Assembly (NCBI GenBank): GCA_964017185.1
Contig: OZ024869.1
Coordinates: forward strand, 63,750,931-63,814,930
Direction: 5' to 3'
Source: Rugalucina vietnamica
Lineage: Eukaryota; Mollusca; Bivalvia; Lucinida; Lucinidae
Length of the DNA: 64,000 bases
The notes below the pieces were generated by a model. The model worked only from the letters and a program-made list of their open reading frames with translations. It was not told the origin of the DNA and did no database searches. Shown here in pieces: positions 1-64,000 of this stretch. Numbering within the stretch: the first letter of the stretch is position 1; every line of letters starts with the position of its first letter. Made by a program: the position numbers and the translations under genes.

Positions 1-261
1 TAAATGCTAAACAGCCCCAAAGTCATAACTTGAAAATTTTGTCCTCCCAAATCTGTGTTTTAGGGAACTTTTACATCTTATGCATAGAGATCCTTATTAG
101 CACTTGTATGATTTTGAATGATTTTGATCAGTGTATATAAAAATGCATATAAGAAGGTACCATGTATTATTTAACATAATTGGAGGTTTTGATAGGAAAA
201 TGAAAACACTTTTTGTCAAAATACCCAAGTTTAAAGTAGAACAATTTGTCACAGTATAAGT

Positions 262-350
262 AAATTTCATCAGGGAAAATTGAGTCCGGATCAGGGAAAA
301 TTCAGGGAAAAATCAGGGAATTTGATTTTCAAAATTGTGTGGCCACCCTG
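262..350. mobile_element. hAT-like transposon end, cut by the window start
   Basis: The right boundary reads GTGGCCACCCTG, the reverse of a CAGGGTGGCCAC terminus, a common start for hAT-type transposons. Just inside it the short motif TCAGGGAAAATT recurs four times in imperfect form, as expected of subterminal repeats. The other end lies outside the window, so the target duplication cannot be tested. No transposase reading frame is visible here. Confidence 0.5.
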
Positions 351-532
351 TTGCAGCAAACACTAGTAAACTAGTCTAACGGTAGTACAAACACTGTGAT
401 ACTATCTGAGCTGCAAATCAGCATTACGAAAACACGCCCATGCAATATATATTACAGAGATTTATTAAAGTTGTAAAATAAATGAAAATTTTCAGTAGAA
501 AAACAATTGATAATTTTTCTTATTTTTCCTCA

Positions 533-603
533 AAACACAGATTGTGGGTACATGTTAGAACCGCCTCAGCGAGGCAGTTCTAACAGTACCCACAATCTGT
601 TTT
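533..603. repeat. Long palindrome (family P), copy 1
   Basis: The arms ATTGTGGGTAC and GTACCCACAAT enclose GTTAGAACCGCCTC and its near-perfect reverse complement around a three-base loop, so about 65 bases can fold into one hairpin. A second copy lies at 16377-16453. Sequence resembling the flank of this copy (AATCTCTGTA followed by TGCATGGG) recurs on the opposite strand near 62290-62345. This is probably the core of a short foldback transposon; its outer ends are not defined. Confidence 0.7.
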
Positions 604-1940
604 GGAGCAAAAAATGAGAAAAAATAGGTGTACCCATGCATACCCCAGTTTTGCTATATAAAATTGGGGTTTGAGGGGGTACACACTTGACGGACATGTT
701 TTCCTGATGGTCTGCACTTGTGCTAGAACTGATCCTTTTCTTGTTTGCGTGATGGCTAAACATATGTGTTATATTCATTGTTAATGAGCTATTGCATTTT
801 AATGATATAATGAATAAATATTTGTTAAAAAAATGTTATCCTTTAGTCTGTATGTAGTCTTGTGCAAACAAGAGTTCTCTTTAGTTCTCTGTAGTTCTGT
901 TCAATCTGGTGAACAACCCAATTTCTCCTATTGAATCATTAAATCACTTGCATAACAACAAGATTATATCATTAAAATCGTACTATTACTGTCTATCACT
1001 CTACCTGTATTTGTGGAAATTTTACTTTACCGCCTCTTTAACACCAGCAAATTTTTGCAAAATATGCTCATTGTCTAGGCCCCTTATGTTTTCTATGCAA
1101 GCCCCATAAACGTTACGCAAATACTTAAGAGAATTCACCCAAGATCAAAATGAGCAGTGTACAAATGTGTGCCATCCATCTACTTGTTTGGCAATGTGTG
1201 AACAAAGACAACCCTTGCAAACTTGACAGTGGAGAGCGTCACGGGATATGACTGACAGGCGTTCCGGGATCCTTAGATAAACCCGGTTTTTCTAAGAATA
1301 GAAAATAAAGTATTTTTCATGTTGAGACATGATTAGATGTTGCTTAATTATTGGAAAGGATAACTGGCTGCTCAATTTCATGCCATACCCCTTAACATTG
1401 GACCACCTCAAAAGTGGGCCAGCAGGTAAACCTTGTCATCTAGCACTGGGGACTCAATCTCTACGTTTATATACTGAATTATAAACCTGGTCAGATGTCA
1501 CCCATAGTAAAATCTTGCAGGAAATTGTCCTCTTGATGGAATTATCATGATTATGAAAAATAGCACAAACACTTCTGAAACTGTTACATGTTTTTAATGA
1601 AATGAGTGCATAATAATAAGCCATATCAAGAGAAAAAGGTGCCTCCCAGGTTTTCAACTAGGTCAAATACAACACTAGAGGTTTGAAATTTAAGATAACA
1701 TGATACGAGAGATTGAACTTTCTATGTAGCTTACTTCAAACGTGCTCATGAAATGCCAGGTTTATACCAGAGATGTTAGTTTTACTTCCCATATTTTACT
1801 AGCCATGGTCCGTTCAGTCAGTTTTCAGGAAATCCCTATGTTGTTCGGGCTGTTTTCTTTCACCTGCGGATTTTCATACAGTTTATAAATCTAAAATAGC
1901 ATTATTAATGGTCTGAACTCTTGTTGAGTGTTGCAATTCT
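604..1940. other. Intergenic stretch, nothing recognised
   Basis: Only short frames without codon structure or family resemblance are present. I see no exon with good splice sites and no clear repeat boundary. Confidence 0.5.
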
Positions 1941-2445
1941 CTTAAAGGAATACACTCACAAAGCTTTTCATTCATTTAAGAATAAAGTGGTCACTGAGAC
2001 AAACGTTTTGCAACAATTTTAATGAAAATCAGTCCAATGGTTTTGTAGTTATGGGCATTTTAAAATTTTACATTGGTGGTCTATGGTGGCGGCCATTTTG
2101 TTTAGCAAGTCACATGACCACAATTGAAAAATACTTATTTCCACCATTTGGCTCATTTTTTTTTTTTTTACACTTAAAACATGAATACAAATGTTTCAGT
2201 GGATGAGAGGAAAGTATTTTGTCAACTTCAGTTATATTTACATGGAAATGGCTTATATTTTTAACTTTATGATTGTGAGGGGGTGACATCATTCCCTCAC
2301 AGCCTCGTTTTGAACTCAAACCACCAAAATATTTAAAACCATATAACTTTATTGATTTTCATGAAAAATGCTGCAAAATGTGCAGCTGCTTTTTTAAGGT
2401 TTTCATATTAGGTGTATGTATAGTTTGTGATCCTATTCCTTTAAG
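1941..2445. mobile_element. Short inverted-repeat element (MITE-like)
   Basis: The left end CTTAAAGGAATA followed by TCACAAA is mirrored at the right end. The inverted match covers about 23 bases with a few mismatches. The roughly 505-bp interior has no coding frame. No target duplication is obvious, so the superfamily is left open. Confidence 0.55.
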
Positions 2446-3159
2446 TAATAAGTATCTGTACAATAAATTCAAGATTGAAGAATATAGCTAAAGCACTTCA
2501 ATGTCCTTAATGTCCACACAGGAGACATCCAGATGCAGCTGAGCTTAAAGATCAGGGTTTCGCAAGTCACAAACAGAGAGAAGTAGTTCACAAGTAACGA
2601 AGTCTCCATGCTATCATAAATTAGATGTTTCGGTATAACATTTATTATATCCAAATTAGATGGCAAAAGTAATTGTGCAAATATGTTTGGGTGCAATGAC
2701 CAAGATTATGTTCATTGTTAGCAGTTCATCTACAGCAACTTTTAGATTTATGACACAATTCGACAGATTCGTACTGTAAAATTATTAAATTTACTAACAA
2801 AGAGGACAATGTCTTGCAGTCACTGTATATTTAGAAGAATGACAGACTTATTTTTCTATTAGAACCAGTAAAACATGTTTGTGCAATGTTTGATGATTTG
2901 AGAATCAATCATCTAGTTTTCTATCACTGTAAACATGTTTCCTCAAGTGTTTCCTCAAAACCATCATCTAGAGTCTGCAAAAATTGAATGGTCCTTCTAG
3001 AAAAATCTGAACACTCGGGGTTAAATGACACTCTGTAATGACAAAGTCTGCTATCCTTCCTGAACCCCCTGCATGTAGAACTGTGGTGCTCTGGCCATCA
3101 ACTCTACTGCTGTGTTGTATAGGGACATGTCTGAAATATAAACAATTTTACAGATGTCT

Positions 3160-3449
3160 ATATGAGCCGCGAAGCAAGAAAACCGGTCTTCGGGGTTTCC
3201 GACCAGGTTCGACACAAACCGGCCTGTACAATCTCAGAAGCAGGCTAGATGCTTGAAATTTTGGCTATAAGTAGAAGAGGAATTGTACTATCCGAGTGGC
3301 GAAAACAAAGGCGCTGATCAGCTTCGCAGTTACTGCGAAGCTGATCTGCGCCTTTGTTTTCGCATAGGCAAAAATCCGGTTTTCTCACGATCTGCGCCTT
3401 TGTTTTCGCATAGGCAAAAATCCGGTTTTCTCACGATGCGGCTCATATA
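3160..3449. mobile_element. MITE family A, copy 1 (foldback, internal duplication)
   Basis: Both ends carry ATATGAGCCGC and its reverse complement. The centre is a 65-bp palindrome that starts GCGAAAACAAAGGCGC, runs through GATCAGCTTCGCAGT, and returns. The right arm, from GATCTGCGCC through the CCGGTTTTCTCAC motif, is repeated in tandem with a period of 46 bp (3343 and 3389). That internal duplication is not seen in the other copies. Confidence 0.8.
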
Positions 3450-3606
3450 ACAACTGATTTTACAGATGTTCTAAGGTATCAAAATATTGATGCAATAATG
3501 CTGATATGCCAACAAGATTCTCTTACATATGGAAAAATCAAATGTCCTTCTACAGAGATTGTGCACATGTTGTTTTTAACCTTCAACTTATATATATAAT
3601 ATATAA

Positions 3607-4357
3607 ACAAGAACTCCGCGGAGGTCGATATCGCACCTGCATCAGGCAAAGTCAATAGACTATGAAATATAGTTCAAGGGCACCGGGTCAAGGTGCGTGC
3701 TTGAAGGGCATGTCAAGGACAATTACTATGCAAGGTTTCAGACTCGCAGCTATCTCTGATGTCGAGAAAACCAAACTTCAACATAAAAATTTTCAAAGTC
3801 AGTGGACCGTGAAATATAGGTCAAGGGCACCGGGTTAAGGTGCATGCTTGAAGGGTATGTCAAGGACAATTACAATGCAAGGTTTCAGACTTGCAGCTAT
3901 CTCTGGTGTCAAGAAAACCAAACTTCGACGTAAAAATTTTCAAAGTCAGTGGACCGTGAAATATAGGTCAAGGGCACCGGGTTAAGGTGCGTACTTGAAG
4001 GGTATGTCAAGGACAATTACTATGCAAGGATTCAGACTTGCAGCTATCTCTGATGTCGAGAAAACCAAACTTCGACGTAAATGTTGACAAAACTTCGACA
4101 TAAAAATTTTCAAAGTCAGTGGACCGTGAAATATAGGTTAAGGGCACCGGGTTAACGTGCGTGCTTGAAGGGTATGTCAGGGACAATTACTATGAAAGGT
4201 TTCAGACTCTCACCTATCACTGATGTCGAGAAAACTAAACTTCGACGTAAATGTTGACGGACGGACGAACGAACGGACGAACGAACGGACGAACGTACGT
4301 ACGGACGGAAATTTGAACTCCTATATCGCACCCTGCTATAAGCAGGTGCGATAAAAA
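3607..4357 (+). mobile_element. Pearl-type non-autonomous element, copy 1
   Basis: The 5' end carries GATATCGCACCTGC. It is followed by about four core units of roughly 147 bp, each containing GGACCGTGAAATATAGGTCA and a conserved ACTTCGACGTAAA. A GGAC/GAAC tetranucleotide tract comes next, and the element closes with a hairpin TATCGCACC...GGTGCGATA. One unit carries a 23-bp extra segment. Tandem core plus tetranucleotide tract defines the bivalve pearl elements, which have been grouped with Helentron-associated elements; the repeated 5' motif and the 3' hairpin fit that. No coding capacity. Confidence 0.75.
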
Positions 4358-4460
4358 AGAGAATACAATCAATTTTCAACCTCAAACTTAACACATTCAA
4401 TGTGACACTTTAATATACATGTAATACGTTTAGCTGCTAATTATGCATAGAGAGGTATTA

Positions 4461-4702
4461 TATGAGCCGCGTTGTGAGAAAACTGGATTTTTGCCTATGC
4501 GAAAACAAAGGCGCAGATCAGCTTCGCAGTAACTGCGAAGCTGATGAGCGCCTTTGTTTTCGCTACATGGATAGTGCAATTTCTCTTCTTCTTAAATCCG
4601 AAATTTCAAGCTTCTAGCCTGCTTCTGTGACTGAACAGGTTGGTTTGTGTTGGACCTGGTCGGAAACCCTGAAGACCGGTTTTCTCGCGTCGCGGCTCAT
4701 AT
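4461..4702. mobile_element. MITE family A, copy 2
   Basis: Complete copy in the orientation opposite to copy 1. It has ATATGAGCCGCG at the left, CGCGGCTCATAT at the right, and the central GCGAAAACAAAGGCGC palindrome. The long arm carries GACCTGGTCGGAAACCC and GACCGGTTTTCTCGCG, shared with the fragments at 19628 and 53516. Confidence 0.85.
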
Positions 4703-4978
4703 GGTAAATAGAAAGCACAAAATGTTTGAAATCTGATACATGATAAGAAGTAGTAAGACTAGTAATCATAACCAGAAGATTCCATCTACTTACTGAAAGC
4801 ATCTGAAACTTCTTTATCATAAGTGATGTAATTCTGGCATTGTATTTGGTTCCTCTGGTCTACTGTACCTTGTACTTCTGTCAGACCAGCTAGATATTCG
4901 TTTAACTGAAATGATAAGACAGCAATGCAGGAGTCAAAGAAAACCCGTCAATCCACCATCAAATCTGAAAAAATCAGA

Positions 4979-5217
4979 GGCCAGTTGTACAAAACTATCG
5001 ATGTCGTTAGTGAACAATTTGTTAAAATCTCGAATGGCAATATTACAAATACAGTTATGTTTTGTTGAAAAATGTGAGAATCCTTGCATTGCAAAGGATT
5101 CTCACATTTTGTCAACAAAAAATTACAGTGCATTTGCTTTTGAAGTTGATATTTAGTTAACAAATTGAGAGCTTAACAACAGCGTTAAGCTAACAAAGTT
5201 TTGAACAACTGGTCCCA
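4979..5217. mobile_element. MITE family B, copy 1
   Basis: The ends are GGCCAGTTGTACAAAACT and, inverted, GGGACCAGTTGTTCAAAACT. At the centre lies a palindrome of AATGTGAGAATCC and its complement meeting at TTGCATTGCAAA. A second full copy lies at 55269-55513. Non-coding. Confidence 0.75.
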
Positions 5218-5534
5218 GGTATTTTATTTTCTAGTCCTATCATTTACTGTAGAATATTTAATGGTAGGATTTGTATCATAAAATGTTAAATTCTGTGATT
5301 GGGCTACATATTTCATGCATTGTAAAACCTATCTACATTTCACTTTTTCAAAATGGTCCACTCTTCAACTCTCAAATGAATGGTGATGCATGCATTAGTG
5401 AAAAGCATAAAGCTGCTGATTTAAGTCAAGCTAAAAAATCTTACCGGATCTTGCATGACAACTCTTATGTTTTTATCATCACTTGTTGTTAAAGTAAATG
5501 ACGTTCCATTGCTGTCAATCTGTAAAAGACGAGA

Positions 5535-5690
5535 AACATAAGCTGCGGCATGAGAAAACTGGTCTTCCAGATCTTACCAGGTCCGACACAAACCCACCTG
5601 CACATACATAGAAGAAAGCCAGAAGCTTGTAATTTCTGTGTAGTGAAAACAAAGGTGCTTATTTAACTGCACAGCTGATCTCTCTGTATA
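5535..5690. mobile_element. MITE family A, partial copy
   Basis: GCGGCATGAGAAAACTGG, CAGGTCCGACACAAACC and GTGAAAACAAAGGTGC follow each other in the family order, then the similarity stops in the central region. It is a truncated or decayed copy. Confidence 0.6.
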
Positions 5691-6131
5691 CTGTCATACC
5701 GGGCTTACCGGCCCATACCCCCCACAGACATTCTAGGGAGGTCTGCATCTTTATTTTTGCATAACTGCTTGTTGTAACACTCCTCAGACCATGTCACACT
5801 CCAATAATGCCTTTCTTTCTTTATATATCGCCAGATTGATTATCTTCAGACAAACATGAAATGATTATTAAAGTGAAACAACAACTAAAGCTTGAATGGA
5901 ATTTTGATGAATTGTCGGACAGTTGGCAGCTTTTGCAAAGACAGATCACATTTTTTACAAGTTTCAGCTAGGGACTCTTCTCTAGTGAAGCCCCAGAGAT
6001 TTTTTTGGGGGGAGATTGTGAGCGATTTGCTCAATTTTTTTTACCAAAAATCTCATTGAAACTGGCTAAACGATAGAAAAATCTCGCCATTTTAGGCTGA
6101 ATGAGTGATTTTCTCTCAGACTAATGCACCA

Positions 6132-6429
6132 GTCATTTGTAACCACTGCCCCCCCCCCCCACACACACCTATGGGGAAGGGTGGGGGATAGCTGGGATAA
6201 AGTGCGGGGCAATTACTTTTCGAGTGTCCCTGCAGTGCAGGGGAAATGACAGGAATTTGACATTAGGATCCTTACCCCAGGGAGATTTTTTATTGCTAAG
6301 GGCGGGGCAAAGAGCAAAGTTTTGACCTCCAGTTCGTCTCCTGGGGGTGGGCTTATAGCAGGGCACTGAAACCTGAAGACATAGTCCCCACCCTTCCCTG
6401 TAGGTGGGGGAGCAGTGGTTACAAATGAC
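6132..6429. mobile_element. Short inverted-repeat element with C-rich arms
   Basis: GTCATTTGTAACCACTGC at the left is matched by GCAGTGGTTACAAATGAC at the right. The match continues inward through C-rich and GGGGAAGGGTGGGG segments, giving arms of about 50 bp. The two frames on the minus strand here lie wholly in the element and look non-coding. Confidence 0.7.
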
Positions 6430-7979
6430 ATACATGTGATCTTTCCACAGTCTCCAATCGGGAGGATTTTAGTTTGAATTCATAATTTTGGTCTTTATAT
6501 CGGGAGATTATTTCAGAATAAAAATAAAACCATATTATTATAAAACTTATATTATTATAAAACTTGCACAAAATTTGCTTACTTCAGTTAGTTCCGCTGC
6601 CGTAAATATAACAGCAGTTTTATTTATTCCATAATTGAATGTAATTATCCAATTCCGCTTATCGGAAAAGATGGCGATGACGTCATCGATAACTTTACCT
6701 GTGAACTGACGGGTACAGAGTCAATAAATACACACACTTAATACACATATATTTGTGCGGAAAAATGTGTCTTATATAGTTAATATACGTTGAAATCAAA
6801 GCTGAATTAACTAAAATAAATTTAACTTAATAATAGAACCACTGAAAAAAAGAATTATCCGCCATCTGTCAGCAAAATGTTTTGGCAAGGTTTGTTTTCA
6901 ACCCGGAAAACTGAATGAGCTTCTGAGAAAGAGTTATATGTACATGTAATTGGATAACTTTATCCAATTTATTCACTTATTATTTTCAGCTCACCTTTTT
7001 CTAGATTTGTTTTATCTAACGGCAGTTTATATTTCACGATTTCACTTAGTAATATGAAAATTCAATAAAAAAATTAGATAGAAATGAAAAATAATCGTGG
7101 CGTTGAAATTGTTTTAGTTTTCAAATCCAAGCATGTGTGGTAGTTATGTAAAATCTTAAATATGTCAGGGTTTGCGCTAGGATATTTTTTTCTTTCGCCA
7201 CCACTTTCGCAAATCTGATATTTTTTGTGCCATTTTCTTGAACTTTGTGCCAAATTTTGGCCATTTTTTTCGCCATAAAGAAAGCTTCATTATATTGCTT
7301 ATCGGTTACAACACAAAAGAACTCCATATGGGCATGGAATAGCAGTAGCCTTGTCTTATTTGTAGCACCAGAATCCAACCAAATGCATGCTAATAGTATT
7401 TCAGAAGGTATGACTCTCAAAATGTTTCCTGGGAAAGGAACAGGATTTGGTCCTTTACATATTTAGTTTAAGTAACTGATGCAGAAATGTAGATCTACAA
7501 AAAATAAATAAACACCCCACACAGTGGTACTGATCAGTATTATTCATTTTCCCCCTTTTTATCTTTTGAAAAAAAAAAATCTATTGGAGAACAAAAAAAA
7601 AAGTAAAAAAAAAAATAAATATTTTTAAAAGCTTGTACTTGTTCATGATCAACAAGGGAGACAACTTATTAAATACATAAAATCATAATGTTTGCAAATC
7701 TAACCAAATAATTAATAGCCTTAAAAATGAAACAAAACACAAATTGTATACCGAAATAAGTGAGCAAAATAAAGATGCATCTAGAAATAACTAGAAATGC
7801 GTGTTTGTAAAACACTATGCCCCAACTGTATGCTTGTCCCTAAACTGACAGCTTGTATGATTCATTTATTTCATTTGAATGAAGTGAAATTTAATTTCCA
7901 AAAGAAGCTGTTCGGTTGCCCTTGTTTTTGACCTCGATCCAGAAACAGAATGTAAGCTTTTTGCAGACAAGTTAGAAAT

Positions 7980-9908
7980 GGAGTAAAAATTTCAAAATGG
8001 AGTAATTTTGTCAAAATTTGACGGAAAGTCCTAAAAAGTTAATCAGGTGATCTTCTTCTCAGCCCCAACCAGTATACCAAATATGAAGGCTCTAACTTAA
8101 ATACTTTTTGAGATATCTTGTACACAATATTTTCAGATATTGTTTTAAAAGGGGCATAACTCCAAAAAGGCACATAACTTGAACATATTTGTATATGAAA
8201 TTTCAAAACCCTAACATTCACTGTTCAAAAGTTTCAAATTTCATCAAATTGAAAAAATTAATGAAAATTTCAAAATTCCGTATTTTTGTCAAAATTTCAC
8301 AGAAAGTTCTCAAAAGTTAATCAGGTCATCTACTCATCAGCCCCAACCAGTATATTAAATATGAAGGCTCTAGCTCAAATACTTTTTTTAGATATCTTGC
8401 ACACAATATTTTCAAATTTTGGTTTCAAAGGGACATAACTCAGAAAAGGGGCATAACTTGGACAAGAAAAAAAATACGAGTCAACTATTTTTACATGAGG
8501 AATCTATATATGAAATTTCAAAACCCTAGTGTTCACCGTTCAAAAGTTTCAAATTTCACCGAAAAGAGGAACAAGAACTCCGCGGAGGTCGATATCGCAC
8601 CTGCATCGGGCAAAATACACATTACTATGCAAAGTTTCACACTCACAGCTATCACTGATGCAGAGAAAACCAAACTTCGACTTAAAAATCAACAAAGTCA
8701 ATGGACCGTGAAATATAGGTCAAGGTCAGTGGGTCAAGGTGCGTGCTTGAAGGGTATGTCAACGACAATTACTATGCACGGTTTCACACTCACAGCTATC
8801 ACTGATACAGAGAAAACGGAACTTCGACGTAAAAATTAACAAAGTCAATGGACCTTGAAATATAGGTCAAGGTTAGTGGGTCAAGGTGCATGCTTGAAGG
8901 GTATGTCAAGGACAATTACTATGCAAGGTTTCACAATCCTAGCTATCACTGATGCAGAGAAAACGGAACTTCGACGTAAAAATTAACAAAGTCAATGGAC
9001 CATGAAATATAGGTCAAGGGCACCAGGTCAAGGTGCGTGCTTGAAGGGTATGTCAAGGACAACTACTATGCAAGGTTTCACAATCCTAGCTATCACTGAT
9101 GCAGAGAAAACCAAACTTCGACGTAACAATTAACAAAGTCAATGGACCGTAAAATATAGGTCAAGGTCAGTGGGTCAAGGTGCGTGCTTGAAGGGTATGT
9201 CAAGGACAATTACTATGCAAGGTTTCACACTCAAAGCTATCAATGATACAGAGAAAATGGAACTTCGACGTAAAAATTAACAAAGTCAATGGACCGTGAA
9301 ATATAGGTCAAGGGCACTGGGTCAAGGTGCGTGCTTGAAGGGTATGTCAAGGACAATTACTATGCAAGGTTTCACAATCCTAGCTATCACTTATGTAGAG
9401 AAAACCAAACTTCGACGTAAATGTTGACGGACGGACGGACGAACGAACGAACGAACGAACGAACGAACGGACGGACGGACGGACGGAAATTTGGACTCCT
9501 ATATCGCACCCTGCTATAAGCAGGTGCGATAAAAATCAATCAAAATTTCAAAATTCCGTATTTTTGTCAAAATTTGACGTAAAGTTCTCAAAAGTTAATC
9601 AGGTCATCTAATCATGAGCCCCAACCAGTATACCAAATATGAAGGCTCTAGCTTAAACACTTTTCGAGATATCTTGCACACAAGATTTTCAAATTTTGTT
9701 TTCAAAGGGAAATAACTCAGAAAAGGGGCATAACTCTGAGAAGAAAAAAAATACGGGTCAACCTTTTTTTCATGAGGAATACACACATGAAATTTCAAAT
9801 CCCTAACATTCACCATTCAAAAGTTAACAGACGTACACACGCACACACAGACAGACAGACAAGCCGAAAGCAATATGCCCTTCCAACTTTTTCAAAGTTG
9901 GGGGCATA
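7980..9908 (+). mobile_element. Second tandem-core element, split by a pearl insertion
   Basis: Units starting near 7990, 8262 and 9546 share TTCAAAATTCCGTATTTTTG, GTTAATCAGGTCATCT and CCCCAACCAGTATA; the first two are 278 bp apart. The right end has a GACAGACAGAC tract and a hairpin with TATGCCC and GGGGGCATA around CCAACTTT/AAAGTTGG. Tandem core, short-repeat tract and terminal hairpin match the pearl-type plan, but the sequence is unrelated to the 147-bp family. The left boundary is uncertain. Confidence 0.6.
8571..9535 (+). mobile_element. Pearl-type non-autonomous element, copy 2
   Basis: Same plan as the copy at 3607: a start with GATATCGCACCTGC, five to six core units with a period of exactly 147 bp (8701, 8848, 8995, 9142, 9289), a GGAC/GAAC tract at 9426-9485, and the closing hairpin TATCGCACC...GGTGCGATA. 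It lies between the second and third unit of the surrounding 7980-9908 repeat, so it is the younger insertion. Coding potential is absent; the 114-residue frame at 8495 is an artefact of the repeats. Confidence 0.8.
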
Positions 9909-10048
9909 AAAATGTGCGATGATCATGTGCAGCTGAACAAGTTATTCTGTTGCTAAAAAACAGTCTTTGTTCTTTAAAAATATAACTTATATAAACGTTC
10001 CTGACAATGTAGTATGAATGAATTACTGTTGTGAGACACAGTAAGCCT

Positions 10049-10203
10049 ACGTGGTGCAGTGGTTAAGTCACTCGCCTTGTAAACCAGGGGTCGCAGGTTC
10101 GATTCCGGGCTTCTCCAAAAACCTCCTCCCGGTTGAGCCTTCGGGTGCTCCCGGAACAACAAACCTTCTATAGTACTGGTGTCGCCCAGGAAAAAAATAA
10201 TTT
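10049..10203 (+). mobile_element. tRNA-derived SINE, copy 1
   Basis: The head has an A box (TGGTGCAGTGGTTAAGTC) and a B box (GGTTCGATTCC) in tRNA spacing, with a TTGTAAACCAGGGG anticodon region like tRNA-Thr. A body with CCTCCCGGTTGAGCC and CTCCCGGAACAACAAACC and an A-rich tail follow. The acceptor stem does not pair, so it is not a functional tRNA. Confidence 0.8.
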
Positions 10204-10216
10204 TTTTGACGATCTC

Positions 10217-10391
10217 CGTGGTGCAGTGGTTAAGTCACTCGCCTTGTTAACCAGGGGTCGCAGGTTCGATCCCGGGCTTCTCCAAAAAACCTCCTCCCGG
10301 TTGAGCCTTTGGGTGCTCCCGGAACAACAAACCCACAAAACAACCTCAAAAACAACCTCATATAGTACTGGTATCGCCCAGGAAAAAAAAA
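10217..10391 (+). mobile_element. tRNA-derived SINE, copy 2, inserted in the tail of copy 1
   Basis: Same family as the preceding copy, with an extra CAAAACAACCTCAAAAACAA segment in the body. A 13-bp direct repeat TTTTGACGATCTC flanks it exactly (10204-10216 and 10392-10404), showing target-primed insertion just behind the A-rich tail of copy 1. Confidence 0.85.
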
Positions 10392-11644
10392 TTTTGACGA
10401 TCTCTTGCACTCGCCACAACATAATGTTCTACACATTGTGTACTATCAAGCATGTGCTCAGAGCGTGTTATCTGTGTGCATAATTGAATCTAAACTACAG
10501 CAGAAGTGACAGATCATTGTCTATTGAATTCTCTAATCACTTGCAACGGTTGACTGAGTTTATTTTGACAATCGGTGACAGTAGGATTAACTGGATAATT
10601 AGGTTCAATTTTACAGGTAAATCAGTGGCAATTTACACTGAATAAGTAATTTTAGGCTTAAAAAGGTGACCTATTTTATCGCCAATTATTTTCGCCAATG
10701 TCTAATTTTTAGCGCCAAATTTTCTAAAATGTCGCAATCTGCGAAAATGGCGATCGCTAGCGCGAACCCTGTATGTCTCCTCCAAAAACAGATACTACAA
10801 AGTGAAAGCAAAAATACTACGGCATAAACTTGTCTTAAGTTTTCAATGTAATTTGAGGCTGAAGTGCCTGAAATTGTGTGCATATTAAATAATGAGAGAT
10901 CAAACAAAGCCGCCTGCGCCTGCCCAAAAATCAAAATATTTAACTATAAATAAACACGGAAATATTGCGCTATTCAAGATATTTTCCTTCCAAATTCAAA
11001 ATATATGCATTCTGGAAACAATCTTTCTTCATTACACAACAAAACTTTTAAAGATTTGGGCATTTTGGGTCATTTGTGCAAAAAAAAAAAAAAAAACATA
11101 ATAAATATTGGCCTTTAATAAAGCCGCCATGACTGATTTGTACCCGTGAGAGCGACCCGGATGCTGGCTGATGACGTCACGCCATCTTTTCCGATAATCG
11201 GAATTCAATAATAGTCTATTTTTATCATAATCCACTTCTTCTAACTCGTAACATCAATTAAAACATCCAGATTGCCTAATGCATCCTGTAAACAACAATT
11301 ATTTTAATTACACAGGCACTGCTATAAATAGCCTCGAGGTAGATTCTCTCAGTGAGGCGCATTATTGGGTCAATCCAATACCGTATTTATACTACTTGGT
11401 CACCTGGATATTTTTTTTTCTTACATAAAGTGCATAAAAATGGACTTTTTGGCAAATCGGAAGGCAAAGCATATCGGGGGACCGTCGGGAAAGGTATCTA
11501 GAATTGGTGTAGATATGACATGTATGCAAATGACTGGTGCATAAGGGCAGAATAACCCAAAGCCTAAACCTGTGTCAGTTTGGCATTTCATCATGAAAGT
11601 ATTCCGATAACCACTGGAACCTGCTTTCCACAGACACACAAGAA

Positions 11645-11810
11645 GCATGGTAGCTCAGAGGCTAGCGCACTGGTTTCTGGTGCTAGAGGTTCCGGGTTCG
11701 ATCCCTGTCGGCGGCGAGGAAATTTAGTGTCCCAACACTCTTGAAGTCTTCCCTTCGTGTCATTTGCAGGGATGACATGAACACAGTGTTCCGTCTTTCT
11801 GATCAACAGG
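11645..11810 (+). mobile_element. tRNA-like SINE head, second family
   Basis: GCATGGTAGCTCAGAGGCTAG resembles an A box and GGGTTCGATCCC at 11693-11704 is a B box, about 45 bases apart. The arms do not form a tRNA acceptor stem. The right limit is a guess, since no tail or target duplication is clear. Confidence 0.5.
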
Positions 11811-12751
11811 GATTTTCCTGGGCTGATTTTGGGTCCCATTACGGGCCCCTTTCCCAATTGAAAAAATGTGTAAAATTTCCTAATTTTCAGGTAAAAAATC
11901 CCAAAATAATAAATAAATCCTTGTTCATTTGTTGTGGATAGGTAGATCATACCCTCAAAATATTTTTTTTGAGAAATATCCTCAAATTAACACCAAATAT
12001 GCATATTATCCCCTGTTCTGTTTTGTATCCATTTTCCCAATTTGACTGATATATGTATTATTTTTCCCAAAATCATTGGTCCTGGGTCCCTGTTCTGATG
12101 AGTACAATCTCCTTGGAGTGAAAAGTCTCTTCACCATTGCCAATGTACTTTCAGCCTCGCATCCATCCGTAAATCAAGATGGCGAGAATAAGCCGTTTTT
12201 ACACATCGATTGTCTCACCTAGAATTTCATTGTTAATACAAAGAAATGCTCACCGACACTTGGCCATTGGATGAAACACACATTTAACTTTCTAACAATC
12301 AAGTTTTGCATCTTCTTTTTTAACAGATTCATTTTTCAGCTGTTTGTCAATCCTTTTCACTCGTGTGGGGCCGTTTCCGGAACAAGCCGAACACATATGC
12401 CGACGTTACGGAAACTGACGTCGAACATTAATATATTCCAGTTGAAAGGTCAAGATTTGGCCTTGTCCAATGATATGCACGTATTTCTACAAATGACGTC
12501 AATCAGGTCAGCCATTTTGATTACGGCGCGCGGCGTTTGACGTCATTGTGACGTTGCATACGCACTGCATTATACTAATTGATCAATTAAATATTAATTG
12601 AACAATTAAGTTTCCATATAAGGAAATGGTCGGAAGTCAATTCTCGGCGTAAACCTACGAACATATACGGACGATTTAGTGCACTGAAAGAATGAGAGCC
12701 AGAAGTGTTAACGAGAATAAAACCGCTAAAAAACGACAAAAATAGGTTGGA
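11811..12751. other. Intergenic stretch with no supported gene
   Basis: The region is AT-rich, with a more GC- and CpG-rich patch around 12360-12560 that contains several TGACGTC-like octamers. A 31-codon frame begins at 12179 but has no supporting splice partner. I see no gene that can be defended. Confidence 0.4.
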
Positions 12752-15700
12752 TTTTTTTAAAGGAAGTGTCTCGGCGTCCGGTACCGGACGAATTAGGCTA
12801 AAGTCTCCGCGTCCGGCAATGCCGGACACCGAGCCTATCCTCACTGGAATGGCTCCGTGTCCGGCACTACATTTTTCCTACCAGTTTCTTGGTTGTAAGT
12901 AGCAAAAAGTACAAATAATTTGATTACTTTCAATACAGTTTGAAGAATAAATATTTTTACATTCGTGTTCCGCCATTTGGAAAAGGGGATGTAACTCTTA
13001 ATTTGTTTATGTCTTGTGTAAAGATGAAACTGTAGCGAATTCAATATCATGATGCATTTTGGTTGTTGAATAAAAAAAATATAATCTTGTTGTTGTTTTT
13101 TTATCAAATATAATTATCTATCAAATAAGTTCTTTAAGCCCATGTATTTAACCTTGCGTTAAATGATGCCAATTAGCCTCGTCTTCTCATCTTTAGGTAG
13201 CTATAGCCAGCTAACCGTGAATTGCGCGCCTCTTTTGTTCCTTTAGAAATGATCTCCGACAACAAACGACCATTCTCAAGTAAAACAAACAAACAATATA
13301 ATTACGTAAATCAGAAAACAATTCATCCATTAAGATGTGCAATGCAAAAATAAATTATGTTGTCTCTGTTTTTGACCAGATCAGACACAAACCGATGATC
13401 ATGCAGATGCAACTTATATAAACGTACGACCAATGATTAAAACGTGATGAATATTTAGTTAACACTGATTTTCAATAAGTAGGTCCAACTAAGGTTCTTG
13501 GTATTTTCTGACACAAAATAGCTAGGATAGACGATCTTATTGTCCTATAATTTGGCAAAGATAATAGTACATAAACACAGAAAAAATGGGGTTTCTGCCT
13601 CCTGATTTGTTCTTTTTACATATCAAAATGTGTCGATATTTAAACCTTCGTTACTGTCGCCAAGACAAAACTCAGAACATATTTGTTTAAAATCTTCTAG
13701 TAAATGGAAACTTATATACAGTTTTATATGTTTTTAATATCTGCTAAGTATTCTAGTTAATGAATTATTTATTTGTTAAGTCGGTGTGCAAACAATGCAA
13801 TGGTAGCCATTCACCTTTTTACATGTCGCCGGAAAATGATGTATGTATAAAACCTGCGTGTTTGCTATATGCAACATACTGTGAGAGACATTTATTATAC
13901 GTGTCAAACAACCTTTGTAACTTCAAAGTGACCACTAAACTAGACCACGTTGCCATATTAACATATTTTCCATATAAAGGCATTGTCTACGCGATAGCTT
14001 CTGCTGGAATTAGCCTACTAGGTTTCAAAAGTAAATAGATAAAACTTTCGTGACTACAAGCATAGAGCTAGGTATGGTCCACAGGCTGTTTACAACATAC
14101 ACACCGTCTTTGTACATGCTTTTCCAGTATTTTTAAGCCAGACACTGACAGCATATTTTGTAAAACAACCAGTTACATGTATTTCAAAGGCGGTTTTAAA
14201 CCTTCGAGATTTAAACTTTCGTTGCCGAAATATGTCATGGCATACGATAAATCGGGATTATATTTAAAATAGGTCTACATATGTCTCAATATAAGGCATC
14301 ATGTGTAAGTGCCTACCCCTGCCGACTAGAAAACCTGACAACGTGACCTGTGAAAGTAGACATAGCAACAGATTTAGGTTTCCCCTTTGAGGAAAAGTAG
14401 GTAAAATAGTGTTATTGATAGAAATAGAGCAATCAAGAAGAAAAGCATCGATCCTGTATGTTTTTTCTATCTATATGTAGCGAAGGACATTCTCAGTGAG
14501 ATGCAAAACATAGGGCGTGCATCATTTCCCTCCAATGCTATACTAAAGCACATCAACTATAGCAAACCTTCGTTACTGGTCGGTAACGAAAGTTTTAACA
14601 GCAATTTTTCGGGCTTTTGGCTTCTGGAGGTGTTTCTGTTGTCGTCATTAATTCAAAAAAATAAATCATATCATAAAACCAATTTATTGAAGGCTTTTAT
14701 TTGCATTATTTTTAGTGCAATGGCGTATGGGTGCACATGTATCGAAATATACATGGGATCTGCGACGTTTGTATCAAAAAAGTTCTGTAAAGACAACGTT
14801 GTACTAAATTAGTACTTAATCTAGCACGAGAGGATCATTTCAGCATACTTTCAGTGAATCATGAACCCAGACAAAACACATGATATCCATAACAATGACA
14901 ATAAATAAAATTGAAAAGATGAAATCTTCGTTACCATATTTCAGGCATGTTAAGTGTCTCTTACTTTGTTCCAGATGATTAAACATTTTGTCACAAATCA
15001 AAAAGACGGATATGTGTGTATTATGTTTAAATTGGCTACCAAACACCTCCTTTAAACTGAACTGTACCAGGCATGGCATGATCCTTAAACCTTCGTTATA
15101 AACATTCGTTACGAAAACGAAATTGTCAAACTAGGATCCGCATGCTATATATTTTCAATTTCTTTTGTGTTCTTTTATATTTTGACGCACTCTTATTCAA
15201 AGTTAAGTGCTGTAATCAACATAACTTAGTGTTTGGTTAGTACGAGGATCCCTCAAAATCTATTAAAATCTTCGTTATATTTAGCAGTGTTGGGATAAAC
15301 TAAGATTCATGGGAGCTGATAGTATAACACAACTCAAAGAGATAACGGCACAAGATATGGAACGGTAAACTGTTTTGTTCTTCAGCCATGATTATTTTTA
15401 CACTCCTCGTTCAGTTGTAATTTAAACTTTAAGTTTATGCAAAATTGTTAGCCAAATCAAAGAATTTGTGTATGATAATGGGGAAGATTTTAGGCCCTTG
15501 TGTATACGTTAAGGTTTTGGGGATTCAAAACTTCAAATCATTTTTGATTTTATCATTGTTCTTACAAAGTCTTTCCACCATCACAATACCGATTTTCAAG
15601 GATGGTATCTAATTATACAATGCCAAATAGATAGGGTACGGAGTATCGAAGGTTTTCCTTTGGACAAAATTGCCATTTTATCACATAAATTTGAATGGAT

Positions 15701-15889
15701 ATAGCAAAAAATCTAGAAAAGTGTTGCATTCAGAATTTTAGGAAATAGTTTCTAAATGGTTGACCTAAGATAAAATGTATAAAAGAAAGATATTCTCAAA
15801 AGTTGAAAATCGGATATTTGTTTTATGCAGTTGGACCTACTTATTGAAAATCAGTGTAAGCTCGTCATATAAAAATGTTTCGTTTATTT

Positions 15890-16295
15890 TCGTCCAGATC
15901 AGACACAAACCGGTGATCATGCAGATGCAATTTATATGATATTCGTTATAAGAACTTGTATATGGTCTATTTTCCACACAAGTATATAACTAACCTTGTT
16001 TTATCATGTTGAACTTCGACCAGATAAGACACTAATCGGCTAGTATGCATAGGCAACATAGAAGCATTCCATTTGCCGTTGATTAGAACGTACGATCTGT
16101 GTCTAACGCATGCATATAATGTTTAAATAACGTTGTTATCATAAAAAATGTTTTATTTGATTTTCGACCAGATCAGACACAAACCGGCTAGTATGCATAG
16201 GCAAAATAGAAGCATTCCATTTGCCGGTTATATGACCTACGTTAATAGAACGTACGATCTATGTCTAACACATGTATATAATGTTTAAATAAAGG
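15890..16295. repeat. Tandem repeat, period about 158 bp
   Basis: CGGCTAGTATGCATAGGC recurs at 16037 and 16195. Each unit also has AGAAGCATTCCATTTGCCG, GAACGTACGATCT and ATAATGTTTAAATAA. A shorter related start (CCAGATCAGACACAAACCGG) appears at 15893 and, in the same orientation, near 13376. The GACACAAACCGG core also occurs in MITE family A arms, so this may be an old relative. Confidence 0.6.
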
Positions 16296-16376
16296 TCGCA
16301 AGGCACTCTCTTGCATTTGGCAAAAATTAATTACATGTAATATGTACACGGGTATAAGTTTTCTTACTTTTGATCC

Positions 16377-16453
16377 AAAACATAGACTATGGGTACTCAT
16401 TAGAACCGCTTCGGCGAAGCGGTTCTAACGTGTACCCACAATCAATGTTTTCA
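16377..16453. repeat. Long palindrome (family P), copy 2
   Basis: Arms with ATGGGTAC and GTACCCA enclose TTAGAACCGCTTCG and CGAAGCGGTTCTAA around a tiny loop. It matches the palindrome at 533-603 in sequence and layout. Confidence 0.7.
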
Positions 16454-17888
16454 GCTTTAATATCAAAAAGATCAAAAATTTTCTTATGCAATTTTCAAAT
16501 TTTACAGCTGAAAAAAAATCTGTGTAGATTCTATAATACATGGGCGTTGTGTAGTGACATGATAAAGGTTTATGAAGTAATTCGTGCAGTAGCGCATTTA
16601 GATGGACCATTTATCATCATACTGAGATGACGCATCTCACTAGCTTTTGACACTGAAAATAATTACAACAAGTGAGTGGAAAATTGCTCAGCTAATTAGG
16701 ACATTTAGGCATAAATCAATGAAAAGCAGCCTTTATGAGAATCACTTTTCATTTAATATAGTAATTATCATTAACAATTGTGAGTAAGTCAAATAATCAA
16801 TGTATCTTTTACTTTTTGCTGATTAAAAAAGTTTTACCAGCATTTACCATTTAGCATATACGGAGCGAACAAATATCTTATATTTCTGTGTCACTAGCCC
16901 TTATATCAAACGGCATACTGCGATTGGACAAATAGTCACTGTAAAAATCCAATATGGCGGCGTTCGATGTGAAAAAAATTCATTTTGTGACACATTAGCC
17001 GGTATTTAATCTGATTTATGTTTCTTTTGTTATCATTTACTACCAGGAAACTTGTAAGAAAAATGTAGTGCCGGACACGGAGCCATTCCAGTGCGGATAG
17101 GCTCGGTGTCCGGCATTGCCGGACGCGGAGACTCTAGCCTAATTCATCCGGTACCGGACGCCGAGACACTTCCTTTTTTAAAAGCACAATAAACATGTTA
17201 GTAACGCATTGGTGAAGTGTATTCTTCTTGATTTATCTTGAAAAGGTTGCAAATATTGACATTATGTTTCACCATTGAACAACCAACTGGGATCGCAATG
17301 AAGAGATATGGGACGTGTAATATAGCGGAGTGAGATCTCGCAACTACTAGTATGTAGGCTCATCCTGCAAACACACTGGAGTGTACAATGTACACCTCCT
17401 AAGGATAATCAGTAATTTATTGATGGGAGTGAACAAAACAACAAAACATACGTTGTAAACATCAGAGGGATGTAAAATTTAAATACTTTTTAAGAAAGTC
17501 AATGCTTGTAACAAAACTACACAAAAAAATCAAAGCAAATAACAACAAAACTATTACATCTTTCGCCATTCCTAGGAGACAAACGGTTCTGCCCTGATAT
17601 GATGGCATCATAGATGCGTTGATTCGTGGAGTTGAAAAGTCTGTCATGCCGTTAGATTGTGTTTTGTTTTCTTTAGCACTTTTTCGCGGTACGGGCGTCT
17701 AATGATTGAGAGCAATGTCAACATCGATGAAAAGCTTTCTTGTACATACTTGATTTAATTTGACATGAGCACGCCGTTCTCTTCGACTAATTCATCGGTA
17801 TCTCGTTATACCTCACCACGGGAAAATGGCCCACCATAAACACATGGAAAGTGATAAATAGTGGAAGTTCACTTCATTCACTCCCAAT

Positions 17889-18900
17889 CTTTTATACCGC
17901 TTGGCCAATCAATGCCAAATTTTACATGAAAAAGCTATAGGAAGGAATCCGGGTCAACTCGTCCTCGGGTCAAGTCGGCCCGGGTCAGCTCGGCCGGGTC
18001 AACTCGGCCTCGGGTCAAGTCGGCCCGGGTCAGCTCGGCCGGGTCAACTCGGCTTATATATTTATGGTTAAAGCAAGTGGGACGGATATGGGGCAACGCT
18101 TGTATATAATTCTCATTTTAACCAGTTATTTTCGTCCGTATCTTCCATAATATACATGAGAATTAAAATATGTTAATCATGCAATTGAATATACATGTAG
18201 GCCTACCGCTGCAATTGGGTGTAACCAAACAGTAACCACACTTTATTTAATTGCGATACTGTTTTATGTGTGAACACCTTACTATAATACACAGATGCCT
18301 CAAATTCAAACTGATAAACTAGCATGCTCGTCACCCTATAGCCAGTTTACACCCTATGGGCCTTTTGCCTTTGCTCAATTAGGAGATTGTTCACAATGAT
18401 GTGTTTGTAATACATGTACTAAAATAATGTCATCCTATATTTTCTGTGTACGTATCCGGAATATATCAACCTAAAATCATTATTCATATCTAAAAACATC
18501 ATGTACTTATAAAATACCCCTCCTGTAATAGGAAAAATAAGAGGCCGAGTTGACCCGAGGTCGAGTTGACTCACGGGCCGAGTTGGTATCAGGTCGAGTT
18601 GACCCGCTTCCATAGGAAGGGGGAGGGGGAGGGGGGGGGGGCAATGTATATGCAAATAATTTAGGTCACATAACCAAGATGGTCGCCATTCCCATATATG
18701 GTAAAAACCGGAACCGGTTAACCGATTCCAACGAAACTTGGGACGAAGCATTGATGGCTCAAGTACTACAATGTGTATATAAATCATGACCCTTACCTTG
18801 ACTTTTTTTTAGCAAGGTCAACATAGGTCGCGGCCACCGTCGCCTATGCATTTGAATGGGGGGGGGGGCTGTTAAAATGTCATTCAAAGCAACTTCTTGC
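17889..18900. repeat. Old interspersed repeat, copy interrupted at 17946-18611
   Basis: ACCGCTTGGCCAATCA, CTATAGGAAGG, CCATATATGGTAAAA and TTCCAACGAAACTTGG follow each other as in the direct copy at 19029-19340. Removing the 17946-18611 insertion restores the same spacing as in that copy. The family is not recognised. Confidence 0.65.
17946..18611. mobile_element. MITE with GGGTCAACTCGG subterminal repeats and 9-bp duplication
   Basis: The ends carry GGGTCAACTCG and the inverted CGAGTTGACCC, backed by tandem variants GGGTCAAGTCGGCCC and GGGTCAGCTCGGCC at 17950-18055 and inverted ones at 18541-18606. ATAGGAAGG flanks the element directly (17937-17945 and 18612-18620). The paralogous repeat at 19029 holds the same site empty. 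An 8-9 bp duplication suits hAT- or Mutator-type transposition; which one is undecided. Confidence 0.75.
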
Positions 18901-19028
18901 AGAAAATGGCAGTAGGACTGAATATCAATGATTCTGAAAAGAAATGGACAGCAGGGTCACATCTGCCTCCACCCCAGGGCAACATACATGTATATAACCA
19001 TATAATATTCAAACATCGACATCTTCTT

Positions 19029-19340
19029 CTCTGAAACCGCTTGGCCAATCAGAGACAATTTTTATATGAAGCATCTATAGGAAGGGGGGACCAATGTGTA
19101 TAAAATAATCCAGGTCACATGACCAAGATGGCCGCCATGCCCATATATGGTAAAATCCTTCAAAAATCTAATCCGGAACTGGTTTTCTGATTTCAACGAA
19201 ACTTGGCATGAAGCATCGATGACTCAAGTAATACACTGTACATGTATAAATAAATCATGACCATGTGATGACCTTGACCTATTTTAGGGCAATGTCAACA
19301 TGGGTCGCCCATGCATTAACATGGTTAAAACTGTTTAAAT
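19029..19340. repeat. Old interspersed repeat, uninterrupted copy
   Basis: Direct, diverged copy of the repeat at 17889-18900. CTATAGGAAGG is here followed directly by GGGGACC, which is the empty site for the insertion in the other copy. Confidence 0.65.
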
Positions 19341-19627
19341 GTCATTACTTAAAGGAAATTGGCAAATGGACAGGATATTGATTATTCTGAAAAAAATGAC
19401 CCCTTTACTGAGGTTATTTTCATTAATATTCAAACATACAGCAGATCTCAGGTGAGCGTTTACAGGACCATTGGTCCTCTGGTTGTATTTTTGATGAGTT
19501 CGGAGCATATTCTGATATTATCCGAGAAAAAACACTGCATCTGCATTTTTCCCGCACTCATGCGAAATGAAGCCTGCAGATCAGTTGTGTGAAGGCTTGC
19601 TTGGGGATGTTATCACTAATTTTGAGG

Positions 19628-19676
19628 ACCTGGTCGGAAACCCCGAAGACCGGTTTTCTCGCGCCGCGGCTCATAT
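19628..19676. mobile_element. MITE family A, terminal fragment
   Basis: CCTGGTCGGAAACCCCGAAG, ACCGGTTTTCTCGCG and CGCGGCTCATAT match the long-arm end of the family. The rest of the element is missing. Confidence 0.7.
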
Positions 19677-19915
19677 TAAAGCGTTATACCAAAAGTATTG
19701 TTACTGTGTACTGATGTTCCTAACCTTGACTGTGGCTTGCCCAATAATAGTTACTTTGGTTGAATTCTGCGAACTAAAGCTCCAAACCTACAAACTAAGA
19801 AAAAAAAACTTAAGTTTCTCAGCTTAACTTCTTTGTTCGGTATAAGGTAAATTACAGGTAAGTACGGTACTGATTCTGAAGCTGATTCAGAGTTTGTTTA
19901 TCTAAATTATTCAAC

Positions 19916-21485
19916 ATGGCGGATCAGAAAAACTCTTGGATTTTCCTAACTTTTATTGCTGTAACAAGTCTTGTAAGAATACAGTTATAAAGTTTCCTTG
20001 GTCTGGAATTCTTATGCAGTTTTTGCGTGATTTTATAAGATTGTTTAAACATAATATCTCGAAGCTTAATTTACAGGTTTTTTTTCTATAAGAACATTGT
20101 TAGAGATACATGTATTGTACGAGTTTATATTACTTCTGTATGGGATCATTACTGTCGTTATTTCATTACATTGCAGTTATCAATAGTTGAGAGCAGCGGA
20201 GCTTGTTTTAACTTCATAGATGGCAAAGGAAAAGTTGTATTTGATGACAACATCGGTATTAGCAGAAGGTAAATATACTCAAGAGAACATTCTATATGAT
20301 ATACTCATCAAAAGAAGTTTTGCACCAGTTAATATTTTTCTCATTTTAAAATAATGTCTAGTATAGATATTTTTCAAATAAACTTTTAAAACTTTATACC
20401 ATCTTAAAGTTCTGGACTTCCTGAATAACAACTCAATATTTTTTCTTAAAAAGATTAAACAAAAATGTGCAAAAATGCATGTTTTTGAAAACACCAAACT
20501 TTGGGATGCAGTAAAAAGCCCACATATTTATTTCTGGGCTTGCAAACCCGAATTCGTTTCACATCCTAATTCGAGATACTGAAAGCAATCATTTAAAGCA
20601 AAAAACTAAAAATTGATTTTTTTTTTTTTTTACAAAAACACTATTTTTGACCAAAAATAACGATTTTTGAGATTTTGTTTAAATTGTAAGATAATGCTTA
20701 GTAACTCATCTCTCCAATAAAATGGGTTGTTTTTCTTTCAAACGCAGCATGCAGCACCCATTAATGTTTAACTGAAGGTACTGGTTTTCAACCCATTCAA
20801 ATTCAGAATTTTTTAAAAGCTGCATATCAAAAAAGTACTCATGCAGCATCTTTGACATGAGATTGCCTTATAAGAAAGAACACAGGCAGCAGGTTTTGGT
20901 GTCGGAACATCTCATAGTGATCAAAAATTGAAATGAATTTTGATTTTACTCATTTTTTCCAATATTTATCTTTTTTTTCCTCAAAAATTGCAATTTTGTT
21001 AAAAAAATGATTTTTTTACTAAAATTTTGAGATTTTTAAAATTGTTTTTAGGCTTAATCATTAGCTTTGGAGCTCTTAAGTGTAAATTTGGAAACAAAAA
21101 TGTGTTCTTAATGCTGTGGCATTTTTTTGTGGAATTTTTTCGATTTTCCAATTTTCAGCATTTACAGAAAATGGTGATTTTCAATTTTTCCTAAAATCGT
21201 TTCCGCAACGATTTTTGGTCTTATCACACACATTATCAAACTCTTTCAGACTGTGCAAATTCAAAAAGCTAGGTTATAAATGTGTTAGTTAAAATGTCAC
21301 TTAAAAATATGAAAAAAAATCTAAATGGTGCAAAACTTCTTTTGATGAGTATATTTTGTATAGTATCATCAAGCCTCAAAGGCCAAATTCATTAGAAAAT
21401 CATCGGGCCTAGAATGTTCGTCCCTATTTTACGGTATAAACACTGATCTCGCACGTTCTGACATCCGCACCCCCCCCCCCCCACG

Positions 21486-21548
<63 letters not shown>

Positions 21549-24500
21549 TCAGAATCAGAATAGTTTACTGGTGAAACGTCAAACTGACAATACTACACCA
21601 GGGGGCACGGGGCTTGACCGGAGGGGATTAGTCCCGAGCTCTCACAAGAGAAGAATTTTTTAAAAGCTGCATATCAAAAAAGTACTCATGCAGCATCTTT
21701 GACATGAGATTGCCTTATAAGAAAGAACACAGGCAGCAGGTTTTGGTGTCGGAACATCTCATAGTGATCAAAAATTGAAATGAATTTTGATTTTACTCAT
21801 TTTTTCCAATATTTATCTTTTTTTTCCTCAAAAATTGCAATTTTGTTAAAAAAATGATTTTTTTACTAAAATTTTGAGATTTTTAAAATTGTTTTTAGGC
21901 TTAATCATTAGCTTTGGAGCTCTTAAGTGTAAATTTGGAAACAAAAATGTGTTCTTAATGCTGTGGCATTTTTTTGTGGAATTTTTTCGATTTTCCAATT
22001 TTCAGCATTTACAGAAAATGGTGATTTTCAATTTTTCCTAAAATCGTTTCCGCAACGATTTTTGGTCTTATCACACACATTATCAAACTCTTTCAGACTG
22101 TGCAAATTCAAAAAGCTAGGTTATAAATGTGTTAGTTAAAATGTCACTTAAAAATATGAAAAAAATCTAAATGGTGCAAAACTTCTTTTGATGAGTATAT
22201 TTTGTATAGTATCATCAAGCCTCAAAGGCCAAATTCATTAGAAAATCATCGGGCCTAGAATGTTCGTCCCTATTTTACGGTATAAACACTGATCTCGCAC
22301 GTTCTGACATCCGCACCCCCCCCCCCCCCCCCACGCACGCACACACACACACACACAGAATCAGAATCAGAATAGTTTACTGGTGAAACGTCAAACTGAC
22401 AATACTACACCAGGGGGCACGGGGCTTGACCGGAGGGGATTAGTCCCGAGCTCTCACAAGAGAAGTAAATTTAGACACACAGTCATCTGACGATTCAGCA
22501 GAGGAGATCAGAGAATCAGGGAGTTCATTCCAATCTCTAATGATCTGGGGGAAGAAACTGTGTAAATAGGCATTTGTACTTGCTGAAGGTATCTGAAATG
22601 CCAAGGAGTGTTGATTCCTATACGCCTATTTTTGGGGATAAGGTCATCCGTGGGTATTTTTGCTCTCCCTTTTAGACCTTTGTAAAGTAATATAATTCTA
22701 TTATCCTTCCTTCTTTTCTGCAGGGATTCCCATTTTAGTTTTTTAAGGATGCTACCTTTTTCATATGTATAGTTCCTAGTTACAAACCTAGCCGCACGCT
22801 TTTGCACTTTCTCCAAATCATCTATCAGACCTTCATAATGAGGGTCCCAAACTGAGCTACCATATTCAAGAATAGGTCTCACCAGACCTTTATAGGCAGC
22901 TTCTCTCACATCTTGGGGGCAAGAAAACAGATTTCGTCTCAAAAAACCAAGGGTCCTATTGGCTTTGGTGCACACATTGCTGATGTGAGTATTCCATTTT
23001 AAATCCTTAGTTATTGTTACACTAAGATATTTTATACTCTCAACATTTTCCAACAAAGTACCCTCAAGCTTGTAAGAAGCCTGAATTTTACTAGTACGTT
23101 TATTTGTCAGCTGCATCATATTGCACTTGACAGGTTGAAATCTCATACCCCATTTCCTGGCCCAACTACCTAATCGATCAATATCCTTCTGAAGTTTCAC
23201 TGTATCCTCCACATTCTTAATTTCACGATAACAAACACAATCATCAGCAAAGAGTCTGATTTCCGATCATCAATATCTGAGGTGATATCATTTATATGCA
23301 ACGAAAACAACAAGGGGCCAAGAACGGTGCCCTGTGGGACACCAGATACAACAGGAGCCCAGTCTGATTTAACGCCATTAACCACAACTCTTTGTTGTCT
23401 ATAGCAAAGGAAGGCATCAATCCATTTAATTGTCTTTCCACCAATTCCATAACTGAACAATTTGCTTTTAAGGAGTTCATGCGGAGGAGTGTCAAAAGCT
23501 TTTTCAAAATCCAAGATAAATGTATCAACCTGACCTTGATTGTCTAAGATTTTTGCCCAGTCATCAATCACTGTAGCTAAGTGGGTTTCACAACTATGGG
23601 ATTTCCTGAATGCATGTTGCCTGTCTGACAAAAGCTTATGATGATCCAAATGAGACATGATATTAGAACACACTATATGTTCCAGAAGTTTGCAGGGTAC
23701 GCAGGTCAAGGAAACTGGACGATAGCTGCAGGCAAGAGACCTGTCAGCTTTTTTGAATAGGGGACAAATGTTTGCTAAAGACCATTCTTTGGGGATTTCA
23801 CCCGAGTCTATTGACTGTTGAAAAAGATGTGCAAAAACAGGACCTAGCTCAGATGCCAATTCCTTAAGGACTCTAGGATGAAGCTCATCAGGACCTAAAG
23901 CTTTCGACGGGTTCAAACCTTTCAGAAGTTTTGTGACACCTTCTTTGGATACCATTATGTCTTCCATAAACGGGGCTTTTCTATTCAAAAGAGGGACCTG
24001 GCTATGTTCAGTTTTGGTGAACACATCCGTAAACTGACCATTGAATTCACCAGCCTTTTCAAAATCTGATTCAGCAAGACCACTTCCATTTCGCCTTTTC
24101 AAAGGGGGGATACCTTGAAATTTTTTTTTTCTGACTATTTATGTACCGATAAAAATCTCTTGGATTAGCCTTAACATCACCAACCAAGTTATTTACATAC
24201 AACTCATGCTGTTTTCTGATATCTGCTTTGATTTCTCTTCTCAAAGTTTCGAATTTTGTTCTAAATTTTGCACTCCCAGTTTTCTTCGCTTTAGCATGAG
24301 TTGCATTTTTTCTACGAATCTTTCTTCTTATTTCAGGAGTTAACCATGGGACTGAGGAAACTGAGCGACTAGTCTTTGATGGGATATGTTTATCCACTGA
24401 ATCCTGGATAAAAGATGTGATCAAATTAAAGTTTTCTTGAACCGACCGTGTGCCAGAGTAACCGTTGAAATATTTCTCCTTTGCAAATTTAAGGGCATCC

Positions 24501-25272
24501 CCTTTCATAGATTCATAATTACCTTTCTGATATTTATACACCTTTCTCTTAGGTTTCTTGATGGGGGGAATAACTATTTTCAAAGTTCCAGAGACAATGT
24601 CATGATCACTAAGCCTGTCCGGAGAATGAATATCAACAAATTGTCCGGGAAGTGAAGTGATTATCAAATCCAATGTGTTTTGTCCTCTTGAGGGGAAGTG
24701 CACTACCTGTTCCAATATAGGGATCAACCATGGTTTTCAGTGTTCAAACATTCGATGGATCACGAGGAAGGTGTTTGAACACAAGGCCGCAGGCCGCGTG
24801 TTCAAACACCTTCCGAGTGATCCAGCGAATGTTTGAACACAGAAACAAACCATGGTTGATCGCTATTCTTGCATTTTCACTCTTATCCACTTAAAATCTC
24901 ATGAAAATAACATTAACAACGTAAAAACTCACCGAAAACCGCGGAGCTTCTTCAACGTCGGCCATTTTGTTTCTACAAAACACATGACGTCACGTCGCAT
25001 TGACCAATGACGTCGGCCAAAACCCATGTTCAAACGGCACGTGAATTTCATTATTTGAACATGGGTTTTGCAGTTTGAACACGGCTTTCGACCAATCGAA
25101 AACGGCTTCAAACAGCTATGCGCATAGATATCTATGCAAGAATTCATGGTCACTTATAAGTTCTACCAACTTCGCACCTTCAGACATGCTCAATGAAAAA
25201 CCTTCTTTGTTGAGTCTATCTGGCCAAACAATATCTCTGAAGTTGAAATCACCCAAGACATGGACCGAGGGG

Positions 25273-25326
<54 letters not shown>

Positions 25327-27945
25327 AACAATAAATGTAATTTTGAATCCTGCACTGTCTACATTTTCTACAATTCAAAGTCTGTGGTCCACGAATGTTT
25401 TCTTTCTATTTTAGCGCTCATTTTAGTTTGGAATTCAAAACTGTAGCCGATTCTGGAGTAATTTATTATGCGGATGGTAACTACCAACTGGACAGAGCTT
25501 ATGACTTCGAAGGTGTATTCCTTCGCAATGGACGATTGCACTATTTCCTCTTCAATCCGGGCGATTATGGAACAGGGTCATCCTTTGGTTTCCATGGCAG
25601 CAGCAAGAAAAAGCTAAATGACGGAAAATGGCATACGGTAAAAGTATACTCAATATGCGTTATTAATAAGTCTCCGGTTTCTTCTTTTCCCTTCAGAAAA
25701 GATAAACAGCTGTTCATTTTCTTTTTCCACGAACCAAATACGTCTTCTTAACACGCCCTTACCTAACGCACAGCGATTACGTGACTTAACTATCTATCAG
25801 TTTAGTTACCCGTAAATGTTCGCGACTGTACGATTGGTTGCAAATGTATTTTTTACAAGTGAACGGTTAGCTGCATTATTTTACTGCCAGGTTTGAACAT
25901 CGTAGAAATTATATTATTTCAGCACGTTTGTTAGTGTTTTATAATGTGCATGAATATAAATAATGTAATAAATGAGCAATGGCAAGGAACTGATGCAGCA
26001 ATAGACTTTTAAATGAGCCTGTGCGTGAGGAAACCAACAATTTGGGCTTCCGAACAGGTCCATTACAAACCAGCCGGTAACGTCACAGAAGAAACAAGTA
26101 GAGGAGGAAATGTACTATCACTGTACATAGCGAAAACAAAGGCGCTGATCAGCTTCGCGGTTACCGCGAAGCTGATCTGCGTCTTTGTTTTCGCTCATGA
26201 AATTGTTGCTTTTCTCACGCATAGGCTCAAATACACGTCACAATAATATGGTTTCGGGATATTTGGTCGTAACGATAGTTATCATAATCGTTTCTGGAAA
26301 AAAATGTTCATGTGTGATTGCGAGTTATTCGATGATGTCCGCGTTATGAGAAAACCAACATTACATATGCGAAAACAAAGGCGCAGATCAGCTTCGCAGT
26401 AAAAGATCAGCGCCTTTGTTTTCGCTACACGGATAGTACGTACATTCCCTTTTCTTTCTACCAGACTCTAGCCATCTTCTGTGCTTGTACAGCTCGGTTT
26501 GTGTCGGAACTGTTCGGAAACCACATAGTTGGTTTTCTCATGATTCGGCTCAAATAATCTCTGGTAACATCACACCCTTGTTGTAGGTGGAGTTCTTCAG
26601 GAACGTGGAGATGGACGTCAGACGGGAGAACGGTAAGAAGGAGCGGATCCACCAGACCGGGCTGAAGGTCGACGGTAGGGTGCTGGCTGTAGACGAGAGG
26701 TGGAGGGAAGGGGTCAACATATACCAGCCTATTACACTGGGAAAGGATCCCCACCTTGATGGCAGGGCGGTATGCGGAATTGAAACGTTTTACTCGAGTT
26801 AAAGTAGTCAACTGCATATTATTTCGCGGATTGAGAGTGTCTTTGATTGGTCGACGAAATCAAATTGCCAAATATACGAGGATAAAATATACACTTCGCC
26901 AAAAGTTTACCATAATTATTTGTGTAAAAGAAGGCAAAAATATCTGGTTAGAACTAATCATACTGAATAAATATTTCGACACAATTGTTCCTATTCGATG
27001 TCATGGTTACGGTGGAAACAATCAGGACTTTTTCGGATTGAAAATCGGCAAATAGTTAGATACTGAATGACAAAAAAGTCACTAGTTTGAAAAAAGTTAT
27101 TTTCGAAACTTGTTTAAAATCTTGTCTAAAAGTACTCAGTTACTGTATTTTCATCCAAACATTATTAAACTCTTTAGACAAATAGATAGAATAATAATGT
27201 GGTATAACATCATTAGTATGTCATTTGAGGTGTAGGTATTAGACATCTTTAAAGACAAACTTGTTTTCAAAATGTTAAACATTGAAATTTTGCTATACTT
27301 TTTTAACATTTTTGTTCCTTCCAGAAATGTCAGTGTGTGAAGCCAGGTCTCCTCTTTTTGCTTATCATTAAAATAATGAATTATTAACATATCCAAAAAT
27401 TTACAAAATCTGATAGGCCGCGACAAAACTGTCATTAGTTCTTTGCTACGACATGCTTTCTTTCTAAATGAATGCTGACGTCACAATATGCTTTCGAATA
27501 TTTTTCAGGCCAGTTTACTTCAGCACTATAAAACTAGAATATGTTAAACTTTTGGCGAGGTGTATATAAGCAGTAATCTTGAAAAGCTTGAAAATATTCT
27601 TATTACTGAGATTCTCCCTAGACACGAGCATTGACAACGCGTATTACACAAAATGCAAATTATGCATCTTTGGTTAAGTTCGTCAAAACACTGTTCGCTC
27701 CATTAGACTCGTAACCCTCGATATTTAGGCTTTTTGATAACACTTCATCTCCCACTAACCTCATGGTCCTCGATGTGATGAATATGTCTACAGTATACTG
27801 TGTTTTTACCTTATAGAGTAGTTCCATTGGTGGTTTCAAGGGAAGGATCCGAGAATTCCGAGAACTCCTCAACGACCACGACTTCGTCAATGAGTCAGAG
27901 AATCACGGGGTCGAACATTGTATTGAGTTCCCGAAAGCCGAGTAG
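19916..27945 (+). CDS. Secreted single laminin-G domain protein (five coding exons)
   Basis: Coding exons are 19916-19972, 20177-20268, 25415-25637, 26587-26769 and 27817-27945. All junctions are GT-AG, phases match, and the sum is 684 nt (227 residues plus TAG). The start ATG has A at -3 and G at +4. Residues 1-25 form a signal peptide with a [12 protein letters not shown] core, and the first intron falls inside it. Residues 50-215 form one laminin-G sandwich domain, recognised by [47 protein letters not shown] and the closing [14 protein letters not shown]. Single cysteines lie before and after the domain (GACFNF, EHCIEF) and could pair. The family binds glycans or matrix proteins outside the cell; a matrix or secreted ligand role is inferred from signal plus domain only. 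Intron 2 (5.1 kb) and introns 3-4 are full of transposons. A weak ATTAAA lies near 28159. Not recognised as a named gene. Confidence 0.85.
20300..21353. mobile_element. Tc1/mariner-type element without transposase
   Basis: The 28-bp terminal inverted repeat is perfect: it starts TATACTCATCAAAAG and ends AAGTTTTGCACCA (20300-20327), mirrored at 21326-21353. TA stands at both ends, as expected for this superfamily. The 1-kb interior is AT-rich and non-coding. It lies in intron 2 of the laminin-G gene. Its right part was later included in a tandem duplication. Confidence 0.7.
20806..22465. repeat. Tandem duplication, two units of about 0.85 kb
   Basis: Unit 1 (20806-21652) and unit 2 (21653-22465) are nearly identical apart from one A-run length and the microsatellite. 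Each holds the right half of the mariner-type element including its terminal repeat, a C-run plus CA microsatellite, and about 107 bp of LINE 3' end. Unit 2 continues directly into the rest of the LINE. The near identity means a very recent event, or an assembly artefact. Confidence 0.85.
21471..21545. repeat. C-run and (CA)n microsatellite
   Basis: About twelve C residues precede roughly 30 CA units. The matching tract in the duplicated unit (22316-22357) has a longer C-run and far fewer CA units. Confidence 0.95.
22358..25267 (-). mobile_element. Broken LINE, CR1/jockey-like, 5'-truncated
   Basis: Read on the minus strand. The endonuclease starts at the microsatellite edge with [14 protein letters not shown], is interrupted by an insertion (24716-25136), and resumes with [16 protein letters not shown] and the SDHD motif. 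The reverse transcriptase follows with [18 protein letters not shown], a motif A of LDFEKAFD, and [13 protein letters not shown] as motif B. Motif C (LFADDCVC) is readable only after a one-base shift near 23252-23275, and a second shift lies at a homopolymer around 24115-24132. The C-terminal part ([16 protein letters not shown]) ends at 22508. The 3' end is an ATTCTG repeat tail, typical of CR1/L2-type LINEs. It has no 5' region, sits antisense in a host intron, and is dead. Confidence 0.85.
24716..25136. mobile_element. Palindromic insertion inside the LINE endonuclease
   Basis: CAA precedes it (24713-24715) and is repeated after it (25137-25139). Removing the insert rejoins the endonuclease reading as DHEF-LEQVVHF with no base lost. 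The left part is a 150-bp palindrome, with GATCAACCATGG at one side, CCATGGTTGATC at the other, and GGTGTTTGAACAC / GTGTTCAAACACC near its centre. A second small inverted pair (AACCCATGTTCAAA / TTTGAACATGGGTT) lies at 25019-25072. Non-coding foldback-type element; the 3-bp duplication fits Harbinger-like insertion but does not prove it. Confidence 0.65.
25268..25322. repeat. (AC)n microsatellite at the LINE truncation point
   Basis: About 26 AC units after a short G-run mark the exact point where LINE similarity stops. Confidence 0.95.
26011..26235. mobile_element. MITE family A, copy in laminin-G intron 3
   Basis: AATGAGCC at the left, GGCTCAAAT at the right, and the central palindrome GCGAAAACAAAGGCGC / GATCAGCTTCGCGGT / ACCGCGAAGCTGATC. 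The ends are more diverged than in the 4461 copy. Confidence 0.75.
26331..26556. mobile_element. MITE family A, second copy in intron 3
   Basis: GCGTTATGAGAAAACC, GCGAAAACAAAGGCGC, a shortened central palindrome, TTTGTGTCGGAACTG and GGTTTTCTCATGATTCGGCT follow in family order. It lies only 95 bp from the preceding copy and 30 bp before exon 4 of the laminin-G gene. Confidence 0.75.
26887..27567. mobile_element. Mariner-type MITE in laminin-G intron 4
   Basis: The left end ATATACACTTCGCC-AAAAGTTTA (26887-26909) and the inverted right end (27545-27567) agree at 22 of 23 positions. TA steps lie at the margins, as in Tc1/mariner insertion. The interior is AT-rich and has no transposase. Confidence 0.7.
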
Positions 27946-28091
27946 AAGATGGAGTTTTGTGGTCCCAGTGAAGCATCAATACGCTCAATTTGGGACAAGA
28001 TACTATCTGCAGTGACTTCATAATCTTTGCACAATTGGCCAAAATGCGAACTTAAATTGAATCCTCGTTCGGCGAACGCCATTTTGCACAT
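27903..28091 (-). CDS. Doubtful antisense frame overlapping laminin-G exon 5
   Basis: A 62-codon frame reads MCKMAFAERGFNLSSHFG and continues with SILSQIERIDASLGPQ, which is protein-like in composition. It overlaps the last laminin-G exon and its 3' flank on the other strand. No splice partner or family is recognised. It could be the first exon of a minus-strand gene, or chance. Confidence 0.15.
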   Translation of the reverse strand: MCKMAFAERGFNLSSHFGQLCKDYEVTADSILSQIERIDASLGPQNSIFYSAFGNSIQCSTP

Positions 28092-28497
28092 GTTCAGTTT
28101 TGTTTAAGGTATATACTTGATACACAAGACAAACAATGTGAATCAAATTAATTTTAACCAATTAAAATAATATTTTCAATAATTATAACAATTATGGCAG
28201 TTTATTTGATGTACATGTATGTAGACAAAACATGGTATTATAAAAACATGGAACAACATTTGAGCTTTTGGATTTCATCATTAGGCCAGTTGCCCGCTAA
28301 CGTGGAGTTACAGGTGCACGCATGTTTCTTATTTTATGCCCAAAACAAATTTGGACGTGTATTTGTAATTCTTGCATTTAAAAATAATAATTATGACCCC
28401 AAAAGTCTTTTTTACTGTGTAGATTTATCCAACGCAGATCTTTGTACGTTTCAGTTTTCGGTTGTTTGTTCAGTACACACGAGACCAGGTCCCGAGG

Positions 28498-28744
28498 TTA
28501 TAAAACTTTTTTCATGCTCAGCTCAGCTGAGACACCAATTTATCCTGCTAATAAATGTTAAAATGCCAACAATTGTTGGCATTTAAACAACAACAATTGT
28601 TGGCATTTAAACATTTATGAGTAGGCTAAATTATCAGTTTGGGGGTTTTGAACCTGAATTTTCCACTAATTTTGACAATTTCAAAATTTATGAGCAGTTG
28701 AAATTTCATGCTCAGCTGAGTTGAACTTGGAAAAAGTTTTATAA
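28498..28744. mobile_element. Foldback element with internal AACAATTGTT palindromes
   Basis: TTATAAAACTTTTT and CTCAGCTGAG at the left are mirrored by CTCAGCTGAG and AAAAAGTTTTATAA at the right. The centre holds two adjacent copies of CCAACAATTGTTGGCATTTA. Non-coding. Confidence 0.65.
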
Positions 28745-29057
28745 GGCCAGCGAAATATGGGCATCCACTAATGAATACATGATGAGAACCACAGAAACAC
28801 ACTAAAAGCCATTGACCGAACAGCTCGACACAAGACAAGAACTTGAAACCATTACAAAGCATACAAAAATATTTAACAAAATATACAGATCATCACAGAA
28901 AAGCTTTGATGCACGTGAATACAATATACATCGTGATAAAAGTGCTAACACAGAACCTAAACTTGAAATGTTAGGTTGAAAAATGAAGAAAAAAAAATAA
29001 CAGTCATGATAATTATAAAAATGGACGGAATGTATGTATGGATAAAATGGGTAAACA

Positions 29058-29058
29058 C

Positions 29059-29117
<59 letters not shown>

Positions 29118-29119
29118 AA
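29058..29119. repeat. (AAAT)n microsatellite
   Basis: About 15 uninterrupted AAAT units. Confidence 0.95.
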
Positions 29120-29193
29120 TTATACATTGGATGTCTTGAAGGTACATGTAATCAATTGATATGTTGAACAGAATCACCCCTATATGATAATAC

Positions 29194-30170
29194 TGCTCTC
29201 ACATATACCGAATTTCCCTTGCGAATGCCCTTCCGAATGCAATTTTGAGCAAATTCGCATTAATCGCTAGAAATTCGGAAGCATTCGGTAGCATTTGTAA
29301 GCATTCGGAAGCATTCGGTGAAAATTTCGAGTCGTTGCGAAAATTAGGAACATGCTCCTAAAATTCGCAAGGAAATCATATTCTTAACATATTCGTAAAG
29401 AATTCGTAAACAATTCGGATCGATTGCAAGACATTTGTAACACTCGCAAGACATTTGCAAGGATTCTGTAGCATAAAATTCTATTGTGTTTTGATGTCCG
29501 TAAAGAATCGCTAGTGAATCGCAAAATGTTCACATTCAAGACTCAGTTTTTAGCATAGTTTATTTATTCTGGCCTTATCCTTCAAGTAAAGACCATTATT
29601 TATGGTGTTTGGCTTTAAGCTATCCATCAATGTATGACAGACTAATTAAAGTCCCGTGAAATTTTCATTTGCCCAGTAAAATTATTATTTTTTTATTGTG
29701 TAAATCGCAATTTGAGAGAAACAACAAAGTGGTGTGTGTTTCAAGAGTAGACTTGGACCAATAATGACATATTTTTCCATGCCCCATGGCATTGTGGGTG
29801 AATTCGTTTTACATTGATATTATTGGCTACAATGTTTGCGAATGAGTAAAAAATCAAAAGAATTCGGCAAGCATTCGCTACACATTCGCTTCATTTGTAA
29901 GGTGTTTGCAAGACGTTCGTATTACTTGTAACGGCATTTGTAAGCGTTCGGAACATTCTTAAAGGCATTTTCAAGAATTCGGTAGTGAGCATGGCAATCA
30001 ATCGCAACATTCTTAAGACATTTGTAAGGATCCGCAAGCATTCTTAACGCTTTCGCAAAGACATCGTTTTGTGCAAGCCCCGCCCCGTCCATTCGCATCA
30101 TATTCGGTAATTTCAGCGCGAATTTTAAATTTTAGGATTCGCAAGGGATATTCGGTATGTGTGAGAGCAG
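29194..30170. mobile_element. Iteron-rich inverted-repeat element, ATTCG type
   Basis: The ends TGCTCTCACATATACCGAAT and, inverted, TGCTCTCACACATACCGAAT are nearly identical, followed on both sides by CCCTTGCGAAT. Inside, GCATTCGGAA-like blocks follow one another every 10 bp near the left end (29269-29320), with many scattered ATTCGTAA and ATTTGTAAG variants near both ends (29220-29480 and 29850-30130). The middle lacks them. No coding frame. Confidence 0.75.
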
Positions 30171-30461
30171 CATAACTATCTTCTTTAGCATCTTGATTTT
30201 CCCTATGAAAGTGATGCGCCTAAAATGCATTATGCGAAAGTTCTTCTATATACGAAAGGAAGGTCACATGACAGTCTGTACAAGCGAAAATCAAAATTAA
30301 CTGCACAGACAGAATAGTTTCTATGTTTAAAATTCCAGCAATCTAGGAGGATAGTATGTTTCAGTTGACAGGCTGATTATAGATAGCACAAGACCACACT
30401 TTTCCTAAAAGCCCTCAATCATGTTTATAGTGTTCATTGTCATTTGATTTTCAAATGTCAG
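30171..30461. other. Intergenic spacer downstream of the giant gene
   Basis: Nothing recognised between the iteron element and the polyadenylation signals of the minus-strand gene. Confidence 0.5.
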
Positions 30462-30479
30462 TTTATTCTATCTTTTATT
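30462..30479 (-). promoter_or_regulatory. Two AATAAA polyadenylation signals of the giant gene
   Basis: On the minus strand, AATAAA occurs at 30474-30479 and 30462-30467, only about 27 and 39 bases after the TAA stop at 30506-30508. If used, the 3' untranslated region is very short for so large a transcript. Confidence 0.5.
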
Positions 30480-30505
30480 CCAAGACACTCAGTAAGAAAT
30501 GGGTT

Positions 30506-33500
30506 TTATGCATCTTTCTCCGATGGTAAGTCCTCGATGTCTGATAATGATGATTTTCTCAAGTTGGCAGCAATGGCATCGTGTGACTTGGCCCTCCCTG
30601 TCTTGGTAGTGGTTGGATCCTCGGTTGTTTGCGTATCGAATGTTTCCGAATAGTCATCGTCAATTCCCGTTGTTTCTTGTAAAGTTTCGTATTCCGACCG
30701 CGACACTTCGCCCGCTTTTCTCCTGCACAAGTGCTTCTCATAGGTTGTGAACTCGGAATTGGTAAACGTAGACGTTTCGGTCATGCTGGTCATCGTATTG
30801 ACAGTGCATTTCTGACCAACTGTCTCTGTATAAGTCTGGTTAGTCGAAATGGGTTCACTCAGACCTTGATTGAGTGACTCTGTTATAGTCACTTCTGTAG
30901 CATCAGCTCTGGAGAAGGTTGGCATTTCTGACATGTCTTTATCACCTATAACTTCTAACTCTGAGATATCTGTCCAACTGTCATCAGCCTCTCCGTCATC
31001 AGCAGCTATCAAGTGATCTTTACGTGTTTTCTTAGACTCTTTACTTTCTTTCTTATCATTCGGGATCGGATCTAGTTTAGCCACTGGCCTTGGTTTCCGT
31101 TTCTTCTCTGTACTTGCCGTGTTTTGTGTTTTAGCTAGTTGTTCGTTGTCAATGTACAAGATAACCGTAACATCGTCCAGTTCGTAAGTATACATAGATT
31201 CTTTACCTTCAACCTTCGTCGCATCTGTTTCCGTAATAATGATTTCATCGGCTTCGTTCTCTAAAAATGTGGTCTCTTCTCTAACTCGAATAGACTCAGG
31301 GGGTTTCTCTACCATCTCGTTTGTCACAGACACATTGCGGTTTTCACTATGTTGCTGTTCGACAACATTCTTTTCTTGAGCTAGTTTTTCTTGGGCTATC
31401 ACTAACTCATCATTTACAGACTTTTCCATTACTGAAACGTCCTTTTCTGATGGCTCTTGAGCACTTTGCTGTTCTTCATCTATCACTGTTTGCGATATTT
31501 CAGCTTCGTCGTTTGACGACATTTCTTTTGTTGAAATTTCCTTTTCAGATGGTTCTTCAGCTGTCTTTTCTTCTTGAACCAGGTCTACCGGGACAATCAC
31601 TGCTTCGTTTTTAACAGATCCATCAGTAACTGAAATGTCGTTTTCTGATGGCTCATGAGCACTTTGCTGTTCTTCATTTACTGTTGGCGTTATTTCAGCT
31701 TCGTCTTTTGGCGACATTTCTTCTGTTGAAATTTTCTTCTCAGCTTGTTCTTCAGCTGTCTTTTCGTCTTGATCCATGTCTACGTGAGCAATTACTACTT
31801 CGTTTTTCACAGATTTCTCAGTAACTGAAATGTCTTTTTCTGATGGCTCATGAGCACTTTGCTGTTCTTCATCTATGACTGTCGGCGTTATTTCAGCTTC
31901 GTCTTTTGGCGACATTTCTTCTGTTGAAATTTCCTTCTCAGCTGGATCTTCAGCTAGCTTTTCTTCTTGATCCAGGTCTACCGGAGCAATTACTGCTTCG
32001 TCCTTAACAGATTCCTCAGTAACTGCAAGGTCTTTTTCTGGTGGTTCTTGAGCGCTTTGTTGTTCTTCATCTATCACTGTCGGCGTTATTCCAGCTTCGT
32101 CTTTTGGCGACAATTCTTCTGTTGAAACTTCCTTCTTAGCTGCTTCTTCAGCTATCTTTTCTTCTTGATCCAGGTCTACCGGAGCAACTACTGCTTCGTC
32201 TATAACAGATTCCTCAGTAACTGAAATGTCTTTTTCTGATGGCTCTTGAGCACTTTGCTGTTCTTCATCTATCACTGTTGGCGTAATCTCAGCTTCGTCT
32301 TTTGGCGACATTTCTTCTGTTGAAACTTCCTTCTCAGATGGTTCTTCAGCTGTCTTTTCTAGTTGATCCTGGTCTACCGAAGCAATTACTGCTTCGTCTT
32401 TAACAGATTCATCAGTAACAGAAATGTCTTTTTCTGCGTGCTCTTGAGCACTTTGCTGTTCTTCATCTATCACCGTCGGCGTTATTTCAGCTTCGTCTTT
32501 TGGCGACATTTCTTCTGTTGAAATTTCCTTCTCAGCTGGTTCTTCAGCTGTCTTTTCTTCTTGATTCAGGTCTGCCGGAGCAATTATTGCTTCTTTCTTA
32601 TTAGATTCCTCAGTAACTGAAATGTCTTTTTCTGATGGCTCTTGAGCACTTTGTTGTTCTTCATCTATCACTGTCGGCGTTATTTCAGCTTCGTCTTTTG
32701 GCGACATTTCTTCTGTTGAAATTTCATTCTCAGCTGTTTCTTCAGCTATCTTTTCTTCTTGATCCAAGTCTACCGGAACAATTACTGCTTCGTCTTTCAC
32801 AGCTTCCCCAGTAACTAAAATGTCTTTTTCTGATTGCTTTTGAGCACATTCCTGATCTTCATCTATCATTGTCGGCGTTATTTCAGCTTCGTCTTTTGGT
32901 GACATTTCTTCTGTTGAAATTTCCTTCTCAGCTGGTTCTTCAGATATCTTTTCTTCTTGATCGAGGTCAACAGGAACAATTACTGCTTTGTCTTTAACAG
33001 ATTCATCAGTAACTGAAATGTCTTTTTCTGATGGCTCATGAGCACTTTGCTGTTCTTCATCTATCACTGTCGGCGTTATTTCAGCTTCGTCTTTTGGCGA
33101 CATTTCTTCTGTTGATATTTCCTTCTCAGCTGGTTCTTCAGATATCTTTTCTTCTTGATCGAGGTCAACAGGAGCAATTACTGCTTCGTCTTTTAGAGAT
33201 TCATCAGTAACTGGAATTTCTTTTTCTGATGGCTCATGAGCATTTTGCTGTTCTTCTACTATCGCTGTGGGCGTTATTTGAGCTTCGTCGTTTGGCGACA
33301 TTTCTTCTGTTGAAATTTCCTTCTCAGCTGATTCTTCAGCTGTCTTTTCTTCTTGATCCAGGTCTGCCGGAGCAATAACTGCTTCGTCTTTCCCAGATTC
33401 CGCAGTAGCTGAAATGTCTTTTTCTGATGGCTCTTGAGCACTTTGCTGTTCTTCATCTATCACTGTCGGCGTTATTTCAGCTTTGTCTTTTGGCGACATT

Positions 33501-36500
33501 TCTTCTGTTGAAATTTCCTTCTCAGCTGGTTCTTCAACTGTCTTTTCTTCTTGATCCAAGTCAACAGGAGCAATTACTGCTTCGTCTTTAACAGATTCAT
33601 CAGTAGCTGAAATGTCTTTTTCTGATGGCTCTTGAGCACTTTGCTGTTCATCATCTATCACTGTCGGCGTTATTTTAGCTTCGTCTTTTGGCGATATTTC
33701 TTCTGTTGAAATTTCCTTCTCGGCTGGTTCTTCAGATGTCTTTTCTTCTCGATCCAGGTCAACAGCAGCAATAACTGCTTCGTCTTTAATAGATTCATCA
33801 GTAACTGAAATGTCCTTTACTGATGGTTCTTGAGCACTTTGCTGTTCTTCATCTATCACTGTCGGAGTTATTTCAGCTTCGTCTTTTGGTGACATTTCTT
33901 CTGTTGAAATTTCCTTCTCAGATGGTTCTTCAGATATCTTTTCTTCTTGATCAAGGTCAACAGAAGCAATTACTGCTTCGTCTTTAACAGATTCATCAGT
34001 AACTGAAATGTCTTTTTCTGATGGCTCATGAGCACTTTGCTGTTCTTCATCTATCACTGTCGGCGTTATTTCAGCTTCGTCTTTTGGCGACATTTCGTAT
34101 ATTGAAATTTCCTTCTCGTCTGGCTCTTCCGATATCTTTTGTTCTTGATCCAGGTCAACAGGAGCAATTACTGCTTCGTCTTTAACAGATTCATCAGTAA
34201 CTGAAATGTCTTTTTCTGATGGTTCTTGAGCACTTTGCTGTTCTTCATCTATCACTATCGGCGTCGTTTCAGCTTCGTCTTTTGGCGACATTTCTTCTGT
34301 TGAAATTTCCTTCTCAGCTGGTTCTTCCGATATCTTTTCTTCTTGATCGAGATCAACAGGAGCAATTAAGGCTTCGTCTTTAACAGATTGATCAGTAACT
34401 GAAATGTCTTTTTCTGATGGCTCATGAGCACTTTCCTGTTCTTCGTCCATAACTGTCGGCGTTATTTCAGCTTCGTCTTTTGGCGTTATTTCGTCTGTTG
34501 AAATTTCCTTCTCGTCTGATTCTTCCGATATCTTTTCTTCTTGATCTAGGTCAACAGGAGCAATTACTGCTTCGTCTTTAACAGATTCATCAGTAACTGA
34601 AATGTCTTTTTCTGATGGTTCTTGAGCACTTTGCTGTTCTTCATCTATCACTGTCGGCGTTATTTCAGCTTCGTCTTTTGGTGACATTTCTTCTGTTGAA
34701 ATTTCCTTGTCAGCTGGTTCTTCCGATATCTTTTCTTCTTGATCAAGGTCAACAGGAGCAATTACTGCTTCGTCTTTAACAGATTCATCAGTAACTGAAA
34801 TGTCTTTTTCTGATGGCTCATGAGCATTTTGCTGTTCTTCTACTATCGCTGTGGGCGATAAATCAGCTTCGTCGTTTGTCGACATTTCTTCAGTTGAAAT
34901 TTCCTTCTCAGCTGGTTCTTCAGCTGTCTTTTCTTCTTGATCCAGGTCTGCCAGAGCAATAACTGCTTCGTCTTTCCCAGATTCAGCAGTAGCTGAAAAG
35001 TCTTTTTCTGATGGCTCTTGAGCACTTTGCTGTTCTTCATCTATCGCTGTCGGCGTTATTTCAGCTTCGTCTTTTGGCGACATTTCTTCTGTTGAAATTT
35101 GTTTCTCAGCTAGTTCTTCAGCTGTCTTTTCTTCTTGATCCAAGTCAACAGGAGAAATTACTGCTTCGTCTTTAACAGATTCATCAGTAGCTGAAATGTC
35201 TTTTTCTGATGGCTCTTGAGCAATTTGCTGTTCTTCATCTATCACTGTCGGCGTTATTTCAGCTTCGTCTTTTGGCGATATTTCTTCTGTTGAAATTTCT
35301 TTCTCGGCTGGTTCTTCAGATATCTTTGCTTCTTGATCCAGGTCAATAGCAGCAATAACTGCTTCGTCTTTAACAGATTCATCAGTAACTGAAATGTCTT
35401 TTTCTGATGGTTCTTGAGCACTTTGCTGTTCTTCATCTATCACTATCGGCGTTATTTCAGCTTCGTCTTTTGGTGACATTTCTTCTGTTGAAATTTCCTT
35501 CTCAGTTGGTTCTTCCGATATTTTTTCTTTTTGATCCAGATCAACAGCAGCAATTACTGCTTCATCTTTAACAGATTCATCAGTAACTGAAATGTCTTTT
35601 TCTGATGGTTCTTGAGCACTTTGCTTTTCTTCATCTATCACTGTCGGCGTTATATCAGCTTCGTCATTTGGCGACATTTCTTCTGTTGAAATTTCCTTCT
35701 CAGCTGGTTCTTCAGATATCTTTTCTTCTTGATCGAGGTCAACAGGAGCAATTACTGCGTCTTCTGTAGCAGATTCATCAGTAACTGAAATGTCTTTTAC
35801 TGATGGCTCATGAGCACTTTGCTGTTCTTCATCTATCACTGTCGGCGTTATTTCAGCTTTGTCTTTTGGCGACATTTCTTCTGTTGAAATTTCCTTCTCA
35901 GCTGGTTCTTCAGCTGTCTTTTCTTCTTGATCCAGGTCAACAGGAGCAACTACTGCTTCGCCTTTAACAGATTCATCAGTAGCTGAAATGTCTTCTTCTG
36001 ATGGCTCTTGAGCACTTTGCTGTTCTTCATCTATCACTGTCGGCGTTATCTCAGCTTCGTCTTTTGGCGATATTTCTTCTGTTGAAATTTCCTTCTCGGC
36101 TGGTTCTTCAGTTATCTTTTCTTCTTGATCTAGGTCAACAGGAGCAATAACTGCTTCGTTTTTAAGAGATTCATCAGTAACTGAAATGTCCTTTTCTGAT
36201 GGTTCTTGAGCACTTTGCTGTTCTTCATCTATCACTTTCGGCGTTATTTCAGCTTCGCCTTTTGGTGACATTTCTGCTGTTGAAATTTCCTTCTCAGCTG
36301 GTTCTTCAGATATCTTTTCTTCTTGATCGAGGTCAACAGGAGCAATTACTGCTTCGTCTTTAACAGATTCATCAGTAACTGAAATGTCTTTTTCTGATGG
36401 CTCATGAGCACTTTGCTGTTCGTCATCTATCACTGTCGGCGTTATTTCAGCTTCGTCTTTTGGCGACATTTCGTCTGTTGAAATTTCCTTCTCGTCTGGT

Positions 36501-39500
36501 TCTTCCGATATCTTTTCTTCTTGATCCAGATCAAACAGAGCAACTACTGCTTCCTCTTTAACAGTTTCACCAGTAACTGAAATGTCTTTTTCTGATGGTT
36601 CTTGAGCACTTTGCTGTTCTTCATCTATCACTGTCGGCGTTATTTCAGCTTCGTCTTTTGGCGACATTTCTTTAGTTGAAATTTCCTTCTCAGCTGGTTC
36701 TTCAGATATCTTTTCTTCTTGATCGAGGTCAACAGGAGCAACTACTGCTTCGTCTTTAACAGATTCATCAGTAACTACAATGTCTTTTTCTGATGGTTCT
36801 TGAGCACTTTGCTGTTCTTCATCTATCACTATCGGCGTCATTTCCGCTTCGCCTTTTGGTGACATTACTGCTTCGTCTTTAACAGATTCATCAGTAACTG
36901 AAATGTCCTTTTCTGATGGTTCTTGAGCACTTTGCTGTTCTTCATCTATCACTTTCGGCGTTATTTCAGCTTCGCCTTTTGGTGACATTTCTGCTGTTGA
37001 AATTTCCTTCTCAGCTGGTTCTTCAGATATCTTTTCTTCTTGATCGAGGTCAACAGGAGCAATTACTGCTTCGTCTTTAACAGATTCATCAGTAACTGAA
37101 ATGTCTTTTTCTGATGGCTCATGAGTACTTTGCTGTTCTTCATCTATCACTGTCGGCATTATTTCAGCTTCGTCTTTTGGCGACATTTCTTCTGTTGAAA
37201 TTTCCTTCTCAGCTGGTTCTTCAGATATCTTTTCTTCTTGATCGAGGTCAACAGGAGCAATTACTGCTTCGTCTTTAACAGATTCATCAGTAACTGAAAT
37301 GTCTTTTTCTGATGGTTCTTGAGCACTTTGCTGTTCTTCATCTATCACTGTCGGCGTCATTTCCGCTTCGTCTTTTGGTGACATTTCTTCTGTTGAAATT
37401 TCCTTCTCAGCTGGTTCTTCAGATATCTTTTCTTCTTGATCGAGGTCAACAGGAGCAATTACTGCTTCGTCTTTAACAGATTGATCAGTAACTGGAATGT
37501 CTTTATCTGATGGCTCATGAGCACTTTGCTGTTCTTCATCTATCACTGTCGGCGTTATTTCAGCTTCGTCTTTTGGCGTTATTTCGTCTGTTGAAATTTC
37601 GTTCTCGTCTGTTTCTTCCGATATCTTTTCTTCTTGATCCAGGTCAACAGGAGCAATCACTGCTTCGTCTTTAACAGATTCATCAGTAACTGAAATGTCT
37701 TTTTCTGATGGTTCTTGAGTACTTTGCTGTTCTTCATCTATCACTGTTGGCGTTATTTCAGCTTCGTCCTTTGGCGACATTTCTTCTGTTGAAATTTCCT
37801 TCTCAGCTGGTTCTTCAGATATCTTTTCTTCTTGATCAAGGTCAACAGGAGCAACTACTGCTTCGTCTTTAACAGATTCATCAGTAATTACAATGTCTTT
37901 TTCTGATGGTTCTTGAGCACTTTGCTGTTCTTCATCTATCACTGTCGGCGTTATGTCAGCTTCGTCTTTTGGCGACATTTCTTCTGTTGAAATTTCCTTC
38001 TCAGCTGGTTCTTCAGATATCTTTTCTTCTTGATCGAGGTCAACAGGAGCAATTACTGCTTCGTCTTTAACAGATTCATCAGTAACTGAAATGTCTTTTT
38101 CTGATGGTTCTTGAGTACTTTGTTGTTCTTCATCTATCACTGTCGGCGTTATTTCAGCTTCGTCTTTTGGCGACATTTCGTCTGTTGAAATTTCCTTCTC
38201 GTCTGGTCTTTCCGATATCTTTTCTTCTTGATCCAGGTCAACAGGAGCAATTGCTGCTTCGTCTTTAACAGATTCATCAGTAACTGAAATGTCTTTTTCT
38301 GATGGTTCTTGAGCACTTTGCTGTTCTTCATCTATCACTGTCGGCGTCATTTCCGCTTCGTCTTTTGGCGACATTTCTTCTGTTGAAATTTCCTTCTCAG
38401 CTGGTTCTTCCGATATCTTTTCTTCTTGATCCAGGTCAACAGGAGCAATAACTGCTTTGTCTTTAACAGATTCATCAGTAACTGAAATGTCTTTTTCTGA
38501 AGGTTCTTGAGCACTTTGCTGTTCTTCATCTATCACTGTCGGCGTTATTTCAGCTTCGTCTTTTGGCGACATTTCTTCTGTTGAAATTTCCTTCTCAGCT
38601 GGTTCTTCAGCTATCTTTTCTTCTTGATCGAGGTAAACAGGAGCAATTACTGCTTCGCCTTTAACAGATTCATCGGTAACTGAAATGTCTTTTTCTGATG
38701 GCTCATGAGCACTTTGCTGTTCTTCTCCTATCACTGTCGGCGTTATTTCAGCTTCGTCTTTTGGCGACATTTTGTCTGTTGAAATTTCCTTCTCAGCTGG
38801 TTCTTCAGATATCTTTTCTTCTTGATCGAGGTCAACAGGAGCAATTACTGCTTCGTCTTTAACAGATTGATCAGTAACTGAAATGTCTTTTTCTGATGGT
38901 TCTTGAGTACTTTGTTGTTCTTCATCTATCACTGTCGGCGTTATTTCAGCTTCGTCTTTTGGCGACATTTCTTCTGTTGAAATTTCCTTCTCAGCTGGTT
39001 CTTCAGATATCTTTTCTTCTTGATCGAGGTCAACAGGAGCAATTACTGCTTCGTCTTTAACAGATTCATCAGTAACTGAAATGTCTTTTTCTGATGGTTC
39101 TTGAGTACTTTGTTGTTCTTCATCTATCACTGTCGGCGTTATTTCAGCTTCGTCTTTTGGCGACATTTCGTCTGTTGAAATTTCCTTCTCGTCTGGTCTT
39201 TCCGATATCTTTTCTTCTTGATCCAGGTCAACAGGAGCAATTACTGCTTCGTCTTTAACAGATTTATCAGTAACTGAAATGTCTTTTTCTGATGGTTCTT
39301 GAGCACTTTGCTGGTCTTCATCTATCACTGTCGGCGTCATTTCCGCTTCGTCTTTTGGCGACATTTCTTCTGTTGAAATTTCCTTCTTAGCTGGTTCTTT
39401 CGATATCTTTTCTTCTTGATCCAGGTCAACAGGAGCAATAACTGCTTCGTCTTTAACAGATTCATCAGTAACTGAAATGTCTTTTTCTGATGGCTCATGA

Positions 39501-42500
39501 GCACTTTGCTGTTCATCTCCTATCACTGTCGGCGTTATTTCAGCTTCGTCTTTTGGCGACATTTCGTCTGTTGAAATTTCCTTCTCGTCTGGTCTTTCCG
39601 ATATCTTTTCTTCTTGATCCAGGTCAACAGGAGCAATTACTGCTTCGTCTTTAACAGATTCATCAGTAACTGAAATGTCTTTTTCTGATGGCTCATGAGC
39701 ACTTTGCTGTTCTTCATCTATCACTGTCGGCGTTATTTCAGCTTCGCCTTTTGGTGACATTTCTTCTGTTGAAATTTCCTTCTCAGCTGGTTCTTCAGCT
39801 ATCTTTTCTTCTTGATCGAGGTAAACAGGAGCAATTACTGCTTCGCATTTAACATATTCCTCGGTAACTGAAATGTCTTTTTCTGATGGCTCATGAGCAC
39901 TTTGCTGTTCTTCATCTATCACTGTCGGCGTTATTTCAGCTTCGTCTTTTGGCGTTATTTCGTCTGTTGAAATTTCGTTCTCGTCTGTTTCTTCCGATAT
40001 CTTTTCTTCTTGATCCAGGTCAACAGGAGCAATCACTGCTTCGTCTTTAACAGATTCATCAGTAACTGAAATGTCTTTTTCTGATGGTTCTTGAGTACTT
40101 TGCTGTTCTTCATCTATCACTGTCGGCGTTATTTCAGCTTCGTCTTTTGGCGACATTTCTTCTGTTGAAATTTCCTTCTCAGCTGGTTCTTCAGATATCT
40201 TTTCTTCTTGATCAAGGTCAACAGGAGCAACTACTGCTTCGTCTTTAACAGATTCATCAGTGACTACAATGTCTTTTTCTGATGGTTCTTGAGCACTTTG
40301 CTGTTCTTCATCTATCACTGTCGGCGTTATTTCAGCTTCGTCTTTTGGCGACATTTCTTCTGTTGAAATTTCCTTCTCAGCTGGTTCTTCAGATATCTTT
40401 TCTTCTTGATCGAGGACAACAGGAGCAATTACTGCTTCGTCTTTAACAGATTCATCAGTAACTGAAATGTCTTTTTCTGATGGTTCTTGAGTACTTTGTT
40501 GTTCTTCATCTATCACTGTCGGCGTTATTTCAGCTTCGTCTTTTGGCGACATTTCGTCTGTTGAAATTTCCTTCTCGTCTGGTCTTTCCGATATCTTTTC
40601 TTCTTGATCCAGGTCAACAGGAGCAATTACTGCTTCGTCTTTAACAGATTCATCAGTAACTGAAATGTCTTTTTCTGATGGCTCATGAGCACTTTGCTGT
40701 TCTTCATCTATCACTGTCGGCGTCATTTCCGCTTCGTATTTTGGCGACATTTCTTCTGTTGAAATTTCCTTCTCAGCTGGTTCTTCAGACATCTTTTCTT
40801 CTTGATCCAGGTCAACGGGAGCAATCACTGCTTCGTCTTTAACAGATTCATCAGTAACTGAAATGTCTTTTTCTGATGGTTCTTGAGTACTTTGCTGTTC
40901 TTCATCTATCACTGTCGGCGTTATTTCAGCTTCGTCTTTTGGCGACATTTCTTCTGTTGAAATTTCCTTCTCAGCTGGTTCTTCAGATATCTTTTCTTCT
41001 TGATCAAGGTCAACAGGAGCAATAACTGCTTCGTCTTTAACAGATTCATCAGTAACTACAATGTCTTTTTCTGATGGTTCTTGAGCACTTTGCTGTTCTT
41101 CATCTATCACTGTCGGCGATATTTCAGCTTCGTCTTTTGGCGACATTTCTTCTGTTGAAATTTCCTTCTCAGCTGGTTCTTCAGATATCTTTTCTTCTTG
41201 ATCGAGGTCAACAGGAGCAATTACTGCTTCGTCTTTAACAGATTCATCAGTAACTGAAATGTCTTTTTCTGATGGTTCTTGAGTACTTTGTTGTTCTTCA
41301 TCTATCACTGTCGGCGTTATTTCAGCTTCGTCTTTTGGCGACATTTCGTCTGTTGAAATTTCCTTCTTGTCTGGTCTTTCCGATATCTTTTCTTCTTGAT
41401 CCAGGTCAACAGGAGCAATTACTGCTTCGTCTTTAACAGATTCATCAGTAACTGAAATGTCTTTTTCTGATGGTTCTTGAGCACTTTGCTGTTCTTCATC
41501 TATCACTGTCGGCGTCATTTCCGCTTCGTATTTTGGCGACATTTCTTCTGTTGAAATTTCCTTCTCAGCTGGTTCTTCCGATATCTTTTCTTCTTGATCC
41601 AGGTCAACAGGAGCAATAACTGCTTCGTCTTTAACAGATTGATCAGTAACTGAAATGTCTTTTTCTGATGGTTCTTGAGTACTTTGTTGTTCTTCATCTA
41701 TCACTGTCGGCGTTATTTCAGCTTCGTCTTTTGGCGACATTTCTTCTGTTGAAATTTCCTTCTCAGCTGGTTCTTCAGATATCTTTTCTTCTTGATCGAG
41801 GTCAACAGGAGCAATTACTGCTTCGTCTTTAACAGATTCATCAGTAACTGAAATGTATTTTTCTGATGGTTCTTGAGTACTTTGTTGTTCTTCATCTATC
41901 ACTGTCGGCGTTATTTCAGCTTCGTCTTTTGGCGACATTTCGTCTGTTGAAATTTCCTTCTCGTCTGGTCTTTCCGATATCTTTTCTTCTTGATCCAGGT
42001 CAACAGGAGCAATTACTGCTTCGTCTTTAACAGATTCATCAGTAACTGAAATGTCTTTTTCTGATGGTTCTTGAGCACTTTGCTGGTCTTCATCTATCAC
42101 TGTCGGCGTCATTTCCGCTTCGTCTTTTGGCGACATTTCTTCTGTTGAAATTTCCTTCTTAGCTGGTTCTTTCGATATCTTTTCTTCTTGATCCAGGTCA
42201 ACAGGAGCAATAACTGCTTCGTCTTTAACAGATTCATCAGTAACTGAAATGTCTTTTTCTGATGGCTCATGAGCACTTTGCTGTTCTTCTCCTATCACTG
42301 TCGGCGTTATTTCAGCTTCGTCTTTTGGCGACATTTCTTCTGTTGAAATTTCCTTCTCAGCTGGTTCTTCAGCTATCTTTTCTTCTTGATCGAGGTCAAC
42401 AGGAGCAATTACTGCTTCGTCTTTAACAGATTCATCAGTAACTGAAATGTCTTTTTCTGATGGCTCATGAGCACTTTGCTGTTCTTCTCCTATCACTGTC

Positions 42501-45500
42501 GGCGTTATTTCAGCTTCGTCTTTTGGCGACATTTCGTCTGTTGAAATTTCCTTCTCGTCTGGTCTTTCCGATATCTTTTCTTCTTGATCCAGGTCAACAG
42601 GAGCAATTACTGCTTCGTCTTTAACAGATTCATCAGTAACTGAAATGTCTTTTTCTGATGGCTCATGAGCACTTTGCTGTTCTTCATCTACCACTGTCGG
42701 CGTTATTTCAGCTTCGTCTTTTGGCGTTATTTCGTCTGTTGAAATTTCCTTCTCGTCTAATTCTTCCGATATCTTTTCTTCTTGATCCAGGTCAACAGGA
42801 GCAATCAATGCTTCGTCTTTAACAGATTCATCAGTAACTGAAATGTCTTTTTCTGATGGTTCTTGAGTACTTTGCTGTTCTTCATCTATCACTGTCGGCG
42901 TTATTTCCGCTTCGTCTTTTGGCGACATTTCTTCTGTTGAAATTTCCTTCTCACCTGGTTCTTCAGATATCTTTTCTTCTTGATCAAGGTCAACAGGAAC
43001 AACTACTGCTTCGTCTTTAACAGATTCATCAGTAACTGAAATGTCTTTTTCTGATGGTTCTTGAGCACTTTGCTGTTCTTCATCTATCACTGTCGGCGTT
43101 ATTTCAGCTTCGTCTTTTGGCGACATTTCTTCTGTAGAAATTTCCTTCTCAGCTGGTTCTTCAGACATCTTTTCTTCTTGATCGAGGTCAACAGGAGCAA
43201 TTACTGCTTCGTCTTTAACAGATTCAACAGTAACTGAAATGTCTTTTTCTGATTGTTCTTGAGCACTTTGCTGTTCTTCATCTATCACTGTCGGCGTTAT
43301 TTCAGCTTCACCTTTTGGTGACATTTCTTCTGTTGAAATTTCCTTCTCAGCTGGTTCTTCAGATATCTTTTCTTCTTGACCGAGGTCAACAGGAGCAATT
43401 ACTGCTTCGTCTGTAACAGATTCATCAGTAACTGAAATGTCTTTTTCTGATGGCTCATGAGCATTTTGCTGTTCTTCATCTATCACTGCTGGCGATTTTA
43501 TATTAGCTTCGTCTTTTGGCGACATTTCGTCTGTTGAAATTTCCTTCTCGTATGGTTCTTCCGATATCTTTTCTTCTTGATCCAGGTCAACAGGAGCAAC
43601 TACTGCTTCGTCTTTAACAGATTGATCAGTACCTAAAATGTCTTTTTCTGATGGTTCTTGAGCACTTTGCTGTTCTTCATCTATCACTGTCGGCGTTATT
43701 TCAGCTTCGTCTTTTGGCGACATTTCTTTTGTTGAAATTTCCTTCTCAGCTGGTTCTTCAGATATCTTTTCTTCTTGATCGAGGTCAACAGGAGCAATTA
43801 CTGCTTCGTCTTTAACAGATTCATCAGTAACTGAAATGTCTTTTTCTGATGGCTCATGAGCAGTTTGCTGTTCTTCATCTATCACTGTCGGCGTTATTTC
43901 AGCTTCGTCTTTTGGCGACATTTCGTCTGTTGAAATTTCCTTCTCGTCTGGTCTTTCCGATATCTTTTCTTCTTGATCCAGGTCAACAGGAGCAATTACT
44001 GCTTTGTCTTTAAAAGATTCATCGGTAACTGAAATGTCTTTTTCTGATGGTTCTTGAGCACTTTGCTGTTCTTCATCTATCACTGTCGGCGTCATTTCCG
44101 CTTCGTCTTTTGGCGACATTTCTTCTGTTGAAATTTCCTTCTCAGCTGGTTCTTCCGATATCTTTTCTTCTTGATCCAGGTCAACAGGAGCAATAACTGC
44201 TTCGTCTTTAACAGATTCATCAGTAACTGAAATGTCTTTTTCTGATGGTTCTTGAGCACTTTGCTGTTCTTCATCTATAACTGTCGGCGTTATTTCAGCT
44301 TCGTCTTTTGGCGACATTTCTTCTGTTGAAATTTCCTTCTCAGCTGGTTCTTCAGATATCTTTTCTTCTTGACCGCGGTCAACAGGAGCAATTACTGCTT
44401 CGTCTGTAACAGATTCATCAGTAACTGAAATGTCTTTTTCTGATAGCTCATGAGCACTTTGCTGTTCTTCATCTATCACTGTCGGCGTTATTTCAGCTTC
44501 GTCTTTTGGCGACATTTCGTCTGTTGAAATTTCCTTCTCGTCTGGTTCTTCCGATATCTTTTCTTCTTGATCCATGTCAAAAGGAGCAACTACTGCTTCG
44601 TCTTTAACAGATTCATCAATAACTGAAATGTCTTTTTCTGATGGTTCTTGAGCACTTTGCTGTTCTTCATCTATAACTGTCGGCGTTATTTCAGCTTCGT
44701 CTTTTGGCGACATTTCTTCTGTTGAAATTTCCTTCTCAGCTTGTTCTTCAGACACCTTTTCTTCTTGATCGAGGTCAACATGAGCAATTACTGCTTCGTC
44801 TGTAACAGATTCATCAGTAACTGAAATGTCTTTTTCTGATGGCTCATGAGCATTTTGCTGTTCTTCATCTATCACTGCTGGCGATTTTATATTAGCTTCG
44901 TCTTTTGGCGACATTTCGTCTGTTGAAATTTCCTTCTCGTATGGTTCTTCCGATATCTTTTCTTCTTGATCCAGGTCAACAGGAGCAACTACTGCTTCGT
45001 CTTTAACAGATTGATCAGTACCTAAAATGTCTTTTTCTGATGGTTCTTGAGCACTTTGCTGTTCTTCATCTATCACTGTCGGCGTTATTTCAGCTTCGTC
45101 TTTTGGCGACATTTCTTTTGTTGAAATTTCCTTCTCAGCTGGTTCTTCAGATATCTTTTCTTCTTGATCGAGGTCAACAGGAGCAATTACTGCTTCGTCT
45201 TTAACAGATTCATCAGTAACTGAAATGTCTTTTTCTGATGGCTCATGAGCAGTTTGCTGTTCTTCATCTATCACTGTCGGCGTTATTTCAGCTTCGTCTT
45301 TTGGCGACATTTCGTCTGTTGAAATTTCCTTCTCGTCTGGTCTTTCCGATATCTTTTCTTCTTGATCCAGGTCAACAGGAGCAATTACTGCTTTGTCTTT
45401 AAAAGATTCATCGGTAACTGAAATGTCTTTTTCTGATGGTTCTTGAGCACTTTGCTGTTCTTCATCTATCACTGTCGGCGTCATTTCCGCTTCGTCTTTT

Positions 45501-48500
45501 GGCGACATTTCTTCTGTTGAAATTTCCTTCTCAGCTGGTTCTTCCGATATCTTTTCTTCTTGATCCAGGTCAACAGGAGCAATAACTGCTTCGTCTTTAA
45601 CAGATTCATCAGTAACTGAAATGTCTTTTTCTGATGGTTCTTGAGCACTTTGCTGTTCTTCATCTATAACTGTCGGCGTTATTTCAGCTTCGTCTTTTGG
45701 CGACATTTCTTCTGTTGAAATTTCCTTCTCAGCTGGTTCTTCAGATATCTTTTCTTCTTGACCGCGGTCAACAGGAGCAATTACTGCTTCGTCTGTAACA
45801 GATTCATCAGTAACTGAAATGTCTTTTTCTGATAGCTCATGAGCACTTTGCTGTTCTTCATCTATCACTGTCGGCGTTATTTCAGCTTCGTCTTTTGGCG
45901 ACATTTCGTCTGTTGAAATTTCCTTCTCGTCTGGTTCTTCCGATATCTTTTCTTCTTGATCCATGTCAAAAGGAGCAACTACTGCTTCGTCTTTAACAGA
46001 TTCATCAATAACTGAAATGTCTTTTTCTGATGGTTCTTGAGCACTTTGCTGTTCTTCATCTATAACTGTCGGCGTTATTTCAGCTTCGTCTTTTGGCGAC
46101 ATTTCTTCTGTTGAAATTTCCTTCTCAGCTGGTTCTTCAGACACCTTTTCTTCTTGATCGAGGTCAACATGAGCAATTACTGCTTCGTCTGTAACAGATT
46201 CATCAGTAACTGAAATGTCTTTTTCTGATGGCTCATGAGCAGTTTGCTGTTCTTCATCTATCACTGTCGGCGTTATTTCAGCTTCGTCTTTTGGCGACAT
46301 TTCGTCTGTTGAAATTTCCTTCTCGTCTGGTCTTTCCGACATCTTTTCTTCTTGATCCAGGTCAACAGGAGCAACTACTGCTTCGTCTTTAACAGATTCA
46401 TCAGTAACAGAAATGTCTTTTTCTGATGGTTCTTGAGCACTTTGCTGTTCTTCATCTATCACTGTCGGCGTTATTTCATCTTCGTCTTTTGGTGACATTT
46501 CTTCTGTTGGAATTTCCTTCTCAGCTGGTTCTTCAGACATCTTTTCTTCTTGATCGAGGTCAACAGGAGCAATTACTGCTTCGTCTTTAACAGACTCATC
46601 AGTAACTGAAATGTCTTTTTCTGATGGCTCATGAGCATTTTGCTGTTCTTCATCTATCACTGTCGGCGTTATTTCAGTTTCGTCTTTTGGCGACATTTCG
46701 TCTGTTGAAATTTCCTTCTCATCTGGTCTTTCCCATATCTTTTCTTCTTGATGCAGGTCAACAGGAGCAATTACTGCTTCGTCTTTAACAGATTCATCAG
46801 TAACTGAAATGTCTTTTTCTGACGGTTCTTGAGCACTTTGCCGTTCTTCATCTATCACTGTCGGCGTCATTTCCGCTTCGTCTTTTGGCGACATTTCTTC
46901 TGTTGAAATTTCCTTCTCAGCTGGTTCTTCCGATATCTTTTCTTCTTGATCCAGGTGAACAGGGGCAACAACTGCTTCGTCTATAACAGATTCATCAGTA
47001 ACTGAAATGTCTTTTTCTGATGGTTCTTGAGCACTTTGCTGTTCTTCATCTATCACTGTCGGCGTTATTTCAGCTTCGCCTTTTGGTGACATTTCGTCTG
47101 TTGAAATTTCCTTCTCAGCTGGTTCTTCAGCTATCCTTTCTTCTTGATCGAGGTCAACAGGAGCAATTACTGCTTCGTCTTTAACAGATTCATCGGTTAC
47201 TGAAATATCTTTTTCTGATGGCTCATGAGCACTTTCCTGTTCTTCTCCTATCACTGTCGGCGTTATTTCAGCTTCGTCTTTAACAGATTCATCAGTAACT
47301 GAAATGTCTTTTTCTGATGGTTCTTGAGCACTTTGCTGTTCTTCATCTATCACTGTCGGCGTTATTTCAGCTTCGTCTTTTGGCGACATTTCTTCAGTTG
47401 AAATTTCCTTCTCAGCTGGTTCTTCAGATATCTTTTCTTCTTGATCGAGGTCAACAGGAGCAATTACTGCTTCGTCTTTAACAGATTCATCAGTAACTGA
47501 AATGTCCTTTTCTGATGGCTCATGAGTATTTTGCGGTTTTTCTCCTATCACTGTCGGCGTTATATAAGCTTCGTCTTTTGGCGACATTTCTTCTGTTGAA
47601 ATTTCCTTCTCAGCTGGTACTTCAGCTGTCTTTTCTTCTCGATCCAGGTCTACCGGAGCAATTACTGCTTCGTCGTTAACAAATTCATCAGTAACTGAAA
47701 TGTCTTTTTCTGATGGCTCACGAGCACTTTGCTGTTCTTCATCTATCATTGTTGGCGTTTTTTCAGCTTCGTCTTTTGGCGACATTTCTTCTGCTGAAAT
47801 TTCCTTCTCAGCTGTTTCTTCAGCTGTCTTTTCTTCTTGATGCAAGTCTACCGGAGCAATAACTGCTTCGTCTTTCGCAGATTCCTCAGTAACTGAAATG
47901 TTTTTTTCTGATGGCTCACGAGTACTTTGCTGTTCTTCATCTATCGCTGTCGGCGTTATTTCAGCTTCGTCTTTTGGCGACATTTCTTCTGTTGAAATTT
48001 CCTTCTCAGCTGGTTCTTCAGCTATCTTTTCTTCTTGATCCAAGTCTACCGGAACAATTACTGCTTCGTCTTTCACAGATTCCCCAGTAACTAAAATGTC
48101 TTTTTCTGATGGATCTTGAGCACATTGCTGATCTTCATCTATCATTGTCGGCGTTATTCCAGCTTCATCTTTTTGCGACATTTCGTCTGTTGAAAATTTT
48201 TTCTCAGCTGGTTCTTCAGTTATCTTTTCTTCTTGATCCATTTCTACTTGAGCAATTACTGCTTCGTCTTTAACAGATTCATCAGTAACTGAAATGTCTT
48301 TTTCTGACGGTTCTTGAGCACTTTGCCGTTCTTCATCTATCACTGTCGGCGTCATTTCCGCTTCGTCTTTTGGCGACATTTCTTCTGTTGAAATTTCCTT
48401 CTCAGCTGGTTCTTCCGATATCTTTTCTTCTTGATCCAGGTCAACAGGGGCAACAACTGCTTCGTCTATAACAGATTCCTCAGTAACTGAAATGTCTTTT

Positions 48501-51500
48501 TCTGATGGCTCATGAGCACTTTGCTGTTCTTCATCTATCACTGTCGGCGTTATTTCAACTTCGTCTTTTGGCGACATTTCTTCTGTTGAAATTTCCTTCT
48601 CAGCTGGTTCTTCAGCTGTCTTTTCTTCTTGATCCAGGTCCACCGCAGCAATTACTGCTTTGTCTTTAACAGATTCATCAGTAAATGAAATGTCCTTTTC
48701 TGATGGCTCTTTAGCACTCTGCTGTTCTTCATCTATCACTGTCGGCGTTATTTCAGCTTCGTCTTTTGGTGACATTTCTTCTGTTGACATTTCCTTCTCA
48801 GCTGGTTCTTCGGCTGTCTTTTCTTCTTGATCCAGGTCTACTGGAGCAATTATCGCTTCGTCTTTAACAGATTCATCAGTAAATGAAATGTCTTTTTCTG
48901 ATGGCTCATAAGATCTTTGTTGTTCTTCATCTATAACTGTAAGCATTATTTCAGCTTCGTCTTTTGGCGACAATTCTTCGGTTGAAACTTCCTTCTCAGC
49001 TTGTTCTTCGGCTATCTTTTCTTCTTGATCCACGTCTACCGGAGAAATAAATGCTTCGTCTTTCACAGATTCCTCAGTTAATGAAATGTCCTTTTCTGAT
49101 GGCTTATGGGCACTTTGCTGTTCTTCATCTATCACTGTCGGCGTTATTTTAGCTTCGTCTTTTGGCGACATTTCTTCTGTTGAAATTTCCTTCTCAGATG
49201 GTTCTTTAGCTGTCTTTTCTTCTTGATTCAGGTGCACCGCAGCAATTACTGCTTCGTCTTTAACATATTCATCAGTAACTGAAATGTCTTTTTCTGATGG
49301 CTCTTGAGCACTTTGCTGTTCTTCATCTATCACTGTCGGCGTTATTTCAGCTTCGTCTTTTGGCGACACTTCTTCTGTTGAAATTACCTTCTCAGCTGGT
49401 TCTTCAGCTATCTTTTCTTCTTGATCCAGGCCAAAAGGAGTAATTACTGCGTCGTCTTTAACAGATTCCTCAGTAACTGAAATGTCTTTTTCTGATGGCT
49501 CTTGAGCACTTTGCTGTTCTTCATCTATCACTGTCGGTGTTATTTCAGCTTCGTCTTTTGGCGACATTTCTTCTGTTGAAATTTCCTTCTCGTCTGGTTC
49601 TTCAGCTGTCTTTTCTTCTTGATCTCGGTCTACCGGAGCAATAACTGCTTCGTCCTTAACAGATTCCGCAGTAGCTGAAATGTCTTTTTCTGATGGCTCT
49701 TGAGCACTTTGCTGTTCTTCAGCTATCACTGTCGGCGTTATTTCAGCTTCGTCTTTTGGCGACATTTCTTCTGTTGAAATTTTCTTCTCAGCTGGTTCTT
49801 CGGCTGTCTCTTCTTTTTGATCCAGGTCTACCGGAGCAATTACTGCTTCGTCTTTCACAGATTCCTCAGTAACTGAAATATCTTTATCTGGTGGCCCTTG
49901 AGCACTTTGTTGTTCTTCATCGGCCACTGTCGGTGTTTTTTCAGCCTCGTCTTTTGGCGACATTTCTTCTGTTGAAATTTCCTTCTCAGCTGGTTCTTCA
50001 GCTGTCTTCGCTTCTTGATCAAGGTCTACCGGTGCAATAACTGCTTCGTCTTTAACAGATTCCTCAGAAAGTGAAATATCAATGTCTTTTTCTGATGGCT
50101 CTTGGGTACTTTGTTTTTCTTCATCTATCACTGTCGGCGTTATTTCAGCTTCGTCTTTCGGCGACATTTCTTTTGTTGAAATCCCCTTCTCAGACGGTTT
50201 TTCGGCTGTATTTTCTTCTTGAATCTGGTCTATCGGAGCAATTGCTGCTTCGTCTTTCACAGTTTCCTCAGTCACTGAATCATTGTCAACATGCTGCTCT
50301 TCTTCTATTTTGTGAAGGATTTTTGCTACCTCTTCCTCTGCGATTTTTGCCAGGATTGCTATGTCCTTTTCAAATATTTCAGGAGACTGATATTTTTTAC
50401 TTTCATTTTCAATTTCTTCATTTCTCTCTTCCCTCGCTGAATAGTTATCTATATGGGATTCTTTCTGAAACATGTCATTTTCTGCATTAGTGTTTGCAGT
50501 TTTGGTTAAACTTTCTTCTGTATTCCATTTTGATGATCTGATGTATTCTGCAACTTGTCTCTCTGTATCATCCAGTGCGTCTGCGATAAAGTTACTGTCA
50601 CTGTCTCTGTCTGTGTCATCTTCAGGGTTTTCATTTTGTTTATCGGAAATGTTTTGTTTAATTGTAAGTTCAATAATTGATTCATCATCTGATTCCGAGC
50701 TACTGGTACTTGAAGTACTTGAGCTTTCCTTGCTTACAGTTGTTTTATCAACATGTTCTGGATAGAGAAGGTATTTGTCCATATCTTCTTGCTTTTTATC
50801 CGAAATTCCATAGTCTACGGAAATTTCGACATTTTCAATTTTGTTAAGGACTGGTTCTTCAGAATTATACCAATTTGGTTCATTTGTGCCCAACTCAATT
50901 ACGCCTTGGTATGACTCTTTTGTTGAAATGCGTTCAAGACTGATGTCTTGAGAATTTGAAATGCTGGTTTGGGTCTCAATATTGTGTGATGTTTGAGTTT
51001 GAACATCTGTTATTGTTTGTGTCTGTGCGAAGTTCATCGTTTGTGTTTCTGATGAACATATAGTTTGTGTCTGTGATGCTGACATAGTCTGAGTCATCGA
51101 ATCCTCCAAGTTGCGTATATCATCAAGGTCTTTACTTAATTCTTTTAGGATTTTCAGATCCTCCGAGTCATGTGATGAAAACATTTCTATATCCTTATAG
51201 TGATCTGTTTTAATGCCCATGGGTTTAATTTCTATTTCCTTCTCCAGGGAACCTTTGTCAGTCTCTTCTTGTTCACCCTTTTGAGTCACAGTGAACTTAT
51301 TCTCATCTTCCTTTATCACTACTTGAACATCGTTTTCATAGAATTTTATTCCGTCCCCTTCTGATTTGTCTTCATTATCCGACGTGGAGCTTTGTCGTGT
51401 ATCTTCGACATCTGATTTTCGCTGAAGATCATCTTTGCTGATTACTGTTTCCTCATTCAAATCGTTGTCTTTCTCGTGACTTTGTTTGTCTATGTGGTGT

Positions 51501-54500
51501 TTTGTCAGGACGTCAAGGGTAGACTGCTCAAGAGCACCTTCGTGAGAAATTATCAGTGTGTTTATAGATGAGTTTGATATTACAAACTTACTGATACCAG
51601 AAGTTTGGGGAGTTGGGCTTGTTGTTGAAGCCACTGAACTATCTATCTTAGATTTTGAATCCATCTCCACAGCTTCAACTCGTGCTTCCTGTTCCTGGGT
51701 CACTGTAGACAACCCTGATGAATCATATTCTTCCTGCTGGACCTCTCTTTCTTTTTTGTATTTGCTATGATCTTCATCTAAGGATGTGTATGTGTTATTG
51801 GAATATTCATATTTCTTCTCGATGACTGTTTCATGTTCGCTGATGTGTTCTTCCAATTGGCCTGTTTTTGGTTCTTCTGTATTTGGGACATTTATTGGAC
51901 TACTCATGTCTATCTTATCCGTTGTACTTGTGTAAGCTTTGAAATCATCACGATAACAGGCAGAAGATTTTATATTTTCCTGTCTCGACTTTTCAGATGC
52001 TTCCTCATGATGGTTCTCCAAAGCTTCATAACTGCTGTCTCTTAATAAGTCTTCAGACTTCTCTTTTTCAATTTGAACATCTCTATTTTCTAGCGTTTCA
52101 GGTGACTCGTTCAAAAGTTTAAGTTCGGATCTGCGCACATGATGCCCTTTCTTCTCTTTTGTACCAACAACATATATGTTCGTATCTTTAAGAGACTCTC
52201 GATTACGCCTTTCCTTTCTGTCCTTTTCTGTAGTAGCATCTTTATCTCTTTTCTTATGTTTTCTTTCTTTTCTTGGTGTTGTTGTTTCTGTATCTTTGGA
52301 ACGATCTTTTCTTCTCACCTTTACAACTGCAACTTTTTCTAATTGCTGTACATCTGCCAGACAATCAGTTGCTTCTTTCGATGCTTGTTTGTCGGTTGAA
52401 TCACGTTGTATTTCCTTTGGTTTTTCGTCATTGAATGAAGACTGTTGTGCATATTCACTTTCGATCGATTTGTCTGTAATATCTATCTGCTTGTCTTCTA
52501 TTTCTTCTTTATATCCTTCTACCTGAAATAGTTCTTTATCGTCTAGATTCTCTCGTTCCTCGACTTTAGCTTCTTGGTCATCTCTGGACACGACAACAAT
52601 CTGTTTAATCTTGTACAATTGTTGATCTCGCTCAATTGTCTCTTCTTTTCTGATCTCAATATTGCCTTCTTCTCTGTTCAGTCTTAGTTCAGATTTATCA
52701 TCAGGATCATTGCTGATTTCATGTCTCTCAACAACTCCTGTACCATGTTTTAGAGCTGGAACTTCTCGCCTCTTCTCTCGCCAGTCAATCTTATCCTCGT
52801 CGAAATCTATTTTAAGCGATGACCTAATTGACGAAACCGGAAGTGGTCGAGCTCCCTTTGTAACGAGGCTTGGCGATGGTGGTCTTTCCATTTCGGCTGG
52901 TCGGAATGGATCGTGAGTTTCCGGGAAAATCGATTGTTCTATTCTACGGTATGGGGTAGTGTAGGTTGGTGTGAGTGTTTCAGTTGCCGAAAGAGATACG
53001 TCATTGTCCTGAGAGGTTGTCCCTGGAGCAATTCTGGAATATATAGGGCACATAATTAATATAATAATAAACAATACGGACAGTCAAAATGTGTGAGAGT
53101 GCAGATCTGCCATGTTGATACAAAAATCTGGTGTATACCCTGTACAAGTAAACTACTGTTTGACAGAAGTATGAGTCTAAATAGTTGATTCAAAAGCAAA
53201 TAAATTTTGTTGGTGTTGTTGTTTTTTCTCAGAAATTATTACTTTTTCTGTCGGACATGGGTGCATATTTAATTTCATTATTAAACAATTTATGATAGTA
53301 TATACTATAAAATGCCGAAAAGCATTTTCGTTTCGTCAGATTTTACGATTTTAAAGAATAAAAAACGGATGTTTGCCTATGCGAAAACAAAGGCGCACAT
53401 TTGCACAGCTGATCAGCGCCTTTGTTTTCGCTACTCGGATGGAACAACCCCTCTGCTTCTTAAATCCGAAATTTCAAGCTTCTTTTCTGAAGCTGCACAG
53501 GCCGATTTTTATCAGACCGAAGACCGATTTTCTCGCGTTGTGGCTCAAATGTAATAAGAGGAATCGTAAAGGCAAAGGTAATGAACATGCACATAACTTG
53601 TCCCTGTTATATTGAACAATCAAGTTACATTCGGTGCATATAAAACTTTAATGGTTACGTATGAGCCGCTGTGTGACAAGACCATCGACTAAGGTTTTAC
53701 AACATATTCATCGAAAGATTCAAATTCCAGACTCTACCGTGCGCATAACTGAAGAAATAGACCATTAGAGCTACCCATGCTTACAAACAGACTGACGGAT
53801 TTGCATCTCTGGTTTTGTCATGCAGCGAGCCATTTCCAGGAAATCATGCAATTTATATGATAAATAAACAGATAAAACAAGAAATCATTTATGTGCATAG
53901 TATGCTGTTACAAATGGGTACGTGTCGTGCATCCAAGCATTTGCTCATGCAATATCGTGGACGATTGTAAATAATAAATGAGGTGCCACATAAGAAAACC
54001 AACAATAAGCAAAGACGAAAACAAAGTCACAGATCAGCTGTGCAGTAACTGCACAGCTGATCAGCGACTGATAATACAATGCCCCTTCTTCTTAAATCCG
54101 AAATTTCAAGTGTCTAGCCTGATCCTGTGGCTGCACATGCCGGTTTGTATCAGACCTGGTTGGAAACCACATTGTTTGTTGTATCATGATGCGGCTTATA
54201 TGATTTATTTAAGTATACTAATTTTAACTGGAAGAAATCAAGGATATAATATGGAATGACATGAAGTTACAATGAAATATGAACGAAATAATATGGTTAC
54301 ATGCTACGTATGCTGCTGCAAACATACCCCTGAGACGTATCAATGTGACTACTGAACATTGTATTGCGTGACCGTGGGGTTTGGGTCAGCTCATGGGCCT
54401 GTCTTGGGCATGAAGCCCTGTGAGAAGCCCTGGATTGTGTCTAGAAAAATATGATCGATGAACATGTTAAAACAGATGCTCAATGTTGGTGAAAAATGCC

Positions 54501-56186
54501 AAATGAGATTTCCAGTATTCTAATTATGAAAAGGCGTAGGATTGGACATTGTCGAACGAAATCAACCCAACTTCCCACTCATTATCAATTTGAAGAGGAT
54601 TAAGTAGCCGAAACCGCGGTATGGCCCATCCCCTTTCTCATTAATATGTTCGCTGCTCTTAAAGTATCTCAGTTTTATTTTTATCCACTGTCATTTTAGG
54701 GGCAGGTAGTCTAAGGAGTGGATTTTAATTTTTATTCACTTTTTGATGAATTTTCTCTAAGCAAACAGAATAGCCCTAGATGGGACGCCGCGTTTTGCGG
54801 CGTCATATTTTGGGCTATTCTGTTTACCTATGTCCCATAAAAAGGACGTTAGGCTTATATGAGTTATTAAGCTTCAAACGTTTAGAAGAACGGTGTGATC
54901 CATTACAAATTGTCTGTAAAATAGTATGAAGACAACACATCATCATGTATACTTCATTTGGCACTTACATGTATCATAACCTGATATTAACGTATGTCAC
55001 ACATAATCTGATCGCCGCGTATTTGCAACATTTTCCTACAACTTAAGAAAACAACATGATCGGACTGAGAGGGTGTGTGGTTTGATCTTTGTCCACCAAA
55101 AGGACCTAGGCCTAACGAGATCAGAGTTAGTCAAAAGCAGTGTTACAATGGTAGAAGACACGCAACTCTTCACACAATTATGAGACAAGTGAAATGGTTA
55201 TCTACCTTTGAAGACTGTGTCTCCCTCCTTGGTGATCTCTCTGCTGTATAGACATCTGTAATAAGCCAGGCGCCAGTTGTTCAAAACTTCGTTAGCTTAA
55301 CACCATCCTTAAGACCTCACCTCGTTAAGTAAATGCTGACTACATAATCAAACACACTGTTATTTTTGTTGATAAAATGTGAGACTCCTTTGCACTGCAA
55401 AGGATTCTCACATTTTATCAACCAAAAATAAGAGTGTATTTGTATTATTTATGTTTTGAAATTTTAACGAATGGTTAACTAACGATGTCGTTAATTTTGA
55501 ACGATAGGGCCCCGAAGTTTAGTATTCAGCATCTCACAAGCAAAGCAGTGACACTTTTCAGGGGTGCGACATAAAATGTAAGAAATTATCGCGGCCCGTT
55601 TGGAACTCTCAATGGCTTTAATTGTGTCACATTTATTCAATGCATGCAACATATTCGATTTTTATTTCGGTTCAATATAACGTTACATAATATATGCATC
55701 AGTTGTATTTAATGCATCAAACATGTTCGAATGGCTCTTGAATATGCATTAAGCCTGGTCAGTTTTAGATATGATCACCACCTTTTGTTAATATGATTAT
55801 GATCGATTTCAGCTTCTGAAACTCCGGGCGTTCAGTTATCAATAGAAAGAAAAACGAAAGTCTACTTGCTGTCACTTACCGTCATAATAATCTACGAATT
55901 CCTTCGATTTGAGAATAGAGCCGACATGTCGACTGTAACCTTGGTACTTTCGATCATGTTCGTCATGACGAGACGGACGATAACGGTGGATGATTTGTAG
56001 CTCGTCAACTGGGATACTAGCCTGCAAAACATCATTATAGGCCCCTATGCATTCCAATACTGTTAAAGAATTTTAGCTCCACTCCAAAGGTAACAAGAGA
56101 TTGAGTCAGACAATGAATTCTGACTAATGTCAAGGATTGTATTATGTATGCAGAATTGGACCTTTAAACATTTTATGACACTACGC

Positions 56187-56233
<47 letters not shown>

Positions 56234-59200
56234 AATAAAGAAATTTCTCCCCAAAGTTTAAAATCGCGGCTAAAAATAATGAAAATCATCGGAAAATCAG
56301 GAAATTCTTTTTCATTTATTTACAACAGCGCATAACTTACGAAAACTTTCTCTGCGTAGTTTGCCAGCCGTTCATGTTCCCTGTGTAGAACCACTCGTCT
56401 AGAGCTCGTGTCGAGCTGGGGACGTATATGGTGACGAGGCGTCGACGTCTCAGCACCTACAATCCAATAGGCTAAGACTGATTAACTTGGGACATCAAAT
56501 TAAATGTAAGGAGCCAGAATAGTTAGCAGTGAACACGTTTCCTATTTTTACACTGAACAAAATGTGGTAGATCGGTCCCTACACGTCCATGAAGGTTTTG
56601 TGGTGGATATTTGGTTCTTTGGGCATTCTTTTTATGCGATTGAATCAAAAATGCATTTGTAATTTAATTTTGGGCTTCTCCAGTCTTTGGCATGTGACGC
56701 AGGTTCCGACTCCATATGACTCCCATTTTGACATGACAATACATTGCATGCATTGAATGGTTAAGCCCCGTTTACACATTCACGATTTTTGGCTACGGTG
56801 CCGCTACGATTCGCCACGATTTGTAAAATCATCGTGTTCCGTGGTAAACCGTGGTTATTCGTAGTAGAACCGTGGTGAATCGTGGTTAATCTTGATGAAT
56901 CGTGATGATTCGGGAAACTCCACGGTAGCGCTACGGAAGTTTTAAACTGTTTAAAACATTCGTGGCGTATCGTGGCGAATTGTGGTGGTTGTTGGGCGTG
57001 GCCTAATTCGTAGCGCAACCGTAGCAGAATCGTGCTTATTCGTACTGACACCGTAGCTATATTCGCGGCCATTCGTGAGAGATCGTAGCCAATCGTGGAG
57101 CTCCGTAGCGAAACCGTGGAATCTTTGACACCATGAACTCTCACGATTCACCACGAATTGTGTACGGTTTCGCTACGGAGCTCCGCGATTGGCCACGAAG
57201 GCTACCGCCATGAATCGTACTAATACCGTTTCGAACCGTACAAGCACCGTGAGCATTCGTTGTGCCACCGTGGTTAATCCTCATTGACCGTAGCGTTGCC
57301 GTCATGAATCGTCATGGATTCGTAACGATACCTTACAGACACCGTACTATTCTTACTGCAATCGTAGTGACACTGAATATTTCCACTTTTCGCCACGATC
57401 CACCACGATTCACCCCGATTTTTCTGACCATGAGAAATCGGGGTGAATCGTGGTGAATCGTAGAGAAAATCGTGAATGTGTAAACGGGGCTTTACCGGGC
57501 GGAAAACTGTTCCAAATTATGCTAAATTTGAAGTCATGACTTTACTTACGATTTTCGCTAGGTGAAGCCAAACTCTGGTCATGAGCTTTAGCCGGTCGGA
57601 CCTTGCCAACAGGCTTTTGGGAATCCTCGCTTCTGTGACTTGTTGTGTTAAGGCTATCCTGAGACTCTGCGAACGGGCGGGCTTCACCCAACGGGCGTGG
57701 CCTGGAGACACAGAATTAAACATATTATCATCAGTAGCCAAATAAAACTCATTCTTCAGTTTTGTCAACTTCAAAATATGAGACTTTAAGTGTTTATTAT
57801 TTGAAATTGTGAACACCAATCAAGTTGTTTTACATAGCCTGGGTGTTAATTTGGCGGGTACGAAGGGCATTGCTCTTGTGAATGGACCAAAGAAGCAAAC
57901 TTTCGATTTTCTGAATGACAATTTGCCAAAACATTTCGATAGATACCCATACAAACAGAATGAACTGTATGAAGGAAACAGCTTCAGTGTTTTATGATAC
58001 AAGTTCAAATGTTTGCAAAAATTTTAAACACATAATAGAACATACAAAGTATCAATATTGACACGATAAATCAAACAATTAAGAGCCATGTTATGATCTA
58101 TAACAACTTTCCATGATACTTAAGAATATCTAGACCACATTATGAGAAAATTAATTTAATTGTGATCCGCAAGGCCAAGGATAAGATTGCGCATGCTTAT
58201 CAGTCATTTGTTGTTTGATGCAAAGCAAAATATGTGATACTAGGTAATCACAAGTCTATAGTGCAGGAGAATGTGAATCTGACCTAATCGTGCGTTTTAT
58301 GTGACCGGGGCCTGGGGTTTGTTATAAAAACTTTAAACATACAATAATTTCTCATTACATGTTATCGTGAAGGTCAAGTTTTGTTGCTACGTTTTTGCGA
58401 TACCATATGCGAACATGTGCACAACTCACTAATAGTAAAGTCATGTCGACCTTTCAATTACGCCTCAGATATTGCGAGGCAAAAATGGGTAATGAGATTT
58501 TGCTAGTCATTTAGTCACAACAAATTGATCCATAAACGTTGAAACCTCTGCATCTGAACTTGACTTAGAGTCGGGAGAGTATGGAATTCGAGATTGAGAT
58601 TCAATTTATTCCATTAACGCATGCGCGGATCCAGAAATTTTCATGAGAGGGGGTCCAACGAAAATGATGATTTTTGGTTTTTGGGGTTTTTGCCCCCCAA
58701 TCCCGAAATTACCTTTTTTTAGGTAAAATTTCCAAATTCCAGCCCCCCCCCCCCCTTATCTTAGCTCTATGTGTCATTTTATTGTGAAATGAATCATAAT
58801 CCCAAACTCGAATTCCATTCTTCTGTTCCGAACTCAAAGTTAAGTTCACACAAGCAATTTTGAAGACCCTGCAACTTCAACATCAGAGTGATCTGTCACT
58901 ATATGAAATAGGGAGACTCTAACGACATCAATGGTAGCCGAAATAAAAGCAAGAATTAATGTAAACTGCAATAAAACAGTCCTTACCGTTCATCTTTCTT
59001 TCGTCTTCTCTCTAAGGTCGGTGACCCTGCTCGCCTGTTCGTCCGTCTGTCTCGCTTGGGACTGTACGACGGCCTAACCAGACCACTCTTAGCTCTTTCA
59101 TTTGGCTTACGGGCAGTAGCGGACCGTTGTGGGGACTTTACTGACGTTCTGGGCCTTTCGGGACTTCTTGATTTTCGTCTCGATTCCCTGTTAGTAGCAT

Positions 59201-60070
59201 CAAGTACTGCCGAGTCCAACACTTTGTACAGAAAGTCATATTTGTGCTGAAAATGTAATTGTCAGTTAAATTCTTGAAAATATATTTTGCACAATGACTC
59301 GCTAATTTCGATGTCAAGGGTAAAGATAATATGGATTTTCAAGCTTGCTAAAACACAAACCTTGGAGTACCACAAACAATAATGTAGTGATAAAAATACA
59401 ACCTAACGGCGAATTGCAGTCATTTACATGTAATCGGGCATGATGTGCCCTTTGTCATGAAAATATTCGTAGAAACTTGTTTTAAAAACATTTTTATAAC
59501 TCTGAAGAGATTATAGATATTACCATTCGAGGTGTGGTGGTGAAGCGTCCCCGGGGATCGAACCTGTTCTCCCTCCGCTCAACATTCATGTAATGCTCTC
59601 TGTGAAAAGAGGAACGTTGAATAAAATTAGTTATGTCAAATTAGTATGAACTAAATGAGTTACAACTAGCATTAGTTGGCTCACGATAACATTGGCGAAG
59701 AATACAATGTAGACTCTTTTTGGAATAGAATTGCCGCGCGCGCCTTGCGGATTTTTTTTCTTTTTTTAAACAAACGTGCGCTTGTCCCAATGATGTGTGA
59801 AGCCATACTTGGTGTTTCCGTAATACGTGGACCTAGCAGCAAAATGCGAATTTCTGACATCCGTGTGCGGTGCTACACATTGTTCAAATACTTCGTTGGC
59901 TACTTTTAGGTACATCGATGTCATGGATGTTGTTCAACTGGACATTGACACAAACCCTTGCTTTACTTTGTTAAAGTTGATGATGAGTGTACTTTTAGCT
60001 GCTTGTTAGAAACACATAATAAGTCACTTACATTGGAAGTTCAGTTAGGCAACCTGGTACATGTTTATGT
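30506..60070 (-). CDS. Giant acidic-repeat protein with basic N-terminus and TQT ladder
   Basis: Minus-strand exons 60032-60070, 59524-59599, 58987-59246, 57550-57701, 56341-56456, 55880-56021, 55206-55255 and 30506-53008 all have GT-AG borders, and every phase matches. The model gives 7,778 residues and is open at its N-terminus. A possible further exon (60415-60437) would add RKSVYLGR in phase but is weak. Residues 1-280 hold a motif-like ENRFDPRGRFTTTPRM, HKYDFLYKVLDSAVLDATN, and a basic RS/SP-rich stretch (RRKSRSPERPRTSVKSPQR). About 915-960 carry six TQT motifs. About 1184-7487 are roughly 95 acidic 66-residue repeats. The C-terminal 290 residues are non-repetitive, with YELDDVTVILYID, DDSWTDISELEV and one more TQT. 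No membrane segment or enzyme motif is visible. Composition invites a futsch/MAP1-like label, but I see no homology beyond the short SVKDEA string. Likely a disordered intracellular scaffold or spacer (inference). The ATG at 53074 lies in the intron and is not the start: the acceptor at 53008 gives phase 0. Confidence 0.8.
31380..50290 (-). repeat. Coding tandem array, about 95 units of 198 bp (66 residues)
   Basis: The consensus unit runs EKDISVTDESVKDEA, VIAPVDLDQEEKISEEPA, EKEISTEEMSPKDEA, EITPTVIDEEQQSAQEPS. The period is 66 codons throughout, with rare in-frame exceptions: one added codon in the 43.5-kb and 44.9-kb units, a 25-codon loss near 36.86 kb and a 33-codon loss near 47.28 kb. 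Per unit there are 23 acidic and 5 basic residues. The consensus has no Cys, Phe, Trp, Tyr or Arg. Units near both margins are more diverged (TAEEPAEK variants) than the central ones (ISEEPAEK, ISERPDEK). No stop or frame loss occurs over 18.9 kb. Confidence 0.95.
43420..46200 (-). repeat. Higher-order duplication of seven repeat units (1,389 bp)
   Basis: Two adjacent blocks meet near 44810 and correspond at an offset of 1,389 bp (7 x 198 plus one extra codon). Shared rare variants include the extra codon in GCGATTTTATATTAGC at 43492 and 44881, the rare S-to-L change in SAHELSEKD, and APFDMDQEEK. I noticed only about one mismatch between the blocks. Confidence 0.85.
50966..51097 (-). other. 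Six-step TQT ladder, likely LC8 binding region
   Basis: Read on the minus strand the protein has MTQT, SQTQT, SETQT, AQTQT, VQTQT and IETQT with TQT exactly every 8 residues. TQT is the anchor of the dynein light chain LC8 (DYNLL) recognition motif, which is about 8 residues long. The five residues between anchors vary while the anchors do not. A seventh TQT (FDTQTTED) lies near the C-terminus at 30626-30634. Confidence 0.7.
53367..53552. mobile_element. MITE family A copy in the last intron of the giant gene
   Basis: GCGAAAACAAAGGCGC and GCGCCTTTGTTTTCGC enclose a changed centre (GCACAGCTGATC). The right arm has CTTAAATCCGAAATTTCAAG, GACCGAAGACCGATTTTCTC and GTGGCTCAAAT. The left end is missing. 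Confidence 0.7.
53661..53760. mobile_element. MITE family A, decayed left end
   Basis: TATGAGCCGCTGTGTGACAA resembles the family terminus; similarity fades within 100 bp. Confidence 0.35.
53986..54205. mobile_element. MITE family A, copy with changed palindrome
   Basis: CATAAGAAAACC, GACGAAAACAAAG, a centre of GATCAGCTGTGCAGT / ACTGCACAGCTGATC, CTTAAATCCGAAATTTCAAG, GGTTGGAAACC and GATGCGGCTTATATGA follow in family order. Confidence 0.7.
54763..54825. repeat. Nested hairpin in the last intron of the giant gene
   Basis: AAACAGAATAGCCC and GGGCTATTCTGTTT form the outer stem. GACGCCGCGTTTTGCGGCGTC forms a second stem inside it. Confidence 0.7.
55269..55513. mobile_element. MITE family B, copy 2
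   Basis: CGCCAGTTGTTCAAAACTTC at the left is mirrored in diverged form at the right end (TTTTGAACGATAGGGCC). The centre has AAATGTGAGACTCC-TTTGCACTGCAAA-GGATTCTCACATTTT. It matches the element at 4979-5217 and lies 14 bp from the exon at 55206-55255 of the giant gene. Confidence 0.75.
56190..56229. repeat. 40-base T homopolymer
   Basis: Uninterrupted T run inside a giant-gene intron (an A run on the coding strand). No SINE or LINE body is visible beside it. Confidence 0.9.
56763..57492. mobile_element. Iteron-rich inverted-repeat element, CGTGG type
   Basis: Perfect 27-bp terminal inverted repeats start AAGCCCCGTTTACACATTC and end with ACGATTTT (56763-56789 and 57466-57492). The interior is almost wholly built of CCGTGGTAAA / ATCGTGGTTA / TCGTAGTAGA-like blocks every 10-11 bp. 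It lies in a giant-gene intron, 57 bp downstream of the donor of exon 57550-57701. No coding frame and no clear target duplication. Confidence 0.8.
57838..57997 (+). CDS. Doubtful plus-strand terminal exon or gene fragment
   Basis: After a plausible acceptor (GTTTTACATAG at 57827-57837) a frame reads LGVNLAGTKGIALVNGPKKQ, continues with FDFLNDNLPKHFDRYPYKQ, and ends at a TGA. The composition is protein-like, but I find no upstream exon or donor and do not recognise the family. It lies inside an intron of the minus-strand gene. A decayed gene fragment or chance are both possible. Confidence 0.2.
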
Positions 60071-61585
60071 CTGCAGGTTGTACTATATCAGTATAAATAT
60101 GTAATAAGATTTGCAGAGATTAATTAATTCTGTCATAACCAATAATCAGGGATTAGTGTTAAAGTGCAGTCATCGGTTTTGTACTCGTAAATGTAGAGAC
60201 AAAACTCAGTCTCTCTCGGTACATCCAGGATTCCGATGTGAATCGAAACCAGCGTACGAGGGTTGTTCATAAATCATCTAATTGGGAAAAAGAAGAAAAC
60301 AATTATTAACGTATGGCTTGCTATGACTCGAGTAATTCCTCGTCTATGTGTCCGGTATGTCTGTATTTTGTCTCTGTTTCTGTTCTGGGGTAAGTAAGAG
60401 GGTTTATGCCTCACCGTCCCAGGTAAACAGACTTTCTCTATGCAAGACGTGTTCCTCAATCTTACATTTTGTGGACATTTTAAGTATCAGTGTTATAGTA
60501 TTCTTGGACTATTAAATTATCAAAGCAAACATGTCAATATGAGATAAGTGTGAATGCCTCGATTATAAAATACATCTTAATCTATGCATGTATTGACTTA
60601 TTGATAATGAATTAAAATTTTACGGTCTGAAAGTTTGAAAGTCGTAATACATAAATTTATTTGCGGTTTTCTCATAAAACAGTAAAATTTGTCATTGCAC
60701 CACGCGAAGATTCGAAAATAGGCTTAATGCCCACTGTCATTCTACATATGGGTCATTATCAAAAAATGGAGCAATCCAGAAAGGCAAAACGAAAAAAATT
60801 AGTTGTCCATTTTTTCTTTTTTAATGGGATAGTTTTATTAACAGGAGCATATAGAATATGGAAATAAAATATGCCGAGTTTAACTGAACAAATAGTGCAC
60901 CAGCATTAGTTAATTGTATGGTACCCTTGAAAAAATATCAGTGCTGTCACGAACAAACTTTCTTGCGTAAAACGCTCATTTGATAAGACTTCCCCAATCT
61001 GTAAGTGGGGGCATATATAACTTGCCACGAACAATAGTTCACACAAACCTTAAATACTTTCAATGAATTAACGGGGAAGAGATCTTCAATGAAAATGCAC
61101 ATACTGTGATTTGTTCTGTTTCTGAAACGCTTTATTTTTGTAGACATAATCTTGTGGGATTAAACCAAAAATAAGTTCTGCTAAACGTTTACTATTTCAG
61201 TATAGTATCATAACATACCAAAAGCAATTACTTTTATATGATGCGTTTTAAGTATTTTAAATAATTATGACCGTGACAGCACTGATATCGTGACAGCACT
61301 GATGTTGTCGTGACAGATCTGATAATTATCAGATCTCGCCTTTTTCATTCCAATGTGTACGGAAATGATTAATTTCTGACCATTTACAGATGAGCTTAGG
61401 GGCAGTGACTCACTTAAGGTAGCAACCAACGAAGCCTTTGCTGTTGCTCTAACCAGGGACACCTTTTGCGTAGATCCAATGCTCAAAAAAAAAAAACAGA
61501 AAAAAAAAAAAACAAAAAAACATGTTCGCTTCACGCAAACCAAACGCGATGTAACACGTAAAGCGCAGTAGAAGCGCTGTTCATC

Positions 61586-61645
61586 TTAAGCAGCAGCATG
61601 AGAAAATGTGTCTTTGGGGCTTTCGACCAGTCTGAGACAACCAGG
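61586..61645. mobile_element. MITE family A-like fragment
   Basis: GCAGCATGAGAAAATGTGTC and TTTCGACCAGTCTGAGACAA resemble the long arm of the family in diverged form. Confidence 0.3.
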
Positions 61646-61724
61646 ATAGTTCACGACAAAAGACCGCATTAAGTTTAGGACCCTATCACGGATTTTACGG
61701 AGCTGGGTAGCACGGCCATTTTGT

Positions 61725-61932
61725 TTGTTTGTGTTTCTGTTGGGGCTTAACGTCCCAGTCAACAATTTTTTAGTCATGTCGGGACGGAGCCAACGCTTCC
61801 TGAGTTTAACCAGTACTGTAGGGAATTAATGTGTCTTGCCCAAGGACACATCACGGTGACGCCTGTGGTGATCGTACCCAGGACCTCTCGATTCGGAGTC
61901 CGACGCTATACCACTACGCCACCGCGCTCCCC
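61725..61932 (-). mobile_element. tRNA-derived SINE, third family
   Basis: On the minus strand GGCGTAGTGGTATAGCGTC resembles an A box and GGTCCTGGGTACGATCACC a B box. A body with TGTCCTTGGGCAAGACAC follows, a motif seen in conserved central domains of several invertebrate SINEs. The tail end is taken at the T-rich plus-strand stretch near 61725. Confidence 0.65.
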
Positions 61933-63851
61933 ACGGCCATATTGTTTTCAGGGAGCTTGGGAAAACTGGAAAACAATTGAAGGGAATTGAGGATTACTAG
62001 AAGAGAACACTCTTGGTTTAAGGAAGCTGGGAGCAAGGAAAAGATTTTTAGGGAGCTAGGGAGAAAGGTCATTTTTCTTTTAGTGAGCTTGGATCTAATA
62101 CCTCCTTTGATGGGCCTCAACTTTAGGTTGACTTGCAGCTGAGCTGCACATTTGCTTTCACATATATCCCATTAAATCCCACTTTTATGTAGTGACGTAT
62201 ACAGGGTAAAATGAGGTATACAATGTTACTGCTTTTTGTTTCTAAAATTTGACAATCAGATATATTTTTTTCTTCAATTTTTAAAGCTAAAAAAATCTCT
62301 GTATATTGCATGGGTAACACATTTTCGTAATGGTATGCAACATACAAACACACTGAAAGACACATGCGTCAGAAAAGGTTAAATTTTCGTATTTTCATGT
62401 ACCATAGACCCCTACCCCTAGTGTGTATATTACCGGGTCCCTTTTTTCGAGGTGTATGCATTTGGTAGGTTTTACGGCACACCCGTACTTGCATTACCCC
62501 GAGTTGCCCCTCCCACCCCTTGGCGTTTTAAACAAAAAAGGCGATTTTTCCGTATAAAGTTGGGGCTTAAAATGTCTTTTTTTTTACTGAAAAGGGGTAA
62601 TCTAATTTGGAATGGACCGCCAAAAAGGGCATTTATTGCGTGACATACACAAACTGTCTAAATATCATTATGGGAGTACCACCCCCGGGGCTATTTGTTT
62701 ACCGTGGTCGACGAAGCATTTTGAATTTGTAGTTTTGTATCACCCACACACAGTCACACACCTCAAACGATTTTCAAAGCGATATGAATTGGCCACTTCT
62801 GACTGCTGCTGGCGTTAGTAGCTGAGACCCTCTGGTGAAAGGCGACCTAACTCTTGTCAGCCTAGGAAATTACCTGAATCCACACCTGCTGACAGAAGTC
62901 AACTCAGTGCTGTCACATCATTACTGTCACGACCGTGACAGCACTGATCCGTGACAGTACTGAGTTTCACACAGAAATTTAATTCTAGTGACTAACAACA
63001 GAATGCAGGATGAAAACTTTGCATGTCTATTCTTACTGCTCCTAAGTTGAAATTCAGTCATGGTTTTAAAATGTATGTGATATTTACAATAAGCGGCAAA
63101 ATGCGCGTGATAGGACTGATGCTTGTAAAATTCCCACTCCAATTCTGACATGTCTTTATGGTATAGCAACGGAGTAATGCGATTTGTTCAAAAGTTTTTT
63201 ACCCTAACTTCTTCAGCTTGGTGTCGTCTACAAAACGCGATTGTTTTGATCCGGGAAAATGATTTGTAACTCTGGTCAAAAATCGATTTTCAATAACTGT
63301 GACAGCACTGATACGTTTTCCAGGGACAACACTATATATGTGTGTATCATAAGATTTTTGAATTTGACTTCAATAACATTCTATGCAATAGATGGTCACA
63401 GAAAATGTGATTTCTGTCAAGCTTCTTTTGCAATGGAAACAAATAAAACTACTTACCCTGACCCAGGGACACGGTAAAAATCGATAAAATAGCACTTCTA
63501 GCATCTCTTTTTTGCAAATAACGTACTCGGAACGTGAAATCGCGTGTGGTTCTAGTAAAGCACCGCGGAAACTAATATTATACATGGAATAAGCAAACCT
63601 CGGACATCGCGCTTGCGAGAAAACCATCAAGGACAAGGATTGCTCCATTTTTTGATAATGACCCATATATACTTTCGTCGAACACATTTGTTTAAGCAAT
63701 TTATAATGACACTTCCAGAAAAAAGTTTTGTTACATATTTTGGACATGTCTACTCTATTCTGAACTATTGACCTTAATGCCTGAGTGTTGCTGATTATAT
63801 CGCGGGAGCTTCTTATCCTATATCTAGGTGATCCTAATTATATATAGATGC

Positions 63852-64000
63852 TTTATATACTCAACAAAAAAAGTTAAAGAAAATGTGTTCAAGTGCTTAT
63901 TACAATAAATCTAGCAAAGTTTTAGAAATTCAAACTTCAGAATGGTATAAAGTGTCTTTTAATCTTTCCAATGAGGCCTTATTTGAACTGATAGCACCTG
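63852..64000. mobile_element. Start of a mariner-type element, cut by the window end
   Basis: TATACTCAACAAAAAAAGTT resembles the terminal repeat of the 20300 element (TATACTCATCAAAAGAAGTT) and begins with TA. The rest lies outside the window. Confidence 0.4.

Follow-up and report, generated by a model that had tools for sequence, protein, structure and literature searches.

The window analysed here, a stretch of 64,000 nucleotides from the bivalve Rugalucina vietnamica, carries on its minus strand a giant open exon preceded by small exons. In the own genome, the mitochondrial contig measures 30,680 bp and its COX1 agrees with the invertebrate mitochondrial code, which makes a bivalve origin plausible. 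The features of the locus, in the order in which they would be transcribed, are the following:

59524..59599, minus strand: probable first coding exon, 76 nt, with the ATG of MNVERRENRFDPRGRF; the phase of exon 2 fits
58987..59246, minus strand: exon 2, 260 nt, Arg/Lys/Ser-rich, with consensus splice sites
57550..57701, minus strand: exon 3, 152 nt, from splice sites and phase
56341..56456, minus strand: exon 4, 116 nt, from splice sites and phase
55880..56021, minus strand: exon 5, 142 nt, from splice sites and phase
55206..55255, minus strand: exon 6, 50 nt, read ..VYTAERSPRRETQSSK, from splice sites and phase
30506..53008, minus strand: giant terminal exon, 22,503 nt (7,500 codons and TAA)
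50294..53008, minus strand: unique acidic pre-array region, 905 aa
50966..51109, minus strand: six TQT motifs at exact 8-residue spacing, a candidate LC8/DYNLL row without linker
31352..50293, minus strand: tandem array, 191 units of 33 aa (95 A and 96 B; 6,314 residues)
30506..31351, minus strand: unique C-terminal tail, 281 aa, and stop codon
31112..31222, minus strand: strand-strand-helix element (..YTYELDDVTVILYIDNEQLAK..) in the tail, predicted structure
30965..30985, minus strand: DDSWTDI, LIR-like, one of three regular-expression matches in the whole protein
30462..30479, minus strand: two AATAAA polyadenylation signals, 26 and 38 nt past the stop

The stop-to-stop frame at 30509-53083 of the minus strand comprises 7,525 codons, and counted from the 53008 acceptor through the TAA at 30506 it measures 22,503 nt, giving 7,500 residues and a stop. 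The initial annotation had described this frame as open for 22,503 bp with no stop, and both points held over the 7,500 codons that precede the terminal TAA. The complete gene model consists of seven phase-matched exons (59599-30506, minus) coding for a protein of 7,762 aa, 866 kDa and pI 4.05. When 111 kb were scored, five of the best 9-10 minus-strand exon candidates fell within one 4.1-kb stretch located 2.2-6.2 kb upstream of the giant exon, exon 2 being the top-scoring minus-strand candidate. The scores of single upstream exons are not outstanding: in ten Markov controls the top exon score ranged from 12.1 to 17.6, and a plus-strand candidate in this region reached 31.0. Phase agrees at each of the five junctions between 59246 and 53008, for which the chance is (1/3)^5. 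Read in the phase left by exon 5, exon 6 finishes with a full codon and a new one begins at 53008, so the fit claimed for this acceptor with the exon at 55206-55255 was reproduced. The AG at 53033 has a slightly higher splice-site score (5.15 versus 4.62 at 53008), but a model in which exon 6 starts from its own ATG and uses that acceptor was rejected, being out of phase after exon 5. The first exon (acceptor ttcctcttttcacag, donor ATG followed by gtaata) has a low exon score of 6.8 and was picked with the phase in view; support for this exon and for the start codon is weak. Because its frame is open back to the acceptor, further coding exons could exist upstream of 59599. Outside the array we counted 1,167 residues on the N-terminal side (905 in the giant exon and 262 in the six upstream exons) and 281 on the C-terminal side, near the 1,180 and 290 announced initially, which were not exact. 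As far as genome searches score, the gene is single copy: the 281-aa tail found one match, itself, and the other matches of the 905-aa pre-array region lay only within the array.

The array measures 18.94 kb, in agreement with the ~18.9 kb of repeat first reported, and spans exon residues 905-7219 (0-based). Its 191 units, called at a threshold of 14 identities, alternate between the A and B types. Their spacing is exactly 33 residues in 185 of 190 cases; the five departures measure 35, 34, 34, 41 and 32 residues, and DNA-level alignment gave a net change of whole codons in 5/5. Two of these alignments show a split gap (22 + 2 nt in one; 4, 1 and 3 nt in the other, where the gaps cancel out at the degenerate first unit). 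The claim that all length changes are multiples of three stands for the five spacing departures; normally spaced units were compared without gaps, a comparison blind to compensated shifts inside units. A sequence of 1,349 nt is repeated exactly 1,389 nt apart (seven 66-aa units plus 3 nt). Units in the middle of the array are ~93-97% like the consensus; A units are most alike there and have diverged to ~88-90% at the array ends, and B units at the left edge are no more degenerate (0.947 there). For about half of mucins, a 2026 preprint (PMC13345508) describes arrays that are more degenerate at their edges than in the middle. The exact repeat and the alike mid-array A units support in-register unequal exchange, by which the array would both grow and shrink. 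Acceptor-like sites occur in the array at 0.63 per kb versus 8.38 at 60-100 kb, donor-like sites at 0.53 versus 7.38 per kb, and GAAGAA at 16.73 versus 0.47 per kb; this purine-rich, GAAGAA-rich sense strand, poor in splice-like sequence, may help to keep the exon whole. If the transcript is real, it provides a case for studying how a 22.5-kb exon gets spliced and is kept in frame during repeat recombination.

The selection counts used 188 of the 191 units, the three with fewer than 20 identities (at exon residues 2689, 3152 and 7186; the units at 2689 and 3152 have a 3-nt insertion) being dropped. There is no in-frame stop in 6,281 array codons, versus 200-655 in each of the five other frames; the neutral expectation is ~51-77 stops, a figure inflated by taking changes as independent. 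Counting each distinct single-step change once, we observed 0/32 of those leading to a stop, 174/438 of the nonsynonymous and 63/124 of the synonymous ones (P ~1e-7). Third codon positions are the most variable, and an omega-like value is 0.53 for A units and 0.58 for B units. The constraint on the open frame of the array is strong, and that on its amino acids is moderate. Could a tandem satellite that is not a gene be open in one frame by chance? A frame can stay open where the repeat length is a multiple of three, and a nearby satellite taken as control (period 87 bp, 143 copies) has open stretches of up to 1,591 codons. That control, however, bears stops in all six frames (80, 88, 129, 200, 263 and 321), whereas here the coding frame has none, the non-repeat flanks (905 and 281 codons) are open in that same frame, and the whole-codon spacing changes, the lack of stop changes and the variable third positions also argue against chance, which we consider extremely improbable. 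A non-functional or barely expressed gene, its array kept open by recent homogenisation, would be compatible with the high similarity of the mid-array units, from which recent exchange could clear stops; but the diverged A units at both ends are still stop-free and the unique flanks are open too, making this explanation very unlikely. That selection acts on the encoded protein, as had been proposed, is well supported by the missing stop changes, the whole-codon spacing and the stops present in other frames and in the control satellite. The open frame, the length changes by whole codons, the absence of stop changes, the phase-consistent splice chain and the polyadenylation signals together indicate, at the level of sequence, that the locus is almost certainly a real protein-coding gene with nearly the whole protein on its last exon.

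No family was recognised at first reading, and the searches agree: the protein has no significant match in Pfam, no match in PDB and none in NCBIfam, the last carrying little weight for an animal protein since its models are bacterial and archaeal. DUF5563 (PF17718) reached 14.9 bits (E 0.019) over residues 4-31, which span the junction of exons 1 and 2; with a gathering score of 25 bits, membership was rejected and the match kept as a lead only. DUF5563 also gave no match in a search of the own genome, where the controls were likewise without match. The gene is not described in open-access titles and abstract openings on giant exons, AHNAK, Futsch, LC8 and bivalve repeats among the matches listed, which does not show it to be unpublished. 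The statement that exons of this size are rare in any animal is fair, although it has precedents in AHNAK2 and MUC12; if the transcript is real, the exon is among the longer animal coding exons known.

A rival reading takes this as the giant exon of a large gene already known (giant ankyrin, AHNAK, Futsch/MAP1B or titin-like), with the defining domains encoded farther upstream; the architecture is of the same kind, and the open frame of the first exon leaves room for more coding exons. AHNAK2 is described with at least seven exons, six small and one of ~17,559 bp (PMC10682155), and the present gene shares with AHNAK (of the 600-700 kDa class) and AHNAK2 several small exons, one giant exon and a large internal repeat array. 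It differs by its unit of 33/66 aa, versus about 128 or 165 aa, by its TQT row and by the lack of a Pfam-level sequence match. Pfam scans of the exons and of the minus strand at 57,000-104,000, where short exons could escape, detected no PDZ domain, and for this reason the gene was not assigned to AHNAK. That scan, run on three frames with X at stops, returned only POU and homeodomain matches at ~97.6-100.7 kb, which serve as its positive control; 53,034-57,000 was covered through the modelled exons only, and these are without Pfam match apart from the weak one above. Giant ankyrins such as Drosophila Ank2-L and Ank2-XL also have tails from giant exons, and Ank2-XL is described as a 1,200 kDa protein whose large repeat region is needed for microtubule interaction (PMC6703079). 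Unlike them, the locus yielded neither ankyrin repeats nor a ZU5, UPA or death domain; the giant-exon contig has none of the genome's 2 UPA and 8 ZU5 matches, the UPA matches and the nearest ZU5 match being on another one (C3), and a giant-ankyrin exon was rejected. As to Futsch/MAP1B, the C-terminal 330 residues gave no Pfam match and the N-terminal 363 only the weak DUF5563, a result that bears on MAP1 only if Pfam has models for both MAP1 domains. Membership in a known large gene is improbable. We give a somewhat small chance to a secreted acidic repeat protein, shell-matrix or mucin-like. Molluscs do produce acidic repetitive matrix proteins. Mucins are known giant repeat exons, MUC12, MUC4 and MUC16 having a large coding exon of tandem repeats, with the human MUC12 repeat exon reported in proteins of up to 23,080 aa (PMC13345508). 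However, mucins are secreted or tethered glycoproteins, whereas the array here is Glu/Asp/Lys-rich and apparently intracellular. The N-terminus at the modelled start, upstream of which more coding sequence may exist, is charged and, by eye, unlike a signal peptide, the first 262 residues have a net charge of +25 with 44 Arg, there are 8 Cys in 7,762 residues, and rows of TQT typically occur in LC8 clients inside the cell.

This row consists of exact octads ending in TQT, with variable spacers and synonymously different TQT codons. In 20,000 shuffles of the 905-aa region the TQT count never exceeded 4, and a seventh TQT sits in the C-terminal tail. Dynein light chain genes are present in the own genome (6 matches, 5 full length). 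The LC8 consensus, called loosely characterized, is given as [D/S]-4 K-3 X [T/V/I]-1 Q [T/V]+1 [D/E]+2 (PMC3078936), and LC8 sites are tabulated as 8-residue peptides (PMC12057147). Compared with multivalent LC8 clients, the gene presents several TQT-anchored motifs and lacks the flanking residues: K-3 occurs in 0/6 sites, D/E+2 in 0/6 and D/S-4 in 3/6. Nup159 is reported to have 5 LC8 sites binding five dimers as a stack, and human ASCIZ 11 sites, both on disordered chains (PMC5963919); a disordered chain with a TQT row is what they have in common with the present protein. Reported linkers measure 3 residues or more in fly ASCIZ, and human ASCIZ has a single-residue one (PMC10046861), whereas the six sites here are at exact 8-residue spacing with no linker. 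A 3-residue linker already yields off-register LC8 complexes (PMC10046861), and by analogy the simultaneous filling of all six sites may be hindered. The six motifs are possible linker-free LC8 sites, judged by the TQT core alone, and such a row would test the packing limit of LC8 dimers.

The best explanation, to which we give roughly even chances at most, is a real single-copy gene that encodes an intracellular scaffold or tether, combining a basic head with an LC8 zipper and a very long acidic spacer. In this ~866-kDa protein, the short basic head would dock onto a partner that is acidic or polymeric, such as a microtubule, actin or membrane, although a basic head and an acidic array by themselves do not prove cytoskeletal attachment. 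LC8 dimers lined up on the six contiguous TQT motifs would hold two chains side by side in register, and the array (net charge -1,580) could form an extended, disordered polyelectrolyte that works as a spacer or entropic spring, with a contour of ~2.3 um at 0.36 nm per residue by our own arithmetic. Phosphorylation might tune it at S-P-K (86) and CK2-like S/T-x-x-D/E (628) sites. The repeats are predicted to be disordered: AlphaFold gave 28 aligned triples of 66-residue units a mean pLDDT of 49 and no secondary structure, which is no proof of disorder as the alignment rows were self-similar. We regard as doubtful the more specific proposal of an undescribed animal gene family, an LC8-zippered giant tether with a rigid in-register start and two acidic spacers of ~6,300 residues each, in which 33- and 66-residue units would be rapidly gained and lost in frame and so fix the length; its likelihood was lowered slightly because K-3 and D/E+2 are absent at all six sites. 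With such a long repeat spacer, length and function could be compared between individuals and species. The C-terminal tail may constitute a second attachment point. In its model, the strand-strand-helix element reaches pLDDT 62, 73 and 71 in 10-residue blocks and the rest is poor, the sole other block above 60 lying in a helix at the array end. Further along the tail, DDSWTDI resembles an LC3-interacting (LIR) motif and is a candidate for one.

The minus-strand frame is open from 53083 to a TAA at 30506, and the last exon of the gene, which we call the giant exon, extends from the acceptor ctctcag/GAC at 53008 over 22,503 nt (7,500 residues and the stop), which confirms the uninterrupted exon described in the initial annotation; two AATAAA lie 26 and 38 nt 3' of its stop. 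Positions 53,034-164,000 of the minus strand were scanned by a simple search for splice-bounded open frames, trained on the codons of the giant exon's unique parts, and five of the nine best candidates (five of ten in another run) fall in 59,246-55,206. The resulting upstream exons, numbered 1 to 6, are the following.

Exons upstream of the giant exon
59599-59524, minus strand: exon with methionine; phase fits, low score (6.8), picked with phase in view
59246-58987, minus strand: upstream exon, exon scan and phase
57701-57550, minus strand: upstream exon, exon scan and phase
56456-56341, minus strand: upstream exon, exon scan and phase
56021-55880, minus strand: upstream exon, exon scan and phase
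55255-55206, minus strand: upstream exon, exon scan and phase

The phases, unused by the scan, agree at all five successive junctions from 59246-58987 through to 53008, the last being the junction with exon 55255-55206 that had been claimed as compatible. Because the scores of single upstream exons (11.9-19.7) overlap those of the controls (top scores of 12.1-17.6 for ten Markov sequences; 31.0, 21.7 and 16.1 for the plus strand of the same DNA), the weight of the gene model rests on the cluster and the phases. The spliced model has 7,762 aa, 865.7 kDa and a pI of 4.05.

The array inside the giant exon (exon residues 905-7219, 0-based) is built of 191 tandem 33-residue units that fall into two types, A (95 units; consensus SEKDISVTDESVKDEAVIAPVDLDQEEKISEEP) and B (96 units; consensus AEKEISTEEMSPKDEAEITPTVIDEEQQSAQEP). 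It presents no stop in the coding frame, as had been claimed, and 200-655 in the remaining frames. For a control on openness, we used a satellite 59-72 kb past the giant exon's 3' end (from -41060 to -28400 in window coordinates, so to the left of the window), which has long open stretches on both strands, with 143 copies of an 87-bp period over about 12.5 kb and no fewer than 80 stops in any of the six frames. Five of the 190 unit spacings are irregular, each by a net change of whole codons, in agreement with the claim of length changes in multiples of three. Departures from the consensus at codon positions 1/2/3 number 168/126/231 for A and 97/99/278 for B (94 units each), and the omega-like ratios of 0.53 for A and 0.58 for B indicate a moderate amino-acid constraint. 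Among possible single-step changes, 0 of 32 to stops were seen, versus 174 of 438 nonsynonymous and 63 of 124 synonymous ones, for copies that share descent and whose changes are not independent, an effect lessened and not abolished by counting distinct changes. Judged from these counts, constraint against stops exceeds that on amino acids, and the selection on the protein proposed initially holds for stops, which are strongly avoided, and only moderately for the amino acids. An exact 1,349-nt repeat, its copies 1,389 nt apart, reveals a recent block duplication, A/B hybrid units are present, A units resemble their consensus less at the ends (0.879 and 0.896) than in the middle (up to 0.973), and B units are less consensus-like at the right end alone (0.902; left end 0.947). 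Such a pattern is typical of unequal exchange.

Exons 1-6 encode a basic stretch (net charge +25 over 262 aa), the unique part before the array is acidic (-82 in 905 aa), as is the array, strongly (-1,580 in 6,314 aa), and the tail carries -27 in 281 aa. Searches of the same genome (1.09 Gb, 47 contigs), in which the window corresponds to C1:63750931-63814930, were scored among the best candidates only; there, the giant exon's N-terminal part and tail match this locus only and each of exons 1-6 recovers only itself, at E up to 5e-5 or, in the case of the 50-nt exon, at E 3. Other matches of the latter search have E of at least 0.38 and are mostly stop-bearing, so the gene appears to be single copy. 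The protein had no significant match in Pfam or PDB, consistent with the earlier statement that no family was recognised; a non-significant DUF5563 match (E 0.019, residues 4-31) is a lead. AlphaFold modelling of a triple of 66-residue units, to which 27 further triples were supplied as alignment rows, gave a pLDDT of 49 without secondary structure; the last 307 residues alone gave 43.5, with a strand-strand-helix element of pLDDT 62-73 in the tail and a helix (with a block of pLDDT 71) at the end of the array.

Six TQT motifs, candidate sites for the dynein light chain LC8, lie exactly eight residues apart at exon residues 638-680 (0-based). The residue in front is M in the first motif and Q or E in the other five, and a seventh TQT is in the tail. 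Since the spacers vary and the TQT codons change synonymously, the three TQT residues look conserved while the remainder drifted. The TQT count never exceeded four in 20,000 shuffles of the 905-aa region, which do not model an origin by octad duplication. Compared with the consensus given in PMC3078936, the T-Q-T core is present in 6/6, D/S at -4 in 3/6, K at -3 in 0/6 and D/E at +2 in 0/6. PMC12057147 lists LC8 sites as peptides of eight residues, so that a spacing of eight leaves no linker in the candidate row. For comparison, PMC10046861 discusses linkers of 3, 6, 9, 30 and 41 residues in fly ASCIZ, the shortest yielding off-register complexes when LC8 is high, and one of 1 residue in human ASCIZ, and PMC5963919 describes Nup159 as forming a stack of five LC8 dimers and human ASCIZ as having 11 LC8 sites. 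Six matches to dynein light chain, five of them full length, occur in the genome; three full-length ones lie in tandem inside 961 bp (contig C8, 22030599-22031559).

From composition and motifs, we infer that the product may be a cytoplasmic scaffold, in which the basic head (exons 1-6) would contact a cytoskeletal or membrane partner, the candidate LC8 row would pair chains, the acidic array would act as a long spacer and the tail as a second anchor. The array holds 86 S-P-K and 628 CK2-like sites. It is depleted in sequences that resemble splice sites (acceptor-like 0.63 and donor-like 0.53 per kb, versus 8.38 and 7.38 at 60-100 kb) and enriched in GAAGAA, a purine-rich splicing enhancer motif (16.73 versus 0.47 per kb), which may favour retention of the exon as a whole. 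In the giant exon's unique parts the depletion is weaker (3.68 and 2.37 acceptor-like, 2.95 and 7.11 donor-like sites per kb), so this poverty in splice-like sites belongs to the repeat unit. AHNAK2 shares the exon plan of this gene (PMC10682155), giant ankyrin tails, to which we liken the array, provide the spacer idea (PMC6703079), and there is a general tendency for long internal exons to contain tandem repeats encoding disordered regions (PMC12457776). PDZ, ZU5 and UPA domains were not found at this locus, and the protein is therefore filed under none of the compared families; the description that suits it best is a disordered repeat scaffold encoded by a giant exon, with a possible, unusually tight LC8 row.

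Upstream, the next Pfam-recognised gene is on the minus strand at about 97.6-100.7 kb, right of the window (L004), with POU/homeodomain exons that look POU6-like by sequence. Downstream, at 22511-24736 on the minus strand, there are three overlapping open pieces, two of which were scanned and match RVT_1 reverse transcriptase (77.9 bits, above the curated cut-off, and 25.1, below), marking a retroelement remnant. At 3647-4258 and 8621-9421 there are tandem arrays with a 147-bp period, accompanied in the first by a 170-bp row; by eye, the units of the two arrays look related. The top plus-strand exon-like candidate (71563-72210, score 31.0), right of the window (L001), sits in a 396-codon open frame at 71301-72488. 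Finally, COX1 on the mitochondrial contig (C47) agrees with the invertebrate mitochondrial code, its 15 AGA/AGG codons being read as Ser, which is compatible with a mollusc without proving one; at 30,680 bp, the contig is large for an animal.
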